Positions 1 through 64,000 of a stretch of DNA of 64,000 nt are shown piece by piece. Origin of the DNA: Bradyrhizobium sp. CSA207 (GTDB lineage Bacteria > Pseudomonadota > Alphaproteobacteria > Rhizobiales > Xanthobacteraceae); contig NZ_JAACFT010000004.1 in assembly GCF_029051685.1 (NCBI RefSeq), positions 186,001 to 250,000 on the forward strand. Reading direction: 5' to 3'. Numbering within the stretch: the first letter of the stretch is position 1; every line of letters begins with the position of its first letter. The position numbers and the translations under genes are program-made. The notes beneath the pieces are model-generated. The model was not told where the DNA came from. It did no database searches and saw nothing but the letters and a program-made list of their open reading frames with translations.

Positions 1-1197
1 AATGGTGAGCCGTTCGATTCCGCGGCGGTGAAGTTCTCGTTCGAGCGCAACGCTGTCGCCACCAGCACCAACAAGGACAAGAGCCTGTTCCAGAGCTTCG
101 TGTCCGTTGCCGCGCCCGATGCCGATACGGTCGTGATCACCCTGAAAAACGCCGAGCCGAACTTTCCGTTCCTGATGGGGCAGGCGAGTGCTTCGATCGT
201 CGAGCCGAAGAGCGCGCCGACGAATATCACGCAGCCGGTCGGGACCGGGCCCTATCAGCTCGGCGCCTGGGCCAAGGGATCTTCGATGACCCTGAGCAAA
301 TGGGCCGACTATCGCAACGCCGCCGCGATCAAGCTCTCCAAGGTGACGATCCGCTTCATCTCCGATCCGTCGGCGCAGACGGCGGCGCTGCTCTCGGGTG
401 ACGTCGATGCGTTTCCGCGCGTTGCGGCCCAGCGCAGCATCGCGCAGTTCAAGGCCGATCCGCGCTTCAACGTTATGGTCGGCGGCTCCAGGGCCAAGAC
501 CATCGTCGCCATCAACCATCGCAAAAAGCCGCTCGACGACGTCCGCGTCCGCCGCGCCATTCTCGCCGCGATCGACCGCAAGGCGATGATCGACGGCGCC
601 GTCGATGGTTTCGGCACGCCGATCGGCAGCTTCTACGTGCCGACCGCGCTCGGCTATGTCGATACCACCGGCATCAACCCCTACGATCCCGCGAAGGCCA
701 AGAAGCTGCTGGCCGAGGCCGGCGTCACCACGCCGCTCGAGCTGTCGCTGAAGCTGCCGCCGCCGTCTTATGCGCGGCAGGGCGGCGAGATCCTCGCGGC
801 CCAGCTCGCCAAGGTCGGCATCATCGCCAAGGTCGAGAACGTCGAATGGGCGCAGTGGCTGTCGCAGGTGTTCGCCGGCAATGGTCCGCACAATTTCGAC
901 CTCACCATCGTCAGCCATGTCGAGCCGTTCGACCTCGTCAAGATCACCGAGCCGGACTACTACCTCGGCTACAACAACGAGGCCTTCAACGCGCTCTACA
1001 AGCAGATCGTGTCGACACCGGATGAGGCGGCCCGTGTGAAACTTCTCGGCGACGCCCAGCGCATGCTGGCAACCGACGCCGTCTCCGCCTACCTGTACCA
1101 GCCGCAGCTGATCACCATCACCAACAAGAAGCTGAAGGGCGTCTGGAAGGAAGTCCCGCAGTACGAGAACGATTTTTCGGCCTGGTATTGGGAGTAG
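1..1197 (+). CDS. ABC transporter substrate-binding protein, family 5 (5' truncated)
   Basis: The reading frame is open from base 1, so the gene is cut by the window edge; the first GTG at 28 is internal, because NGEPFDSAA upstream of it is typical family sequence. About 398 residues are present, roughly the C-terminal three quarters of a family-5 (peptide/opine/nickel type) periplasmic binding protein. Family features are VGTGPYQLGAW, followed later by VRRAILAAIDRKAMIDGAV and a C-terminal lobe ending in FSAWYWE. It would deliver a peptide-like or other small solute to a Dpp/Opp-type permease. No permease follows it here, so its partners must lie upstream of the window. Ligand unknown. Confidence 0.9.
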   Translation, partial: NGEPFDSAAVKFSFERNAVATSTNKDKSLFQSFVSVAAPDADTVVITLKNAEPNFPFLMGQASASIVEPKSAPTNITQPVGTGPYQLGAWAKGSSMTLSKWADYRNAAAIKLSKVTIRFISDPSAQTAALLSGDVDAFPRVAAQRSIAQFKADPRFNVMVGGSRAKTIVAINHRKKPLDDVRVRRAILAAIDRKAMIDGAVDGFGTPIGSFYVPTALGYVDTTGINPYDPAKAKKLLAEAGVTTPLELSLKLPPPSYARQGGEILAAQLAKVGIIAKVENVEWAQWLSQVFAGNGPHNFDLTIVSHVEPFDLVKITEPDYYLGYNNEAFNALYKQIVSTPDEAARVKLLGDAQRMLATDAVSAYLYQPQLITITNKKLKGVWKEVPQYENDFSAWYWE

Positions 1198-1246
1198 GGG
1201 AGCGCGAGGGCACCCGCATCGTTCGGAGCGCGCGGCCCGTTGCTGT

Positions 1247-1312
1247 GCCCTCTCCCCTTGTGGGAGCGGGCAACGACGCTCATCGACACGAACTCGCACG
1301 GGTGAGGGGTTT
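1247..1312. repeat. Degenerate dispersed repeat (CTCTCCCCTTGTGGGAG type)
   Basis: This stretch begins with TCTCCCCTTGTGGGA (1251-1265) and ends with GGGTGAGGGGT. That pattern is commonly seen in intergenic repeats of Bradyrhizobium and relatives (recalled, not searched). The reverse complement of the 15-bp core recurs at 4453-4467, on the other side of the recombinase/DUF3800 segment. It lies just after the stop of the binding-protein gene and may contribute to termination. Confidence 0.45.
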
Positions 1313-2193
1313 GTTTCCGCGGAGAAGGACCCTCTCGGCACGAGCTGCCGTTTGACTTCGGCGCGCGGCAGCTTGCGTGGCGAGAAGACGGCGGCTGCCA
1401 GTGCGGCGCCGGTTGCCCTGCGAGTGCAGCCGAAGCCAACGGGTTTGAACAGCCCGACGTGAGCAAACTCCTAGAGAGCGAGGACGTGGAAATACACGAC
1501 AAGAATTAGCGCCGCGCTGACGATAATCATGCCGCTAAGAAACCGACCCATTGCTTCTCTCGCCGAACGCCCTAATTCCTTCAGTTACGAAAGGTTGACA
1601 GCATCGCAGACCTCTAGCGGCAAGTCTCACAATTTGAACGCATTCGGCGGTGTCAGCACGGAGCGTTTGAAGCCGGGCTCGCAGATCGTCCGCCAGTGCT
1701 CTCCCTCCAGACGTCCCCGACTTCGTGGGGCAGGCTATGGCCGAGGCCGCCAGCGCCCGGCCACGGCAGAAGGCCCAGCATTCCATAACCTGCAAAGAGA
1801 GAATGCGCATTCCTAATGCGCAAGCCGCAACCCCGATACCAGTCTGGACGACCGCGGACCAAGGAAGAGAAAAAACCGCTGATGACGCCAACCACTTGAA
1901 CGATCATCCACTTTCCGCAGTCATGTTCTGCCGAAGTCCCTTCCCGTCATGTTGTCGCGCTAGCGCGCGGGGTTTCGACAGCGCTCTCAGATATTTATTG
2001 GCATAGTAGTTTTCGGTCGCCTACATCAGCGGTTTTTCTTCAAGAGCGCTGATGACCTCGCATCCTGCTTAAGGCTTTACAATCGCTTAGGAATTTTCTT
2101 GAGCGCCGAATAATGTTGGCACAAGGGGCCGACGCTGAGCCAATGGCGACATCGGTTCGGATCGTCTGAGCCAAGTAGCACGGAGCCAATGTC
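1313..2193. other. Non-coding or decayed stretch, no confident gene
   Basis: No frame here has convincing coding character. Two overlapping minus-strand frames (1535-1891 and 1653-1907) contain hydrophobic stretches such as SAVVQTGIGVAACALGMRIL and could be a small membrane-protein gene broken by a frameshift, but I recognise no family. From about 1950 the base composition is visibly more AT-rich than in the flanking operons, consistent with foreign or decaying DNA. Confidence 0.3.
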
Positions 2194-2328
2194 GTGGATC
2201 GATTTCAAAGACTTGAAATACACTTTCTGGGAGCAGTTATCCGGGCCGACGGAGTGGTCGGCATAGCTGCGGCGGTTGTGATTATCAGCATCATTCTACT
2301 AATGTACTTGCACGCCGAGGGGCTGTGA
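2194..2328 (+). CDS. Small single-pass membrane peptide (44 aa), hypothetical
   Basis: A GTG at 2194 opens a 44-codon frame ending at TGA 2326-2328. GGAG sits 8 nt upstream of the GTG, a good ribosome-binding site. The peptide begins VDRFQRLEIHFLGAV and continues into one strongly hydrophobic helix (VVGIAAAVVIISIILLMYL) with a short polar tail, so it is predicted to be a one-pass inner-membrane peptide. The stop lies 7 nt before the ATG of the truncated recombinase, so the two may be co-transcribed. No family is recognised. A chance open frame cannot be excluded, although the start signal, hydrophobicity and spacing argue for a real gene. Confidence 0.4.
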   Translation: MDRFQRLEIHFLGAVIRADGVVGIAAAVVIISIILLMYLHAEGL

Positions 2329-2335
2329 TCGCACA

Positions 2336-3244
2336 ATGGCACTAACGCTCAAGCAACTAATAGATTTCTACCGAAGTGATTTGGACTCGCCTTTCCAAAA
2401 ACTTCGCTATCAGGTGCGCATCAAGCAGAGCCGCACGTTCGATCGCATAAGCGAAAAATACGGTCGCCATCAGCTCCGAGGTATTAAGGCGCCAACGCTG
2501 GTTTACTGGTACAAAGTTTCGGGTTCTGGCGGTAGGACTGCCGCTGCGTATGACATGATCGCGCGGCTTCGGGCTCTATTTAAATTTGGCTTTACGCTGC
2601 TCGAAGATACAGAGTGCAAGCGTCTTGCGGAAATCCTTCGCGAGAGCCGGTTTGGCACTCAGGGACCGCGCCTCGTGCAACTAACTGCCGAGAACGTCCA
2701 AGCAATCCGTCGCACTGCTCGCGAACACTTTGGTTGGTATTCGATAGCTCTCGTCCAAGCGTTTCAATTCGAATTGAGGCTTAGCCAAAAGGATGTAATC
2801 GGTGAGTGGGTTCCTATCGACGAGCCGGGAAGCTCCGATTTCGAAATCAATGGTCGGAAGTGGCTTCGTGGCCTACGTTGGTCCGACATCGATAAAAATT
2901 TGATCTTGCGACACGCGACAGGATCAAGCGGCCGCCCGATCGAAGTCGATCTGAAGAAGGCTCCGATGGTGCTGGCGGAACTCAAGGCAATTGGCCTCGA
3001 CATTGCGGCCCTCCCAACGTCCGGCCCAATCATCATAAACGATGTTACCGGCTTACCTTGGTCCACGACCGAATTCCGCAGAAAGTGGAGATTGGTGGCT
3101 AAGAAAGCTGGGGTACCTGATGTGGTAAAGAACAGGGACAGCGTTCCAACGGGGACAATAGTGGGCGGGCCGGATCAGACTCCAGTGTCACAGCGGATTA
3201 CGCTTGCGCGCATAGATCAAAGTTTGAGAAGGGTCCGTCGCTAG
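2336..3244 (+). pseudogene. Tyrosine recombinase/integrase lacking its catalytic C-terminus
   Basis: The 302-aa frame resembles integrases of alphaproteobacterial prophages and islands. It has an N-terminal SAM-like/core-binding region (about 1-110), then the start of the catalytic domain with box-I arginine in FQFELRLSQKDVIGEW, a WLRGLRW strand, and the box-II-like segment FRRKWRLVAKKAGVPDVV ending at NRDS near residue 266. In relatives this is followed by an RAG...H-S-D...Y-S-R-G segment carrying the histidine and the nucleophilic tyrosine. Here it is replaced by an unrelated tail (VPTGTIVGGPDQTPV...) that contains no tyrosine. I could not recover the missing end in the other frames. The protein should be unable to recombine DNA and is best read as a relic of an integrated element. 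Confidence 0.7.
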
Positions 3245-3421
3245 AAGGGCAGCCAAGGCTCCGAGCGCGTCTGTCCTTGCTCCTCAAATGATTAGGGGCG
3301 TGCCTGAATGCGCAAAGACCATCGCCAACCTGCTTCGGCATCGGTCTACGCCCATGGTTAGCGCGATACGAATTCGAAAAGGTAGTGCGTACTATTCCTG
3401 CTAACGGAAGTGCTTCACGCG

Positions 3422-4288
3422 TCATGGCCAGAACCTGTAGCCGTAGAACTCGAAGATCTGCCTTTGCTTGTTGTCCAGCTTCGCTTTCCACGTAGGCGTT
3501 GGCTGAAGAGCCACGCCGTACCCCATAGACGACCCGCTCTCCGTCGCCATGATCGGCTCCAGCAGTCTTGCAAATTGGTTATTCCACTTCGTTGGCGGAA
3601 GCGTATCCACGGCTTGATAGAAAGCGCTCGTTACAACATCCGCAAGCTGCGCGCCCGGACTTGCTGAGTGCGATACTGGTTGGGCAAGCCGCCAATCCAA
3701 TACTTCCCACATAATCCGTCGCTTCGTAAGGACGAGAGCCCCGGCTCTTGCCTGCATCTTCAGAAGCTCATGGTAGGCCGCTGTTTGGGCGTAAGAATGA
3801 ATACTGCGTTCGCTGTATAGGATCTTCACGAAACGATCCTTTGCGCGCTCCTTGGCTGCATGCCGGTAGCAGAAGTCAGTTACGCGTTCCAAAAGTAGGC
3901 GCAGACAGTAGTTGTAGAACCATTGCTGGGCTCCAGCACGCTCGGCTCGCTCGTTTCGGTGACCGCGCATGTTCTTCTTGTTCGACGCAAGAACAAAGCC
4001 ACGCAAGGGGAGCTGAGCGACCTCGCCCAAAGCAATCCGTTTCTGAGAGGCGGACAAGTGCCTGTAGTGAAGGTCGGCGCGGTTGCTCCCAGCCTTTGAC
4101 AAGATCGCTCGAACCCAGTTGTTCACTTCGGGCTCATACTTAACTTTCATTAGCACCGCGCCAAGGCACAGCCATTCCGTCGCGCCCACAGGGTCAATCG
4201 GGCGCACTTTCTTCAGTCCTGCATCGCCCGCCTCGTCAATATAAGCGACGTAGTAAGGCTCTGGGATTTGAGTCGCCATAGCGCGCAA
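3422..4288 (-). CDS. DUF3800 domain-containing protein
   Basis: The 288-aa protein begins MRAMATQ; the second Met (4279) is an equally possible start. It carries the DUF3800 signature YIDEAGDAG near the N-terminus and the C-terminal AQLADVVTSAFYQAVD helix, with acidic residues placed as in RNase H-like folds. DUF3800 proteins are frequent in mobile elements and defence-rich accessory DNA, but their biochemical role is not established. The gene faces the truncated recombinase and sits in the same lower-GC patch. It appears intact and stands alone, with no partner gene. Family assignment is confident; function is unknown. Confidence 0.8.
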   Translation of the reverse strand: MRAMATQIPEPYYVAYIDEAGDAGLKKVRPIDPVGATEWLCLGAVLMKVKYEPEVNNWVRAILSKAGSNRADLHYRHLSASQKRIALGEVAQLPLRGFVLASNKKNMRGHRNERAERAGAQQWFYNYCLRLLLERVTDFCYRHAAKERAKDRFVKILYSERSIHSYAQTAAYHELLKMQARAGALVLTKRRIMWEVLDWRLAQPVSHSASPGAQLADVVTSAFYQAVDTLPPTKWNNQFARLLEPIMATESGSSMGYGVALQPTPTWKAKLDNKQRQIFEFYGYRFWP

Positions 4289-4616
4289 CTATGGCGTGTT
4301 CGGAAATACTGGATCAATCCGTGTGGACCCGGTCGAGCGCTGTTATAAACAGGTAAGCTGAGGAATGCCGTTGACACTAAAGGGACACGAACGGTCTAAG
4401 CCATTGAACCCTCGCAAAAAAATCGATCACCGGTCTCCCACGATCACCGGTCTCCCACAAGGGGAGAAGGAATAGCCGCTATTTCGGAATAATGGCATCA
4501 TACCAGTGTTTTGCCCGACGAGTCAAAGCGCTCGGTCGCTGCCCGCGTAAGTCATTGATCTGGCAAGCACCGGCTACTGTGCATGGGGTTGTTTTCGCGC
4601 TTTTGGTTTAGCAGGT
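4289..4616. other. Intergenic stretch with a 17-bp tandem duplication
   Basis: No gene is seen. CGATCACCGGTCTCCCA occurs twice head to tail at 4424-4440 and 4441-4457. The second copy runs into TCCCACAAGGGGAGA (4453-4467), the reverse complement of the repeat core at 1251-1265. This end of the accessory patch therefore also carries repeat debris. Confidence 0.5.
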
Positions 4617-4703
4617 CGTCATGCCCGGGCGTGTCCCGGGCATCCACGTTCTTCGTGCCGCGTTGCTAACACGTGGATGGCCGGGACGAGCCCGGCCATG
4701 ACG
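4617..4703. repeat. Palindromic REP-like element
   Basis: The 87-bp element has outer arms CGTCATG (4617-4623) and CATGACG (4697-4703). Each half is itself an imperfect hairpin (GCCCGGGCGTGTCCCGGGC and GGCCGGGACGAGCCCGGCC), and ATCCACGT pairs with ACGTGGAT between them. This architecture matches the dispersed palindromes abundant in Bradyrhizobium genomes. It starts 16 bp beyond the stop of the last gene of the minus-strand operon, so its RNA form could act as a terminator or 3'-end stabiliser. Confidence 0.75.
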
Positions 4704-4718
4704 CCGGGGATGAGTCCG

Positions 4719-6272
4719 TCATGCCGCCGCCGGCAGATCCGGATCGGCGATCGCCCCCGCAACGCGGACGCGCACGCGCAGTGCATTGCCGGGCAGATAA
4801 GCGATCGGCATGTCCTCGACATCGACGGTCTTCAAGCTGTCGCGCGCGGCGCCGGCCTGGACGGCACGGTCCGCCGCGATGTCGCGCGCCGCCGCGATGG
4901 CGTCCTCGCGGCTGAGATCGCGGAACACCTGGTCGGCTTCGCCGCTGACCTGCGCGATCGCCGCGCCCACCGCATTGGCGCAGTCGCCATGCGGCACGCG
5001 CACAATTTCAGAAATGCCCGGCAAGCGATCGGGCACCAGGAAGGCGCCGCCGCCGACCGCGAGCAGCGGCACGTCGCCGGCTTCGGTCTTCATGCGGTCG
5101 ATGTCCTCCTCGAGCTTGCGCCAGGCGTCACGCAGCGCCGCCTCGATCAGGCGTTTGGGCAGCTTGGTGACGCGGGAGCGGTCGCCGATCTCGATGAGAC
5201 CCGCGGCCACCGCAATGTCGGTGGCGGTGAGGCGCGAGCCGCCGAACACCAGCGCATCCGACGTCAGCCGGTAGCCGACGCTGAGCGGGCCGACGCGGAC
5301 CGGATCCTCCTCGACATGGCTGCCGCCGCCGAGCCCGATCGACAAAAGATCAGGCATCCGGAACAGCGTGCGGACGCCGCCGACTTCGACCACGGCATTG
5401 GCCTCGCGCGGAAAGCCGTGCCTGAGCTGGCCGATGTCGGAGGTGGTGCCGCCGACGTCGACGACCATGGCATCGTCGAGGCCGGAGAGGTGAGCGGCGC
5501 CGCGCATGGAATTGGTGGCGCCGGACGCAAAGCTCATCACCGGGAAAGCGGTGGCGATCTCGGCCTGCATGACGGTGCCGTCGTTCTGGGTCAGGAACAG
5601 CGGCGCATCAATGCCGCTGTCGGCGATCGCCTTGCGGAAGGCCGCGACCGTGGTGATGGCGAGGTCGTGCAGGGAGGCGTTGAGGAGCGCGGCATTCTCG
5701 CGTTCGAGCAGGCCGATACGGCCGAGATCGTGCGACAGCGTCACCGCGACATCAGGGCAGATCTCGCCGAGAATCTCGCGCGCCGTGGTCTCGCAGGACG
5801 GATCGAGCGGCGAGAAGCTCGAGCACACCGCGACCGAGCCCAGGCCCTTATCCTTGATCTTTCGCGCGGCGTCCTTGAGGGCAGCGACGTCCAGCGGCAT
5901 GAACGGGCGGCCGTCGTAATCGTGGCCGCCCTCCAGCATAAAGATCTCGCCGTTGACCAGCGTGGCGAGGTCCGTGGGCCAGTCGCAGAACGGCGGCAGC
6001 GAGGCGCTCGCGGGCATGCCGATGCGGATCGCGGCGATCTTCTGGACGTGGCGCCGCTGCACCACCGCGTTGATGAAATGCGTGGTGCCGATGACGACCG
6101 CGTCGACCTTCACCGCGGCGGCCGGATTGGCACGCAGCGCTTTCAGTGCGTCCAGGATGCCCGAGGTCACGTCGGCGGTGGTCGGCCGCTTGACGGAATG
6201 GACGACCTTCTCGTCGACGATCAGCACGGCATCCGTGTTGGTGCCGCCGACATCGATGCCAATACGCTTCAT
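4719..6272 (-). CDS. Hydantoinase/oxoprolinase family protein (HyuA-like)
   Basis: The 517-aa protein belongs to the HyuA/acetone carboxylase-beta/oxoprolinase superfamily, ATP-dependent enzymes that open cyclic amides or activate ketones. It shows the N-terminal nucleotide-binding loop RIGIDVGGTNTDAV, the GTTHFINAVVQ segment and the second phosphate loop VVDVGGTTSDIGQL, typical of an actin-like ATPase fold. It is about 150 residues shorter than classical HyuA (compare the 669-aa paralogue at 47183) and has no HyuB partner here. Its immediate neighbour is DUF917, a pairing seen in other genomes, so the two may form one enzyme. It is the last gene of the minus-strand operon starting with iclR, 6 bp after DUF917. 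Substrate unknown. Confidence 0.85.
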   Translation of the reverse strand: MKRIGIDVGGTNTDAVLIVDEKVVHSVKRPTTADVTSGILDALKALRANPAAAVKVDAVVIGTTHFINAVVQRRHVQKIAAIRIGMPASASLPPFCDWPTDLATLVNGEIFMLEGGHDYDGRPFMPLDVAALKDAARKIKDKGLGSVAVCSSFSPLDPSCETTAREILGEICPDVAVTLSHDLGRIGLLERENAALLNASLHDLAITTVAAFRKAIADSGIDAPLFLTQNDGTVMQAEIATAFPVMSFASGATNSMRGAAHLSGLDDAMVVDVGGTTSDIGQLRHGFPREANAVVEVGGVRTLFRMPDLLSIGLGGGSHVEEDPVRVGPLSVGYRLTSDALVFGGSRLTATDIAVAAGLIEIGDRSRVTKLPKRLIEAALRDAWRKLEEDIDRMKTEAGDVPLLAVGGGAFLVPDRLPGISEIVRVPHGDCANAVGAAIAQVSGEADQVFRDLSREDAIAAARDIAADRAVQAGAARDSLKTVDVEDMPIAYLPGNALRVRVRVAGAIADPDLPAAA

Positions 6273-6278
6273 GGGATC

Positions 6279-7385
6279 TTAAGCTCCAGCCACAGCGGGC
6301 GCGAACAGGGAACGGTAGTCGAGGTCGTAGCCGAAGGCGCGGGGGCCGACGAACTCGAGGCCCCGCGGACTCGTCAGTACGGCCGGCGCCGGCAGCGCCA
6401 CGACGGTGACGCGCTGGCCGTAGCGGATGGTCTCGGTGCCGACGCCGTGGCCGTTGACGCTGTCGAGCACGCAGATCAGGTCGGGCGACGTTGCAATGGC
6501 TTCCTCATCGCGCCAGGCAACGATCCATTCGTTCTGGAACGAGAGTTTGAGCCGGCTGCCGCGGTCGCCATCGCTGCCTTCGATCGTGGCCGAGCCGCGC
6601 AAGAATCCTTCCGTGGTGCGCCGGGCCACGTCGACGATCTTGCCGGTGAACAGCTTCTTGCCGCCCTCGGCCGCGAGCAGCGCGGCGATCGGGTCCTCGT
6701 GACGGCGGTTGGCCTCCTGCACGGCGCGGCCGATCCGGATCGCCTTGGTGGTGGTGAAGTGGATGCCCCAGTCCTTGACCTCGCGCCCGGTGCGCGGGGC
6801 CTTGCTGGTGGAGGCGATCGAGCCCATCTCGACGCAGATCTTGCGGCTCGCCCGCTCCATCCACTTCCAGCTCGGCACCTTGGTGACGACGGCTTCGATG
6901 CCGCGCGGATCGTAGAGCGTGCACGGGTAAGGGCGCAGGCCCCCGATCGCGACCGACGTCATCTGCGCCTCGGGGAAGGCGCGGCCCATGCAGTCGGCGT
7001 CGACCACGGGAATGCCGAGATGGGCGGCCGCCATCAGCGCCTGCACGCCGTTGCCGCCGCCGATTTCCACCGACATCACGGCGCGGAACTTGATGCCGTT
7101 GATCTCCTCCTGCATCCGCACGGCACGCGCGATGTTGCGGCTGTCGGCGAGGCGTTCCTGCCCAACCAGCGGCGCGCCCATGTTGGAGACCACAGCGACC
7201 CAGTCGTCGTCGTTCAGGTCAAGCGGCGACATCAGTTGCACGCGGTGTCCTTCGGCATAGAGCCGGCGCAGATTGAGCAGGCCGAGATACGGGCTGCCGC
7301 CGCCGCCGGTGCCGAGGATCCAGGCGCCGACCGCGAGCGATTCGATCTCGTCGAGGCTGATCGTTTTCAATTCCACCTTACTCAC
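6279..7385 (-). CDS. DUF917 family protein (S-methyl thiohydantoin desulfurase-type domain)
   Basis: The 368-aa protein starts at a GTG whose GTGA overlaps the aroM-like stop by 4 nt, indicating translational coupling. The N-terminus IESLAVGAWILGTGGGGSPYLG is the hallmark of DUF917, now linked to S-methyl thiohydantoin desulfurase-like proteins. Members occur beside HyuA-like ATPases and are thought to act on hydantoin-like rings, but most are uncharacterised. The glycine-rich GTGGGGS loop suggests phosphate or nucleotide binding. Its position between AroM and the HyuA-like gene suggests the three process whatever the linked ABC transporter imports. Family confident, reaction not. Confidence 0.85.
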   Translation of the reverse strand: MSKVELKTISLDEIESLAVGAWILGTGGGGSPYLGLLNLRRLYAEGHRVQLMSPLDLNDDDWVAVVSNMGAPLVGQERLADSRNIARAVRMQEEINGIKFRAVMSVEIGGGNGVQALMAAAHLGIPVVDADCMGRAFPEAQMTSVAIGGLRPYPCTLYDPRGIEAVVTKVPSWKWMERASRKICVEMGSIASTSKAPRTGREVKDWGIHFTTTKAIRIGRAVQEANRRHEDPIAALLAAEGGKKLFTGKIVDVARRTTEGFLRGSATIEGSDGDRGSRLKLSFQNEWIVAWRDEEAIATSPDLICVLDSVNGHGVGTETIRYGQRVTVVALPAPAVLTSPRGLEFVGPRAFGYDLDYRSLFAPAVAGA

Positions 7386-8068
7386 GACACCAGCTCCTCG
7401 ACGATGCGGGCCGCGGCGGCAATGCCGAGGATCACCGGGCCGGGATAGGCGTTTCGCACGCGCGCCTTGTTGGCGCTGGTGTAGCTGATGCAGTCCATCA
7501 CCACGAGGTCGGGCTCGAGGTCCGCCATGGTGTGCGCGGCCACGTCGACCGCGGCCTCAGCTGAGCCGGGGCGGAGCGTGACGCCGACGACCTCGACACC
7601 CTCGCGCTGCCATTTCTTGTCGATCAGCGCGGTCTGCTCGGGAAGCGGCGAGAACACGCCGAGCCGGCCCTTGGGCAATACGGCTTCGACCAGGTTATGC
7701 AGGATGGCCGACGGCAGGATGACGAGCCCATCGGCCGCGAGATTGGGGAATTTGCCGGTGCAGGCCATCAGCGTCACGCCGACGCCCTCGTGCTTGAATC
7801 GGGTGATCTGCTGGCTCGCCCGCCGTTCGACTTCCTTCTTGCTGATGGTGACGCCGTCGCCGTTCGGCAGCAGCGTGAACAGCGTGTCATAGCCGTCCAT
7901 CGGCGGAATGGCGTCGATCTCGGCGCGGCTCATGCCATCGAGCGCGCCGCGCAGCTCGATCTGGATGCCCGGCGACAATACGGCGGCAATCTCGGCGACG
8001 ATCGTGGGACGGGGAGACTGGCCGATCACGACCACCCCGATACGCTGGTGCTGCAACGGCATGTTCAT
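7382..8068 (-). CDS. AroM family protein
   Basis: The 228-aa protein matches the AroM family along its length: N-terminal RIGVVVIGQSPRPTIVAEI, central LMACTGKFPNL with a conserved cysteine, and C-terminal VVMDCISYT with a second cysteine. Two cysteines in a two-lobed alpha/beta fold recall Asp/Glu/hydantoin racemases, to which AroM is distantly related. The original aroM was named for co-regulation with aromatic genes in E. coli and has no established reaction. In this operon, between an ABC importer and DUF917/HyuA-like genes, a racemase or isomerase role on the imported compound is plausible (inference). It lies 6 bp after the ATPase gene and overlaps DUF917 by 4 nt. Confidence 0.85.
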   Translation of the reverse strand: MNMPLQHQRIGVVVIGQSPRPTIVAEIAAVLSPGIQIELRGALDGMSRAEIDAIPPMDGYDTLFTLLPNGDGVTISKKEVERRASQQITRFKHEGVGVTLMACTGKFPNLAADGLVILPSAILHNLVEAVLPKGRLGVFSPLPEQTALIDKKWQREGVEVVGVTLRPGSAEAAVDVAAHTMADLEPDLVVMDCISYTSANKARVRNAYPGPVILGIAAAARIVEELVS

Positions 8069-8074
8069 GTCTGT

Positions 8075-9166
8075 CTAGTCCTTCAAGACGACGAGATCGG
8101 CCGGCGTCCAGTCGAGCGTGACACCGTTGCCGGGAACGAACAGGCGGCCCGCGCCCGCATTCGGCTGCTGCACGAGGACGCGATGGCCGCCCTCGAGCGT
8201 GATGCGGTAGAGCACCGCGCCACCAAGAAAATTGGTGTTCTCGATGACACCATGCGCACAAGCACCGGCCGTACCGTCCGCGCCCTCGCTGCGCGGCGAG
8301 AGCAGGATCTTCTCGGGACGCAGCGCCACGGAGAGAACGCCGGAGCCTTGCGTGTCAGCCCCAAGCGGCAGCATCAGGATCAGGCCCTTGCCGACGTCGA
8401 GAGCCGGGCCGGCGGCGGCTGTCGCGGTGCGCTCGCCGCGGAAAATGTTGGTGTCGCCGATGAAGTCAGCGACGAAGCGCGTTGTCGGCTGGTTGTAGAT
8501 CTCGGTGGGCGTGCCGACCTGCTCGACGCGGCCGCCGTTCATCACGGCGATGCGGTCGGACATCGCCAGCGCCTCTTCCTGGTCGTGGGTGACGAAGACC
8601 AGGGTCAGGCCGAGCTTTTTCTGGAGCTGCTTGAGCTCGAACTGCATCTGCTGGCGCAGCTTCTTGTCCAGCGCGCCGAGCGGCTCGTCGCAGAGCAGGA
8701 CGCGCGGGGCGATCACGATGGCGCGGGCGAGCGCCACGCGCTGCTGCTGGCCGCCGGAGAGCTGGGCGGGACGGCGATCCTCCAGGCCGGACAGCTCGAC
8801 CATGGCAAGCGCCGCCTTCACCTTGGCCGCGATGATCGCCTTTTCGAGCCCGCGCATGCGCAGGCCGAAGGCGACGTTCTCAGCGACGGTGCGATGCGGG
8901 AACAGCGCGTAGTTCTGGAACACCATGCCCATGTCGCGCTTGTGCGCCGGCACATGGGTGATGTCGGCGCCGTCGACGCGGATGGCGCCAGCGCTCGGCG
9001 TCTCGAAGCCGGCGATCATGCGCAGCGTCGTGGTCTTGCCGCAGCCGGACGGACCGAGCAGGGAGAAGAACTCGCCCTGGCGGATGTCCATGGCGACCGC
9101 GTCCACAGCGCGCACGCCGCCGTCATAGACCTTGCTGACGCCGGCGATCTCGATCGACGCGCTCAT
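8075..9166 (-). CDS. ABC transporter ATP-binding protein, spermidine/putrescine (PotA) type
   Basis: The 363-aa ATPase is read from the ATG at 9166, which overlaps the binding-protein stop by 4 nt (ATGA); the frame stays open further upstream, but that extension has no family character. It shows Walker [10 protein letters not shown] (residues 38-46), the Q-loop in [14 protein letters not shown], the signature [15 protein letters not shown], Walker [13 protein letters not shown], and a C-terminal TOBE-like domain typical of PotA/MalK-type ATPases. It energises the two permeases encoded upstream in the operon. PotA-type systems import polyamines, amines or other small organic solutes. The downstream enzymes suggest a cyclic amide or related nitrogen compound rather than a polyamine, which is inference. 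Confidence 0.93.
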
Positions 9167-10227
9167 GCGCGGAAGATCCGGTTGACGCGCTGGTCGATCT
9201 CGTCCTTGCGCTCGTTGTACCACTTCCAGTCGACCTGAATCAGCTTCGAGACCTTTTCGGGCGTGGTGAGCAGCTTGGCGTCGTATTTGGCGTCGAGCTT
9301 TACCTTGCTGTTGGCCGGCGAGTACCACACGGTTTCCGCGAGGCGCTTCTGAATCTCGGGGCGCAGCATGTAATTGACATAAGCGTTGGCGAGCTCCTTC
9401 ATCTTGCTGCCGGGCGTGATCGTCAGGACCTGCTCGAGCGAGAGAACGCCCTCGCTCGGCGCGACGAAATCGATCGGCTGGTTCTGCCCGTCATAGCGGT
9501 AGATGCCGGAATCGTGGATGACACAGAGCCCGACTTCGCCGGACAGCAGCATCTTCTCCATCGCGCCGGTGAAATCGACGATCTTGATCGGCTTCAGCTT
9601 TTCCAGCGCGGCATAGGCCGCATCGAGATCGGTCTGGCCCTTGCCGAACAGCGTGCCGCACATCATCAGGAAGGCCTGGCCGAGGCTGTTGACGGGAATG
9701 ACGTAGCCGCCGCGGACGCCGTTGTATTTCGGGTCCCACAACTCCTTCCAGGAGCTGACGCTGCCATAGCCCTTGTCGGTGCGCAGGCCGAGCCCGATCG
9801 CGCTGGTGAAGATCGAGACGCCGACGATCTTGTCGCTGATGGCGTAGGGGTAGACGTCAGTGAGGTTCGGCACGAGCTTGGCGTCGATTTTCGGCTCGAC
9901 CAGGCCCATTTCGGCTGCGGCCCACTGCTCGTTGGAATTGGTGTGCAGCACGTCGTAGATCGGCGCCGAGCGCGAGCTCGCCTGGAGCTTCGGCAGGTAG
10001 GGGAAAGCGGAGTCGGTCTGGAGCTTGCACTTGAACTCGCTCTCGAAGGCGGGGCCGATCTCGGCCTTCATGACCTCGCCCCATTTGCCGCCCCAACCGG
10101 TGATGCGCAGCGTGGGATCGTCGGCGCGCGCGACATGGGGCGCGGCGATCGTGCTGATGCCGAGCGAGGCGCTTGCGGTCAGAAAGCGGCGGCGGCTGAG
10201 CCGTGACGATCCCAGAGCTTTCATCAT
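9163..10227 (-). CDS. Extracellular solute-binding protein, PotD-like, Tat-exported
   Basis: The 354-aa periplasmic protein has a twin-arginine signal ([15 protein letters not shown]) ending near AAPHVARA, so it is probably exported folded by Tat. The mature part begins [21 protein letters not shown], characteristic of the PotD/polyamine-type cluster, and ends in [18 protein letters not shown]. It lies 30 bp downstream of one permease gene and overlaps the ATPase gene by 4 nt. As the specificity component it is the best protein in the operon for identifying the substrate by ligand-binding assays. The exact ligand cannot be told from sequence. Confidence 0.92.
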
Positions 10228-10257
10228 GTCTCGATTCCTTTGGGGGACAATGAGCGG

Positions 10258-11148
10258 TTACAATTTGACGTAGGAACGCAGGCCGACGGTGCGGTCGAGC
10301 CCGACGACGACGACGAAAGCGAGGACGATCGAGACCACCGAGGCGGCGCCGATGGTGCCGTCGAGATCAAACTTGAGATAGTTGAACAGCGTCACCGGCA
10401 GCGTCTCGTTGCCCGGGCTGACCAGGAACAGCGACACCGGGAACTGGTCGAAGGAGACGATGAAAGCGAAGATCGCACCGGCAAGCACGCCGGGCTTGAT
10501 CAGCGGCAGTGTCACTTCGAAAAAGGTGCGGAGCGGGCTTGCGCCGAGATTGCGCGCGGCTTCTTCCAGGCGCAGGTCGAAATTGTGCAGCACCGCGAGC
10601 GTCGTGCGGACGACATAGGGCAGCGTCACCAGCGTGTGGCCGGCGACCAGGCCCCACGTCGGACGGCCCACGTCGAGCAGCACATAGGTCTGGAACAGCG
10701 CGAGTCCCGTAAGGATCGCCGGCAGCATCAAAGGCGAGAGCATGGTCGCCACGATCAGTCGCGTGCCGGGCAGATTGCCGCGGGCGAGCGCCAGCGCCGC
10801 CGATGCGCCGAGCACGGTTGCGGATACCGTGGTGAGGAGCGCGATCTGCAGGCTGAAGCCGAGCGCGTGCATGAAGTCGCGCGAGGCGAAGAACTTCTCG
10901 AACCAGCGCAAGGATACGCCGACCGGCGGAAACTGGATGAAGGGGGTCGGGTTGAGCGCAAATACGACGACGATCGCGATCGGCGCCAGCAGGAAGATGA
11001 GGATCGCGACGTTGATGGCGAGATAAAGGGCGCGGCCGTAATGCGTGGGGCCTGAAGCCGTGCGCATCGATGCGGATACCATCTGACGTGGCGCCGCATT
11101 GCGGTCGGAGGAGAGGAGCGGGCTGTGCGACGCGGAGTTTCCCATCAT
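10258..11148 (-). CDS. ABC transporter permease, PotC-like
   Basis: The 296-aa inner-membrane protein has a polar N-terminal leader of about 35 residues, then six predicted helices beginning LYLAINVAILIFLLAPIAIV. The cytoplasmic coupling (EAA) loop is EEAARNLGASPLRTFFEVTLP. The protein belongs to the binding-protein-dependent permease family of spermidine/putrescine and iron(III) type systems. It forms the transmembrane channel with the PotB-like protein encoded 4 bp upstream (11153). The leader is longer than usual, so the internal Met at residue 23 or 28 could be the true start. Confidence 0.9.
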   Translation of the reverse strand: MMGNSASHSPLLSSDRNAAPRQMVSASMRTASGPTHYGRALYLAINVAILIFLLAPIAIVVVFALNPTPFIQFPPVGVSLRWFEKFFASRDFMHALGFSLQIALLTTVSATVLGASAALALARGNLPGTRLIVATMLSPLMLPAILTGLALFQTYVLLDVGRPTWGLVAGHTLVTLPYVVRTTLAVLHNFDLRLEEAARNLGASPLRTFFEVTLPLIKPGVLAGAIFAFIVSFDQFPVSLFLVSPGNETLPVTLFNYLKFDLDGTIGAASVVSIVLAFVVVVGLDRTVGLRSYVKL

Positions 11149-11152
11149 CGCC

Positions 11153-12028
11153 TCATTGCAGCTCGCGCTGGCCGGAGACGAGGCCGAGCGCGTGGTTATA
11201 GGCGATGACGAGCATCAACGAGATCAGGAGCAGCACGATGCCGAGCGCGGCTGCGAAGCCGACGTTGAAGTTCGCAGAAATCTGCTGATAGATCAGGATC
11301 GGCAGCGTCATGATCTGGAAGCCGCCGAGCAGGATCGGCGTGACGTAGGCGCTGATCGCGAGCGCGAACACCAGCAGCGAGCCGGCCAGGATGCCGGGCA
11401 GGCTGAGCGGCAGCGTCACTTCGATGAAGGCGCGCAAGGGGCTTGCGCCGAGATTTTCCGCAGCCTGCTCCAGCCGCTCGTCGATGCGGCCGATCACGCC
11501 GGTCAGCGTCAGCACCATGAAGGGGACGTAGATGTGGACCAGCCCGACAACGATGCCGGTCTCGGTGTACATCAGCTTCAAGGGTTGGCTGACGATGCCG
11601 AGCGAGATCAGCGTCTGATTGATCACGCCCTTGTCGGACAGAAGTGTCATCCAGGCGAAGGTGCGCACCACGATGCCGGTCAGCATCGGCGCCAGCACGG
11701 CCATCAGCAACAGCGCGTGCCCGGTGCGGCTCTTGATGCGCGCCATCCAGTGGGCCAAGGGATAACCGATCACGAGCGCGACCAGCGTGGTCACGAGCCC
11801 GATCCGGATCGTGGTCCAGATCACTTCGAGATAATAGGGATCGTCGAACATGCGGGCGTAATGCCGCGTGGTGAAGGCGACCTTCGGCGCGACCACCGGA
11901 TTGCCGGTGAGCACGCTCATCAGCGCCATCAGTCCGATCGGCAGGAAGAAGAACAGCGCAAACAGCAGCGCGCCCGGCAGAATGAAGAGCGCAAGCCCGT
12001 TGGGGCGTCGGGTGGCGGCCTCGCTCAT
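11153..12028 (-). CDS. ABC transporter permease, PotB-like
   Basis: The 291-aa membrane protein has an N-terminal helix ALFILPGALLFALFFFLPIGL and the EAA coupling loop QAAENLGASPLRAFIEVTLPL. It pairs with the PotC-like permease immediately downstream to form a heterodimeric importer. Its ATG overlaps the IclR stop codon by 4 nt (ATGA), so regulator and transporter are translationally coupled and transcribed from one promoter upstream of 12807. Confidence 0.9.
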   Translation of the reverse strand: MSEAATRRPNGLALFILPGALLFALFFFLPIGLMALMSVLTGNPVVAPKVAFTTRHYARMFDDPYYLEVIWTTIRIGLVTTLVALVIGYPLAHWMARIKSRTGHALLLMAVLAPMLTGIVVRTFAWMTLLSDKGVINQTLISLGIVSQPLKLMYTETGIVVGLVHIYVPFMVLTLTGVIGRIDERLEQAAENLGASPLRAFIEVTLPLSLPGILAGSLLVFALAISAYVTPILLGGFQIMTLPILIYQQISANFNVGFAAALGIVLLLISLMLVIAYNHALGLVSGQRELQ

Positions 12029-12807
12029 CGCGTCCCCGCCTGAACGCGTGTGACAACCTGGTCGAGTTGATCGCCGGTCAGTCGCCTGAGCTTTGCGGCC
12101 ATTGCCGCCAGCTCGCGGCGGACATTGGCGCGCTCGGCGGCGGTGGTCGCCTGCACCGAATAGGACACCGCGATCCCGATCATCTCGCCGGTCTCGCCGC
12201 TCTTCAGCGCAAAGCCCTGCGAGCCCACGCCCTCGATGGATTCGTCGGCCGCCTCGGATATGCCGGTGCGGCGAATCTCGTCCAGGCGCGTCATCAACTG
12301 CTTGAAGTTCTGCGGCGAGTTGCGCGGCAGTTTCGGGTAGGTCGCCGGCACCCGGGCGCGGATGTCCGCGTCCGAAAGCCGCGCGAGCATGGCGCGGCCG
12401 TTCGAAGTGGCGAGCGCTGGCGTGCGCTGCCCCGGCGGATTGACCACGCGAAGCGGATTCGAGCCCGGCACGATCCTGAGCACGACCTGCTCGCAGCCGT
12501 CGAGCACGGCGATGTAACCGGTATGCCCGGTGCGCGCGCAGACCTCGCGCAGCTCGCGCTCGGCCATGCTGATCAGATCGTCATGGGCACGGTGCAGCCG
12601 CCCGAGTTCGAAGGTGAGGAGGCCCGGCCGGTAGCGGCGGGTGTGAGGGTCCTGCTCGAGCAGGCCGCAGTCGCGAAGCGCGCGCAGCAGCCGCGAGGTC
12701 GAGCTCTTCGGCTTGCCCGTCAGCGCCATCACATCCGCGAACGACAGATCCGGCCGCGCGCTGGAAAAGCAGTGCAGGATCTCGATGGCGTTGGTGAGGG
12801 CGCTCAT
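12025..12807 (-). CDS. IclR family transcriptional regulator
   Basis: The 260-aa regulator is read from the ATG at 12807 (MSALTNAIEILHCFSSARPDLSF). An upstream extension to 12939 is open but lacks family similarity. It has an N-terminal winged helix (about 5-70, with TGKPKSSTSRLLRALRDCGLL as the recognition region) and a C-terminal effector-binding domain (about 80-255). IclR proteins usually respond to a pathway metabolite and often repress or activate their own operon. Because this one is the first gene of the transporter/DUF917/HyuA operon, autoregulation is expected. The effector is probably the imported substrate or its ring-opened product (inference). Confidence 0.92.
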   Translation of the reverse strand: MSALTNAIEILHCFSSARPDLSFADVMALTGKPKSSTSRLLRALRDCGLLEQDPHTRRYRPGLLTFELGRLHRAHDDLISMAERELREVCARTGHTGYIAVLDGCEQVVLRIVPGSNPLRVVNPPGQRTPALATSNGRAMLARLSDADIRARVPATYPKLPRNSPQNFKQLMTRLDEIRRTGISEAADESIEGVGSQGFALKSGETGEMIGIAVSYSVQATTAAERANVRRELAAMAAKLRRLTGDQLDQVVTRVQAGTR

Positions 12808-12981
12808 GATGGTCGGTCCAGGCGGTTCCAAAATTCGGAACCATGTCCCAAATTCTAGGCCTGACGCGGAAACGAGCAAGCGGAAATTTCGCGCAAAAAT
12901 TGGCGCCGGATTGCGCAGGGGCAGATAGGTCGCGGACACGCGAAGGGGCGCGCCGCGGTCAAGCGGTGCGCCCCTTCCAGG

Positions 12982-13608
12982 TCAGGCGGCTTCGGCGGCG
13001 GCGTTGCCGATCCAGTCGCGGGCCAGCGTCACGTCGGCTTGCGACAATTGATGGCCCGCCGGAAGCACCTTGTAGTCTACCCGCGCTCCCGCGTCCGCAA
13101 GCAGGGCCGCCAACCGTGCCGAATTGCTCGCCGGCACAATCGGGTCGGCCTGTCCGGACAGCAGCAGAACCGGTTTACCGTCGAGTGCGGCCTTGGGCGG
13201 AACCGACAGGGGCACCATCGCGCGCAGCAGGATGGCGCCTGCCAATACGTCCGGCTTCAGCAATAGCAGCGCGGCCGCGATGTTGGCGCCGTTGGAAAAG
13301 CCGACCGCAACTGGCGCCGTGATGCCGTAACGTTGCCGGACGTCTGCAACGAAGTCGCCAAGTTCGAGCGCGCGGCGACGCACATCGTCCTCGTCGAACA
13401 CGCCCTCAGTGAGACGGCGGAAGAAGCGCGGCATGCCGTGCTCGAGCACGCGGCCGCGCGGCGAGAGCAGGGCGGAGCCGGACGAGATCATCTTGCCGAG
13501 CCCGAGCAGATCGTTCTCGTCGCCGCCGGTGCCGTGCAGCAGCAGGAGCGGGGTGGAGCCCGCGCTGTTCGCGGGCTCGAAGCGATGGATGAATGCACTC
13601 TCGGTCAT
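12982..13608 (-). CDS. Alpha/beta hydrolase, carboxylesterase/phospholipase type
   Basis: The 208-aa serine hydrolase has the N-terminal oxyanion segment LLLLHGTGGDENDLL and the nucleophile elbow GFSNGANIAAALL. The probable acid is the Asp in LSGQADPIVP and the catalytic histidine is in LPAGHQLSQADV. It matches the small carboxylesterase family (YpfH/EstB-like) that is repeatedly encoded beside a glyoxalase-fold ring-cleaving dioxygenase. Here its ATG overlaps the dioxygenase stop by 4 nt, so the two are one operon. Its role is probably hydrolysis of an ester product or scavenging; substrate unknown. Confidence 0.88.
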   Translation of the reverse strand: MTESAFIHRFEPANSAGSTPLLLLHGTGGDENDLLGLGKMISSGSALLSPRGRVLEHGMPRFFRRLTEGVFDEDDVRRRALELGDFVADVRQRYGITAPVAVGFSNGANIAAALLLLKPDVLAGAILLRAMVPLSVPPKAALDGKPVLLLSGQADPIVPASNSARLAALLADAGARVDYKVLPAGHQLSQADVTLARDWIGNAAAEAA

Positions 13609-14543
13609 GACACGCTCTCTTCCAGGCTCGGCAGGACGTCCTCGATCTGCTTGCGATGCTGTTCGAGGAAGCCCGGCAGCTTCAGGTCGCGGCCCAGTGT
13701 CGCGACCGGTTCGTCGACGGCGAAGCCGGGAATATCGGTTGCGATCTCGAACAGCACGCCGCCGGGCTCGCGGAAGTAGATCGAGCGGAAGTAGTTGCGG
13801 TCCCTTTGCTCAGTCGGGTGCAGGCCGTGATTGCTCACGAGTCTCTGCGCCATCTTGCCCTGCTCGGCATCGTCAGCCGCACGGAAAGCGATATGGTGCA
13901 CCGAACCGCCGCCCTGATGGCCACGCAAAAAGCCCTTGGCCTCGTAGATGTCGACGACGCTGCCCTCGGCGTCACCGGGCGCCTTGAAGCGGATCACCGA
14001 ACCTTCGCGCGCGGTTTCCTCGAAGCCGAACACGTCGGTGAGGACGCCAGCCGTCTTCGCCGCGCTGTCGAGCAGCAGTGTCACGCCATGGAACCCGCGG
14101 ATTGCATGCTCGGCCGGCACCTCGCCATTGCTCCAGCCGGGCTCGTTCTCGGCACCGGGGACGCCGACCAGCGCGAGCGCCATGCCATCAGGGTCGGTGA
14201 ACGGCAGCACGGATTCGCCAAAGCGCTTTTCGAGGGCCTCGTAAGCGATGCCCTTCTCAATGAAGCGCTGGGTCCAGTAGCCGAGCGAACGCTGCGGCAC
14301 GCGGAAAGCGGTCTGATGGGTCTCGCCGACGCCGCGGCGCCCGGCCGGCGCACCGGCCCAAGGGAAGAAAGTCAGGATGGTGCCAGGCCGGCCGGTCTCG
14401 TCGCCATAATAGAAATGGTAGGTGCCGGGATCATCGAAATTGACCGTCTTCTTGACGAAGCGCAGGCCGAGGTCGCGGGTGTAGAAGGCGAAATTCCTGA
14501 TGGGGTCGCCGGCAATCGCGGTGACGTGGTGCAGTCCAGACAT
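13605..14543 (-). CDS. Ring-cleaving dioxygenase, glyoxalase/VOC superfamily
   Basis: The 312-aa protein starts at ATG 14543 (MSGLHHVTAIAGDPIRNFAFY); a longer open frame upstream has no similarity. It contains two vicinal-oxygen-chelate modules (about 1-145 and 150-300). Metal-ligand candidates are the His in LHHVTAI, the His in SVHHIAFRA and the Glu in GGVLFEIATDIPGF. Proteins of this type (MhqO-like) are annotated as Fe(II)-dependent hydroquinone or catechol dioxygenases, commonly induced by quinone or electrophile stress. The downstream hydrolase and the divergent LysR gene complete a typical three-gene unit for quinone detoxification. Confidence 0.88.
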   Translation of the reverse strand: MSGLHHVTAIAGDPIRNFAFYTRDLGLRFVKKTVNFDDPGTYHFYYGDETGRPGTILTFFPWAGAPAGRRGVGETHQTAFRVPQRSLGYWTQRFIEKGIAYEALEKRFGESVLPFTDPDGMALALVGVPGAENEPGWSNGEVPAEHAIRGFHGVTLLLDSAAKTAGVLTDVFGFEETAREGSVIRFKAPGDAEGSVVDIYEAKGFLRGHQGGGSVHHIAFRAADDAEQGKMAQRLVSNHGLHPTEQRDRNYFRSIYFREPGGVLFEIATDIPGFAVDEPVATLGRDLKLPGFLEQHRKQIEDVLPSLEESVS

Positions 14544-14602
14544 TTGTTGTTCTCCAAGGCTCGTGGAGCGGTCTTGCTCTGGCCGGAAATATCGTTCCGC
14601 TT

Positions 14603-14620
14603 TGGATTGGAGACAATCCA
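14603..14620. promoter_or_regulatory. Inverted repeat, candidate LysR operator
   Basis: TGGATTG (14603-14609) and CAATCCA (14614-14620) form a perfect 7-bp inverted repeat with a 4-bp spacer, in the 130-bp gap between the divergent dioxygenase and LysR genes. A related element (ATTTGGAACCAAT, 14646-14658) lies close to the LysR start. The shared ATTGG/CCAAT-type halves suggest two regulator sites. No experiment or database match was available. Confidence 0.45.
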
Positions 14621-14673
14621 TGCAAATATGACGGCTATGTCTATGATTTGGAACCAATCGCCGGGCTGGACCC

Positions 14674-15597
14674 TTGGATAAGGTCGCCAGCCTGCGCGCC
14701 TTCGTGAAGGTGGTCGAAAGCGGCAGCTTTGCCGAGGCGGGCCGCCAGTTGCGGCTCTCGCGCTCCGCCATCAGCAAATACATCGCCGACCTCGAGGAGA
14801 GCCTCGGCGTGCAGCTCTTGAACCGGACCACCCGGCATGCGAGCCCGACCGAGAACGGCCAGCAATATTTCGAGCGCGCAGTCGTGATCCTTTCGGAGAT
14901 CGAGGCCGCCGATCAGGCGGTGACGCAGCTCCAGTCGGCGCCGCGCGGATTGTTGCGCGTCAACGCGCCGATGTCGTTCGGCACCCTGCGGCTCGGACCG
15001 GTGCTCGCCGATTTCATGGCGCGATATCCGGAGCTTCAGCTCCAGCTCGTGCTCAGCGACGATCTGCTCGATCCCGTCCAGGACGGATTTGACGTGACGC
15101 TGCGGATTGCGGAGCTGGAATCCTCCAGCCTGATCGCGCGCAAGATCATGCCGGTGGCGCGCATGATCTGCGCTTCGCCGGATTATCTGGCGCGTCATGG
15201 TGCGCCGAAGCATCCTCAGGATCTGCGCGAGCACGCCTCGCTGACCTACGGCTTCCTGCTCACCGGCAATCAGTGGAAGCTCACCGGCGCCGACGGCGAT
15301 CACTGGATCCAGCCGGCCTGGTCGCTCTGCGTGAACAATGCCGAGGTGCTGCGCGACGTCGCGATCAAGGGCAGGGGCCTCGCGCTGCTTCCCGAATTCA
15401 TCGCCGCTGACGCCTTGAGGAAAGGCGAGCTGCGCACGGTGCTGGAGGATTATTCCGCGCCGCCGCTGGCGCTCTATGCGGTCTATCCACCGACGCGGCA
15501 TCTTTCGGTGAAGGTGCGGCTCTTCATCGATTTTCTCGTTGAACGGTTCAGTGCCGGTGACGACACAGGCGCGCGCGGGCGCCCCGCAGCTACCTGA
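14674..15597 (+). CDS. LysR family transcriptional regulator
   Basis: The 307-aa protein begins at TTG 14674 (MDKVASLRAFVKVVESGSF); an in-frame stop at 14644 with no ATG or GTG between leaves TTG as the only good start. The N-terminal winged helix-turn-helix (about 1-60, SFAEAGRQLRLSRSAISKYI) is followed by a periplasmic-binding-like effector domain. It is divergent from the dioxygenase-hydrolase operon, the standard arrangement for LysR control of the neighbour, and may sense quinones or related electrophiles (inference). Its 3' end overlaps the convergent histidine-kinase gene by 8 nt. Confidence 0.92.
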   Translation: MDKVASLRAFVKVVESGSFAEAGRQLRLSRSAISKYIADLEESLGVQLLNRTTRHASPTENGQQYFERAVVILSEIEAADQAVTQLQSAPRGLLRVNAPMSFGTLRLGPVLADFMARYPELQLQLVLSDDLLDPVQDGFDVTLRIAELESSSLIARKIMPVARMICASPDYLARHGAPKHPQDLREHASLTYGFLLTGNQWKLTGADGDHWIQPAWSLCVNNAEVLRDVAIKGRGLALLPEFIAADALRKGELRTVLEDYSAPPLALYAVYPPTRHLSVKVRLFIDFLVERFSAGDDTGARGRPAAT

Positions 15598-18283
15598 CCG
15601 AACGCAGCTCGGCAGGCAGGAGCAGATCGTCCAGAGCGCTCATCGATGCCTGCTGAAGCACAGCGAGTTCGCGGGCGGCGCTCTCGCTCTCGGCGGTTGA
15701 CATCGAGGCCGCCGTCAGCTCCACCTCCCGGCAGTGCTCGAACAGGCGGACAAGGCCGAGCGCACTTGCAGCGCTGCCGAGCTGGTGTGCGGCTCGCGCG
15801 AGCTGCGTGCGATCGCCGACCGCCGCGGCCTTCGCTATGTCCTCAACCAGCGTCTTGCTCGTCTCCTCCAGCAAGTGGTGAAGCTTCGTGATCTGCGCGG
15901 CGCCCAGCAGCTCCTTCTGATCTTCGAGAAAGTGCCGGTCGATCAATGCACCTGCCGCGAGTTGCGTCGCGGTCGATTCGGCCTCGGGATCGTCCTCGAT
16001 TGCCTCGCGCAGGGCGTTGATCAGAATCGGCTTGCTGACGAGCTTGGGAATCCCGGCAGCAGCGAGGCGCTCGCGCGCGCTGCGCGAAACATCGGCGGTC
16101 ACCGCGACGATACGCGGCATCCGCTGCAGGCCGAGCTCGCCGATTCGCGACGCTGCTTCCACGCCGTCCATGTCGGGCATGTGCAGATCCATCAGGATGA
16201 TGTCGAACGATTGATTGCGGGCGAGCTCGACCGCCGAGGCGCCGTTTCTGGCGATCATAGGGCGGTGGCCGAGGCGCTTCAGGATCGCTTCGCCGACCTC
16301 GCAATTGATGGGGTCGTCATCGACCAGCAGCACGCGAAGCTGTCGCGATGGCGGCTCGACCGCGCCTTGAGCTACTTTGCTTGCTGCAAGACCGAGCGGT
16401 ACCACGAGAGCGAACGAACTGCCTGTGCCCGGCTCGCTCTCCACCGTCAGTTCGCCGCGCATCAGGCGCGTCAGGCGGCGCGCGATCGCCAGGCCCAGGC
16501 CGGTGCCGCCAAACCGCCGCGCGATGCTGTCGTCCGCCTGCACGAAGTCTTCGAAGATCCGCTCGTGCATGTCGGGCGCGATGCCGATGCCGGTGTCGCG
16601 AATCGTGATGGAAAGCAGGATATGGTCGTCATGCCGCGCCGCAGTCGCGTTCAAGCCGATACCGCCGCTCGGCGTAAATTTGATCGCGTTGCCGATCAGG
16701 TTGAGCAGGATGCGATTGAGCCGCACCGGATCGCCGTGCACGGCCGTGGCGACCGTCGCATCGCAGGCGAGGTGGAAGGTCAGGCCTTTGCCGAAAGCTT
16801 GCGGACGCATCAGATCGGCTGCGGCCTCGATGAGCTGGTCGAGGCGGAAGTCGCGCGTCTCCAGCATTTCGGCGCTGGCCTCGAGGCGCGCATATTCGAG
16901 GATAGCGTCGACCAGCGCGATCAGCGTTTCCCCTGATGCCGCCGCAGTGGCGAGGTGGCGGCGTTGGACCTCGGCGAGGCTGCCGTCGTCGAGCAGTTGC
17001 AGCACACCCATGACGCCGTTCAGGGGGGTGCGCAGTTCGTGGCTGATCACGGCGAGGAAGCGAGATTTGGTCTCGTTGGCCACCACGGCCGCGCTGCGCG
17101 CTCGTTCGGCGGCGTCATGCTCGGCAAGCGCCTGATCGCGGGTCTTTTCGAGTTCGGCGGTCCGCTCGGCGACCTTGCGCTCGAGGGTCGCATAGGAGTC
17201 GCGAAGATGCGCAGCCATCCGGTTGAATTGGTTGCCGAGCGCTTCCAGCTCGTCGCCGGTCCTGATCGCGAGACGCAGGTCGAGATCTCCGCTCTCGATT
17301 CGTCGCGCGCCTTGCGTCAGCATCTGGATCGGCACGGTCATGCGCCGGCTGAGCAGGAGGGAAACCAGGACCGCGAAGGCCAGTAGGACGATCAGCAGAA
17401 ACGTCGACCGTCCGATCGACGCGTAGATCGGGGCGTAGGCCTCGCTAAGCGGAAGCTCGACGAACACCACCCATCCGAGCGAGGGGACCGCTGCATGGGT
17501 CGACAGCACGCGCTGGCCCGACAAATCCTCCTTCACCAGCCCGCCCGCAGGCGGCGCCAGGCTATCGAGCGCGGCGCGGACATCCGGATGCCCGGACAGA
17601 TCGGTGCGGCGCAGCGCCGGCCACAAATCCGGATGCGCAATCAACAGCCCCATGCGATCGACCACATAGGCCTTGCCGGTATTGCCCACCCTGATCCCAG
17701 CGACGAGGTCCCAGATGAAACGCAGATTGACCTCGGCGACGATCACATTGGGATCGCGGCCCAAATTGCGCGCGGCGAGCGTCATGAACGGTTCAGTGTC
17801 GCCCAGGAAATAGACTGGACCGTAATAGGTCCGGCTTTCATTCGCGCCGCGGAAGGCCGGCGAAGCGGAGAGATCAGTCTTGCTGCCGATCCTGTCGGCG
17901 ACTCGGCGCGACACGCGTATCTGCTCAAGGCCCCGCGAGTCGAGTTCGGCAATTTCCGCGATCGCAGGTGAGAGGCGCAGCAGGCGGATGGCGTTCAGGC
18001 GCTCGTCTTCATTGGTCGACAGCTCCGCGGGCAGGCGTGCGAGCCATCTGATCTGGTTTTCGATCTGGCCGATGAACTGGCCGATCTGAATGGCCGCGCT
18101 TGCTGCCTGCTCGCGCTGGGTTGCCGCGAGAAGCTGCTTCTGCTCACGGTAAGAGAACCAGACGTCGAATGCGGTATTGATGGCAAGCGCGGCACAGGCG
18201 AGGGCGACGATCGAGGAGAGATATTTGCGGAACAGCCGGCCGGGAGGCGGCCGCAAATGTCCCTGGTCGATGTCTTCGTTCAC
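15590..18283 (-). CDS. Hybrid sensor histidine kinase with REC and Hpt domains
   Basis: The 897-aa membrane sensor starts at GTG 18283, coupled by GTGA to the upstream binding-protein gene. In order it has a transmembrane helix near 21-40, a large periplasmic Cache-like sensing domain (about 45-285), a second helix (295-315), HAMP (about 313-365), a coiled coil, HisKA with His415 in VISHELRTPLNGVMG, HATPase (515-630; GTGLGLAI), a receiver (650-760; acidic pocket DDD 655-657, phospho-acceptor Asp699 in LMDLHMPDMDG) and a C-terminal Hpt with His833 in AAHQLGSAASALGL. All phosphorelay residues are present, but there is no separate output regulator nearby. The co-encoded periplasmic binding protein may present the ligand to the sensor domain. 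Confidence 0.93.
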   Translation of the reverse strand: MNEDIDQGHLRPPPGRLFRKYLSSIVALACAALAINTAFDVWFSYREQKQLLAATQREQAASAAIQIGQFIGQIENQIRWLARLPAELSTNEDERLNAIRLLRLSPAIAEIAELDSRGLEQIRVSRRVADRIGSKTDLSASPAFRGANESRTYYGPVYFLGDTEPFMTLAARNLGRDPNVIVAEVNLRFIWDLVAGIRVGNTGKAYVVDRMGLLIAHPDLWPALRRTDLSGHPDVRAALDSLAPPAGGLVKEDLSGQRVLSTHAAVPSLGWVVFVELPLSEAYAPIYASIGRSTFLLIVLLAFAVLVSLLLSRRMTVPIQMLTQGARRIESGDLDLRLAIRTGDELEALGNQFNRMAAHLRDSYATLERKVAERTAELEKTRDQALAEHDAAERARSAAVVANETKSRFLAVISHELRTPLNGVMGVLQLLDDGSLAEVQRRHLATAAASGETLIALVDAILEYARLEASAEMLETRDFRLDQLIEAAADLMRPQAFGKGLTFHLACDATVATAVHGDPVRLNRILLNLIGNAIKFTPSGGIGLNATAARHDDHILLSITIRDTGIGIAPDMHERIFEDFVQADDSIARRFGGTGLGLAIARRLTRLMRGELTVESEPGTGSSFALVVPLGLAASKVAQGAVEPPSRQLRVLLVDDDPINCEVGEAILKRLGHRPMIARNGASAVELARNQSFDIILMDLHMPDMDGVEAASRIGELGLQRMPRIVAVTADVSRSARERLAAAGIPKLVSKPILINALREAIEDDPEAESTATQLAAGALIDRHFLEDQKELLGAAQITKLHHLLEETSKTLVEDIAKAAAVGDRTQLARAAHQLGSAASALGLVRLFEHCREVELTAASMSTAESESAARELAVLQQASMSALDDLLLPAELRSVR

Positions 18284-19311
18284 TCGCGGATCTCGTCGGC
18301 GCGCGCGAGCAGCGTGAACGGAAGCTTCAATCCGAGCGCGCCGGCGACCGGGCGGTTGATCAGGAGCTCGTATTTCCGTGGCGATTGCACCGGCAGGTCG
18401 CCGGCCATGGTGCCGCGCAGGATGAGATCGACATAGTCGGCCGAGCGGACCTCCAGCGTCGGCCCGTAGCTCATCAGCCCGCCCACATCCATGAAATAGT
18501 GGAACGGATAGATCATGGGGACGCGATATTTCGCGGCCGCCGTGACGACCGCCTGCCGATTGACCACCAGAAAGCTGTCGACCAGCGCGATCATCGCCGC
18601 CTTGGGCGATTCGGAAAAGCGGCTAATCGCCGCGTCGATGTCTACTGCCGCATCGACGGTAGCGGGAACCACGGACACGCCGGACGCCGTCGCCTCTTGC
18701 TCAATGGAGTCGAGGAAGAAGCGCCCGGCGCGGGGGGCGGTCGCCGGATTGAACAAGACGCCGACGCGGGCAAGATCCGGTGCAGCTTCCTGGATCAGCT
18801 GAAGCCATTTCCCACCCATTTCGGCGCTGCTGTTGGTGAAGCCGGTGACGTTCCCGCCGGGATGCGCGAGGCTTTCGACGAAGCCGTTGCCGACAGGATC
18901 GTTTGCAGTCGCGAAAACGATTGGAATGGTTTTGGTGGCAGCGCAGACCGCAGCGGTTTCGATCGTTGAGCCCGTCATGATGACGTCGGGCTTGAGATCG
19001 ATAAGCTCCTGAACGGCAGCCTTCAGCTTGTCCGGTCCGCCGAAGCTGGAACGGAGGTCGAAGCGGATATTGACGCCTTCGACCCAGCCTCGCTGCCTCA
19101 AGCCTCCGATCAGTCCACCGAAACGCGACGTCAAATTGTCGGACATGCCTCTTCGGGTCAGTTCGTCGCTGAGCGGCAAAGCGGTCAGCGAGGCAACGAT
19201 CCGGATGCGATCCGACGTTGCGCCGAGCGCAAGCCACCCCGCGGCAGTCGTGCCCGCAAGGCGAATGAAGCCGCGGCGATCGATCGCGAAGGCGAAAGGC
19301 GGCCCAGTCAT
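18280..19311 (-). CDS. ABC transporter substrate-binding protein, TrpX/ABC_sub_bind family
   Basis: The 343-aa protein is read from ATG 19311 (MTGPPFAFAIDRRGF). DRRGFIRLAG followed by a hydrophobic stretch is a Tat-like export signal. The mature part has the family motifs GWVEGVNIRFDLR, PDVIMTGSTIETAAVCAAT and IPIVFATANDPVGNGFVESLAHPGGNVTG, typical of ABC_sub_bind proteins. No permease or ATPase is adjacent. The gene instead overlaps the hybrid kinase by 4 nt, which suggests a sensory binding protein rather than a transport component. Ligand unknown; some family members bind aromatic amino acids. Confidence 0.88.
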   Translation of the reverse strand: MTGPPFAFAIDRRGFIRLAGTTAAGWLALGATSDRIRIVASLTALPLSDELTRRGMSDNLTSRFGGLIGGLRQRGWVEGVNIRFDLRSSFGGPDKLKAAVQELIDLKPDVIMTGSTIETAAVCAATKTIPIVFATANDPVGNGFVESLAHPGGNVTGFTNSSAEMGGKWLQLIQEAAPDLARVGVLFNPATAPRAGRFFLDSIEQEATASGVSVVPATVDAAVDIDAAISRFSESPKAAMIALVDSFLVVNRQAVVTAAAKYRVPMIYPFHYFMDVGGLMSYGPTLEVRSADYVDLILRGTMAGDLPVQSPRKYELLINRPVAGALGLKLPFTLLARADEIRE

Positions 19312-19475
19312 GGATTTCGTTGCACGTTGGCTTGGCCCAAGGTCGATGCTTAGCGCGGAAAGCCCGGGATTCACAATTGATGAAAAAATGCACTTATGAA
19401 TGTTCATTCGCAACTACATCTTCACCGGGGGGCGCGGTGCACTCGACATCCAAGCGCAAGTCGTAGCGCGTCGCG

Positions 19476-20108
19476 CTAGCGCCGCAGCGTGAATTCGTCT
19501 GCTCCCCGCCGGTGTTCCCAGTTTGCCCGCTCGAGCTCGGGCTGGTCGCATTCGGCCTCGGGATAGCCGATGCAGAGATAGGCGACGAATTTCCAGGATG
19601 CCGGCACATCGAGAATGGAATGGATGCGATCCGGACTGAGGATCGACACCCAGCCGAGCCCGATGCCCTCGGCGCGGGCGGCGAGCCACATGGCGATGAT
19701 CGCGGCGACCACAGAATATTCGATCGTCTCGGGCATCGTTGCGCGGCCGAGGCCGTGGCCGATATCGCTGGTCTTGTCGGCGAACACGGCGAGGTGTCCC
19801 GGAGCCTGTTCGAGGCCCGAGAGCTTCAGCGCGGCATAGCGCGCTGCGCGCTCACCGGCGTAGGTATTCAGGGCGTCGGCGTTGCGGGCCTTGAAGTCGT
19901 CGATCACATCGCGGCGCCGTGCCGACTCGTCGACGGTGACGAAGCGCCAGGGCTGGCTCAGGCCGACCGATGGCGAGAGGCAAGCCGTTTCGATCAGCCG
20001 CGCGATCGCGCCGTCCGGCAGCGGATCGGTCCGGAAGCGGCGGACGTCGCGTCGCCACACGAACAGGTCGCGCAATTGCCGGCGAAAGATATCGTCGAAC
20101 TCGACCAT
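19476..20108 (-). CDS. bluB: 5,6-dimethylbenzimidazole synthase BluB
   Basis: The 210-aa protein is an oxygen-dependent flavin-destructase of the nitroreductase fold that fragments reduced FMN to make 5,6-dimethylbenzimidazole, the lower ligand of cobalamin. Motifs include FVWRRDVRRFRTDPLP, SVGLSQPWRFVTVD (FMN binding) and the C-terminal AYLCIGYPEAECDQPELE segment found in BluB. It lies 4 bp downstream of cobS(V) in a leftward operon with cobU(P), so ligand synthesis is co-expressed with nucleotide-loop assembly. The stop codon lies in a short perfect hairpin (TAGCGCG-T-CGCGCTA, 19464-19478) that may aid termination. Its product is used by CobT(U), encoded at 40722. Confidence 0.95.
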   Translation of the reverse strand: MVEFDDIFRRQLRDLFVWRRDVRRFRTDPLPDGAIARLIETACLSPSVGLSQPWRFVTVDESARRRDVIDDFKARNADALNTYAGERAARYAALKLSGLEQAPGHLAVFADKTSDIGHGLGRATMPETIEYSVVAAIIAMWLAARAEGIGLGWVSILSPDRIHSILDVPASWKFVAYLCIGYPEAECDQPELERANWEHRRGADEFTLRR

Positions 20109-20112
20109 GAGG

Positions 20113-20895
20113 TCATCGTCCCATCTGAAAGGCCGCTGCTACCAGCAGGATCAGGATCTCACCTAACTGTTCGAACGCGCCAAGGGTGTCGCCGGTCTGT
20201 CCGCCAATCTGCCGCACGACAAGCCGCGCCAGGATCAGTCCGGCGAGCGACAGCAGGATCATGGCAACCAGCGCCTTTCCCGGCCCGAGTGCAAGGGCAA
20301 GGCAAAGGGTTCCGAGAGCGAAGGCGACGGCCACGCTGCGCCCCGGGGGCGATCCGGCGCTCGCGGACAGCCCGTCGGGCCGCGCCGGGGGCACCAGCGA
20401 CATGAACGCCGGCAGGCCTGCGCGGGCCGCAGCGTGCGCAGCGCACAGCGCAAGTGCGACCAGCCACGGGTCTGCAATGGCCGCGAGCGCGCTCCAGCGC
20501 AGGCCGAACGACAGGATCAGCGCACAAACGCCATAACTGCCGATCCGGCTGTCGCGCATGATCTCGAGCTTGCGCGCGCGCGTCCGGCCGCCGCCAAGCC
20601 CATCCGCGGTGTCGGCAAGTCCATCCTCGTGCAGCGCGCCAGTGATGAGCGCGGTCGTGGCCAGTGTGAGCAGGGCGGATGGACCCGGCGTCAATCCCAA
20701 CTTGCTCGCGACCGCAAAGATAAACGCGCCGAAAAGGCCAACCAGCAGCCCAGCGACCGGCAGCGCCCAGGTCGCACGCGCGACAGCACCGTCGCCGGCA
20801 GGCTTCGACGATCCGACTGGCAGGATCGTGACGAACGACACCGCGATCCTGAGATCGGCGATGACGTCTTTCAGAAATTCGGCGTGGGGCATCAT
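20113..20895 (-). CDS. cobS: Adenosylcobinamide-GDP ribazoletransferase (CobS/CobV)
   Basis: The 260-aa polytopic membrane enzyme joins alpha-ribazole(-phosphate) to adenosylcobinamide-GDP, the last step of cobalamin synthesis. It shows RIAVSFVTILPVG, the Asp-rich active-site motif HEDGLADTADGLGGG and several hydrophobic helices, with the normal family length. Called cobV in the Pseudomonas denitrificans scheme. Its ATG overlaps the cobU(P) stop by 4 nt and bluB follows after 4 bp. The enzyme acts in the inner membrane, as does CobD (21500). Confidence 0.95.
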   Translation of the reverse strand: MMPHAEFLKDVIADLRIAVSFVTILPVGSSKPAGDGAVARATWALPVAGLLVGLFGAFIFAVASKLGLTPGPSALLTLATTALITGALHEDGLADTADGLGGGRTRARKLEIMRDSRIGSYGVCALILSFGLRWSALAAIADPWLVALALCAAHAAARAGLPAFMSLVPPARPDGLSASAGSPPGRSVAVAFALGTLCLALALGPGKALVAMILLSLAGLILARLVVRQIGGQTGDTLGAFEQLGEILILLVAAAFQMGR

Positions 20896-21395
20896 TTCAG
20901 TCTCATCGGCAGACCCGCGACGACGAACTCGACCTCGTCGGCGACATCAGCGATGATCTGGTTCATGATCCCGGAAGCGTCGCGGAAGCTGCGCGCCAGC
21001 GCGTTGTCGGGCACGATGCCGAGGCCGACCTCGTTGGTGACGAGAACGACGGGGCTCTTGAAGCGGGGTAGGGCGCCGGCAAGCTCTGTGACTTCGCGCT
21101 CCCAGTCGCGCTCCGCGTGGAGCAGGTTGGAAAGCCACAGTGTCAGGCAGTCGACAAGCCTTGCGCCGTCGCCATCGGTCGCGACCAGCGCCTGCGCGAG
21201 ATCGAGCGGCACTTCGCGCTCGATCCAATCGGTTCCGCGCCGCGCACGATGCGTTGCGATGCGCTCTTCCATTTCCGCATCGAGCGCCTCGGCCGTCGCG
21301 ACATAGACGGGTCGTCCGGGAAAGGCGCGGGTGCGCGCTTCGGCACGCTTGCTCTTGCCCGATCGCGCTCCGCCGGTGATCAAGATGACGGCCAT
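20892..21395 (-). CDS. cobU: Adenosylcobinamide kinase / adenosylcobinamide-phosphate guanylyltransferase (CobU/CobP)
   Basis: The 167-aa bifunctional enzyme phosphorylates adenosylcobinamide and then transfers GMP to it. It starts at ATG 21395 (MAVILITGGARSGKSKRAE), giving a P-loop GGARSGKS at residues 8-15; a longer upstream frame lacks family sequence. His49 in RIATHRARRG is the expected guanylylated histidine. It is the first gene of the leftward cobU-cobS-bluB operon and is divergent from cobD with a 104-bp gap. Called cobP in P. denitrificans nomenclature. Confidence 0.95.
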   Translation of the reverse strand: MAVILITGGARSGKSKRAEARTRAFPGRPVYVATAEALDAEMEERIATHRARRGTDWIEREVPLDLAQALVATDGDGARLVDCLTLWLSNLLHAERDWEREVTELAGALPRFKSPVVLVTNEVGLGIVPDNALARSFRDASGIMNQIIADVADEVEFVVAGLPMRLK

Positions 21396-21499
21396 GAAAG
21401 TCTCCTGTCGGCCAGCACTAATCACCAAATGCGCGCAAAGACAAAGCCGAAATCCGCCGCCGAGGGGCTTGCGCTGGGCCGGGGCTTTGCGCAACAGGA

Positions 21500-22465
21500 A
21501 TGGAGCGAGACGGGGGGACGTACGTGGGTTTTGCGGGTGCGATGGTGGTGGCGATGGCGGTGGACGCCCTGGTGGGCTGGCCGTCGCCGCTGTTCACGCA
21601 GATCGGTCATCCCGTGACCTGGCTCGGCCGGCTGATCGCCGCCGTCGACGCCGCCTGGAATCGTGCGCCCGATCCGCCGGCGCTGCGCCGCGCGGCGGGC
21701 GTCGCTGGCGCGCTCGTCGTGATCGCGCTGGCGGCTGCGGTTGGTTGGATGCTTCAATCCGCGCTGTCGTTTGGCTGGATCCAGATCGCGCTGGTCGGCG
21801 TGCTTGCCTGGCCGCTGGTCGCGTTGCGCTCGCTGCATGACCATGTCGCCGCCGTCGCGAAACCCTTGCAGGCCGGCGACGTCGCCGCCGCGCGCGATGC
21901 GGTCTCGCGTATCGTCGGCCGCGATCCGGCGGCGCTCGATGAAGCCGGCATCGCGCGCGCGGCGATCGAGAGCCTGGCGGAAAACGCCTCCGACGGCATC
22001 GTGGCGCCGGTATTCTGGGGCGCGCTGTTCGGCCTGCCCGGAATTGTCGGCTACAAGGCGATCAACACGCTGGATTCCATGATCGGCCATCGCACCGAAC
22101 GGCACGAGGCCTTCGGCTGGGCGGCGGCGCGCATCGACGATGTCGCCAACTTCGTTCCGGCGCGGCTGACCGGATTTCTCTTCGTGCTGCTGGCGCCGCG
22201 GCGAGCGGGGGCGCTGTCGTGCATGACACGCGATGCGCGCCGTCATCGCTCGCCCAACGCCGGCTGGCCGGAAGCGGCGATGGCCGGTGCGCTGGGCGTG
22301 CGACTGAGCGGTCCCCGTGTCTATCACGACAGCATTGCCAACGAGCCCTGGCTCAACGAAGGCGCGCGCGATCCGCGCGCCGCCGACATCACTCATGCCC
22401 TGGCAGTCTACCGCCGCGCCATGCTCCTGCTCGCCGGCGTTCTTGCGATCCTGGCGCTCGCATGA
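21500..22465 (+). CDS. cobD: Adenosylcobinamide-phosphate synthase (CobD/CbiB)
   Basis: The 321-aa membrane enzyme attaches the (R)-1-aminopropan-2-ol phosphate arm to adenosylcobyric acid. Family motifs are ALVGWPSPLFTQIGHPVTWLGR near the N-terminus, ENASDGIVAPVFWGALFGLPG centrally and YKAINTLDSMIGH. Equivalent to CbiB of Salmonella. It is co-transcribed with cobC, whose ATG overlaps its stop by 4 nt. CobC makes the aminopropanol phosphate that CobD uses, so the pair is a functional module. Confidence 0.95.
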   Translation: MERDGGTYVGFAGAMVVAMAVDALVGWPSPLFTQIGHPVTWLGRLIAAVDAAWNRAPDPPALRRAAGVAGALVVIALAAAVGWMLQSALSFGWIQIALVGVLAWPLVALRSLHDHVAAVAKPLQAGDVAAARDAVSRIVGRDPAALDEAGIARAAIESLAENASDGIVAPVFWGALFGLPGIVGYKAINTLDSMIGHRTERHEAFGWAAARIDDVANFVPARLTGFLFVLLAPRRAGALSCMTRDARRHRSPNAGWPEAAMAGALGVRLSGPRVYHDSIANEPWLNEGARDPRAADITHALAVYRRAMLLLAGVLAILALA

Positions 22466-23442
22466 AAGAACAGGGCATGCGTGAGCACGGCGGGAACCTC
22501 GATCAGGCGCAGCGGCGGTTTGGCGGCCGCACGGAGGACTGGATCGACCTTTCGACCGGGATCAACCGGCTGCCTTATCCGATGGGCGAGATCGACGCGC
22601 GCCATTGGAATGCGTTGCCGTCGCGATCCGAGATCGAGTCGTTGCATCAGGCGGCGCGGCACGCCTATGGCACGAGCGCGCCGATCGTCGCGATGGGCGG
22701 CGCGCAGGCCGCGATACAATTATTGCCGCAACTTGCGCCGCACGGCCGGGCACGCATTCTTGGTCCGACTTACAACGAGTATGCGCCGGTCCTGTCAGTC
22801 GCGGGCTGGGAGGTCGAACAGGTCAGCGAGCTCGACGCACTGGCGGGCGCGGACCTCGCCATTGTCGTCAATCCCAACAACCCCGACGGCCGGTGCCATC
22901 CACCGAAGGATCTGCTCGCATTGCTGCCGCGCGTCGGCCGCCTCGTGATTGACGAGAGCTTTGCCGACGCCGTTCCGCATTTGTCGCTGGCTTCGGAAGC
23001 GGAGCGGGCAGGGCTGTTGATCCTGCGCTCCTTTGGAAAATTCTATGGGCTCGCCGGCCTGCGGCTCGGGTTTGCACTCGGCAATGCGGCCGACATTGCG
23101 AGACTCGCGGCGATGTCCGGCCCCTGGCCGGTATCGGGGGCTGCGATCGCGGTTGGTCGCCGCGCCTTGCGCGACGAGGCCTGGGCCAAGGCAACGTCAG
23201 CGCGCCTCGCTCGCGACAGTGTTCGGCTCGACGCCATGGTGCAATCGCTGGGCTGGCGGCTCCTCGGCGGAACGCCGCTGTTTCGTCTCTACGAGACAGC
23301 CGACGCGCTTGTCGCACAGGAAAAACTTGCGCGTGGCCGGATATGGTCGCGCGTCTTCGCGCAGAGGCCGACATGGCTGCGCCTGGGGCTGCCGGGCAGC
23401 GAAGCCGAATGGGCACGCCTCGCCGAGTTTCTTTCGCGCTGA
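22462..23442 (+). CDS. cobC: Threonine-phosphate decarboxylase (CobC; CobD of Salmonella)
   Basis: The 326-aa PLP enzyme decarboxylates L-threonine O-3-phosphate to (R)-1-aminopropan-2-ol phosphate for the corrinoid side arm. It starts at ATG 22462, overlapping the cobD stop (ATGA). The N-terminus MREHGGNLDQAQRRFGGRTEDWIDLSTGINRLPYP is diagnostic. Other features are the nucleotide-cofactor segment VVNPNNPDGR and the PLP lysine in RSFGKFYGLAGLRLGFAL. It converges on cobQ with a 4-bp gap containing a perfect 12-bp palindrome (23447-23458). Confidence 0.94.
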   Translation: MKEQGMREHGGNLDQAQRRFGGRTEDWIDLSTGINRLPYPMGEIDARHWNALPSRSEIESLHQAARHAYGTSAPIVAMGGAQAAIQLLPQLAPHGRARILGPTYNEYAPVLSVAGWEVEQVSELDALAGADLAIVVNPNNPDGRCHPPKDLLALLPRVGRLVIDESFADAVPHLSLASEAERAGLLILRSFGKFYGLAGLRLGFALGNAADIARLAAMSGPWPVSGAAIAVGRRALRDEAWAKATSARLARDSVRLDAMVQSLGWRLLGGTPLFRLYETADALVAQEKLARGRIWSRVFAQRPTWLRLGLPGSEAEWARLAEFLSR

Positions 23443-23446
23443 ACGC

Positions 23447-24895
23447 TTAGCGCGCTAACGCGAGCAAGCCTCCGACATCGAGATGGGTTTCGATGTGATC
23501 GGCGAGCGCATCGAGCGCGCTTTCGACCCTGGCGTGATACGGTTCGTCGCCGACGGAAATGTCGAGTTTTGCGAGATATGCCCTGCGGAAATCGTCCGAA
23601 GTGAAGAGGCCATGCAGGTAGCTGCCCTGCACGCGCCCATCGCTCGAGATCGCGCCTTCCGGCGCGCCGTCGAGCCTCGCGAAGGGGCGGGCGCGATCCG
23701 GCCCGTCGGTGTGGCCGATATGGATTTCGTAGGCCTGGATCGGTAGATCCGTGACCGCATGCACGGCCGAGACACGCGTCAGCGTCTTTTGCGCGCTCAT
23801 CTCTGTCGTTACATCCAGAAGTCCAAGACCCGGCGTTTCGCCGGCAGGTCCTTCGATTCCATCAGGGTCGGCGACGCTGCGTCCGAGCATCTGATAGCCG
23901 CCGCAGAGGCCGAGCACATGGCCGCCTCTGCGGTGATGCGCCACGAGATCGATGTCCCAGCCTTGCGCGCGCAGGAAAGCGAGATCGCCGCGCGTCGATT
24001 TGGAGCCGGGAATGATGACGAGACGCACATCCCCGGGGATCGCTTCGCCTGGGCGCACCATCACGAGATCGACTCCAGGCTCGAGCTTGAGTGGATCGAG
24101 ATCGTCGAAATTGGCGATCCGCGACAACGCGAGGCAAGCAATCTTGCATTGACCCGGCTTACGCGCATCGCGTAATCCGAGCGCATCCTCGGCCGGCAGC
24201 TCGCCGGCGCGCGCGAACCAGGGCAGCACGCCAAAGCCGGGCCAGGCGGTTTTCTGCTCGATCAGCCGGTAGCCATCGTCGAACAGAGTGGGATCACCGC
24301 GGAACTTGTTGATGACGAAGCCCTGGATCATCGCCGCATCATCCGGATCGATCACCGCCTTGATGCCGACGAGTTGGGCGATGACGCCGCCGCGATCGAT
24401 GTCGCCGACCAGCACGACGGGCACATCGGCCTTACGCGCAAATCCCATATTGGCGATGTCGGCCTTGCGTAAGTTCACCTCGGCCGGGCTGCCGGCGCCT
24501 TCGACCAGCACGAGATCGGCGCGTGCCTTCAGCCGCTCAAAGCTCTCCAGCACCGCGCCCATCAGCTGTGGTTTCATCGCCGCATATTCACGCGCCCGAG
24601 CGGTTGCGATGCGTTTTCCCTGCACGATCACCTGCGCTCCGACATCGGTCTCGGGCTTGAGCAACACCGGATTCATGTCGGTGTGCGGCTCGGCGCCCGC
24701 GGCGAGCGCCTGCAGCGCCTGGGCGCGGCCGATCTCGCCGCCGTCGACGGTGACCGCTGCGTTGTTCGACATGTTCTGCGGCTTGAAGGGGAGCACGCGC
24801 ATGCCGCGGCGGGTAAAGGCGCGCGCGAGGCCGGCGACGATGAGCGATTTGCCCACGTCCGAGCCGGCCCCCTGGATCATCAATGCGCGCGCCAT
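23447..24895 (-). CDS. cobQ: Cobyric acid synthase CobQ
   Basis: The 482-aa enzyme uses glutamine and ATP to amidate four side chains of adenosylcobyrinic acid a,c-diamide. It has the N-terminal dethiobiotin-synthetase-like ATPase loop [20 protein letters not shown] and [15 protein letters not shown]-terminal class-I-like glutamine amidotransferase domain carries the nucleophilic Cys in [11 protein letters not shown] and the His in GSYLHGLF. The length is normal. It follows cobO after 9 bp on the minus strand, matching the order of the reactions: CobO adenosylates, CobQ then amidates. Confidence 0.96.
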
Positions 24896-24904
24896 TGCGA
24901 GGTC

Positions 24905-25540
24905 TCAGAACTCGACGCCGGCTTGCGCCTTGATGCCGGAGCGAAATGGATGCTTGACCAGCGTCATCTCGGTGACGAGGTCGGCGATCTCGATCAACTC
25001 ATCCTTGGCATTGCGTCCGGTGAGCACGACATGCGTCATCGGCGGTTTGCTGGTTCGCAGGAAGTCGACCACTTCGCCGATGTCGAGATAGTCGTAGCGC
25101 AGGGCGATGTTGATCTCGTCGAGCACGACCATGCGCAAGCTGGAATCGAGAATAAGCTCCTTGGCCTTGTCCCAGCCGGCGCGCGCAGCGGCGATGTCGC
25201 GCGCGCGGTCCTGCGTCTCCCAGGTGAAGCCTTCGCCCATCGCATGGAATTGGCAGAGATCGCCGAAATGGCCGGTGAGCAGGCGCCGCTCGCCGGTATC
25301 CCATGCGCCCTTGATGAATTGCACGACCGCACAAGGAAAGCCGTGGGCGACGCAGCGCACGATCATGCCGAAGGCGGAGGACGACTTGCCCTTGCCGGCG
25401 CCGGTGTGGACGATGATGAGGCCTTTTTCGCCGCTCTTGGTCGCCATGATCTTGTCGCGGGCGACCTTCTTTTTCACCATTTTCGCGGCGTGGCGGGCGT
25501 CGGTTTCCTCGACGGTTTGGGTATCCGGTTCAGGTGTCAT
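24905..25540 (-). CDS. cobO: Cob(I)yrinic acid a,c-diamide adenosyltransferase CobO
   Basis: The 211-aa enzyme transfers the 5'-deoxyadenosyl group of ATP to cob(I)yrinic acid a,c-diamide. I take ATG 25540 (MTPEPDTQTVEETDARHA) as the start because the longer frame has no family character. It shows the P-loop-like HTGAGKGKSSSAFG (46-58), the VVQFIKG strand, and VLDEINIALRYDYL. The C-terminal KHPFRSGIKAQAGVEF is the usual CobA/CobO ending. The gene is divergent from the riboswitch-led DUF1636-cobW operon; the shared 355-bp gap holds both promoters. Confidence 0.95.
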   Translation of the reverse strand: MTPEPDTQTVEETDARHAAKMVKKKVARDKIMATKSGEKGLIIVHTGAGKGKSSSAFGMIVRCVAHGFPCAVVQFIKGAWDTGERRLLTGHFGDLCQFHAMGEGFTWETQDRARDIAAARAGWDKAKELILDSSLRMVVLDEINIALRYDYLDIGEVVDFLRTSKPPMTHVVLTGRNAKDELIEIADLVTEMTLVKHPFRSGIKAQAGVEF

Positions 25541-25591
25541 CGGACAGGGTCCTTCGGCTTGACAAGTGGCGGCCGTGGGCAAATGGTGGGC

Positions 25592-25791
25592 CCGTGTTGG
25601 TTCCTGTCCTATGACAGGCGAAGAGGGAATGCGATAGGGTCCGAATCGGCAAGATTTGGGTCCAAAATGCAGCCGCCCCCGCGACCGTGACCGGAGAGAT
25701 GCCCAAAGCCACTGACCCCTCGCGGGATCGGGAAGGCGGGGATCGAAGGGCGAAAGCCCTGCTCCGCAAGCCGGGAGACCTGCCAGCGCGG
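25592..25791 (+). promoter_or_regulatory. Cobalamin riboswitch 1 (upstream of DUF1636-cobW-cobN operon)
   Basis: The element is bounded by a 9-bp P1 helix, CCGTGTTGG (25592-25600) with CCAGCGCGG (25783-25791). Inside are GAGGGAATGCG, the conserved GCAGCCGCCCCCGCGACCGT core (25669 on), GCCACTG-like sequence and the B12 box GCAAGCCGGGAGACCTGCC (25766-25784). This is the standard AdoCbl-riboswitch architecture. It ends about 105 bp before the DUF1636 start, leaving room for an expression platform. High cobalamin should shut off the long rightward cob operon. Confidence 0.95.
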
Positions 25792-25895
25792 AAGTTTTGG
25801 ACCGGCGGACGGGGTGTTCCGCGACGGGGAAGCGGGCCTTCGCAAGAATGGTTCGCGCGCCTCATCGCCTCCCGCTGTTTATCCTGGAAGAGGCG

Positions 25896-26270
25896 ATGAC
25901 CGTCACACTTCACGTCTGTATCACCTGCCGTGCCGGCCAGACGCTTGGCGAGGGCGAGACCTCGCCGGGCAAGCGCCTGCATGGCGCGATCCTCGACGCC
26001 GGCGTGCCCGATGGCGTCAGCGTTGTTCCCGTCGAATGCCTGTCGGCCTGTAGCCAGGGTTGCTCGGTCGCACTCAGCGCGCCGGGCCGCTGGTCCTATG
26101 TCTACGGCCGGCTGTCGGAGGCCCATGCATGCGACGTGATCGCGGGCGCCGCGGCCTATGCTGGCGCGCCCGACGGCATCGTGCCCTGGCGCAGCCGGCC
26201 TGAAATCTTCCGCAAGCAATCGCTTGCCCGCATTCCTCCCATCGCCGCCCTGCCGGAGCCCGCCGAATGA
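25896..26270 (+). CDS. DUF1636 putative metal/Fe-S-binding protein
   Basis: The 124-aa soluble protein starts at ATG 25896 after a GGAAGAGG ribosome site. It has a thioredoxin-like ferredoxin cysteine pattern: Cys8 and Cys11 (VCITC) and Cys48, Cys52, Cys56 (ECLSACSQGC). The C-terminal segment DGIVPWRSRPEIFRKQSLARIPP is the usual DUF1636 ending. Members are encoded next to cobW/cobN in many alphaproteobacteria; their biochemical role is not established. Position directly after the cobalamin riboswitch and a 4-nt overlap with cobW argue for a role in cobalt delivery or in supplying electrons for corrinoid synthesis (inference). Confidence 0.9.
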   Translation: MTVTLHVCITCRAGQTLGEGETSPGKRLHGAILDAGVPDGVSVVPVECLSACSQGCSVALSAPGRWSYVYGRLSEAHACDVIAGAAAYAGAPDGIVPWRSRPEIFRKQSLARIPPIAALPEPAE

Positions 26271-27346
26271 ATTCGCTTGCAAAAGTCCCGGTCACCGTCG
26301 TCACGGGTTTTCTCGGCTCCGGCAAGACGACGCTGATCCAGCATCTGCTCGCCAATGCCAACGGCAAGAAGCTCGCGGTGCTCGTCAACGAGTTCGGCAG
26401 TGTCGGCGTCGATGGTGAAATTTTGAAATCCTGCGCCGATGCCAGCTGCCCGGAAGAGAACATCATCGAGCTTGCCAATGGCTGCATCTGCTGCACCGTT
26501 GCCGATGATTTCATTCCGACCATGGAGCAGTTGCTGGCACGGTCCGTGCGGCCCGACCACATTTTGATCGAGACGTCGGGTCTGGCGCTGCCCAAGCCGC
26601 TGCTCAAGGCTTTCGACTGGCCACAGATCCGCTCGCGCATCACGGTCGACGGCGTGATCGCGCTCGCCGATGCCGAGGCTGTCGCCGCGGGGCGTTTCGC
26701 GCCGAACCCGGATGCGGTCGAAGCGCAGCGCGCGGCGGACGAGAATCTCGATCACGAGACGCCGCTGTCGGAAGTGTTCGAGGATCAGATCGCCTGCGCC
26801 GATATCGTGCTGCTGACCAAGGCCGACCTGGCCGGCGCGGCGGGACTCGAAGCGGCCAGGGCTGCCATCACCGCCGAGATGTCGCGCCGCGTGCCGATGC
26901 TGGCGGTCACCGACGGCGCGATTGACGCGCGCGTCATCCTCGGTCTTGGGGCCGCGGCGGAGAACGATCTCGCCGCGCGTCCCTCGCATCATGACGGCGA
27001 AGGGGAGCACGAGCACGACGATTTTGCCTCGGTGGTCATCGACCTTCCGGAGGTCAGCGATGTCGACGCGCTGGTCGCGTCGGTCCAGCGTCTGGCGCGT
27101 GAGCAGAACGTGCTGCGCGCCAAGGGCTATATCGCGGTGGCAGGCAAGCCGATGCGCCTGCTGCTCCAGGCGGTCGGCGAGCGGGTGCGGCACCAGTTCG
27201 ACAAGCCTTGGGGTGCGGGCGTGCGGCAGTCGAAACTCGTCGTGATCGGCGAGCAGGGCGATATCGATGAGGCCGCAATCAGGGCAGGACTCGGTATCTC
27301 AGGACTTGGTATCTCAAGACTTGGTATCTCAGGACTCGGTAGCTGA
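26267..27346 (+). CDS. cobW: CobW GTP-binding cobalt chaperone
   Basis: The 359-aa G3E-family GTPase has P-loop GFLGSGKTT (14-22), metal site GCICC (Cys73, Cys75, Cys76), LLTKADL for guanine specificity and a His-rich loop HHDGEGEHEH (241-250). CobW binds Co(II) in a GTP-dependent way and is thought to hand it to the CobNST chelatase. cobN follows with a 1-nt overlap (TGATG). The C-terminus is odd: residues 341-359 are GLGIS-type pentapeptides encoded by four 15-bp direct repeats, with the stop codon inside the last copy. CobW proteins usually end around IRAGL, so this tail is probably a replication-slippage extension. Confidence 0.94.
   Translation: MNSLAKVPVTVVTGFLGSGKTTLIQHLLANANGKKLAVLVNEFGSVGVDGEILKSCADASCPEENIIELANGCICCTVADDFIPTMEQLLARSVRPDHILIETSGLALPKPLLKAFDWPQIRSRITVDGVIALADAEAVAAGRFAPNPDAVEAQRAADENLDHETPLSEVFEDQIACADIVLLTKADLAGAAGLEAARAAITAEMSRRVPMLAVTDGAIDARVILGLGAAAENDLAARPSHHDGEGEHEHDDFASVVIDLPEVSDVDALVASVQRLAREQNVLRAKGYIAVAGKPMRLLLQAVGERVRHQFDKPWGAGVRQSKLVVIGEQGDIDEAAIRAGLGISGLGISRLGISGLGS
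27286..27345 (+). repeat. Four tandem 15-bp repeats at the 3' end of cobW
   Basis: Units AGGACTCGGTATCTC (27286-27300), AGGACTTGGTATCTC (27301-27315), AAGACTTGGTATCTC (27316-27330) and AGGACTCGGTAGCTG (27331-27345). A 15-bp unit keeps the frame, adding five residues per copy. The array touches the cobN start codon, so copy number may alter cobW-cobN coupling. Confidence 0.9.
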
Positions 27347-30300
27347 TGCACGTCGTCTTCCGCGAGAGCCGCGGTCTCGAGGAGACTGCGACGCCAAGAG
27401 ACATCGGCCAGGACCCGGCCGATCTCGTGGCGCTCTCGTTTTCGGATTCCGATCTCGCTGCATTCGCGGCCGGCTGGCGGCGCGGCCGTGACAGCCTGCC
27501 ATCGCTGCGGCTTGCGAACCTTGCGGAACTGCGGCATCCGCTCTCGGTCGACACCTATATCGAGCGCACGCTGTCGCAGGCGCGCGGCATTCTGGTGCGC
27601 CTGATCGGCGGCGAGTCCTACTGGTCCTATGGGCTCGCGGCCCTGCATCAACTGGCGAAGGACCGCAACATCGTGCTCGCCGTACTGCCGGCCGACGGCC
27701 GCGACGACGCGCGCCTGAACGCGTACTCGACCCTGCCGGTCTCGACGCTGCGCCGGCTGAAGATGCTCTGCGACACCGGCGGCCCTGTCGCAGCTCAAGC
27801 CGCGATCGCGCAGCTTGCGCTGGCGTCCGGCCTCTATGCCGGGCCGGTCGTCGGCGAAATGACTGTTCCCGAGATGGGCTTTTACGATCCAGCGCGCGGT
27901 GTCATTGTGGCGCCGACGGCCAGCGAGGGCAAGCCGTACGCGTTGGTGACCTTCTATCGCTCGTATCTCGCGGCCGCGGATACAGGCCCGATCGATGCCT
28001 TGATCGCGGCGCTGCGCGACAAGGGTTTGGACGCCTACGGCGTGTTCGTCACCTCGCTGAAGGCTGCGGGCGTTGCGGATTGGTTGCGAACTCATCTTGC
28101 GCAAAATCCCGCCGCCGCGATCGTCAATGCGACGGCCTTCTCGGCAATGGGGAATGACGGCACGACGCCGTTCGATGCCGTTCCATGCCCGGTGTTTCAG
28201 GTCGCACTCTCGACGGCGCGGCGCGAGGACTGGGCCACCTCGCTGCGAGGCCTGTCGCCCGGCGATCTTGCGATGCATGTGGTGCTGCCCGAGGTCGATG
28301 GCCGTCTGTTCGCGGGCGTGGTGAGCTTCAAGTCGGCCGCGATGCGCGATCCTGATCTGCAATTCGCGCACCTTGCGCATCGCGCAGATGAAGAGCGCGT
28401 GAAGGCCGTTGCTGCGCGCGTCGCTGCCTGGCAGCGGCTTGCGGAGAAGCGGACAAGTGAAAAACGGCTGGCGATCGTGCTCTCGAACTATCCAGGACGC
28501 CCGCACCAGATCGCGCATGCGGTTGGGCTGGATGCGCTCGCCTCGGTCGAGGCATTGCTGTCGGACCTGGCTGGCGCCGGTTACGACGTTGTGCCGACAC
28601 AAGCGCTCGGCGGGACCCTGCTGAACCGGCAATTGACCTGGAGCGTCGCCGATTATCGCGCGGCGCTCTCGCGTCTTCCACAGGACTTGCAGGATGATCT
28701 CGCGCGTGCCTGGGGCGCACCGGAGGACGATCCAAGCTGCCGCGGTGGCGCGTTCCACTTTGCCGCGATCACGTGCGGCAAGTCGATCATCGCAGTCCAG
28801 CCCGAGCGCGGTGACGCAACTACCCGCGGTGCCGACTATCACGATCTCGCGCGCACGCCGCGCCATGCTTATGTGGGCTTCTATCTCTGGCTTCGAGCGC
28901 AGGGCATCGACGCCGTCGCGCACATGGGCGCGCACGGCACGCTGGAATGGCTGCCCGGAAAATCTGTGGCGCTGTCGTTGAGCTGCTGGCCGGAAGCCCT
29001 GATCGGCGACCTGCCTGTCATCTACCCCTTCATCGTCAACGATCCCGGCGAGGCCGCACAGACCAAGCGGCGCACTGGCGCAGTCACCATCGGCCATCTG
29101 CCGCCGCCGCTTGCCGCGTCCGCCGTGCCGGAGGGCCTGCGCCGGCTCGAACAACTCCTTGACGAATATTCGACCGCCGATGGTCTGGATCCCGCGCGCC
29201 GCCAACGACTGATTGCTGCAATCCGCGACGAGGCCCGTGTCGCCGGATTGGAGGACGATCTCGGCCTTGATGCGTCGGCTGCACCGGCGGAAGCCATCCC
29301 GCGGATCGATCGTTTCGTCTGCGATCTCAAGGAAAGTCAATTCGGCGACGGCTTGCACGTGTTCGGCCGCGGCACCTGCGGCGAGGCGGAGCGGAATGCG
29401 CTGCGCACCGCGCTCGCGGGCAGACGGGTTGCGCCGGGGCCGTCGGGCTCGCCCTATCGTGGGCGCCAGGACGTGCTGCCGACCGGGCGCAATCTCTTTG
29501 CGGTCGATCCGCGCGCGGTGCCGACGCCGTCGGCGCATGCGCAAGGCATCAAGCTCGCGGAAGAGCTGTTGCGCCGCCACCTGCAGGATCACGGAGACTG
29601 GCCGAAAGGCCTCGTAGTCGACCTCTGGGGCTCGGCAACGATGCGCACGGCTGGCGAAGAGTTTGCGATGGCGCTGCATCTGGCCGGCTTCGCGCCGCGC
29701 TGGGACCACGCCTCTGGCCGCGTGACCGGCTACGACATCATCGCGCCGGCCGAGCTCGGCCGCCCCCGCATCGACGTCACGCTCCGCGTCTCTGGCCTGT
29801 TCCGCGATGTCTTTGCAGAACTGGCGCAATTGTTTGAAGCCGCCGCCGAGGCGCTCTCGGCGCGCGAGGACGAGGGCGACGAAAATCCCTATCGCCATCG
29901 TGCATCCCGCGTGTTCGCGCCGCGCCCGGGCCAGTACGGGATCGGTCTGTCGTCGATCCCGGACGTTTTCACGTCTGATAGCCGCGAAGCGGCGGGCGAA
30001 GCCTGGCTGTCGGCATCGTCCTGGGCGTTCTCCGCTGACGGCGCGATCAAGCCGGATCGCGCCGGCATCGAATCGCGGCTCGCATCTGCCGACGCTTTCG
30101 TCCACGTTCAGGACTTGCCGGAAACGGATCTACTGCTCGCGGCCGACTATGCTGCTCACGAAGCAGGTGTTGCGGCCGCGGCCGCGAGGCTCGGCGCGGC
30201 TACGCCGTCGCTCTATCATCTCGATGCGACTCGTCCCGACGAGCCGCATGCGCGGACGTTAACGGAAGAAATTTCGCGCGTGGTTCGTGCGCGCGCGGCC

Positions 30301-30594
30301 AATCCGGCCTGGATCGCCGGCATGATGCGCCACGGTTTTCGCGGCGCTGCCGAGATTACGGCAACGCTCGAGCATATGGCGGCGTTCGCGCATCTGGCCG
30401 GAGCCGTGCCGCCGCATCTGTTCGATCTCTACTACGATGCCACGCTCGGCGACGACGGCGTCCGCGGCTTCATGGCGCAGGAAAATCCGGCGGCTCTGGC
30501 CGCGATGGAGACCTGCTTCACGCGCTTGCACGAGGCTTTACTCTGGCGAACGCGCCGTAATTCGATCGCGGCTGCGTTGCGGGAGGCGTCATGA
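27346..30594 (+). CDS. cobN: Cobaltochelatase subunit CobN
   Basis: The 1082-aa large chelatase subunit binds hydrogenobyrinic acid a,c-diamide and inserts Co(II) with the AAA+ motor CobS and CobT. Family segments seen include LIGGESYWSYGL near the N-terminus, AHMGAHGTLEWLPGKSVALS with PVIYPFIVNDPGEAAQTKRR in the core, and VDLWGSATMRTAGEEFAMAL with VTGYDIIAPAELGRPRIDVTLRVSGLFRD towards the C-terminus. It is shorter than the roughly 1270-aa P. denitrificans enzyme but continuous and intact. The cobalt chaperone gene cobW precedes it and cobG follows with a 4-nt overlap. Genes for the CobS/CobT chelatase partners are not in the window. Confidence 0.96.
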   Translation: MHVVFRESRGLEETATPRDIGQDPADLVALSFSDSDLAAFAAGWRRGRDSLPSLRLANLAELRHPLSVDTYIERTLSQARGILVRLIGGESYWSYGLAALHQLAKDRNIVLAVLPADGRDDARLNAYSTLPVSTLRRLKMLCDTGGPVAAQAAIAQLALASGLYAGPVVGEMTVPEMGFYDPARGVIVAPTASEGKPYALVTFYRSYLAAADTGPIDALIAALRDKGLDAYGVFVTSLKAAGVADWLRTHLAQNPAAAIVNATAFSAMGNDGTTPFDAVPCPVFQVALSTARREDWATSLRGLSPGDLAMHVVLPEVDGRLFAGVVSFKSAAMRDPDLQFAHLAHRADEERVKAVAARVAAWQRLAEKRTSEKRLAIVLSNYPGRPHQIAHAVGLDALASVEALLSDLAGAGYDVVPTQALGGTLLNRQLTWSVADYRAALSRLPQDLQDDLARAWGAPEDDPSCRGGAFHFAAITCGKSIIAVQPERGDATTRGADYHDLARTPRHAYVGFYLWLRAQGIDAVAHMGAHGTLEWLPGKSVALSLSCWPEALIGDLPVIYPFIVNDPGEAAQTKRRTGAVTIGHLPPPLAASAVPEGLRRLEQLLDEYSTADGLDPARRQRLIAAIRDEARVAGLEDDLGLDASAAPAEAIPRIDRFVCDLKESQFGDGLHVFGRGTCGEAERNALRTALAGRRVAPGPSGSPYRGRQDVLPTGRNLFAVDPRAVPTPSAHAQGIKLAEELLRRHLQDHGDWPKGLVVDLWGSATMRTAGEEFAMALHLAGFAPRWDHASGRVTGYDIIAPAELGRPRIDVTLRVSGLFRDVFAELAQLFEAAAEALSAREDEGDENPYRHRASRVFAPRPGQYGIGLSSIPDVFTSDSREAAGEAWLSASSWAFSADGAIKPDRAGIESRLASADAFVHVQDLPETDLLLAADYAAHEAGVAAAAARLGAATPSLYHLDATRPDEPHARTLTEEISRVVRARAANPAWIAGMMRHGFRGAAEITATLEHMAAFAHLAGAVPPHLFDLYYDATLGDDGVRGFMAQENPAALAAMETCFTRLHEALLWRTRRNSIAAALREAS

Positions 30595-31754
30595 GCGCGT
30601 TTTCGGTCAAGGGCTGGTGTCCCGGTGCGCTGCGGCCGATGCAATCGGGCGATGGGCTCGTGGTCCGGGTGCGTCCTTTCGGTGGGCGTCTTGAAGCAGC
30701 ACAGGTTGCCGGACTTGCTGAGCTTGCTGAACGCTTCGGCAACGGCCTCGTTGACGTGACGAGTCGCGCGAACCTCCAGATCAGGGGCGTCGACGAACAG
30801 GGGCATCGGCTAGTGCTCGAGGGACTCGCGTCGCTGGGGTTGCTCGACCACGACGCCGACACCGAAGCTCGGCGCAACATCCTGGTGACGCCGTTCTGGA
30901 GCCCCAGTGACGAGACGCAGTCGCTTGCCGCGGAGCTTGAAGAAGCGCTCGCCGACAGCGCGCTCGCGCTTCCCAGCAAATTCGGCTTCGCCATCGATGA
31001 TGGGAAGTCGCGCGTGCTGGCCGGCGATTCCGCCGACGTGCGCATCGAACGCGATCGTGGCGGCCGGCTGCTGGTGCGGGCCGATGGCGCAAGGCTCGGT
31101 CGCTCCGTCGCACGCGGAGCGGCAGTGAGCGCGGCCCTCGCGCTCGCAAACTGGTTCATGGTCTCCGGTGGTGCCAAGGGCGGGCGGGGGCGCATGGCCG
31201 CCCACACCGCGGCCGGCGTGGCATTGCCCGTGACCTTGCGCGGTGAGACCGAGCCTGCCCCCGTGATGGCTGCGTTGCGGCCCGGGCACTATCCGCAAGG
31301 CGCAATGGTCGGCGTCGCGTTCGGGCAGATGCTGCACTCGACGCTCCGTCAATTCGCCGGATGCGGACATGCGCTGCGCATGACGCCATGGCGGATGGTT
31401 CTGAGCGAGGGCAAACGGGAGATGCCGAGCGCGGCAGGCCTCATCACGGAGCCCTACGATCCCGCGCTGCGCGTCATCGCCTGTAGCGGCGCCCCGCGCT
31501 GCCGCGAGGCGCATGCCGACGCACGCGCGCTGGCGGCAGCGCTCGCGCCGCGTATCGGCGCGGATACGCGGCTTCACGTGTCCGGTTGCGCCAAGGGCTG
31601 CGCCCGTTCCGGTGCCTCGGCGGTGACGCTGGTTGCGACCAGCGCCGGCTTCGATCTCGTCCGCGACGGCTCGACGCGCGATCAGCCGGTCCTGCGTGGC
31701 CTGAACGGCGCCGACATCGTCAGCGATCCCTCCATCCTGGTGGGAGGGCACTGA
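30591..31754 (+). CDS. cobG: Precorrin-3B synthase CobG
   Basis: The 387-aa monooxygenase uses O2 to convert precorrin-3A to precorrin-3B, the ring-contraction trigger specific to the aerobic pathway. It has the sulfite/nitrite-reductase-like ferredoxin half domain at the N-terminus. The cluster motif is CSGAPRC ... CAKGC (C-x5-C and C-x3-C) for a 4Fe-4S centre. Its presence fixes the pathway as aerobic (late cobalt insertion), in agreement with cobN. It overlaps cobN by 4 nt and cobH by 1 nt. Confidence 0.94.
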   Translation: MSAFSVKGWCPGALRPMQSGDGLVVRVRPFGGRLEAAQVAGLAELAERFGNGLVDVTSRANLQIRGVDEQGHRLVLEGLASLGLLDHDADTEARRNILVTPFWSPSDETQSLAAELEEALADSALALPSKFGFAIDDGKSRVLAGDSADVRIERDRGGRLLVRADGARLGRSVARGAAVSAALALANWFMVSGGAKGGRGRMAAHTAAGVALPVTLRGETEPAPVMAALRPGHYPQGAMVGVAFGQMLHSTLRQFAGCGHALRMTPWRMVLSEGKREMPSAAGLITEPYDPALRVIACSGAPRCREAHADARALAAALAPRIGADTRLHVSGCAKGCARSGASAVTLVATSAGFDLVRDGSTRDQPVLRGLNGADIVSDPSILVGGH

Positions 31755-32383
31755 TGCCGCACGTCTACGAGACCGATGGCGCGGCAATCTACCGGCAGTC
31801 CTTCGCGACCATCCGGGCCGAGGCGGATCTTTCGCGCTTCACGCCGGATGAGGAACAGGTGGTGGTGCGGATGATCCATGCTGCCGGCATGGTCGGCCTG
31901 GAGACGCATATCCGCTTCACGCCCGGCATGGCCACATCTGCCCGCGCGGCGTTGCAGAGAGGCGCACCGATCCTGTGCGACGCGCGCATGGTCTCGGAAG
32001 GAATCACGCGCGCAAGATTGCCGGCCGGTAACGCCGTCATCTGCACGCTCGGCGAGCCGGCTGTTCCTGCGCTCGCGCAATCTATGTGCAACACGCGCTC
32101 GGCGGCGGCGCTGGAGTTGTGGCGGCCGCATCTGGACGGCGCGATCGTTGCCATCGGCAACGCGCCCACCGCGCTGTTTCATCTCCTCAACATGCTGGAA
32201 GACCGCGGTTGCCCGCGACCGGCGGCGATCATCGGTTGCCCCGTCGGCTTCGTCGGCGCTGCCGAATCCAAGGCGGCGCTGATGGCCGATCCGTCGGTAC
32301 CGGCGCTGACCGTCGAGGGCCGCCTCGGCGGCTCCGCGATCACCGTTGCCGCCGTCAACGCGCTGGCGAGCCGGAGCGAATAG
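31754..32383 (+). CDS. cobH: Precorrin-8X methylmutase CobH
   Basis: The 209-aa enzyme moves a methyl group from C11 to C12 to give hydrogenobyrinic acid. It starts at ATG 31754, overlapping the cobG stop by 1 nt; the frame upstream of this lies inside cobG. His42 in RMIHAAGMVGLE corresponds to the known catalytic His43. The segment AVIAIGNAPTALFHLLNMLED-type substrate pocket and GCPVGFVGAAESKAAL are family hallmarks. cobI begins 2 bp after its stop. Confidence 0.95.
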   Translation: MPHVYETDGAAIYRQSFATIRAEADLSRFTPDEEQVVVRMIHAAGMVGLETHIRFTPGMATSARAALQRGAPILCDARMVSEGITRARLPAGNAVICTLGEPAVPALAQSMCNTRSAAALELWRPHLDGAIVAIGNAPTALFHLLNMLEDRGCPRPAAIIGCPVGFVGAAESKAALMADPSVPALTVEGRLGGSAITVAAVNALASRSE

Positions 32384-32385
32384 CG

Positions 32386-33117
32386 ATGGGACGCATCATC
32401 TGCTGCGGTCTTGGCCCCGGTGATCCCGATCTGATGAGCGTGCGTGCGGACCGGACGGTGCGCGCCGCAAAACACGTGGCCTATTTTCGCAAGAAAAGCC
32501 GTCCGGGCCAGGCGCGCCGTATCGTCGAGGGCATGCTCGCGAGCGACGTGACCGAATATCCGATGGAGTATCCGGTCACCACGGAGATCGCCTTCGACAG
32601 TCCCGAATATGTCCGCCTGCTTGCCGGCTTCTACGACGAATGGGCGGAGCGCCTGGCACGGCTCGCGCGCGCGGTCGATGTCGTCGTGCTCTGCGAGGGC
32701 GATCCTTATTTCTACGGCTCCTTCATGCATTTGCACACGCGCCTGCAAGGCCGCGTCGAGATCGAGGTGATTGCGGGCATTCCCGGCATGGTTGGCTGCT
32801 GGAACGCCGTCGGTCAGCCGATTGCGCTCGGCGACGATGTCACGACGGTGCTGATGGGCACGCTGGCCGAGGCCGAACTCGAACGGCGGATGCGGGATTC
32901 CGAAGCGCTGATCATCATGAAGACCGGCCGCAATCTCGCGAAAGTGCGCCGTGCGCTTGCTGCTGCCGGGAGGCTGGGCGATGCCTGGCTAGTCGAGCGC
33001 GGCACCATGCCGAGCGAGCGTGTCGCCCGGCTCGCCGAGATCGACGCCGCCGATTGTCCCTATTTCGCGATCGTGCTCGTGCACGGCAAGGGTCGCCATC
33101 TGGACGCCGCCGAATGA
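32386..33117 (+). CDS. cobI: Precorrin-2 C20-methyltransferase CobI
   Basis: The 243-aa SAM-dependent tetrapyrrole methylase makes precorrin-3A. It starts at ATG 32386 (MGRIICCGLGPGDPDLMS), whose GLGPGDP loop is the SAM-binding motif of the class III fold. Other signatures are VVLCEGDPYFYGSFMHLHTRL and the AGIPGMVGCWNAVGQPI segment. It acts between CobA and CobG. The stop overlaps the cobJ start by 4 nt. Confidence 0.95.
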   Translation: MGRIICCGLGPGDPDLMSVRADRTVRAAKHVAYFRKKSRPGQARRIVEGMLASDVTEYPMEYPVTTEIAFDSPEYVRLLAGFYDEWAERLARLARAVDVVVLCEGDPYFYGSFMHLHTRLQGRVEIEVIAGIPGMVGCWNAVGQPIALGDDVTTVLMGTLAEAELERRMRDSEALIIMKTGRNLAKVRRALAAAGRLGDAWLVERGTMPSERVARLAEIDAADCPYFAIVLVHGKGRHLDAAE

Positions 33118-33848
33118 TGGGCACGCTGACCATCGCGGGCCTTGGGCCGGGCAGCGACGCGTTGGTGACGCCCGAGGTCTCCGTCGCGCTTGCAGCCGCT
33201 ACCGACATTCTGGGTTATGCGCCCTATGTCGCACGTGTGCCGCCGCGACCTGGGCTCACCCTGCATCCCTCCGACAACCGCGAGGAACTGCAGCGCGCTA
33301 GCGAGGCGTTGCGGCTTGCTGCCGAAGGCGGCCAGGTCGTCGTCGTGTCCTCCGGCGATCCCGGCGTGTTCGCGATGGCGTCTGCGGTGTTCGAGGCGCT
33401 CGAACAGGCACCGCAATGGCGGGAGCTTCCGATCCGCGTGCTGCCCGGCATCACCGCGATGCTGGCCGCGGCCGCGCGCGCCGGTGCGCCGCTCGGCCAT
33501 GATTTCTGTGCGATCAATCTCTCCGACAATCTCAAGCCGTGGGCGGTGATCGAGAAACGGTTGCGGCTCGCCGCGGAAGCCGATTTTGCCATCGCAATGT
33601 ACAATCCGCGCTCGGTGGGCCGGCCCGAGGGTTTTGGTCGTGCGCTGGCGCTGTTGAAGGACGCGGGTTACGGCGAGCGCCTCGTGATCTTCGCACGTGC
33701 GGTCAGCGTGCCGGACGAGCGGATCGAGACCGTCACGCTCAACGAGGCCCGGCCCGAGATGGCCGACATGCGCACGCTTGTGATCGTCGGCAATTCGCAG
33801 ACGCGCCGCGTTGGCCGCTGGATCTACGCGCCGAGGCAGGTCCGATGA
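33114..33848 (+). CDS. cobJ: Precorrin-3B C17-methyltransferase CobJ
   Basis: The 244-aa SAM-dependent enzyme methylates C17 and contracts the ring to give precorrin-4. The start at 33114 (MMGTLTIAGLGPGSDAL) overlaps the cobI stop; the second Met at 33117 is also possible. Signatures are VVVSSGDPGVFAMASAVFE, LPGITAMLAAAARAGAPLGHDFCAINLSD and DFAIAMYNPRS. The last 25 bp overlap the 3' end of the antisense cobK gene. Confidence 0.95.
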   Translation: MMGTLTIAGLGPGSDALVTPEVSVALAAATDILGYAPYVARVPPRPGLTLHPSDNREELQRASEALRLAAEGGQVVVVSSGDPGVFAMASAVFEALEQAPQWRELPIRVLPGITAMLAAAARAGAPLGHDFCAINLSDNLKPWAVIEKRLRLAAEADFAIAMYNPRSVGRPEGFGRALALLKDAGYGERLVIFARAVSVPDERIETVTLNEARPEMADMRTLVIVGNSQTRRVGRWIYAPRQVR

Positions 33849-34570
33849 CCAAGCCAGTGCATCACTTCAGCCGCGCTCTCCACCCGTCGTCGTTCGGGCA
33901 GCTCTGGCCGCGAGATCATGACCACGGGCAGGCCCAGTTCGCGGGCGGCGTCGATTTTGGCGCGCGCGCCGTCGCCGCCGGAATTGCGGGCGACGATCCA
34001 CGAGATGTCACGCGCGCGCATCGTCTCCAACTCGGCGTCGAGCGTAAACGGTCCGCGCGACACGATCACATCCGCGGCGAAGGGCAGGGGCGCTTCGGGC
34101 GGATCGACGAAACGGAGCGTGTAGACGTGCTGCGGCTTTGCCGCGAACGGCGCGATGTGCTGGCGGCCGATGGCGAGGAAGACCTGCGCCGGGCTTGCCG
34201 GAAGCGCGGCGACCGCGGCGTTGAGGTCAGCGACTTCGATCCAATGGTCCTCTGGCATCTTGTTCCAGGGCGCGCGCTCGAGCGCGATCAGCGGCGTGCC
34301 GGTTTCCGCGCACGCCTCGACCGCGTTGCGGCTCATCTCGGCGGCAAAGGGATGCGTCGCATCGATCATATGCGTGATGCCTTCACGGCGAATGTAATCG
34401 GCAAGCCCGCTGACGCCGCCGAAGCCGCCGATGCGGGTCGGCAGCGGCTGGTCGGCCGGCGTGCGGGTGCGGCCGCCATAGGAGTAGACGGCCTCGATAC
34501 CCGCGCGTGCGATCTCCGCTGCGAGCAGGCTCGCATCGGCTGTTCCGCCCAGAATGAGGGCGCGCGTCAT
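33824..34570 (-). CDS. cobK: Precorrin-6A reductase CobK (antisense within the cob operon)
   Basis: The 248-aa NADPH-dependent enzyme reduces precorrin-6A to precorrin-6B. I start it at ATG 34570 ([20 protein letters not shown]), which has the N-terminal nucleotide-binding loop LGGTADAS, followed by MIDATHPFAAEMS, the family substrate-site motif. It lies on the opposite strand to its pathway neighbours: its 3' end overlaps cobJ by 25 bp and its start codon overlaps the cobL start codon by 2 bp. Its promoter must therefore sit inside cobL, and it is convergent with the riboswitch-controlled transcript. Length and motifs look intact. Confidence 0.94.
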   Translation of the reverse strand: MTRALILGGTADASLLAAEIARAGIEAVYSYGGRTRTPADQPLPTRIGGFGGVSGLADYIRREGITHMIDATHPFAAEMSRNAVEACAETGTPLIALERAPWNKMPEDHWIEVADLNAAVAALPASPAQVFLAIGRQHIAPFAAKPQHVYTLRFVDPPEAPLPFAADVIVSRGPFTLDAELETMRARDISWIVARNSGGDGARAKIDAARELGLPVVMISRPELPERRRVESAAEVMHWLGHRTCLGA

Positions 34571-35750
34571 GGCTGATCCCTGGCTGACCATCATCGGTAT
34601 CGGCGAAGATGGCCTTGCGGGTCTGTCCGAAGCAAGCCGAAAGGCGCTTGCCGAGGCAGAAACCATCTTCGGCGGCGAGCGTCATCTTGCGCTCGCAGAC
34701 GTTGGTCGGCGCGGCCGTCCATGGCCGGTGCCGTTCGACGCGGATGTCGTGCTGAGTTGCCGCGGCCGGCCAACGGCAGTGCTCGCCTCCGGCGATCCGT
34801 TCTGGCACGGCGCAGGCGCAAGCCTCGCCGAAAGGCTCGAGACGAGCGAATGGGTTGTGCATTCGGCGCCGTCGACCTTCTCGCTCGCTGCGGCGCGCTT
34901 GGGATGGCGCCTTGAGTCCGTGACGTGCCTTGGCCTTCATGCTGCGCCATTCGAGCGGCTTGTGCCGCATTTGGCGCGAGGTGCACGCATCATTTGCCTG
35001 GTGCGCGACGCGACGGCGGCCGGGGATCTCGCGAAATGGCTGACGGAGCGCGGATGGGGCGCTTCAATCTTATGGACTCTCGCTGCGCTTGGCGGCCCAC
35101 GCGAAAGCATCGACCAGCATCGCGCCGATCTCTTTGCTGGGGATATTGCCGGAGACCTGGTTGCGGTGGCAGTGCAGGCGAGGGGGACGCAGGGCATTCC
35201 CCGCAGCTCGGGCCTTGCGGATGATCGTTTCGTCCATGACGGCCAGATCACCAAGCGGCCGGTGCGCGCGCTGGCGCTCTCGGCGCTGGCGCCGCGCGCC
35301 GGGGAGAGGCTGTGGGACATCGGCGCCGGCTCGGGCTCGATCTCGGTCGAATGGGCGCTGTGCGGCGGAACCGCGATCGCCATCGAGGCGCGCCAGGATC
35401 GTGCGGCGAACATCCGCAGCAACGCAGCGTCGTTTGGACTGACGCATCGGATCACCGTGATCGCGGGGACAGCGCCGCAAGCTCTGGCTGCGCTGGAGGC
35501 GCCGGATGCCGTCTTCGTCGGTGGCGGCCTGGACGCTACGTTGTTCGATGCCCTGTGGTTGCGGCTCGCGACGGGCGCGCGGCTCGTCGCGCATGCCGTG
35601 ACGCTGGAGACGGAAGCACTGCTCGGCGAGCTGCATCAGCGCCATGGCGGCGAGCTGATGCGGGTCGAGATTGCGCATGCCGGCCCGCTCGGTCGTTACC
35701 GTTCCTGGGAGACGGCGCGTCCAGTGGTGCAATGGAGCGCGGTCAGATGA
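34569..35750 (+). CDS. cobL: Precorrin-6Y C5,15-methyltransferase (decarboxylating) CobL
   Basis: The 393-aa bifunctional enzyme is a fusion of CbiE- and CbiT-like halves. The N-terminal methylase (about 1-200) starts [17 protein letters not shown] and contains [20 protein letters not shown]. The C-terminal class-I methyltransferase (about 225-393) has SAM loop [17 protein letters not shown] and VFVGGGLD. It methylates C5 and C15 and decarboxylates the C12 acetate. The ATG at 34569 overlaps the divergent cobK start, so the gene has no promoter gap of its own and must be expressed by read-through from cobJ. cobE overlaps its stop by 4 nt. Confidence 0.95.
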
Positions 35751-36115
35751 AGGTCGCCGGCTTCGGGTTCAAGCAGGACGTTACGCTCGCCTCGCTGCGC
35801 GAGGCGCTCGTTGCGGCCGGGGGTCTTGCCGGGCTCGCGGCGGTGGCGACGGTCAGCGAGAAGGCAGGCACCGAGGCACTGAAGCAGCTTGCGCGCGAAT
35901 GCGGTGTGCCGATCAAGGCCGTTCCAGCCGATGTATTGGCGGATATCGACACGTCCACACAGTCAAGACGTATCATCGAAAAGTTCGGCGCGGGTTCCGT
36001 CGCCGAGGCTGCGGCGCTTGCGGCAGCCGGACCTCGCGCGCGACTGATCGCGACGCGCGTGGTCTCGCGCGATCGAACCGCGACCGCGGCGATCGCGGAA
36101 GGAGACGGCGAATGA
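35747..36115 (+). CDS. cobE: Cobalamin biosynthesis protein CobE (CbiG C-terminal type)
   Basis: The 122-aa protein corresponds to CobE, homologous to the C-terminal domain of CbiG. It starts at ATG 35747, overlapping the cobL stop (ATGA). The N-terminus [20 protein letters not shown] and the [12 protein letters not shown] helix are typical. CobE is conserved in aerobic clusters and required for cobalamin synthesis in P. denitrificans, but its exact role is unclear; a corrin intermediate carrier or chaperone function has been proposed. cobM overlaps by 4 nt. Confidence 0.9.
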
Positions 36116-36894
36116 CGGTGCATTTCATCGGCGCGGGGCCGGGCGCCCCGGATCTGCTGACGTTGCGCGGCCGCGACCTGATCGCGGCCTGTCCGGTCTG
36201 TCTCTATGCCGGTTCGCTCGTGCCCGCGGGCGTGCTGGCGCATTGCCCGGCCGGTGCGCGGATCGTCAATACGGCGCCGCTCTCGCTCGATGAGATCGTC
36301 GCGGAGATCGCCGCTGCGCATGCCGGCGGCAAAGACGTCGCGCGGCTGCATTCCGGCGATCTCTCGATCTGGTCGGCGATGGGCGAACAGCTGCGCCGTC
36401 TGCGCGCGCTCGGCATTCCCTACACCGTGACGCCGGGCGTGCCGGCCTTCTCGGCTGCGGCAGCGGCGCTCGAAGCCGAACTGACATTGCCGGGTCTTGG
36501 GCAGACCGTGGTGCTGACGCGCACGCCGGGCCGCGCCAGCGCGATGCCCGAAGGCGAGAAGCTCGCCGCCTTTGCGGCCACGGGTGCGGTGCTCGCCATC
36601 CACCTGTCGATCCACCTGCTCGACAAGGTTATTGCCGAGCTCACCCCGCATTACGGCGCCGACTGCCCGGTCGCCATCGTCTGGCGCGCGAGCTGGCCGG
36701 ACCAGCGCATCGTCCGGGCAACGCTTGCAACGCTCGATGCCGCTGTCGGCGCCGAGCTCGAACGCACCGCGCTCATCCTGGTCGGCAAAACGCTGGGCTC
36801 GGTGGATTTTTCCGAGAGCCGCCTTTATGCCGCCGACTATGACCGCCGCTATCGGCCGGTCGGCGCCGAGCCGCGCTTTCCGGAGGCGTCCTGA
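36112..36894 (+). CDS. cobM: Precorrin-4 C11-methyltransferase CobM
   Basis: The 260-aa SAM-dependent enzyme converts precorrin-4 to precorrin-5. It starts at ATG 36112 ([20 protein letters not shown]) with the SAM-binding [11 protein letters not shown] loop. Family motifs are [25 protein letters not shown] and [20 protein letters not shown]. Its stop overlaps the cobB start by 1 nt. Confidence 0.96.
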
Positions 36895-38204
36895 TGCCCG
36901 CGGGTCTCGTCATCTCCGCGCCGGCCTCCGGCGTCGGCAAGACGACGCTGACGCTGGCGCTCGCGCGCGCCTGGCGCGATCGCGGATTGCAGGTGCAGTG
37001 CTTCAAGAGCGGGCCTGACTACATCGATCCCGCATTCCATGCCGCCGCCACAGGTCTCGCCTCCGTTAACATCGACAGTTGGGCTATGGACCGCGCGACC
37101 ATCGCGCATCTCGTCGGTCGCGGTGCAGACGCCGATGTCGTGCTCGCGGAGGGCTCGATGGGCCTGTTCGACGGCGTCGCTGCGTGCGGCGTTTCTGGCA
37201 CGGGCGCGACCGCCGATATTGCGGAGATGCTGGGCTGGCCTGTGCTGCTGGTGATCGATCCCTCCGGACAGGCGCAGACGGCGGCGGCCATCGCTGCCGG
37301 CTTGCGCGACTATCGCGCGGGCGTGCGCCTTGCCGGCGTCGTGCTCAACCGCGTCGCCAGCCCGCGCCACGAAGACCTCGTGCGGCGTGCGCTTGCCGAT
37401 GCGGGCATCGCCGTGTTCGGCGCGCTGCCGCGCCATGCCGAGATCAGCCTGCCGAAGCGGCATCTCGGCCTGGTGCAGGCCGAGGAGCAGGCCGAGATCG
37501 GCAGCCTGATCGATGAGGCCGCGCGTTTCGTCAGCACCCATGTCGATATCGATGCCGTGCTGCGATCGGCCGCCGCGTGGTCGCCGCAACCGGCGGGAAA
37601 CGGCCTCAACGTGACGCCGCCAGGTCAGCGAATTGCTCTGGCCCGCGATGCCGCGTTCTCGTTCGTCTATCCGCATATGCTGGAGGGGTGGCGCGCCGCC
37701 GGCGCCGAGATATCGACGTTCTCGCCGCTCGCCGACGAAACGCCCGACGCGCGCGCCGATGTCTGCTGGTTGCCCGGCGGTTATCCCGAGCTTCACGCCG
37801 GAACGCTTGCAGCCAATACCCGCTTTCGCGATGGCTTACGCGCCTTCGCCGAGACGCGACCGGTGCATGGGGAGTGCGGAGGCTATATGGTGCTAGGCGC
37901 AGGCCTCACCGACGCCGACGGCGTCCGCCATGAGATGACGGGTCTGCTCGGCCTGGAGACGAGCTTTGCCAAACGCCGCATGCATCTGGGCTATCGTCTG
38001 GCCGAGCTGGCCGCGCCGATGCCGGGACACCAGGCCGGCGCACGCCTGCGCGGCCATGAGTTCCACTATTCGACCATCGTCGCGCAGCCGGATACGCCAC
38101 TCGCAGTCGTGCATGACGCAACCGGTGCGGTCATCGCCGAGACCGGCTCGCGGCGCGGCCATGCCACCGGCACGTTCTTTCATCTGATCGCGGAGGACCG
38201 GTGA
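36894..38204 (+). CDS. cobB: Cobyrinic (hydrogenobyrinic) acid a,c-diamide synthase CobB
   Basis: The 436-aa glutamine-dependent amidase modifies side chains a and c of hydrogenobyrinic acid before cobalt insertion. An N-terminal ATPase loop SAPASGVGKTTLTLALA is followed by FKSGPDYIDPAFH. The C-terminal glutamine amidotransferase domain has its Cys nucleophile at residue 328 in HGECGGYMVLG. It is homologous to CobQ but acts on the metal-free macrocycle. It overlaps cobM by 1 nt and cobA by 4 nt. Confidence 0.96.
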   Translation: MPAGLVISAPASGVGKTTLTLALARAWRDRGLQVQCFKSGPDYIDPAFHAAATGLASVNIDSWAMDRATIAHLVGRGADADVVLAEGSMGLFDGVAACGVSGTGATADIAEMLGWPVLLVIDPSGQAQTAAAIAAGLRDYRAGVRLAGVVLNRVASPRHEDLVRRALADAGIAVFGALPRHAEISLPKRHLGLVQAEEQAEIGSLIDEAARFVSTHVDIDAVLRSAAAWSPQPAGNGLNVTPPGQRIALARDAAFSFVYPHMLEGWRAAGAEISTFSPLADETPDARADVCWLPGGYPELHAGTLAANTRFRDGLRAFAETRPVHGECGGYMVLGAGLTDADGVRHEMTGLLGLETSFAKRRMHLGYRLAELAAPMPGHQAGARLRGHEFHYSTIVAQPDTPLAVVHDATGAVIAETGSRRGHATGTFFHLIAEDR

Positions 38205-38932
38205 GCGGGTTCGTCTCCTTTATCTCCGCCGGTCCCGGCGACCCTGGGCTTCTCACGCTCAAAGGTGCTGCGCGGCTGCGCGAGGCCGACGTCGTGCTGT
38301 ATGACGATCTCGCATCCGGCGCGATTCTCGATCTGGCCCGGCCCGGTGCCAATCTTGTCGCGGTGGGGAAGCGGGCGGGACGGCCCTCGACCAAGCAGCA
38401 CCACGTCAACCGTCTCTTGGTCGACTATGCCGCGACGGGCTCACGCGTCGTGCGCCTGAAGTCGGGCGATGCCGGCATTTTCGGCCGGCTCGAGGAGGAG
38501 CTCGAGACGCTGCGCGACGCCGGCATCGGCTACGAGATCATTCCCGGCGTCACCTCGGCCTGCGTTGCGGCCGCACAAGCTGGCATTCCCCTGACCCGGC
38601 GCCACACCTCGCGTCGGGTGCAGTTCGTGACCGGAGCGGATGTCACCGGCGAGTTGCCGCAGAACCTGAATTGGGCGGCGCTGGCTGATCGGGAAGCAAC
38701 CACCGTCGTCTATATGGGCCGGCGGACCTTTCCGGCGCTTGCCGCAAAATTGATCGAACATGGCCTCGCCCCAGGCACACCGGCGCTGCTGGCCGAATCT
38801 CTTGGCCGTTCCGACGAACGGCTGGTCCGCACCACCATTGCCGAGCTGGCCGAACAGCTTGCGCGGGGTGGCGCTGCCTCCACGGCGGCCGTCATCCTGT
38901 TTGGTGCGCTGGCGGGAGAATATCCGTCATGA
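38201..38932 (+). CDS. cobA: Uroporphyrinogen-III C-methyltransferase CobA
   Basis: The 243-aa SAM-dependent enzyme methylates uroporphyrinogen III at C2 and C7 to give precorrin-2, the branch point from heme to corrinoids. It starts at GTG 38201, overlapping the cobB stop (GTGA). Motifs are SAGPGDPGLLTLKGA, VVRLKSGDAGIFGRLEEEL and IPGVTSACVAAAQAGIPLTRR. It is the single-function form without the CysG dehydrogenase/ferrochelatase domain. It is the last gene of the operon led by riboswitch 1; riboswitch 2 begins 59 bp later. Confidence 0.96.
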   Translation: MSGFVSFISAGPGDPGLLTLKGAARLREADVVLYDDLASGAILDLARPGANLVAVGKRAGRPSTKQHHVNRLLVDYAATGSRVVRLKSGDAGIFGRLEEELETLRDAGIGYEIIPGVTSACVAAAQAGIPLTRRHTSRRVQFVTGADVTGELPQNLNWAALADREATTVVYMGRRTFPALAAKLIEHGLAPGTPALLAESLGRSDERLVRTTIAELAEQLARGGAASTAAVILFGALAGEYPS

Positions 38933-38991
38933 TGGCCGCTGCCCGCGCTCGCCCCTTGACGCCCGGCTTGCGAAAGGGGCACACAGGAGAC

Positions 38992-39183
38992 GCATGGTGC
39001 TCGACGCGGCGCAAAGCGCCGGAGCATAATCGGGAATGGGGATGGGCGGACCAAATGGCGGCGCCCAAAACCCCAGCCGCCCCCGCGACTGTAAGCGGTG
39101 AGGGACTCCAATCAGCCACTGGGCCGCAAGGCTCGGGAAGGCCGGAGAACCCAGTGAACCGCGAGCCAGGAGACCGGCCGTGC
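38992..39183 (+). promoter_or_regulatory. Cobalamin riboswitch 2 (upstream of CbiM-like gene and cobF)
   Basis: P1 is formed by GCATGGT (38992-38998) with GCCGTGC (39177-39183, including G-U pairs). The core AGCCGCCCCCGCGACTGTAAGCGG (from 39074) is quoted in part: CCGCCCCCGCGACTG. GCCACTGGG follows near 39115, and the B12 box GCGAGCCAGGAGACCGGCC spans 39161-39179. The next start codon lies 51 bp downstream, enough for a Shine-Dalgarno-masking platform. It predicts cobalamin repression of the cobalt permease and possibly cobF-cobT. Confidence 0.94.
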
Positions 39184-39233
39184 ACGTTTTGAGGCCAAGG
39201 CCGTCGGGTGTGACGGCAGGAAGGATCTGAGCC

Positions 39234-39911
39234 ATGCATATCGAACCCGGGATAGTAACGGGCGCCAAGCTCGTGTTGAGTTACGCAACTGGCATCGCCA
39301 CAGGCGGCGTTGCGCTGAAGCTTGCGGCCGAGACCATGCGCGAGCAGGGCATCGGCTCGTTCGCGGCGCGGACGGTCGCCACCACAGGCCTCGTCTTCAC
39401 CTTCTTCGAGATCCTGCCGCACTTTCCGGTCGGGGTGTCCGAGGTGCACTTTATCCTCGGCTCGACCTTGTTCCTGCTGTTTGGCGCAGCGCCGGCGGCC
39501 TTCGGCCTCGCGCTCGGGCTGCTGTTCCAGGGCATGTTCTTCGAGCCGGTCGACCTGCCGCAATATGGCATGAACGTCACCACGCTGCTGGTGCCGCTGT
39601 TCGCGATCCAGGCAATCGCCACACGGATCATTGCGCGCAACACTGCCTATGTCGATCTCAGGTATCGCCAGGCGCTGGCGCTTTCGACCACGTATCAGTC
39701 CGGCGTCATCGCCTGGGTCGCGTTCTGGGCGCTCTATGGCTCCGGCTTCGGCGCGACCAACCTCGCCAACATCGCGACCTTCGCGGCGTCCTACGCGCTG
39801 GTGATCGTGATCGAGCCGCTCGCCGATCTCGCCGTGCTGGCACTGGCGAAGTCGCTGCGTGGCGTTACCGCGCCCGGCCTCGTCACGCCACGTTTGCACA
39901 ACGCGGCCTAG
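39234..39911 (+). CDS. CbiM-like energy-coupling-factor cobalt permease (stand-alone)
   Basis: The 225-aa membrane protein begins MHIEPG, matching the Met-His N-terminus with which CbiM/NikM proteins coordinate Co(II) or Ni(II). Six to seven hydrophobic segments follow, including TTGLVFTFFEILPHFPVGVSE with a further histidine and GLALGLLFQGMFFEPVDLPQ. No CbiN, CbiQ or CbiO genes are adjacent, so it either works alone or borrows partners encoded elsewhere. Control by riboswitch 2 points to cobalt uptake for cobalamin. Family good; exact subfamily and metal are inference. Confidence 0.85.
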   Translation: MHIEPGIVTGAKLVLSYATGIATGGVALKLAAETMREQGIGSFAARTVATTGLVFTFFEILPHFPVGVSEVHFILGSTLFLLFGAAPAAFGLALGLLFQGMFFEPVDLPQYGMNVTTLLVPLFAIQAIATRIIARNTAYVDLRYRQALALSTTYQSGVIAWVAFWALYGSGFGATNLANIATFAASYALVIVIEPLADLAVLALAKSLRGVTAPGLVTPRLHNAA

Positions 39912-39921
39912 AGACAAGCGA

Positions 39922-39946
39922 AAGGGCGGCCAATGCGGCCGCCCTT
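39922..39946. terminator. Perfect 10-bp inverted repeat between the permease gene and cobF
   Basis: AAGGGCGGCC (39922-39931) and GGCCGCCCTT (39937-39946) form a perfect stem with a 5-nt loop, starting 10 bp after the permease stop. There is no T-run, so it may attenuate, process or stabilise the transcript rather than terminate fully. It covers the upstream ATG at 39933, which supports 39957 as the cobF start. Confidence 0.5.
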
Positions 39947-39956
39947 CGCAGGTAAG

Positions 39957-40706
39957 ATGCTCACGTTCTCCCTGATAGGCATCGGTTGCGGCGATCCCGA
40001 GCAGCTCACGCGCGCCGCGGTTCGTGCGATCAATGCGGCCGATCTCGTCCTGATCCCGCGCAAGGGGGCTGCGAAATCGGATCTCGCCGATTTGCGGCGG
40101 ACGATCTGCGCCGACGTGCTCACCAGCGACACGACGCGCATTGCCGAATTCGATCTTCCCGTGCGCGATGCGGCCGAAGCGGACTATCGCAAGGGCGTGG
40201 ACGACTGGCACGACGCCGTGGCCGCGACCTGGTCGCAGACGATCGCAGGCCATCTCGAAGGTGAGGGCCGCGTCGCGCTGCTGATCTGGGGCGATCCGTC
40301 GCTTTACGATTCCTCGCTGCGCATTGCGCGGCGGCTTGATCCCTTGCCGACGATCGAAGTCGTCCCCGGCATCACATCGATCCAGGCGCTATGCGCGGCG
40401 CATGCGCTGCCGCTCAACGATATCGGCGAACCCTTTCTGGTCACGACCGGTCGTCGTTTGCGCGACGGCGGCTGGCCGCAAGGCGTCGATACCGTGGTGG
40501 TGATGCTCGATGGCGGCACGGCGTTCCAGTCGCTCGATCCGCAAGGCCTGCACATCTGGTGGGGCGCGTATCTCGGCATGCCCGATCAAATCGTCATGTC
40601 CGGCGCGCTTGCGGAGATCGGCCCACACATCGTGGCTGCACGGCAGCAAGCGCGCGAGCAACATGGCTGGATCATGGACAGTTACATTCTCAAGCGCAGG
40701 CCGTAA
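39957..40706 (+). CDS. cobF: Precorrin-6A synthase (deacetylating) CobF
   Basis: The 249-aa SAM-dependent enzyme methylates C1 of precorrin-5 with loss of the extruded acetyl unit. I choose ATG 39957 (MLTFSLIGIGCGDPEQLTRA), where the family sequence begins; an in-frame ATG at 39933 lies within the inverted repeat. Signatures are LLIWGDPSLYDSSLRIA and VVPGITSIQALCAAH. cobF is separated from the main cob run here and grouped with cobT. It is absent from anaerobic pathways, so it also marks the aerobic route. Confidence 0.95.
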   Translation: MLTFSLIGIGCGDPEQLTRAAVRAINAADLVLIPRKGAAKSDLADLRRTICADVLTSDTTRIAEFDLPVRDAAEADYRKGVDDWHDAVAATWSQTIAGHLEGEGRVALLIWGDPSLYDSSLRIARRLDPLPTIEVVPGITSIQALCAAHALPLNDIGEPFLVTTGRRLRDGGWPQGVDTVVVMLDGGTAFQSLDPQGLHIWWGAYLGMPDQIVMSGALAEIGPHIVAARQQAREQHGWIMDSYILKRRP

Positions 40707-40721
40707 ACCAAGCGAGGCAGC

Positions 40722-41774
40722 ATGCTCCCCGAATGGGTCTATCAAAAATGCCCCGGCATCTCCGCGGTCCATCGCGCGGCGGCGATCGGGCGTCAGGCGC
40801 AACTTACAAAACCCACCGGCGCGCTCGGCCGGCTCGAGCTGCTCGCGATCGAGCTCGCGGGCCTGCAAGCGACCGAGCAGCCTCGCGCTGCGCGGGTACC
40901 GATCATCATCTTCGCCGGCGATCACGGCATCGTCGCGCAGGGCGTCTCGGCCTATCCGCAAGAGGTAACGATTGCGATGATGGCGAACTTCGCCTCGAGC
41001 GGAGCCGCGATTTCGGTGCTGGCGCGTGAATTGGGTTCCAGCCTGGAAGTGATCGACGCCGGCACGCTGGCGCAGGAGGGGATGGCGGGCGCTGTCACCG
41101 ACAAGCCGCGCAACGGCAGCCGCGACTTCAGCGTGGAAGCCGCGCTCGAGCCGGCGGAGCTGGCATTTGCCTTCGAAGCCGGACAGCGCGCGGTCGCGCG
41201 CGCAGAAGCGAGCCAGCCCGATCTTCTGATTTTCGGCGAGATGGGCATCGGCAACACCACGGCATCAGCGGCGATTGCCGCAGGCCTGCTCGGCGTGAGC
41301 GCCGAGGAGATCGCCGGCAGCGGCACCGGCGTCGATGCCGCCGGCCGAGCGCACAAAGCCCGCGTGATCGATGCCGCGATCGTGCGTCATGGGGTTGCCG
41401 GTGCATCGGCCGAAAAGATCCTGTGTGCCGTCGGCGGCCTCGAAATCGCAGCGATCTGCGGCGCGATCATCGCGGCCGCGCAAGCCCGCATCCCGATCCT
41501 GATCGACGGTTTCATCGTATCGGTCGCGGCCCTGGCGGCGGTGCGCCTCAACCCGTCGTGCCAGCCGTTCCTGCTGCCATCGCACCAATCGGCGGAGCAG
41601 GGCCATCGGCTGGTGCTTCGTGCCTTGAACGTCCAGCCGCTGATCAGTCTTGATCTCAGGCTCGGGGAGGGGTCTGGCGCCGCGATCGCGCTGCCGCTGG
41701 TGCGGCTCGCCTGCAGCCTTCACAACGGCATGGCGACGTTCGCGCAGGCCAATGTGCCAGATCGTCCGGCCTGA
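40722..41774 (+). CDS. cobT: Nicotinate-nucleotide-dimethylbenzimidazole phosphoribosyltransferase (CobT/CobU)
   Basis: The 350-aa enzyme forms alpha-ribazole 5'-phosphate from dimethylbenzimidazole and nicotinate mononucleotide, activating the lower ligand made by BluB (19476). It has KPTGALGRLELLAIELAG, IFAGDHGIVAQGVSAYPQEVT and FGEMGIGNTTASAAI, all conserved family segments, and the catalytic Glu is expected near SLDLRLGEGSGAA. Called cobU in the P. denitrificans scheme. It follows cobF by 15 bp and converges on the phosphatase gene with a 6-bp gap. Confidence 0.95.
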   Translation: MLPEWVYQKCPGISAVHRAAAIGRQAQLTKPTGALGRLELLAIELAGLQATEQPRAARVPIIIFAGDHGIVAQGVSAYPQEVTIAMMANFASSGAAISVLARELGSSLEVIDAGTLAQEGMAGAVTDKPRNGSRDFSVEAALEPAELAFAFEAGQRAVARAEASQPDLLIFGEMGIGNTTASAAIAAGLLGVSAEEIAGSGTGVDAAGRAHKARVIDAAIVRHGVAGASAEKILCAVGGLEIAAICGAIIAAAQARIPILIDGFIVSVAALAAVRLNPSCQPFLLPSHQSAEQGHRLVLRALNVQPLISLDLRLGEGSGAAIALPLVRLACSLHNGMATFAQANVPDRPA

Positions 41775-41780
41775 TCCAGT

Positions 41781-42353
41781 TCATGCCATGCGCTGATTGA
41801 CCGAGACGACACGCCAGCCCGTCGAGAGCCGATCGATCCGTGTCAGCGACAGCGGATCGATAACGAAGCGCAAGGCCGCTTCGGGCGTCAGATCGAGCGC
41901 GATGCACAGCGCGGCCCGGATGGTGCCGGAATGCACGACCAGCGTTGCGGATCCTGCTCCGACCCGTGACAGACCCAGCCGAACGCGCGCGACCTGATCC
42001 TCGAAGCTCTCACCGCCGGGCGGCCGAGCGCGCGCCGGATCGCTCCAGAATTGCGCATAGGCGTCGCTACCCATTGCGGCGAGATCGTCGTGCCGCTGCC
42101 CCGTCCAGTCGCCGAAATCCTGTTCGCTCAATTCGCCCATCAACTCCGGTTCAAGCCCGAGCGCGCGCGCCGTCTCGATCGTGCGTCGCGCCGGGCTCGC
42201 GTAACTGGCCGCGTCCTGCGGCAGATATCGCCGCAAGGCCTCCAATTGCGCGCGATCGCCGAGATCGGCCGCGGCGTCGGCGGCATGGATGGTCCCCGCG
42301 ACGCCGTCGACGGCCGCATGACGTATCAGCCAGAGGAAGGTCTCGCCTTCCAT
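41781..42353 (-). CDS. Histidine phosphatase family protein, candidate alpha-ribazole phosphatase
   Basis: The 190-aa protein starts at ATG 42353 (MEGETFLWLIRHAAV). LIRHA holds the phosphorylated histidine of the phosphoglycerate-mutase-like superfamily. Further active-site elements are SPARRTIETARALG (arginine) and LVVHSGTIRAAL (second histidine). EQDFGDWTGQ is the motif seen in CobC-type alpha-ribazole phosphatases. Its place between cobT and the riboswitch-controlled receptor supports the role of removing the phosphate from alpha-ribazole 5'-phosphate or from adenosylcobalamin 5'-phosphate. Superfamily sure, substrate inferred from context. Confidence 0.85.
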   Translation of the reverse strand: MEGETFLWLIRHAAVDGVAGTIHAADAAADLGDRAQLEALRRYLPQDAASYASPARRTIETARALGLEPELMGELSEQDFGDWTGQRHDDLAAMGSDAYAQFWSDPARARPPGGESFEDQVARVRLGLSRVGAGSATLVVHSGTIRAALCIALDLTPEAALRFVIDPLSLTRIDRLSTGWRVVSVNQRMA

Positions 42354-42442
42354 GTGAAAATCTCCAAGGAAAGTTGGTCGCTGTGGCAACAACGCCGCAA
42401 CAGGCACATTGACTCTGTCTGGATCGTAATCCTAGATGGCCG

Positions 42443-42617
42443 TGACGGTTTCCCCATCCGGGGATGAAAAGGGAATGCGGTGCGGGGACGTTGTCCCCAA
42501 TGCCGCGGCTGCCCCCGCAACTGTAAGCGGCGAATCTTGCGTCACGAGCCACTGGGTATCTCGGTCCCGGGAAGGCGACGCAAGGTGATGACCCGCAAGC
42601 CAGGAGACCTGCCGTCA
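42443..42617 (+). promoter_or_regulatory. Cobalamin riboswitch 3 (upstream of TonB receptor)
   Basis: P1 pairs TGACGGT (42443-42449) with GCCGTCA (42611-42617). Conserved parts are AAGGGAATGCGG, GCTGCCCCCGCAACTGTAAG (from 42508), GAGCCACTGGG and the B12 box GCAAGCCAGGAGACCTGCC (42595-42613). It ends 125 bp before the receptor ATG. The switch should repress outer-membrane corrinoid uptake when cobalamin is plentiful. Confidence 0.95.
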
Positions 42618-42742
42618 GCCGTGGTCACACGCGAAGATGTCGGTCGGGGAGTACAGACATTCGGCTTCATCGAAGGCTGACAAGCCAAGGTGAGACCTCG
42701 TTCGCTGTGACGTGCCACTGACGTCATACCGAGGTCTCGACC

Positions 42743-45094
42743 ATGTCATCCGTCCCGAGTGTGCGACCGCGTCAATTTCTGTTCGCCTCCGCTGCCCTTA
42801 CGTCGTTTGTTGCCGCTAATATGCCCGCTGCGTTAGCGCAGCAGGTCCGCGAGCCGCTGCCGCCCGTCGAGGTGACCGCGCCTGAACAGTCCCGCAGGCC
42901 GGTCAAGCCCGCCCGACGCGCGGGGCAGGGGCCACGTCGCGCGGCGGCGAGCAGGCCGGCTGCAACACCGGCTGCGCCAAAGCCGATCGTGCCGGCTGCA
43001 ACTGCGCAGACGCCGCTCAACACCAATGCGGTCGCCGAAAGCGCCTCGCGCCTCGGCCTGACCGTGCGTGAAATCCCGGCAACCGTCGAGGTGATCTCGG
43101 CCGAGACCATGCGCGAGCAGGGTTATCGCACCGTCTCCGACGTGGCGCAGGGCGCAGTCGGCGTCACCTCCGGCGACAATCCGGCCGAGCCTTCGGCCTT
43201 CTCGATGCGCGGCTTCACCAACAGCCAGATCAACACACTCTACAACGGCATCAAGATCGGCCCGCAGAACATGACCTCGCGGATCGCCGACACGGCCAAT
43301 CTGGAGGCGGTGGAATTTTTGAAAGGCCCGGCCTCGCTGATCTCGGGCGAGGGCGCCGCCGGCGGCGCGATCAATTTCGTCACCAAACAGCCGCACACCG
43401 GACCGATCCGCAACGAGGCGGACTTTTCCTGGGACTCCCTGAACTCCTTCCGCGCGCATTACGGCTCCGGCGGCAGCACCAACGTCCAGGGCCTCGACTA
43501 CCGCTTCGACATCAGCCGATCCTCGCTCAATGGCTTTGCTGACGACACCAATACCAAGACGCTCGATGTCTCGGGGCAGCTCAACTACCGCATCTCCGAC
43601 AGTCTTAAGATCTGGGGCGCGATCGAGTACCGCGAGGATCGCTCGAAGGCCTATTGGGGCGTGCCGCTGGTTCCGATCGCCTTCAGCGGCTCACACGCCA
43701 CGACCGGCATTGTCTCGGGCAACTACTTCAACAGGACTGATCTTGGATCCGTGACGGTCGACGACCGCACGTTCAACACCAACTACAATGTCCTCGACAA
43801 CCGAAACGTGGCGCAGGAGGTGTGGCTGCGCGGCGGCTTCGAGCTGAAACTGGCGCCTGACCTGACGCTGAAAAGCCAGGCCTATGGCTACGGCGCGGAG
43901 CGCACCTGGTTCAACAACGAGATCGAGGCGTTCGATTCCACAACAAACCGGGTGTACCGCGAGCGCTTCTATGTCGCGCACAGCCAGCGCCTCGTCGGCA
44001 ACATCACCGACCTGATCTGGGACACCAATATCGCCGGCTTCGACAACCGCCTGGTCACGACCCTTTCGTCGAGTTACCTCGACTTCGTAAGGCCGGGCGC
44101 CGCAAATTTCCCGAACGATGATGTCTCGCTGGTCGATCCCGTTCGCGGCTATTACGGCCTGCTCACGACGCAGCAGCAGACCGCGCGCATCGACAACGAA
44201 GCGCTGTCGTTCGAGGACCGGCTGAAGCTGACGCGCAGCTTCGCGCTGGTCGGTGGCCTGCGTGTCGAGCATATCGGACTCGACCGCAATTCGACCGACA
44301 AGAACGGGCTGGAAAAGGCGAACTTCCCGTTCTCGAAGGACTGGGCGCCGGTCACGGGCCGTATCGGCTATACGTGGGAGGCCGTTCCCGGCCTGACCTT
44401 CTTCAGCCAGTACGCCACCGGCGCCGATATCTCGGCGAACAACATCTTTCTGCTCGGGCCTACTCAGCCGCTCGATCTGACGACGGCGCGCACCTACGAG
44501 ACTGGCGTCAAGCACCTGCTCTGGGACAACCGGGCGGAGTGGTCGTTCTCGGCCTACGACATCGTTCGCAAGAACGTCTATGCGGCGGCAGGCGGCATGC
44601 AGCTCAACATCGCAGGCCGGCAGGAGTCGAAGGGCGTCGAGCTCGCCGCATCAGTGCGTCCGATCGAGCCGCTGCGTCTGTGGGGCAATATCGCCTATGT
44701 CGATGCGCGCTATGCCGACTACAATTTCGTTGGCGGCTCGTTCTCTGGAAACACGCCGCCGAACGTGCCGCGGATCGTTGCGAATGCCGGTGCGTCCTAC
44801 CGGTTCTTCACGCCGTGGCCGGTCGAACTCGGGATCGTCGGCCGCCATGTCGGCGACCGCTACAACACCGACGCTAACACGGTGACGCTGAAGGCCTATA
44901 CCGTGGCCGATGTCTACGCCTTCGTCGATATCCCAAGGACGGTATTCTCTGCGGTCGACCAGGCGCGCCTGACCTTCCGGGTACGGAACATTGCCGACAA
45001 GCGCTACGCGATCTGGGGCGATCCGTTCTATCCCGACCAGGTATTGCTGGGCGCGCCGCGCACCTACGAGATCTCGGCTGCGTTCAAATGGTAG
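42743..45094 (+). CDS. TonB-dependent outer-membrane receptor under B12 riboswitch control
   Basis: The 783-aa precursor has a signal peptide (about 1-33, ending PAALAQ) and an Ala/Pro-rich linker (about 35-95). The plug begins near residue 98 (RLGLTVREIPATVEVIS) and contains FSMRGFTNSQINTLYNGIKI and VEFLKGPASLISGEGAAGGAINFVTKQP. A 22-strand type barrel follows, ending in FKW as usual for outer-membrane proteins. The plug resembles FhuE/FpvA-type siderophore receptors more than classical BtuB. The riboswitch upstream nevertheless implies corrinoid or cobalt-complex uptake. A PepSY membrane protein follows after 12 bp; no btuFCD is adjacent. Confidence 0.9.
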   Translation: MSSVPSVRPRQFLFASAALTSFVAANMPAALAQQVREPLPPVEVTAPEQSRRPVKPARRAGQGPRRAAASRPAATPAAPKPIVPAATAQTPLNTNAVAESASRLGLTVREIPATVEVISAETMREQGYRTVSDVAQGAVGVTSGDNPAEPSAFSMRGFTNSQINTLYNGIKIGPQNMTSRIADTANLEAVEFLKGPASLISGEGAAGGAINFVTKQPHTGPIRNEADFSWDSLNSFRAHYGSGGSTNVQGLDYRFDISRSSLNGFADDTNTKTLDVSGQLNYRISDSLKIWGAIEYREDRSKAYWGVPLVPIAFSGSHATTGIVSGNYFNRTDLGSVTVDDRTFNTNYNVLDNRNVAQEVWLRGGFELKLAPDLTLKSQAYGYGAERTWFNNEIEAFDSTTNRVYRERFYVAHSQRLVGNITDLIWDTNIAGFDNRLVTTLSSSYLDFVRPGAANFPNDDVSLVDPVRGYYGLLTTQQQTARIDNEALSFEDRLKLTRSFALVGGLRVEHIGLDRNSTDKNGLEKANFPFSKDWAPVTGRIGYTWEAVPGLTFFSQYATGADISANNIFLLGPTQPLDLTTARTYETGVKHLLWDNRAEWSFSAYDIVRKNVYAAAGGMQLNIAGRQESKGVELAASVRPIEPLRLWGNIAYVDARYADYNFVGGSFSGNTPPNVPRIVANAGASYRFFTPWPVELGIVGRHVGDRYNTDANTVTLKAYTVADVYAFVDIPRTVFSAVDQARLTFRVRNIADKRYAIWGDPFYPDQVLLGAPRTYEISAAFKW

Positions 45095-45106
45095 GGCGTT
45101 GAACAC

Positions 45107-46576
45107 ATGATGGGCGTGATCGTCCTGCTGCACCGCTGGCTCGGGATCGCGTTCTGTCTGCTGTTCGCGATGTGGTTCGCGACGGGAATCGTGATGCACT
45201 TCGTTCCGTTTCCGTCGCTGACGGAAGCGGAGCGGTTTGCCGGTCTGGGGACGGTGGATCGCGCGCAGGTCACGATCTCTGCTACTGACGCGGTGGTTGC
45301 AAGCGGGATCGCCGAGTCCACGCGCGTTCGACTGATCCAGCGCAGCGATGGACCGGTGTACGTCGTCTCGGGAGCGTCACTCGTGCGCGCGGTCCGCGCC
45401 TCGGACGGAGCCGTCGCATCGGCGACGTCTGCCGAACTTGCGCTCGCCATAGCACAGGATCATGCCCGCAATCGCGGGCTCGATGCCATGGGCGCAACCA
45501 TCCTCGCTCAGGCGGACTATGATCAATGGATCGTTCCCAATGGCTTTGATCGCCACCGACCGCAGTTTCGTGTGGCCCTTGGTGACGCCGCCGGGACCGA
45601 GGTCTATGTCTCCTCGCGCACCGGCGAAATCGTCCTTGATACGACACGACGCGAGCGCAGCTGGAATATGGTCGGTAGCGTCCTGCACTGGATCTATCCC
45701 ACGGTTCTGCGAAGCAACTGGGCGCTATGGGATCGCGTGGTCTGGACATTGTCGCTGCTGGCCCTGATCGCGGCGGTGCTAGGCGCAGCGCTCGGAATCG
45801 CCCGGATCAGGATTCGCAAGCGGCGAATCTCCTCGCCATACCGCGGCTGGCATGCCCTGCATCACCTCATCGGCCTCGCAGCGATGGTCTTCGTGCTGAC
45901 CTGGATTTTCAGCGGCTGGCTTTCCATGGATCACGGCCGGCTGTTCTCGCGCGGGCAGTTGAGCGCGATTGAAGCTGGCATGACGAATGCTTCGCCCGAC
46001 TGGACGACAGCCGCATCGCTCGATCGGAAGCCGATATCGTCAGCCGCCCGCGAAGTCGAATGGTTTGCCTTCAACGGCAACCTCTATCGACGCGAGCGGA
46101 TTGGTCTCGGCGAGCAAGCTCTGATTGGGGCAGGCGAAGCTGCTCGTAGCGGACGGACGGGATTTTTGAATGCGCGCGAAGTTCAGGGTTTGACGATGCG
46201 TTTTGCCGTTGGATGCGACCTGCCGTCGGTTCTTGCCGGTGACGACGACTATCCCGCACAGTCTATCATCCCGGGTGCGCCCGTTTATCGCTCTCGCTGC
46301 GGCGACCTCTGGTTCGATATCGACGGGGCCGACGGTCGCGTGCTGCAAAGGCTGGATTCCTCGCGGCGGGCCTATCGCTGGTTCTACGGCGCGCTGCACA
46401 CGCTCGACTTTCCGGTGCTGCTGGCGCGCCCGCGCCTGCGTGACGCCCTGATCGTCGGCTTTTGTATGCTTGGGCTAATGTTTTCCGTCACCGGTGCCGT
46501 CATCGGCTGGCGGCGCCTGCGGTCCTCTGTGGTTGCCCGAGTTTCGAGCGCAAATGCGCCCGCCGGGCGTGGTTGA
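45107..46576 (+). CDS. PepSY-associated transmembrane protein
   Basis: The 489-aa inner-membrane protein has four predicted helices: VIVLLHRWLGIAFCLLFAMW at the N-terminus, WTLSLLALIAAVLGAALGIA, WHALHHLIGLAAMVFVLTWI, and a C-terminal IVGFCMLGLMFSVTGAVIGW. Large periplasmic PepSY-like domains lie between them. Histidines in the helices (LLHRWLG, LHHLIG) resemble the heme-ligand positions of PepSY_TM reductases, which often accompany TonB receptors and are thought to reduce imported metal complexes. Here, co-transcribed with a B12-controlled receptor, it could reduce or release corrinoid or cobalt in the periplasm (inference). Confidence 0.85.
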   Translation: MMGVIVLLHRWLGIAFCLLFAMWFATGIVMHFVPFPSLTEAERFAGLGTVDRAQVTISATDAVVASGIAESTRVRLIQRSDGPVYVVSGASLVRAVRASDGAVASATSAELALAIAQDHARNRGLDAMGATILAQADYDQWIVPNGFDRHRPQFRVALGDAAGTEVYVSSRTGEIVLDTTRRERSWNMVGSVLHWIYPTVLRSNWALWDRVVWTLSLLALIAAVLGAALGIARIRIRKRRISSPYRGWHALHHLIGLAAMVFVLTWIFSGWLSMDHGRLFSRGQLSAIEAGMTNASPDWTTAASLDRKPISSAAREVEWFAFNGNLYRRERIGLGEQALIGAGEAARSGRTGFLNAREVQGLTMRFAVGCDLPSVLAGDDDYPAQSIIPGAPVYRSRCGDLWFDIDGADGRVLQRLDSSRRAYRWFYGALHTLDFPVLLARPRLRDALIVGFCMLGLMFSVTGAVIGWRRLRSSVVARVSSANAPAGRG

Positions 46577-47182
46577 CTGGACCATCACAAGGGCGGGGCG
46601 AGGTGTTGAGCCGCAGCAAGTCGAGCCTGGTGTGACCGTCCCATCGCTCGATGCCGGTCTTCGCTGCTTTCGAGAATCGCAGGTTGCATCGGCATCGGCT
46701 TCCCGCCGATACGGTAAATAGCACTCTTACTGTTCGTACAATAAAGAGAGGCTGAACCGACCGCCATGCATAGCTCGTGGGCGCCCGAAGACGCCGCGGC
46801 GTCGTTCGATCGCCTCCAAATTAGACAGAAGGTTTGTGGGGATTGGATCGCAATGCAGCGAGCGCCGCGTTCTGCGCGGGAGAATCCGTGGTGCACTGCA
46901 CTTTTCTCACGTGGAGCAGTCCGTGTTCGTCTGCACTCTGTGCAGGCACCGCTGCACCAAAACGTGCAGCCGGTGGCGCAGCGCGCGGCGTCCCTCGGGC
47001 GCTGGTCCAATGGTTCGCGACAACTCTGGCACTATCCGGAGCCCATAGCTCTGTCGCACGCTCGCAGGCGGTGGCATGACAGGGGATGCATGATGGGCAG
47101 TCTCAGTTCGGCATTGGACGTCGCGATGGATGGGAAGCACCCGGCGTCCGGTCCGGACGTCATCCGTAGCTGATCCCTGCAC
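46577..47182. other. 606-bp intergenic stretch; possible DUF1636-like remnant
   Basis: No intact gene is supported. Around 46923-46946 the plus strand encodes VFVCTLCR, resembling the N-terminal CxxC of DUF1636 proteins (compare VCITCR in the gene at 25896), but the frame soon diverges and the other conserved cysteines are not continuous with it. This may be a decayed DUF1636 copy after the receptor-PepSY pair, or chance. AT-rich sequence near 46715-46755 is the likeliest promoter region for the hyu cluster downstream. Confidence 0.3.
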
Positions 47183-49192
47183 ATGAGCGATTCCGCCAGT
47201 CATTGGGAAGTCGGCACCGATATCGGTGGCACCTTTACCGACATCATCGCGATCCGGCGCGAGTCCGCGGAGACGCGGATCGCGAAGGTGCCGTCGCGGC
47301 CGCAGGCGCCCGTTCAAGCGATGCTCGAGGCCATCGAGGCCGTGGGCCTGCGCAAAAGCGAGGTCAAGCGCTTCGTGCACGGCACCACGCGCGTGACCAA
47401 CGCCATCGTCGAGAATCGGCTGCCGAAGGTGGCGCTGGTCGCGACCGACGGATTTGCCGATGTGCTCGAGATCGCGCGCTACCGCCGGCGCGATCTCTAT
47501 CGCCTCGACATTCCGCCGAAATCGCCGCCGCTGGTGCCGCCTGAACTCTGCTTCGGGCTCGCCGAGCGTCTCGATCATGAAGGGTGGGTGCTGAAGGCGT
47601 TGGATGAAGCGGAGATCGAGCGGCTGGTCCGGTGGCTGAAGCAGACCGGTGTCCAGAGCGTCGCAGTGGCCCTGCTTCATGCCTATGCCAACCCGCTGCA
47701 CGAAAAGATTCTCGGCGAGCGCCTCAAGGACGTCGTCGCCCACGTCTCGCTGTCGCACGAGGTCAATCCCGAGGCGCGCGAATACGAACGGACCTCGGCG
47801 ACCGTGTTCAACGCGGCGGCGATGCCGATCGCGGTCGAATACCTCAGCGAATTGGAGCAGCGGCTGCCGATTGGCCCCGGCTTGCAGGTATTTCATTCGG
47901 CCGGCGCGATGGTCCCGATCTCGGCGGTGAAGAGGCGGCCACTGGTGATGGCGATGTCGGGGCCGGCCGCCGGCGTATCGGCCTCCGTCAGCATCGCGCG
48001 CCAGCTCGGCGCCTCGCGGGTGCTGACCTTCGACATGGGCGGCACCACGACGGACGTCTGCCTGATCGTCGACGGCCAGGCCGAGATGACGGATGGCCGG
48101 ATGCTCGGCGACAAGCCGCTGCGTCAGCCGATGCTCGCGGTTCACTCGATCGGGGCGGGCGGCGGATCGATCGTGCGCAACGGGCCCGGCGGCCTGACGG
48201 TCGGGCCGGAGAGCGCCGGCTCGGAGCCGGGGCCGGCCTGCTATGGCCGAGGCGGCATCGAGCCTACCATCACCGACGCCAACGCCGTGCTGGGCTATCT
48301 CAATCCGGAAACCCGGCTTGGCGATCGCATCGGCATCAATGTCGAGGCCGCCGCGCGCGTCATCGAACCGATCGCGCAAGCCTTGGGGCTGAGCATGACC
48401 GAAACGGCGCTCGGCATCATCAAGGTCGCGAACGCGACGATGGCCCGTGCGCTCCGCCGCGTCACGGTCGAGCGCGGCATCGACGGGCGCGATTGCACGC
48501 TGCTCGCCTTTGGTGGCGGCGGTCCGATGCATGCCGCGGGCCTTGCCGATCTCTACGGCATCGAATCAATCGTGGTGCCGAGCGCGTCGAGCGCGTTTTC
48601 CGCGCTGGGCTGTCTCACCGCCGATTTCAGCTTCCTCCAGCAGCAGACCTTGCGGGCGGCGCTCGACAGCATCGATCTCGGCCGCGTTTCGGAGCGGATC
48701 GCGACGCTGATCGGCGATGCCTCGGCGCCACTGATCGCCAATGGCGTCGCGCAAGCCGAGATCGAGGTCGAACTGGTCGCCCTGATGCGCTACGCCGCGC
48801 AGAACGATGCCATTCCGGTGCCGCTCGCGCTGCCGCTCGACGTGACGCGGCTGAAGACGGATTTTCTGGCGCGGCATCACGAGCTCTTCGGCTATGCGAC
48901 GAGCGAGAGCTGCGTCATCGAATCGGTGCGGGTGCAGGCGCGCCGCCCGTCGACGACCGTTGTGAGCCGGCCGGCGACTGCGCTCCGGGCCGTGTCCACC
49001 GGTCGCCGCATCTGCTCGTTCGACGGCTGCCATGAGATTGCGACCGCGATCGTCGATCGCGCCGCGGTGTCCGATGTGGTCAGTGGTCCCGCCATCATCG
49101 AAGACGCCTGGTCGACCGTCGTGGTGCCGCCCGGCTGGCAGGCAAGGCCGGACGCCGCCGGCAACCTGTTCCTGACCCGGGGGACGCCATGA
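47183..49192 (+). CDS. hyuA: Hydantoinase/oxoprolinase subunit A (HyuA)
   Basis: The 669-aa protein is a full-length HyuA-type ATPase subunit. Its N-terminal loop is VGTDIGGTFTDIIAI, then FVHGTTRVTNAIVENRLPKVAL, the second loop LTFDMGGTTTDVCLI, and the C-terminal GGGGPMHAAGLADLYGI. With HyuB it would hydrolyse a cyclic imide, hydantoin or lactam at the expense of ATP, as 5-oxoprolinase, N-methylhydantoinase and caprolactamase do. It overlaps hyuB by 4 nt and is the first gene of the 47-53 kb operon. The specific ring it opens cannot be read from sequence. Confidence 0.92.
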   Translation: MSDSASHWEVGTDIGGTFTDIIAIRRESAETRIAKVPSRPQAPVQAMLEAIEAVGLRKSEVKRFVHGTTRVTNAIVENRLPKVALVATDGFADVLEIARYRRRDLYRLDIPPKSPPLVPPELCFGLAERLDHEGWVLKALDEAEIERLVRWLKQTGVQSVAVALLHAYANPLHEKILGERLKDVVAHVSLSHEVNPEAREYERTSATVFNAAAMPIAVEYLSELEQRLPIGPGLQVFHSAGAMVPISAVKRRPLVMAMSGPAAGVSASVSIARQLGASRVLTFDMGGTTTDVCLIVDGQAEMTDGRMLGDKPLRQPMLAVHSIGAGGGSIVRNGPGGLTVGPESAGSEPGPACYGRGGIEPTITDANAVLGYLNPETRLGDRIGINVEAAARVIEPIAQALGLSMTETALGIIKVANATMARALRRVTVERGIDGRDCTLLAFGGGGPMHAAGLADLYGIESIVVPSASSAFSALGCLTADFSFLQQQTLRAALDSIDLGRVSERIATLIGDASAPLIANGVAQAEIEVELVALMRYAAQNDAIPVPLALPLDVTRLKTDFLARHHELFGYATSESCVIESVRVQARRPSTTVVSRPATALRAVSTGRRICSFDGCHEIATAIVDRAAVSDVVSGPAIIEDAWSTVVVPPGWQARPDAAGNLFLTRGTP

Positions 49193-50769
49193 AGCTCGAC
49201 CCCTTCGTCGTCGAAGTCATCAGGCACGGGTTCTCCGCCGCGGCCGAGGAGATGAGCTTGGTGATGACGCGCTCGGCGCGCTCGCCGCTGCTGCGCGAGG
49301 CCGGCGATCTGTCGTCGGCGATCACGGACGCTCGCGGCGGCCTGGTCGGGCAGGGCCGCGATATCCCGATCCATCTTGGCGCGATGGCCTATACAATCCC
49401 CGAATTGCTGAAGGTGGTGCCGGCCGACAGCCTGAACGACGGCGACGTGCTGATCTACAATCTCGGCGCGCTCGGCGGCAATCACCTCAACGACGTCAAG
49501 GTCGTGCGTCCCGTCTTCGTCGACGGCGAGATCGTGGCGTTCGCGGTCAGCCTTGCGCACTGGCCGGATATCGGCGGCACCTGGCCCGGCAGCTATTTTG
49601 CCAAAGCCATCGACACGTTCCAGGAGGCGATGCGCATTCCGCCGGTGCTGATCGCGACCGCCGCCGGCGTCAGCGCGCCCATCATTCAGCTCCTCAAGGC
49701 CAATGTCAGGGATCCCGAGGCCTGCGAGGGCGATCTGCTCGCCCAGATTGCGGCGACCAAGGCCGGCGAACGGCGCATCATCGAGCTCTGCCGCATGCAC
49801 GGCAAGCCGGTCTTCACGGCGACGCAGGCGCGCCTGCACGATCTGTCGGAGATCGAGATGCGCGAGGCGCTTCGCGCGCTACCGGACGGCGTCTATGAAG
49901 GCGAGGATTATCTCGACGACGGCGGCGTGGACAATGCGCCGGCGCGCATTCACGTCAAGATCACCATCGCCGGCGATGAGGCGACCTTCGACCTGTCCGG
50001 AAGCTGCGACCGCGTTTCCAATTTCTGCAACACGACGCCGTTCATGGCACGTTCCGCCGTTGCCTACGCCGCGCGCATCATGAGCGGGCGCGACATGCAG
50101 CAGAACATGGGCGCGCTGCGGCCTTTGACCATCATCACGCGCCCGGGCTCGATCCTGGAGCCGGGCTGGATGGCTTCCGTTGCCGCCGGCAATCACGAGA
50201 CGTCCATGCGCATCGTCGATGCGATTTTCCGTGCCATGCAGGACACGGTTCCCCGGCGCTTGTCGGCGGGCGGGGCAACCACAGCGGGCGTGCTGTTCTT
50301 TGCCGAACCGCGGCAGAACGGTTCATGGCGGATGCTCTACGAAGTCCACGGCGGCGGCGAAGGCGCGCGCCATAATCGTCCGGGTATAGCGGCGACGCGG
50401 GTGCATCTGTCCAACACCTCGAACACGCCGGTTGAGGTGATCGAGGCGAGCTACGCGATCCGCGTCGAGCAACAGGCTATCCGCCGGGATTCGGGTGGCG
50501 CGGGCAGATATCGCGGCGGCGACGGCGTAGTTCGCGCCTACCGCATCCTGGCACCCTCGATGCACCTGACCACCTGCATCGAGCGCATGGTGATTCCGCC
50601 GTACGGCATGCAGGGCGGGCAGCCCGGCAAGCCCTGCCGCATCTCGCTGATCCGGCAGGGTAAGAACATCGCAATCGACGGCAAGTCGAACCTGGTGCTG
50701 CAACAGGGCGATCTCGTCACCGTCGAGACCTGCGGCGGCGGCGGCTACGGCGCCGAGGCGGCGGAATGA
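49189..50769 (+). CDS. hyuB: Hydantoinase B/oxoprolinase subunit (HyuB)
   Basis: The 526-aa protein begins KLDPFVVEVIRHGFSAAAEEM, the HyuB hallmark, and continues LVMTRSARSPLLREAGDLSSAITDARGGLVGQG-type sequence, of which MTRSARSPLLREAGDLS is diagnostic. DGDVLIYN and GGNHLNDVKVVRPVF supply metal-ligand candidates, including the Asn-His pair. It forms the hydrolytic partner of HyuA. Start codon overlaps the hyuA stop; the aminotransferase gene follows after 10 bp. Confidence 0.93.
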   Translation: MKLDPFVVEVIRHGFSAAAEEMSLVMTRSARSPLLREAGDLSSAITDARGGLVGQGRDIPIHLGAMAYTIPELLKVVPADSLNDGDVLIYNLGALGGNHLNDVKVVRPVFVDGEIVAFAVSLAHWPDIGGTWPGSYFAKAIDTFQEAMRIPPVLIATAAGVSAPIIQLLKANVRDPEACEGDLLAQIAATKAGERRIIELCRMHGKPVFTATQARLHDLSEIEMREALRALPDGVYEGEDYLDDGGVDNAPARIHVKITIAGDEATFDLSGSCDRVSNFCNTTPFMARSAVAYAARIMSGRDMQQNMGALRPLTIITRPGSILEPGWMASVAAGNHETSMRIVDAIFRAMQDTVPRRLSAGGATTAGVLFFAEPRQNGSWRMLYEVHGGGEGARHNRPGIAATRVHLSNTSNTPVEVIEASYAIRVEQQAIRRDSGGAGRYRGGDGVVRAYRILAPSMHLTTCIERMVIPPYGMQGGQPGKPCRISLIRQGKNIAIDGKSNLVLQQGDLVTVETCGGGGYGAEAAE

Positions 50770-50779
50770 AGGGACTGCG

Positions 50780-52075
50780 ATGAGCAATCTGCTGCGAACC
50801 GGATTGAATGCGGGCGAAGCCGCGCCAATGACCGTGGTCGGCGGCGAGGGCGTCTACTTCCATCTTGCGGACGGCCGCCGGCTGATCGACGGCAGCAACA
50901 CCGGCGGCGGACTCGGACATCGTCATCCTGCGATGGTGGAGGCGATCCGCCGCGCGGCGGATACGCCGGTCGTGAACGAAGGCTGGACCTGGGTCGGCCG
51001 CGAGCAGGCCGCCGACGATTTGATGGCCATCGCGTTCAAGGGCGAAGAGGATTGGGTCGGCGCGGTCCGCTTCTGTATCAGCGGCAGCGAGGCCAACGAT
51101 ATGGCGCTGTCGCTCTGCCAGGCGTTGACGCAGCGGTCTGCGCTTGCGACGCGCGAGCGCGCCTATCACGGCCTCACCGGCCTGTCGCGCAGCATGACGG
51201 TGCAGCCGCAATGGCACGGTGGGCTTGCGGTTCACTCCGGCGGATCGCAGCGGCCATCACCGATGGCGCCGGTGCGGGTATTGCCGGCGCCGGCCGGCGC
51301 GATCTATGGCGCGCCGGCCAACAATGCGCCTCCGGGCGAATATCTCGCGGACGCCACGCGCCTGCTCTCGGACACGGCGGCGACGATCATCGACTACACC
51401 CAAGGCGGCATCTATTACGACGGCGCCTATCAGGACGAGGTGGCGCGCTGCGCGCGCAAGGCCGGCTCGTACTGGATCGCAGACGAAGTCGTCACCGGCG
51501 CAGGCCGCGCGGGCCGCTGGTTCGCATTCCAGGGGGCTGCGAGCCGTCCCGACATCGTGACCCTCGGAAAATCGCTCGGCGGCGGCGCGGCTGCGGTCGC
51601 CGCGGTCGTGGTGTCGAAGGCGATCGTCGAGCGGCTCAACGGCACGAGCTGGCAGAATTACGGCACGCTACGCGGCCATCCCATCAGCATGGCCGCCGTC
51701 AGCGCTTACCTGAAGGTCGTCACCGAAGAAGAGATTCTGGAGCACGTGCGCAGCCTCGAAAAGCTGTTCATCTGCCGCCTGCTCGACATCGCGCAAAAAC
51801 ATCCGAGCGTGCAGCGCGTGGCGGGGCAGGGGCTGCACTGGACGGTCGAACTGCATGGTCCGGATTGGCGCTCCTGGCACGCCGACACGAGCGAGGTGCC
51901 GATCGCCTCGCGCGTGGCGACGCGGGCGCTGGAGGCTGGCGCGGTGATCGGGACCAGCGGCGAACAGACCTCGCTGTTCCTTGCGCCGCCGCTCGTGATC
52001 TCCGAGCATGAGACCGAACGGCTTCTGGATGCGCTCGACCACGGCCTGGACATTGCCGACGAGGAGCACGGGTGA
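50780..52075 (+). CDS. Class III aminotransferase (glutamate-1-semialdehyde aminomutase-like)
   Basis: The 431-aa PLP enzyme shows DGSNTGGGLGHRHPAMVEAI near the N-terminus, the Gly-rich cofactor loop FCISGSEANDMALSL, the aromatic stacking region ERAYHGLTG, and the PLP-lysine segment VTLGKSLGGGAAAVAAVV. Class III members transfer amino groups from omega-amino acids or amines, or move them within a molecule. After ring opening by HyuAB, an omega-amino acid would be a natural substrate (compare caprolactam degradation, where 6-aminocaproate is transaminated). It is not the heme-pathway hemL, as context and several motifs differ. Confidence 0.88.
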   Translation: MSNLLRTGLNAGEAAPMTVVGGEGVYFHLADGRRLIDGSNTGGGLGHRHPAMVEAIRRAADTPVVNEGWTWVGREQAADDLMAIAFKGEEDWVGAVRFCISGSEANDMALSLCQALTQRSALATRERAYHGLTGLSRSMTVQPQWHGGLAVHSGGSQRPSPMAPVRVLPAPAGAIYGAPANNAPPGEYLADATRLLSDTAATIIDYTQGGIYYDGAYQDEVARCARKAGSYWIADEVVTGAGRAGRWFAFQGAASRPDIVTLGKSLGGGAAAVAAVVVSKAIVERLNGTSWQNYGTLRGHPISMAAVSAYLKVVTEEEILEHVRSLEKLFICRLLDIAQKHPSVQRVAGQGLHWTVELHGPDWRSWHADTSEVPIASRVATRALEAGAVIGTSGEQTSLFLAPPLVISEHETERLLDALDHGLDIADEEHG

Positions 52076-53754
52076 GCGCCGACCACGCCCCAGCCTATCG
52101 GTCACCGCCGTGGCCGGCGGATGAACCCTGGCATCTCGCGATGCCCGAGGGAACGCTCTACGACGCGCTGGCGCGCGCGGCACATGATCGGCCGACGCAT
52201 CCGGCAACAATATTTTACGGAGCGAGCCTCAGCTATGCCGAGCTGCGTGACCGCATCGACGCCTTGGCCGGCTTTCTGCAAAGCGCTTGCGGCGTGAGGC
52301 GCGGCGACAGGGTCATGATCGCGCTCCAGAATTCGCCGCAATATGTCATCGCCTATTATGCGGTGATGCGGGCGGATGCTGTGATCGTGCCAGTCAACCC
52401 CATGAACAAGACGGCCGAGATCGCGTATCTCGCCGCTGATAGCGGCGCCAAGGTCGCGATCATCGGCAGCGAGCTGATCGAGATGTTTGCGCCGCTGGTG
52501 GGCGAAGCCATCGGGCATGCAATCGTCGCGCAATATCGCGGCGAGGTGCCCGCCGCCACGCCCTATACGTTGCCGACCTGCGTGACCGAAGCGCCGTCGG
52601 AGCTGCCGTCGTTGCCGGGCTGGCATTCCTGGTCATCCGCGATCGCGCAGGGCTTGCGGCCTGCTGCGATGAGCGCTGCGGCCGACGATCTGATGATCCT
52701 GCCCTACACGTCGGGGACAACAGGCAAACCAAAGGCCTGCATGCATAGCCATCGCAATGCGCTGTTTACCGCGGTGTTGCAGGCCCGCTGGTACGGCCTC
52801 GGCGGTGACGACGTGATGACGGGCTTCATGCCGCTGTTTCACGTTGCGGGCATGCAGGGTTCGATGAATGCGGCTGTTGTCGCCGGCGCCACGCTGCTGC
52901 TGATGGCGCGCTGGGACAAGGATTTGCTGCCGGATCTGTTCGAAACCTACGGCGTGACGTTCTGGAACGCGGCGCCGACCATGATTGTCGACGTGCTCGC
53001 GAGCGCCCGATTCCGAGACCGGTGTTTTGCCAGGCTCAAGGTGCTGACCGGTGGCGGCGCCGCGATGCCGACCGCGGTTGCTGAGCGTCTGAAGGGACGG
53101 TTCGGCCTCGACTTTGTCGAGGGCTACGGCATGACCGAGACGATGTCGCCGACGCACCTCAACCCGATGGCCGCGCCGAAGCGGCAATGCCTCGGCATTG
53201 CCGTGCATGAGACCGACGCAAGGATTATCGATCCGGAGAGCCGGATCGAGCTCGACGACAACGTCGTCGGCGAGATCGTCGTGCATGGTCCGCAGGTGTT
53301 GCAGGGCTACTGGAACAGGCCGCGGGCTGATGCCGAGGCGTTCATCGAGATTGACGGCAAGCGGTTCCTGCGCACCGGCGATCTCGGCTATCGCGACGCC
53401 GACGGATATTTCTTCGCGGTCGACCGATTGAAGCGCATGATCAATGTCAGCGGCTTCAAGGTGTGGCCCGCCGAGGTCGAGGCGGCGATGTACCATCACC
53501 GCGCCATCCGGGAGTGCTGTATCATCTCGGCGCCGGATGGCTACCGCGGCGAGACCGTCAAGGCGCTGGTGGTGCTGGATGAGGCCGCGCGGGCGACGAC
53601 GTCGCCGGACGATGTCATAGATTGGGCGCGTGGCGCGATGGCGAGCTACAAGGCGCCGCGCGCCGTGGTCTTCGTCGAGTCTTTGCCGCGGACTGCCAGC
53701 AACAAGATCAATTGGCGGCTGTTGCAGGACGCCGAATGGGGCCGGACGGCATGA
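52072..53754 (+). CDS. AMP-forming acyl-CoA synthetase
   Basis: The 560-aa enzyme starts at GTG 52072 (GTGA overlap with the aminotransferase). Adenylate-forming motifs are complete: P-loop LPYTSGTTGKPKACMH, GYGMTETMSPTH, RTGDLGYRDADGYFFAVDRLKRMI, and the C-terminal catalytic lysine in LPRTASNKINWRLL. It would activate a carboxylic acid as its CoA thioester. In the operon it probably acts on the acid left after ring opening and deamination. It resembles medium/long-chain fatty acyl-CoA and benzoate-type ligases; substrate unknown. Confidence 0.9.
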   Translation: MSADHAPAYRSPPWPADEPWHLAMPEGTLYDALARAAHDRPTHPATIFYGASLSYAELRDRIDALAGFLQSACGVRRGDRVMIALQNSPQYVIAYYAVMRADAVIVPVNPMNKTAEIAYLAADSGAKVAIIGSELIEMFAPLVGEAIGHAIVAQYRGEVPAATPYTLPTCVTEAPSELPSLPGWHSWSSAIAQGLRPAAMSAAADDLMILPYTSGTTGKPKACMHSHRNALFTAVLQARWYGLGGDDVMTGFMPLFHVAGMQGSMNAAVVAGATLLLMARWDKDLLPDLFETYGVTFWNAAPTMIVDVLASARFRDRCFARLKVLTGGGAAMPTAVAERLKGRFGLDFVEGYGMTETMSPTHLNPMAAPKRQCLGIAVHETDARIIDPESRIELDDNVVGEIVVHGPQVLQGYWNRPRADAEAFIEIDGKRFLRTGDLGYRDADGYFFAVDRLKRMINVSGFKVWPAEVEAAMYHHRAIRECCIISAPDGYRGETVKALVVLDEAARATTSPDDVIDWARGAMASYKAPRAVVFVESLPRTASNKINWRLLQDAEWGRTA

Positions 53755-53854
53755 AAGCCCGGCTGGAAACACCTGACGGGACTGCGTTATGCTGCCCGCG
53801 CCGACAAATCGTTGAAGCTATGGCTTCGTTTAAGGGATCACCAGGAAACCACTG

Positions 53855-54787
53855 ATGCGTATTGTCAATGTTGCCGCCGCCCAGATGGGCCCGATCCAGA
53901 AAGCCGACAGCCGCGAGGCCGTGGTCAGGCGCATGATCGCGCTGATGGACGAAGCCAAGGCCAAGGGGGCCGATCTGATCGTCTATCCGGAACTCGCGCT
54001 CACCACGTTCTTTCCGCGCTGGTACGTGGAGGACCGGGCCGAGTTCGACGTCTGGTTCGAGCGCGAGATGCCGAACGCGGCGACCAAGCCGCTGTTCGAG
54101 CGTGCGGCGCAGCACCAGATGGCGATGAATTTCGGCTATGCGGAGCTGACGCCCGACGGTCACCACTTCAACACCTCGATCCTCACCGACAAGTCCGGCA
54201 AGATCGTCGGAAAATATCGCAAGATCCACCTGCCGGGTCATGTGGAGTTCGACGCCAAGCGTTCGCATCAGCATCTGGAGAAGCGCTATTTCGAACCGGG
54301 TGATCTCGGCTTCAACGTTTGGCGCGCGCTGGGCGGCATCATCGGCATGGCCGTCTGCAACGACCGGCGCTGGCCCGAGACCTATCGCGTCATGGGCTTG
54401 CAGGGCGTCGAGATGGTGCTGATCGGCTACAACACACCGTCCGTCAACGCGGAGAAGAGTGATGAGGGCATCGAGAAGCGACTGTTTCACAACCGCCTCT
54501 CCGTGCAGGCCGGCGCCTATCAGAATGCGACCTGGGTCGTCGCCGTGGCCAAGGCCGGCGTCGAGGACGGACACGCGCTGTTTGGCGGCAGCCTGATCGT
54601 CGATCCGGACGGCGAGATCGTCGCCGAGGCCAAGACGGAAGACGACGAGCTGCTGGTTCACCCCTGTGATCTCGACGCGACCACATTCGGCAAGACCACG
54701 ATTTTCAATTTCGCCGAGCATCGCCGTATCGAGCATTATGGGCTGATCGCCAGCCAAACCGGCGCCGTGCCGCCGCCGGAAGTGTGA
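53855..54787 (+). CDS. N-carbamoyl-D-amino acid hydrolase (D-carbamoylase)
   Basis: The 310-aa nitrilase-fold amidase closely matches Agrobacterium-type D-carbamoylases in length and motifs. The catalytic triad is Glu46 (VYPELALTTFFPRWY), Lys123 (GKYRKIHLPGH) and Cys168 (MAVCNDRRWPETYR). It converts N-carbamoyl-D-amino acids to D-amino acids, CO2 and ammonia, the step after D-hydantoinase (56177). A 100-bp gap separates it from the acyl-CoA synthetase, so it may have its own promoter. The flavin reductase follows within 5 bp. Confidence 0.93.
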   Translation: MRIVNVAAAQMGPIQKADSREAVVRRMIALMDEAKAKGADLIVYPELALTTFFPRWYVEDRAEFDVWFEREMPNAATKPLFERAAQHQMAMNFGYAELTPDGHHFNTSILTDKSGKIVGKYRKIHLPGHVEFDAKRSHQHLEKRYFEPGDLGFNVWRALGGIIGMAVCNDRRWPETYRVMGLQGVEMVLIGYNTPSVNAEKSDEGIEKRLFHNRLSVQAGAYQNATWVVAVAKAGVEDGHALFGGSLIVDPDGEIVAEAKTEDDELLVHPCDLDATTFGKTTIFNFAEHRRIEHYGLIASQTGAVPPPEV

Positions 54788-54792
54788 GGCCG

Positions 54793-55461
54793 ATGGCAGA
54801 CAAGGACACATCCGGCATTTCGCTGCGCGAACTCGATCCGCGCGACCGCTACAAGCTGCTGTGCGGCGTGGTGGTGCCGCGGCCGATCGCGCTGGTGACG
54901 ACGCTGGACGAGAACGGAGCGGTCAACGCAGCTCCCTTCAGCTTCTTCAATGTCTTCTCCGAGAGTCCGGCGTTGATCGTGCTCGGCCTTCAGCACAAGC
55001 CGGATCACAGCCCGAAGGACACGACCCGCAACATCCATCGCGATGGCGAGTTCGTAGTTCACATGGTGGACGAGGCGCTGTCGGCGGCGATGAACGACTG
55101 CGCGGTCGATTTCCCGTCCGGTGACAGCGAGGTCGCGGCGACCGGTCTCGCGACGCTTGCCTCGGTCGACGTGAAGGTGCCGCGACTCGCCGCGGCGCCG
55201 TTCGCGCTCGAATGCCGGCGCCAAATCGTGCTCAACTTTTCGCCCGATCGCGAGCTGCTGGTTGGGGAGGTGCTGCGGGTTCACGCCCGTGACGGCCTCG
55301 TCGACGAGGCGAACATGTATGTCGATCTCGAAGCCTACCGGCCGATCGGCCGCATGTTCGGCAATCTCTACACGACGCAGCGGGATATTTTCGCCCTCGT
55401 GCGCGAGAGCCATTCGCAATGGCTCGCGCGCCGGGACGCCACAGAATTGAAGGACGCCTAG
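54793..55461 (+). CDS. Flavin reductase family protein
   Basis: The 222-aa protein starts at ATG 54793; GTG 54784, overlapping the carbamoylase stop, is an alternative. It has the flavin-reductase-like FMN-binding split barrel: YKLLCGVVVPRPIALVTTLDENG and NAAPFSFFNVFSESPALI, then NIHRDGEFVVHMVDEAL. Such proteins supply reduced flavin to two-component monooxygenases or act as oxidoreductases. A flavin monooxygenase-like gene lies at 59385 in the same cluster, a possible partner (inference). Its 3' end overlaps the convergent racemase gene by 4 bp. Confidence 0.88.
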   Translation: MADKDTSGISLRELDPRDRYKLLCGVVVPRPIALVTTLDENGAVNAAPFSFFNVFSESPALIVLGLQHKPDHSPKDTTRNIHRDGEFVVHMVDEALSAAMNDCAVDFPSGDSEVAATGLATLASVDVKVPRLAAAPFALECRRQIVLNFSPDRELLVGEVLRVHARDGLVDEANMYVDLEAYRPIGRMFGNLYTTQRDIFALVRESHSQWLARRDATELKDA

Positions 55462-56120
55462 TGGCGCGAGAACTGCACCGTACCGAGCGCCATCGTGACG
55501 GCCGCCTGCGTCGGGTCGATCACGGCAATGCCGAGCGCATCTTCGAGCGGACGGCGGTGGCGCGCCATGCCGGCGCAACCCATCACGATGGCGCGGGCGC
55601 CGTCCTCGTCGCGCAGTGCACGGCCGATGTCGATCATCTTGGCCAGCGTTCCTTCGCCCGAAGCGGTTTCGGCGACGCTCATGTTGAGCGGCCGCTCGCC
55701 GGCAAGCCGTTCGGTCAGGCCCATCTGTCTGAGATAACGCATGTGCCGCGGGATCGAACGCTGCGCGATGGCGATCACGCCAAAGGTTTCGGCGCGGGCC
55801 AGCGCCGTCAGCACGCCGCACTCGGCGATGCCGAACACGGGGCGGTCGGTGCCTTCACGGCAGACCTGAAGCCCGGGATCGCTGTAACAGGCGATAATGA
55901 AGGCGGCGGAACGGTTGTCGCTTTCGACCAAGCGGCGCAGCGGCATCGCGACGCTGTCGACGTCGGCCTGGCTCTCGATGCCGAACGGACCCTCGGCCAG
56001 CGTTTGGCAGACCACCTCGGGTCCGCCGTCAAAATCGAGCGGCCTCAGCGCGTCCTCCAGCCCCTGCGTAACCGTGGGGTTGGAGTTCGGATTGATGACG
56101 AGAATGCGCGGCCGGGACAT
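55458..56120 (-). CDS. hyuE: Asp/Glu/hydantoin racemase (HyuE-like)
   Basis: The 220-aa protein begins RILVINPNSNPTVTQGL, the signature of hydantoin racemases. The two catalytic cysteines are Cys78 in IIACYSDPGL and Cys182 in VMGCAGMA, one per lobe. It would interconvert D- and L-5-substituted hydantoins so that a D-specific hydantoinase and carbamoylase can use the whole racemate. It is the only minus-strand gene of the cluster, divergent from the hydantoinase gene with a 56-bp gap and convergent with the flavin reductase. Confidence 0.9.
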   Translation of the reverse strand: MSRPRILVINPNSNPTVTQGLEDALRPLDFDGGPEVVCQTLAEGPFGIESQADVDSVAMPLRRLVESDNRSAAFIIACYSDPGLQVCREGTDRPVFGIAECGVLTALARAETFGVIAIAQRSIPRHMRYLRQMGLTERLAGERPLNMSVAETASGEGTLAKMIDIGRALRDEDGARAIVMGCAGMARHRRPLEDALGIAVIDPTQAAVTMALGTVQFSRH

Positions 56121-56176
56121 GATGGTCTTCCTGCGAATGGGCGATCATTTGTCTTGAGCCTATCACGGAGTGCCAC

Positions 56177-57646
56177 ATGACTGAACCCACCTACGACCTG
56201 ATCATCCGCGGCGGACGCGTCGCCACCACGACCGACGTGTTCGAGGCCGATGTCGCCATCTCCGGCGAGACCATCGCAGCTGTCGGCCGAGGGCTTCCGG
56301 CTGCAAAGCGCGAGATCGACGCCCGCGGCAAGCTGGTGTTGCCCGGCGGTGTCGACAGCCACGCCCATATCGAGCAATTGTCCGCGGCCGGCATCATGAA
56401 TGCCGACACCTTCGAGAGCGCGACCGTGTCGGCGGCATTCGGCGGCACCACCACGGTGATTCCGTTTGCCGCCCAGCATGTCGGCATGAAGCTGCCGCAG
56501 GTGGTGGAGGATTATCACGCGCTGGCGAAGAAGGGCGCCGTGATCGACTACGCCTTTCACATGATCATTGCGGACGCGACCAGGGAGACGGTCGAGGAGC
56601 ACATTCCGGCACTGGTGAAGCAGGGTCACGCGTCGATCAAGATATTCATGACCTACGACCGGCTCAAGGTCGACGACGAGCCGCTGCTCGACATCCTGCT
56701 TGCTGCGCGTCAATCGGGCGCGATGCTGTGTGCCCACGCCGAGAACCATGGCATCATCGCCTGGATGGTGAAGCGCCTGCTCGCGCGCGGCTACACGCTG
56801 CCGAAATACCACGCCGTCAGCCACGCCCGGGTGTCGGAGGCGGAAGCCTTCACCCGGCTGATCGGCATGGCGGCGCTGATCGACCAGCCGATCATGATCT
56901 TCCACGTCTCGACGGCCGAAGGCGCCAGGGTGATCCGGGATGCGCGCGGGCAGGGGCTCAAGGTGTTTGCCGAGACCTGTCCGCAATATCTGTTCCTCAC
57001 CGCCGGCGATCTCGACAAGCCCGGCGCCGACGGTGCGAAGTGGATGTGCAGCCCGCCGCCGCGGACGCATTCGGATCAGGAGGCGCTTTGGCAGGCACTG
57101 TCGCTCGGCGATCTCCAGACCGTCTCGTCGGATCACGCACCGTATCGTTTCGACGAGACCGGCAAGCTGCGCGCCGGGCCCAATCCCAACTTCAAGCAGG
57201 TCGCAAACGGCCTGCCGGGCCTTGAAGTGCGGCTGCCGTTGCTGTTCGACGCGATGGTGTCGAAGGGGCGGCTGGGCTTGGAAAAATTCGTCGAGCTGAC
57301 CGCGACGGCGCCGGCAAAAATCTACAATTTGCATCCACGTAAGGGTTCAGTCGCGGTTGGTGCGGATGCCGACATCGCGATCTGGGATCCGAATCGTGAG
57401 GTCACGATCGCCGACGAAATGATGCACGACCTCACCGGCTACACACCGTTCGCAGGCCGCAAGTTGAAGGGCTGGCCGGTAACCGTGCTCTCGCGCGGCC
57501 GCGTCATCGTCGATGGCAACAAATGCCTCGCGGATGCGGGCAGCGGCAAGTTCCTCGCCCGTACCGGCGGCGAGGCAGCCAAGCCGACCGGCCGCCTCGT
57601 CGCCGACATGGATCCGGAACGGAACTTTGGAGCGAAGCTGCTGTGA
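56177..57646 (+). CDS. hydA: Dihydropyrimidinase / D-hydantoinase
   Basis: The 489-aa cyclic amidohydrolase has the metal site residues expected for the family: His62 and His64 in GVDSHAHIEQ, the carbamylated Lys155 in HASIKIFMTYDRLK, a His in LCAHAENHG, IFHVSTAEG, and the Asp in SSDHAPYRF. Family enzymes open dihydropyrimidines or 5-substituted hydantoins to N-carbamoyl amino acids, which the D-carbamoylase at 53855 would cleave. HxH is preceded by DS rather than the more common DxHTH pattern, a small deviation. The cluster thus has a metal-dependent hydantoinase as well as the ATP-dependent HyuAB. Confidence 0.93.
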   Translation: MTEPTYDLIIRGGRVATTTDVFEADVAISGETIAAVGRGLPAAKREIDARGKLVLPGGVDSHAHIEQLSAAGIMNADTFESATVSAAFGGTTTVIPFAAQHVGMKLPQVVEDYHALAKKGAVIDYAFHMIIADATRETVEEHIPALVKQGHASIKIFMTYDRLKVDDEPLLDILLAARQSGAMLCAHAENHGIIAWMVKRLLARGYTLPKYHAVSHARVSEAEAFTRLIGMAALIDQPIMIFHVSTAEGARVIRDARGQGLKVFAETCPQYLFLTAGDLDKPGADGAKWMCSPPPRTHSDQEALWQALSLGDLQTVSSDHAPYRFDETGKLRAGPNPNFKQVANGLPGLEVRLPLLFDAMVSKGRLGLEKFVELTATAPAKIYNLHPRKGSVAVGADADIAIWDPNREVTIADEMMHDLTGYTPFAGRKLKGWPVTVLSRGRVIVDGNKCLADAGSGKFLARTGGEAAKPTGRLVADMDPERNFGAKLL

Positions 57647-57662
57647 CGGGCGGCCCCACCAG

Positions 57663-58637
57663 ATGAAGATCGTCATCTTCGGCGGCACCGGCTTTGTCGG
57701 CCTCAATCTCGCGGAGGTGCTGCTCGCGCGCGGCCATGACGTGACGCTGTATGATCTTGCACCGCTCCCGCCGGCGGCGCGTCGCTCGCTGGCTGATGAC
57801 GGAGGACGGCTCCGAGCCGTCCAGGGGGAGATCAACGACGCGAAAACTATCGACGCCCTCATTGCCGAGGGCTGTGATGCGATCGTGCTGGGCGCGGCGA
57901 TCACTGCCGGCGATGATCTCGAGAGGGCGTCGGCCTCGCGCGTTCTCGAGATCAACGTGATGGCCCAGATACCGATCCTGCAAGCGGCGATCCGCCATGG
58001 CGTTCGCCGTGTCGTCAATCTCTCGTCGGCATCGGCCTATGGCGCCGCGGGCCAGCGTCATCAGGTGCTGGACGAGGATACACCCTGCGATCCGGTGTCG
58101 TTCTATGCCATCAGCAAGTTCACTTCAGAGCGATCGGTGGCGCGGCATGCCGAACTACTCAGCGGCGATTTCCTCAGCGTGCGGTTGAGCGCCGTGTTCG
58201 GTCCGTGGGAGCGGATCGGCACGGTGCGCGATACGCCGAGCCTGCAGTTCCAGATTCTGGCCGCGTTCGGTCGCGGCGAGCCGGCGATCATGCCGGATCC
58301 AGGCATCAAGGATTGGATCTACGCCGTCGATGCCGCCGAGGCAGTCGCGGTGCTGATCGAAGCCGAGCGTCCCCGCCGTCGGCTCTACAACATCTCCGGC
58401 GGTGCGGCATGGCCGGCGCTGCAATGGGGCGAGGCCTTTGCGGCGTTGCATCCGGGCCTGCAATGCCGGCTGGCGGCGCCGGACGAAAAGACCATCATCA
58501 AGCTGCATGGGCCGGATCGCGCGCCGCTGTCGGTCGCGCGGATGGCAGAGGAGTTCGGCTGGCGCGCGCGCTTCGGCTGTACGGAGTCTGCGGCGGCGAT
58601 GAGCGCTTGGTGGATGCAGCACCGGGAAGGGATCTGA
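57663..58637 (+). CDS. NAD(P)-dependent epimerase/dehydratase (extended SDR)
   Basis: The 324-aa protein starts at ATG 57663 (MKIVIFGGTGFVGLNLAEVL), giving the GGTGFVG nucleotide loop at the very N-terminus. The catalytic Ser and YxxxK are in VNLSSASAYG and SFYAISKFTSE, and RLSAVFGPWER follows. Extended SDRs reduce, oxidise or epimerise sugars and carbonyl compounds. Its substrate in this cluster is unknown. It lies 16 bp after the hydantoinase and 1 bp before the next SDR. Confidence 0.88.
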   Translation: MKIVIFGGTGFVGLNLAEVLLARGHDVTLYDLAPLPPAARRSLADDGGRLRAVQGEINDAKTIDALIAEGCDAIVLGAAITAGDDLERASASRVLEINVMAQIPILQAAIRHGVRRVVNLSSASAYGAAGQRHQVLDEDTPCDPVSFYAISKFTSERSVARHAELLSGDFLSVRLSAVFGPWERIGTVRDTPSLQFQILAAFGRGEPAIMPDPGIKDWIYAVDAAEAVAVLIEAERPRRRLYNISGGAAWPALQWGEAFAALHPGLQCRLAAPDEKTIIKLHGPDRAPLSVARMAEEFGWRARFGCTESAAAMSAWWMQHREGI

Positions 58638-58638
58638 C

Positions 58639-59388
58639 ATGCGGCTGCAGGGGCGCACGGCCATCATCACCGGGGCGGGCTCGGGCATCGGCCGCGCCAG
58701 CGCAAAGCTGTTCGCAGAGGAAGGCGCGCGTCTCGCTCTGGTCGATCGCGATGCTGCGGGCCTCCAGGAGACGCTAAGCCTCGTGCGTGAAGCAACCACG
58801 CACGTCGGTGATGTCGGTGAGGCAGGCTTTGCCGAGACCGTCGCAAGCGACATGGTGGCGCGACACGGCCGGCTCGATATCCTGATGACTGCGGCAGGCT
58901 TCTCCTGCGGCGGCACGGTGCTGACCACGGATCCGGCAGACTGGGACGCAGTCTTTCGCACCAATGTCGGCGGCACCTGGCTGTGGGCGCGGGCGGCCGT
59001 GCCGCAGATGCAGCAGCAGAACAGCGGGTCGATCATCACGCTGGCGTCTCAGCTCGCCGTCGCCGGCGGCAAGGGCAACAGCGCCTATATCGCAGCCAAG
59101 GGCGCGATCGTCAGCCTGACGCGGACGATGGCTGTGGATTTCGCCGCGGACGGCATTCGCGTCAACGCGATTGCCCCGGGTGCGATCGACACGCCGATGC
59201 TTCGCCGCAGCTTTGCGCGTCATGCCAATGCGGAAGAGGTGCGTGAAGCCTCTCGCAACCGCCACGCCATGAAGCGGTTCGGCCAGGCGGAGGAGATCGC
59301 GCAGGCCGCGCTGCATCTGGCGAGCGATGCGTCTTCGTTCACAACAGGTACCGTGATGGTGGTCGACGGCGGGTGGCTCGCCGCATGA
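58639..59388 (+). CDS. Short-chain dehydrogenase/reductase
   Basis: The 249-aa classical SDR has cofactor loop ITGAGSGIGRASAKLF, the NAG-equivalent MTAAGFSCGG, catalytic Ser in ITLASQLAVAGG, and YIAAKGAIVSL with Tyr and Lys. The C-terminal LASDASSFTTGTVMVVDGGWLAA is typical. It would oxidise an alcohol or reduce a carbonyl with NAD(P), perhaps on the aldehyde or alcohol arising after the aminotransferase or monooxygenase steps (inference). Its stop overlaps the monooxygenase start by 4 nt. Confidence 0.92.
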   Translation: MRLQGRTAIITGAGSGIGRASAKLFAEEGARLALVDRDAAGLQETLSLVREATTHVGDVGEAGFAETVASDMVARHGRLDILMTAAGFSCGGTVLTTDPADWDAVFRTNVGGTWLWARAAVPQMQQQNSGSIITLASQLAVAGGKGNSAYIAAKGAIVSLTRTMAVDFAADGIRVNAIAPGAIDTPMLRRSFARHANAEEVREASRNRHAMKRFGQAEEIAQAALHLASDASSFTTGTVMVVDGGWLAA

Positions 59389-60821
59389 GTGACGCGCTGA
59401 CACAACTCGAAGCCGATGTTCACGCCGATCTTGCCATGATCGCGCATCCCGGCGCCGCGTGGCTCCCTCCAAAACCGGGGCCGGACGGCAAGCCGGCGCT
59501 GGATGTTCTCGTCGTCGGCGCCGGCCAATCCGGCATCGCGATCGGCTTCGGGTTGATGCGCTCCCGCGTCGGCAACATCCTGCTGCTCGACAAGGCCGAG
59601 GAGGGCATGGAGGGCCCGTGGCTCACCTATGCGCGCATGCCGACGCTGCGCAGCCCGAAGGACTATACCGGCCCCGATCTCGATATCCCGAGCCTGACCT
59701 ACCAGTCCTGGCATGAAGCCCGCTTTGGCCGGGAAAGCTGGCAGACGCTCGACCTGATCCCGCGCGGCCATTGGGCGGACTATCTGCTCTGGCTGCGGCG
59801 CACGATCGGAGTGCCGGTGCGCAACGGCTGCGAGCTTCTCGAGATTGCGCCGGCCGCCGATGGCCTGCTCGCCGCACAGGTGAAGCGTGCCGATGGCGTC
59901 GAGACGCTCTATGCGCGCAAGATCGTGCTGGCGACGGGACAGGAAGGGATGGGAAGCTGGATCATTCCGGAGCCGCTTCGAGACCTGCCATCAACTTCGG
60001 TCGCAACCGTCGCCGACGATATCGACTTCAAAGGGCTTCGCGGCAAGCGCGTCGTCGTGATTGGCGCCGGCGCATCCGCGTTCGACAATGCGGCAACTGC
60101 GCTCGAGGCGGGCGCCGCCGAAGTGCACCTGCTCTGCCGCCGGCCGCGGATCCAGGTGATCCAGCCCTATCGCTGGCTGACCTTTCGCGGCTTCCTGCGC
60201 CATCTCAGCGATCTCGATGATGCCTGGCGCTGGCGCTTCATGCGCACCATCCTCGAAATGCGGGAGGGATTTCCGCAGCCGACCTATGACCGTTGCGCGC
60301 GCCATGGCAATTTCACGCTGCACGAAGGCGCGCCGGTCGAGGCTGCGCGCCGGACCGATCACGGCATCGAATTGCAAACGCCGCGGGGCCTCGTCACGGC
60401 CGATTTCGTCATCTGCGGCACCGGCATCGACATGAACTTTGTCGGGCGCAGTGAACTGTCCAGATTTGCCGGCAACATCGCGACCTGGGCCGACCGTTAC
60501 CAGCCGCCGGAGGGCGAGCGCAACGCGCGGCTCGGCCGCTTTCCCTATCTCGCCGACGATTATGCCTTCACCGAGCGCGTGCCGGGCGAGACGCCGTGGA
60601 TATCGGACATCCATCTCTTCGCGATCGCCTCAACCATGAGCTTCGGTCCCTCGGGATCGTCGATCAACGCAATGACGACTGCCGTCCCCAAGCTGGTCCA
60701 CGGCCTGACGCGCGGCCTGTTCCGCGCCGATGTCGGGCATCACTGGGCTTCGCTGAGCGCCTATGACGTGCCGCAGGCCGTGGTCACGCGTTCGGCAGAA
60801 AATTTGGAGGAATCCCGATGA
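59385..60821 (+). CDS. Flavin-containing monooxygenase-like NAD(P)/FAD oxidoreductase
   Basis: The 478-aa protein starts at ATG 59385, coupled to the SDR. Two dinucleotide-binding loops are clear: VLVVGAGQSGIAIGFG (FAD, about 44-60) and VVVIGAGASAFDNAATAL (NADPH, about 225-245). ATG-like FVICGTGIDMNF near the C-terminus also fits. This layout is that of class B flavoprotein monooxygenases or related FAD oxidoreductases, although I do not see the canonical FxGxxxHxxxW Baeyer-Villiger fingerprint. It could hydroxylate or oxidise the pathway substrate; specificity unknown. An ABC importer operon follows after 107 bp. Confidence 0.85.
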   Translation: MSDALTQLEADVHADLAMIAHPGAAWLPPKPGPDGKPALDVLVVGAGQSGIAIGFGLMRSRVGNILLLDKAEEGMEGPWLTYARMPTLRSPKDYTGPDLDIPSLTYQSWHEARFGRESWQTLDLIPRGHWADYLLWLRRTIGVPVRNGCELLEIAPAADGLLAAQVKRADGVETLYARKIVLATGQEGMGSWIIPEPLRDLPSTSVATVADDIDFKGLRGKRVVVIGAGASAFDNAATALEAGAAEVHLLCRRPRIQVIQPYRWLTFRGFLRHLSDLDDAWRWRFMRTILEMREGFPQPTYDRCARHGNFTLHEGAPVEAARRTDHGIELQTPRGLVTADFVICGTGIDMNFVGRSELSRFAGNIATWADRYQPPEGERNARLGRFPYLADDYAFTERVPGETPWISDIHLFAIASTMSFGPSGSSINAMTTAVPKLVHGLTRGLFRADVGHHWASLSAYDVPQAVVTRSAENLEESR

Positions 60822-60928
60822 TTGCCCGTGCTCCGCTGCGACGAAGCGCCCCCTCAGGATTGGCGCATAACTTGCTTCTTTCTCATCATGCCTTGCTGGC
60901 GTTTTTGTCGAAATCTTGGGGAAATCGA

Positions 60929-62548
60929 ATGCGTTTCGCATCATTCAGGCTGGCGTCTTGTGTCGTCGCCACCGCCGCATTGCTGCTCGTCGCCAACGCG
61001 CCTGCGCAGGCGCAAACCAGGGCGGAGACGCTGCGCTATGTGACCGGCGCATCCGTCAACACGCTCGATCCCAACATTCCCGGCTCGACCCGCGAGTCCT
61101 TTGCGCTGAGCATGAGCACCTATGACCGGCTGGTGGCATTTGGCCGCAAGCAACTCAACGGCAAATGGGTGTTCGATCTCGACAAGATCACGGGCGAGCT
61201 CGCGGAATCCTACGACGTCAGTCCCGATGGCCTGAAGCTCACCTTCCGCCTGCGCAAGGATGCCAAATTCCAGGACGGCTCGCCGGTGACGGCCGAGGAC
61301 GTGAAATGGTCGCTCGACCGCTGCGTCACCGCGCCGATCCTCGGCAAGGCGCAGCTCCTGACGGGATCGTTGACCTCCGCCGACCAATTCAAGGTGATCG
61401 ATCCCGTCACCATCGAGGTGACGTTGCCGAAGCCCGACAAGCTGGCGCTGCCCAATCTTGCCACCGTCTATCCGATGATCATCAACTCCAAGGTGGCGAA
61501 GGAGCATGCGACGACGGATGATCCCTGGGCCACCGCCTGGCTGAAGGAGCATGCCGCCGGCAGCGGCGCTTATGTGGTCGAGACCTTCAAGCCGGGCGAG
61601 CAGGTCATCCTCAAGCGCAGCGAGGACTGGAATCGCGGCTCGCCCGACAAGCCGGCCTTCTTCAAGCGCGTGATCGTGCAGTCTGTGCCGGAGCCCGCGA
61701 CCCGCGCCAACCTGGTTGAGCGCGGCGATGCCGATCTGGTGCTCGATCTCCAGGCCAGCGACGTGCAGTCGCTCGAAGCCAAGGGCAAGCTCAAGGTGGT
61801 CTCCACGCCGCAATACAATGCGATCACGTTCGTGTCGATGAACAACCAGATCCCGCCCTTCGACAACGTCAACGTCCGCCGCGCCATCGCCTTCGCGCTG
61901 CCCTATGACGACATGTTCAAGGCCGCATTGTTCGGCCGCGGCTCGCCGCTGTTCGGGGCGACCTGGCCGGACGGCAAGCCGCTGACCGGCATCTATCCAT
62001 TCCAGGCGCCGGTGAAGATCGATCTCGACAAGGCGCGGGAATATCTCAAGGCCGCGGGCCTTCCCGAGGGCTTCTCGACCACCTTCAGCTTCAACGTCGG
62101 TCAGGCCTCGACTGCGGAGCCGATGGCGGCCCTCGTGAAGGAGTCGCTTGCCAAGATCGGGATCAAGGTCGACATCCAGAAGCTGCCGGATGCGCAGATG
62201 TCGACGCAGATCAACGAGAAGAAGCTGCCCTTGTTCACCGAAGGCATCGTCGCCTGGCTGCCTTCGACGGATTATTTCTACCGCAACTTCTACACCGGCA
62301 ATCAGCGCTGGAACTACAGCTCGATCAACAATCCTGAATTGGCTGCGATCGCGCAGGAAGCCCGCTTCGAGCCGGACAAGGCCAAGTACGAGGAGGACGG
62401 CCGCAAGCTCAATGCGATCCACTTCAGCGAGATGCCGCAGATCCCGCTGTGGCAGCCCAACCAGGATGCAGTGATGGCCTCCTCGATCGAGGGCTACACC
62501 TACGAATTTCACCGCCAGGTCGACTACCGCGATGTCAGCCGCAAGTGA
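60929..62548 (+). CDS. ABC transporter substrate-binding protein, family 5 (DppA-like)
   Basis: The 539-aa periplasmic protein is read from ATG 60929 (MRFASFRLASCVVATAALLL), which gives a proper signal peptide ending APAQAQ; a longer open frame to 60818 would bury it. Family-5 features are SYDVSPDGLKLTFRLRKDAKF, DGSPVTAEDVKWSLDR and NVNVRRAIAFALPYDDMFKA. It probably recognises the compound degraded by the preceding cluster, given its position between the catabolic genes and two permeases. Related to, but clearly different from, the truncated binding protein at the left window edge. Confidence 0.93.
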   Translation: MRFASFRLASCVVATAALLLVANAPAQAQTRAETLRYVTGASVNTLDPNIPGSTRESFALSMSTYDRLVAFGRKQLNGKWVFDLDKITGELAESYDVSPDGLKLTFRLRKDAKFQDGSPVTAEDVKWSLDRCVTAPILGKAQLLTGSLTSADQFKVIDPVTIEVTLPKPDKLALPNLATVYPMIINSKVAKEHATTDDPWATAWLKEHAAGSGAYVVETFKPGEQVILKRSEDWNRGSPDKPAFFKRVIVQSVPEPATRANLVERGDADLVLDLQASDVQSLEAKGKLKVVSTPQYNAITFVSMNNQIPPFDNVNVRRAIAFALPYDDMFKAALFGRGSPLFGATWPDGKPLTGIYPFQAPVKIDLDKAREYLKAAGLPEGFSTTFSFNVGQASTAEPMAALVKESLAKIGIKVDIQKLPDAQMSTQINEKKLPLFTEGIVAWLPSTDYFYRNFYTGNQRWNYSSINNPELAAIAQEARFEPDKAKYEEDGRKLNAIHFSEMPQIPLWQPNQDAVMASSIEGYTYEFHRQVDYRDVSRK

Positions 62549-62579
62549 CATCCGCAAGCGCAAGGAGCTCTTAGAGTTG

Positions 62580-63611
62580 ATGACCGGCCTTGGCGCAACG
62601 ATGGTGCGGGCGGGCAGGCGGCTTCTGTCGTCGCTGCCGGCATTGTTCGGCGTGCTGGTCTTCACTTTTCTCCTGATGCGCGTCCTGCCCGGGGACCCCG
62701 CGGTGTTCTTTGCCTCGGGACCCAATGCCGGCAAGGAGGAGATCGAACAGATCCGCAAGCAGATGGGCCTCAACAAGTCGGTGCCGGAGCAGCTTGTGTT
62801 CTATCTCTCCGATATCGGCCACGGCAATCTCGGCCGCTCCATGATGACCGGGCAGCCGGTGCTCAAGGATCTGCGGGAGCGGCTGCCGGCTTCGCTCGAG
62901 CTTACCTTCACCGCGCTGTTGATTGCCCTCGTTGCGGCCGTGCCGCTCGGCGTGCTCGCGGCGCTGCGGCCGGGCTCGCTCGTCGATCACGGTGTGCGGA
63001 TGTTCTGCGCGCTCGGCGTCTGCGTCCCGACCTTCGTCTCGGGCCTGTTGCTGATTTACGTCTTCTACTACCTGCTCGGGTTTGCGCCCGATCCGACCGG
63101 GCGGATCGATGTCTTCACCTCGCTGCCGCCGCAGCGCACCGGATTCCTCTCGATCGACTTCCTGCTCGCCGGGGACATCGACGGCTGGTGGGCGGCCTGC
63201 AAGCAATTGATCCTGCCGGCGGTGAGCATGGCGCTGTTCGTCATCGCGCCATTGGCGCGGATCACGCGGGCCTCGATGCTGGTCTCGCTCGGCAGCGATT
63301 TCGTGCGCACCGCGCGCTCGGTCGGGTTGTCCTGGCGCAAGGTGGTCGTCACCTATGCGCTGCGCAACGCCATCCTGCCCGTCATCACCATCGCGGGCAT
63401 CGTGTTCTCGACCATGTTAGGCGCCAATGTCCTGGTGGAGAAAGTTTTCTCCTGGCCGGGCGTCGCCTCCTACGCGCTCGACGCGCTGCTGTCCTCGGAT
63501 TATGCGCCGGTGCAGGGCTTCGTGCTGCTGATGGCGAGCGTATTCGTGCTGGTCAATCTGATCGTCGATATCTGCTATGGCATCGCCGATCCCAGGGTGT
63601 CGATCGAATGA
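62580..63611 (+). CDS. ABC transporter permease, DppB-like
   Basis: The protein has about 343 residues from ATG 62580, which is preceded by AAGGAG; an ATG at 62532 inside the binding-protein gene would add 16 polar residues. It has an N-terminal helix LPALFGVLVFTFLLMRVLPGDP, the hallmark of DppB/OppB permeases, six helices in all, and the coupling loop TARSVGLSWRKVVVTYALRNAILP. It forms the channel with the DppC-like protein that follows with a 4-nt overlap. Confidence 0.92.
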   Translation: MTGLGATMVRAGRRLLSSLPALFGVLVFTFLLMRVLPGDPAVFFASGPNAGKEEIEQIRKQMGLNKSVPEQLVFYLSDIGHGNLGRSMMTGQPVLKDLRERLPASLELTFTALLIALVAAVPLGVLAALRPGSLVDHGVRMFCALGVCVPTFVSGLLLIYVFYYLLGFAPDPTGRIDVFTSLPPQRTGFLSIDFLLAGDIDGWWAACKQLILPAVSMALFVIAPLARITRASMLVSLGSDFVRTARSVGLSWRKVVVTYALRNAILPVITIAGIVFSTMLGANVLVEKVFSWPGVASYALDALLSSDYAPVQGFVLLMASVFVLVNLIVDICYGIADPRVSIE

Positions 63612-64000
63612 CCGGCGCAACCCTTCGGCACTCGATCTGGATCCTGCGCGGAAACCCGCTCACCGGCATCGCCGCAGCCGGCGTTCTCCTGTTCATCCTG
63701 GTCGCGATTTTCGGGCCGTGGATCGTGCCCTATGATCCCGTGGTCTCGAATGTGTCGCAGGCGCTGCTGCCGCCGAGTGCAGCCCATATCGGCGGTACGG
63801 ATCAACTTGGACGCGACGTGTTCAGCCGCCTCGTCATCGCGGCGCGGCTAGACCTTGCGATTGCGGTCTCCGCGGTCGGCATTTCCTTCGTGCTCGGCGC
63901 CGTCATCGGCTCGTTCTGCGGCTATGCGGGCGGCAAGCTCGACCGCGCGGTCGGCCGCTTCGTCGACGTGATGATGGCTTTTCCGCTGTTCGTGCTGGCG
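63608..64000 (+). CDS. ABC transporter permease, DppC-like (3' truncated by window end)
   Basis: The first 131 codons are present from ATG 63608, which overlaps the DppB-like stop by 4 nt. The sequence has an N-terminal helix (AAGVLLFILVAIFGPWIVPYDP), then HIGGTDQLGRDVFSRLVIAAR, the diagnostic DppC/OppC segment, and a second helix region with YAGGKLDRAVGRFVDVMMAF. The frame is open to the last base, so the rest, and probably DppD/DppF ATPases, lie beyond the window. Confidence 0.92.
   Translation, partial: MTGATLRHSIWILRGNPLTGIAAAGVLLFILVAIFGPWIVPYDPVVSNVSQALLPPSAAHIGGTDQLGRDVFSRLVIAARLDLAIAVSAVGISFVLGAVIGSFCGYAGGKLDRAVGRFVDVMMAFPLFVLA

Follow-up and report, generated by a model that had tools for sequence, protein, structure and literature searches.

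A window of 64,000 nucleotides from Bradyrhizobium sp. CSA207 carries a conserved island that encodes predicted ring-opening enzymes of two unrelated types, an ATP-dependent and a metal-dependent hydantoinase, and that, as judged from its sequence and those of its relatives, is a mosaic of three modules. Module A comprises hyuA, hyuB and a class III aminotransferase (AT3), joined in some loci by an acyl-CoA ligase; module B comprises a D-carbamoylase, a flavin-reductase-like protein, a racemase and a D-hydantoinase; and module C comprises epimerase-like, SDR and FMO-like proteins together with a dpp-type ABC importer. Each enzyme belongs to a known type, while the combination appears to be new, no description of it having been found. 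We lean towards reading the island as a Bradyrhizobium uptake and degradation system for a hydantoin- or lactam-type compound, in which the three modules would cooperate.

Gene content of the island

The 11 genes named in a preliminary description of this DNA are all intact open frames between positions 47183 and 60821. The conserved block extends beyond 60821 with a dpp-type binding protein and then a permease; the second permease and the ATPase of this importer follow past the window end, and a second dpp-type importer lies further on (locus L055). Between hyuA and the first permease there are 12 gene junctions, five of which overlap by 4 bp with the chosen starts; one of these five joins convergent genes. 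The features are:

47183–49192, plus strand: hyuA, ATP-dependent hydantoinase/oxoprolinase alpha subunit (module A; Pfam PF05378 and PF01968)
49189–50769, plus strand: hyuB, metal-site subunit (module A; PF02538, 556 bits)
50780–52075, plus strand: class III PLP aminotransferase AT3 (module A; PF00202; D235, K264)
52072–53754, plus strand: acyl-CoA ligase, PRK08314 subfamily (optional in module A; 800 bits, cut-off 705)
53855–54787, plus strand: N-carbamoyl-D-amino-acid hydrolase (module B; phmmer E 6.7e-121 to the solved 6lei; E46, K123, C168)
54784–55461, plus strand: FMN flavin-reductase-like protein (module B; PF01613)
55458–56120, minus strand: hydantoin/Asp-Glu racemase (module B; PF01177, 180 bits; C78, C182)
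56177–57646, plus strand: metal-dependent D-hydantoinase/dihydropyrimidinase (module B; TIGR02033, PRK13404)
57663–58637, plus strand: NAD-dependent epimerase/dehydratase-like protein (module C; PF01370, 129 bits)
58639–59388, plus strand: SDR oxidoreductase (module C; PF13561; PRK06138, 379 bits, cut-off 312)
59385–60821, alternative start 59373, plus strand: FMO/N-hydroxylase-like FAD protein (module C; PF13738 and PF13434, above cut-off)
60980–62548, alternative start 60818, plus strand: dpp-type solute-binding protein, family 5 (module C; PF00496, 290 bits)
62532–63611, plus strand: dpp-type permease (module C; PF00528)

In module A, HyuA contains the phosphate-site motifs DIGGTFTD (D13) and DMGGTTTD (D284), aligned with those of 6yra_A, while HyuB residues D40, H99, D102 and H124 align with 6yra_B. 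The roles of the phosphate-site motifs are taken from PMC8453981, and the numbering of 6yra_B agrees with residues D41/H99/D102/H124 of CapB given there. By these phosphate motifs and the Asp-His-Asp-His metal site, HyuAB is probably of the ATP-dependent hydantoinase/oxoprolinase type, and ring hydrolysis is predicted. Residues D235 and K264 of AT3 are invariant in 10 aligned sequences.

In module B, the carbamoylase is of the D-alpha-amino-acid type, scoring about 400 bits versus 34 bits for beta-ureidopropionase. The D-hydantoinase scores 651 bits with TIGR02033 (cut-off 393) and 780 bits with PRK13404 (cut-off 647), and residues H62, H64, K155, H187, H243 and D319 are present; the matches of the racemase include hydantoin and allantoin racemases. 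Thus all three families of the racemase/D-hydantoinase/D-carbamoylase trio proposed in the preliminary description are present with every checked residue kept, and these residues we take to be the catalytic ones of their families. Family membership and conserved residues suggest that the trio would convert racemic hydantoins to D-amino acids. The flavin-reductase-like protein has as its best solved relatives a 2-nitrobenzoate nitroreductase (4z85, 138 bits) and component B of NTA monooxygenase (3bpk, 127 bits). As a separate observation, a table in PMC6321122 places an Asp/Glu/hydantoin racemase, Blr3294, among senescing-nodule genes; in the accessible part of that source no tie to the island was found.

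In module C, the epimerase-like protein is distant from solved members of its family (best 68 bits). A structural model of the FMO-like protein, of moderate confidence (mean pLDDT 66), has ornithine and putrescine N-hydroxylases as its fold matches, with a TM score of about 0.5. At that pLDDT the fold match is weak evidence, and a resemblance to N-hydroxylases is proposed tentatively. The flavin oxygenase suggested earlier stands as an intact gene, but ring oxygenation is not established, because the model likens the protein to N-hydroxylases.

Conservation and reassortment of the modules

A search with the epimerase in Bradyrhizobium returned 70 loci, of which 7 were incomplete and 63 full-length loci were counted. 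The D-carbamoylase, racemase, SDR, binding protein and first permease occur in all 63; the D-hydantoinase, FMO-like protein, second permease and ATPase in 62 each; the flavin reductase in 58; and hyuA, hyuB and AT3 in 49 each. The loci were recruited through a gene of module C, so the conservation of that module is partly built into these counts. Recruitment of in-genus loci through AT3 gave the block from hyuA to the first permease in 9/9 cases, two of them without the ligase and one with a split ligase. Furthermore, dN/dS ranges from 0.025 to 0.17 in every comparison with three relatives (12 of 13 genes for L089, which has no ligase gene, and 13 of 13 for both L093 and L115), indicating purifying selection on the island genes. 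Since the order recurs across Bradyrhizobium and the dN/dS values are this low, the sequences indicate that the gene cluster is real and conserved and that its order is above chance; the conserved gene neighbourhood that the preliminary description had proposed to look for does exist.

The acyl-CoA ligase is found in 31 of the 63 full-length loci; it is absent from 18 of the 49 that have AT3 and also from L089, which matched best when loci were scanned for with the epimerase. The ligase is therefore optional. CoA activation, put forward earlier as part of the route, accordingly has an intact gene here but one that many loci lack.

The modules also occur apart and reshuffled. For 14 of the 63 full-length loci, module A is not encoded within 10 kb, and outside Bradyrhizobium 4 of 14 genomes with module A lack the C epimerase; neither therefore requires the other. 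In a genome of another genus (G095; L160, L189), B and C are adjacent in swapped order. Module C lies beside another hydantoinase (47–48% identical) and a racemase or racemase-like protein (47–49%) at L174 and L176, with a D-amino-acid transaminase above its cut-off nearby at L174, and adjoins another hydantoinase (44–47%) and a racemase or racemase-like protein at L163, L168–L170 and L177. At L164, L166 and L167, no hydantoinase is found among the called neighbours of C.

Separability raises the alternative that two independent catabolic units came to lie side by side by insertion, B/C serving hydantoins or dihydropyrimidines and A an unrelated lactam or amide. In keeping with it, other genera as well as G729 and G732 carry A and B/C at separate places, B/C stands without adjacent A in the 14 Bradyrhizobium loci above, and A often has its own regulator: several relatives encode, upstream of hyuA, a MocR-type protein (GntR and aminotransferase domains). 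A tblastn search of the window for this regulator gave chance-level matches only, and a close copy is missing from the genome as a whole (best match 35%). Against it, unlinked A and C co-occur. Among 391 genomes of the family, AT3 is found in 45, the C epimerase in 65 and both in 41; outside Bradyrhizobium, the C epimerase is found in 10 of 14 AT3 genomes versus 6 of 255 others. These counts ignore kinship and are inflated by shared ancestry, most cases falling in Bradyrhizobium and one other genus. Within that limit, the pairing of two hydantoinase systems noted earlier holds in genomes even where the two are far apart.

The transporter genes beside module A argue further against independence. 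Among genomes that have both A and the C epimerase, but in which A is not joined to B in the manner usual for Bradyrhizobium, all 11 judged (9 outside Bradyrhizobium, G729 and G732) have an orphan binding protein ahead of hyuA, and beside A they encode neither a permease nor an ATPase of that importer; the C permeases are encoded elsewhere in the genome. Where A occurs without the C epimerase, the order is binding protein-permease-permease-ATPase-hyuA in 3/3 genomes judged (from two genera; two more, G244 and G283, stop at contig ends), and these permeases are 73–82% identical to those of C. The fused A-B/C loci of Bradyrhizobium lack a binding protein of A's own. This pattern predicts that two separately encoded modules use one permease set, and we regard independent units as unlikely.

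Comparison with described systems

Part of the arrangement has been seen before. PMC3546935 already noted the carbamoylase/racemase/hydantoinase order in Bradyrhizobium: in BTAi1 and ORS278, as here, the D-carbamoylase is upstream of the D-hydantoinase with an oppositely oriented racemase between them, and the D-type hyu cluster of Aminobacter likewise has the D-carbamoylase upstream. The terms 'hyuA', 'flavin', 'oxidoreductase' and 'aminotransferase' do not appear in the text of that paper, and in its accessible part an ABC transporter is named solely beside the Aminobacter DSM24755 gene, unlike the island with its importer. The accessible part of PMC4016543 contains nothing on the island arrangement. 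A plasmid of Variovorax paradoxus (L029) carries a B-like trio (carbamoylase 53%, hydantoinase 52% and racemase 42% identical) adjoining an ABC importer that is of amino-acid type by annotation, whereas that of the island is of dpp type; in the 30.6-kb stretch, no module A or C gene was found except an SDR of 34%. Carriage of the island on plasmids was considered and rejected: a megablast search with the cluster returned two plasmid records, each covering only part of the carbamoylase. FMO relatives on plasmids amount to 337 records, the best 20 of these being 42–47% identical; of two inspected, one is in a different context and one is in an unannotated stretch with the FMO alone.

For HyuAB, the best-scoring solved relative is N-methylhydantoinase (7hk5 and others; 354 bits for HyuA, 220 bits for HyuB), whose chain is a 1288-residue fusion, whereas the island has two genes and a HyuB of 526 residues. 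The preliminary description had likened HyuAB plus aminotransferase to caprolactam degradation. The Pseudomonas jessenii cluster (PMC6061476, PMC8453981) shares with the island an ATP-dependent two-subunit enzyme of CapAB type, with its ATP and metal residues, and a class III aminotransferase; the island differs in having the D-hyu trio and the dpp importer. We rejected a caprolactam-type pathway: the NCBIfam equivalog models for CapAB score 437 and 241 bits versus cut-offs of 1000 each, AT3 is under the cut-off of every curated family (best 25 of 69), and among the cluster proteins scanned there is no aldehyde dehydrogenase or 6-oxohexanoate-dehydrogenase-type protein.

Instead of a hydrolase, HyuAB could also be an enzyme akin to ketone carboxylases whose product goes to the acyl-CoA ligase, as happens when acetophenone is degraded. 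Acetophenone carboxylase belongs to the same superfamily, and its apc operon contains a benzoylacetate-CoA ligase gene (PMC5214803), just as an acyl-CoA ligase gene lies downstream of hyuAB. However, no genes for the gamma and alpha' subunits of acetophenone/acetone carboxylases were found in the island operon, caprolactamase scores better (437 bits for CapA versus 242 for ApcC) and the ligase is absent from 18 of the 49 full-length loci that have AT3, all of which makes this reading very improbable.

A third alternative is nucleobase salvage, in which the substrates are pyrimidines or purines in reduced or oxidised form (dihydropyrimidines, hydantoins resembling allantoin) and the D-hydantoinase acts as a dihydropyrimidinase or in an allantoinase-like manner. 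The hydantoinase family includes dihydropyrimidinases, and genes of uracil-catabolism (URC) type (GTP_CH_N, DUF1688, UPRTase) lie beside B/C in 8 of the 70 loci and also at L159, L162, L172 (scanned), L173, L216 and L218; some loci have HIU-hydrolase-like and weakly PuuE-like neighbours. Yet the PuuE and HIU-hydrolase scores are under cut-off, no module A gene is found in the 8 URC loci (3 incomplete; G729 and G732 carry A elsewhere), and the carbamoylase beside the D-hydantoinase/dihydropyrimidinase is of the D-alpha type in place of the beta-ureidopropionase type of the Pyd pathway. We consider nucleobase salvage improbable.

The preliminary description could match the whole to no described pathway, and we likewise found none onto which the whole island can be mapped. 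It had also allowed that the gene sets might belong to separate known pathways; this is right in that the modules are separable and occur apart, but no described pathway was found that accounts for the whole. Among the titles and abstract beginnings listed, mostly from outside the subscription literature, none describes the combination.

Proposed route and biological meaning

Families, checked residues, gene order, co-occurrence and the pattern of transporter genes are read directly from the sequences. In the uptake and degradation system that we favour, we infer every substrate, the order of the steps and the roles of the importer, HyuAB, AT3, the ligase and the redox proteins. The dpp-type ABC importer of module C would take the compound up. 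The racemase, D-hydantoinase and D-carbamoylase of module B would presumably, from what is known of their families, convert either enantiomer of a 5-substituted hydantoin to a D-amino acid, CO2 and ammonia. HyuAB, with ATP, may open a ring untouched by the metal enzyme, either that of the opposite enantiomer or one of lactam or imide type; AT3 would deaminate the released amino acid, and the ligase, where present, would activate the product. The epimerase-like, SDR, FMO-like and flavin-reductase-like proteins may modify the side chain or handle an N-oxygenated group.

A stronger version, which we offer tentatively and with some doubt, is that this is one undescribed pathway in which a single natural compound, once imported, is attacked by both the ATP-dependent and the metal-dependent hydantoinase, the binding protein of A docking on the permeases of C. 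The larger N-heterocycle suggested earlier as the substrate is not supported. PMC3852281, in its accessible part, leaves diketopiperazine-cleaving enzymes open, and diketopiperazines as the substrate are a speculation. If true, a single shared pathway would give the D-hydantoinase/D-carbamoylase pair a natural role.

D-hydantoinases and D-carbamoylases are in industrial use. The natural function of hydantoinases is called still unclear in PMC3546935. The conserved neighbourhood, with its importer, aminotransferase and redox enzymes in tens of Bradyrhizobium genomes, supplies named genes and candidate substrates for that role, and the island thereby offers a concrete route to asking what D-hydantoinases do in nature.

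Gene content and residues of the island

All eleven genes that the preliminary description placed at 47183-60821 are intact and belong to the families it named, and the gene block extends past 60821 into a dpp-type ABC importer, which runs from 60980 to beyond the window end (L055, the extended locus of the island). The genes comprise module A (hyuA, hyuB and the class III aminotransferase AT3, sometimes with an acyl-CoA ligase), module B (D-carbamoylase, flavin-reductase-like protein, racemase and D-hydantoinase) and module C (epimerase-like, SDR and FMO-like proteins with the importer). With the chosen start codons, 4-bp overlaps occur at 5 of 12 gene junctions, one of them convergent. The dN/dS values range from 0.025 to 0.17 against three relatives, the ligase being comparable in two of the three. 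The checked residues are all present, and we take those of the D-carbamoylase, D-hydantoinase, racemase and aminotransferase to be catalytic.

Residues checked in proteins of the island
HyuA: D13, D284; present
HyuB: D40, H99, D102, H124; present, corresponding to the metal site of CapB
D-carbamoylase: E46, K123, C168; present
D-hydantoinase: H62, H64, K155, H187, H243, D319; present
Racemase: C78, C182; present
Aminotransferase AT3: D235, K264; present

The reference residues for HyuA and HyuB are those of CapAB, the caprolactamase of Pseudomonas jessenii (PMC8453981). That the island's HyuAB is a carboxylase is highly improbable. The individual parts of the island are of known kinds, and the order D-carbamoylase/racemase/D-hydantoinase in Bradyrhizobium has already been reported (PMC3546935). 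The literature searched contained no description of the module B trio with HyuAB-aminotransferase and the epimerase-SDR-FMO-importer core as a joint island.

The window's genome (151 contigs, 8.4 Mb) contains a second D-carbamoylase-like gene (54%; L212), with a racemase and a polysaccharide-deacetylase-family protein a few genes away, and in L211 a 37% hydantoinase adjoins a 42% binding protein; from these contexts, hydantoin-type genes and this importer type repeatedly meet. In L213 (G000:C61), at another place in this genome where gene names were mostly assigned by eye, a 47% hydantoinase adjoins an ABC importer, a GntR-like gene and a racemase-like gene (34%). A D-hydantoinase relative (30%) at L206 (G000:C79:11488-12837) has one in-frame TAG stop. 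Elsewhere in the window, a cluster separate from the island occupies positions 4719-12807 (minus strand); it encodes a further HyuA-like protein of 517 aa, an IclR regulator, an ABC importer made up of ATPase, binding protein and permease, and S-Me-THD-type and AroM proteins. The region at ~23447-38204 looks like a cobalamin synthesis region: the proteins scanned there include CobN, a tetrapyrrole methylase and two proteins of the CobB/CobQ type.

Conservation and co-occurrence of the modules

A scan of named genomes with the epimerase of module C gave 70 loci, labelled Bradyrhizobium (68), Bradyrhizobiaceae (1) and 'Frankia sp. RB7' (1); exclusion of seven ended by contig edges left a full-length set of 63. 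Genes in fetched loci were called by a codon-usage script, and presence was decided by set identity thresholds. The epimerase's own 63/63 holds by construction, since the loci were retrieved via it. None of the 63 loci lacks the D-carbamoylase, racemase, SDR, binding protein or first permease. The D-hydantoinase, FMO, second permease and ATPase each occur in 62, the flavin reductase in 58, the binding protein of a second importer in 50, hyuA, hyuB and AT3 in 49 each, and the acyl-CoA ligase in 31. Module A is an attachment to the island, and its ligase is optional.

A TonB-dependent receptor, then a PepSY transmembrane protein, lie directly upstream of hyuA (42743-46576), and PepSY lies ≤10 kb from the epimerase in 12 of the 63 loci. 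L117, titled Frankia sp. RB7, contains the Bradyrhizobium island with genes 81-96% identical, and its label is probably wrong. At L040:6175-7823 (Bradyrhizobium) the acyl-CoA ligase was matched as two overlapping pieces, called as two frames.

Among 296 family genomes, AT3 is found in 24, the epimerase in 31 and both in 20 (Fisher p 1.4e-19, kinship ignored). Among 391 the counts are 45, 65 and 41, which is no independent test because the samples overlap. AT3 genomes also carry the epimerase in 31/31 cases in Bradyrhizobium and 10/14 in others. The two genes lie ~7 kb or less apart in 28 of the 31 Bradyrhizobium genomes; they are separated by ~50 kb in G729 and ~1.8 Mb in G732, and stand on separate contigs in G725, yet there module A is joined to B (L220). 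In a phylum sample, AT3 was found at E 1e-120 in 5/398 genomes (own included) and 2/212 genera. That A and B/C are mere neighbours is an unlikely, though serious, alternative; we lean towards the island being one joint system.

Modules in other gene contexts

URC-type genes adjoin B/C in 8 of the 70 loci, in none of which a module A gene was seen (three of the eight end early), and occur also in L159, L162, L172, L173, L216 and L218. Those in L172 belong to the families GTP_CH_N, DUF1688 and UPRTase; genes of this uracil-catabolism type carry the names URC1/URC4. That the island itself serves nucleobase salvage is improbable.

In other genera, module A is preceded by a regulator of the MocR type and by a binding protein; a Lumazine_bd_2 protein and the ligase often follow it, and in L044, L045, L047 and L049 these are joined by an OB-fold protein plus a thiolase-like one. 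Modules B and C are adjacent in swapped order in G095 (L160, L189), where RuBisCO-like, two-domain SBD_N/NBD_C and PGDH_C-domain proteins adjoin module C (L160:5577-9720). Module C has other hydantoinases and a racemase, or a protein resembling one, beside it in L174, L176, L163, L168-L170 and L177, and a 45% hydantoinase in L165; its called neighbours include no hydantoinase in L164, L166 and L167. Between the racemase and module C, L174 has a D-amino-acid transaminase that belongs to another class and scores over its cut-off; a protein of the same cluster occupies this place in L176. By analogy, AT3 may have the corresponding role in Bradyrhizobium.

Possible division of the transporter between modules A and C

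We compared genomes that have both module A and the epimerase but lack the A-B fusion usual in Bradyrhizobium. In such genomes, module A is accompanied by a binding protein (61-63% identical to that of module C), without the permease or ATPase of that importer.

Genomes with the epimerase and a module A binding protein without permease or ATPase
G066, G095, G169, G180 (all modules together), G189, G088, G026, G124, G107, G729, G732

In genomes without the epimerase (G073, G145, G075), a full importer accompanies module A; G244 and G283, which stop at contig ends, were excluded from this judgement. The pattern has a Fisher p of 0.0045 for the first nine versus three genomes, and G729 and G732, examined after it had been seen in other genera, both fit. 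No description of it was found in the literature searched. As the three epimerase-free genomes represent two genera, the pattern is suggestive, rather than proof, of a link between modules A and C.
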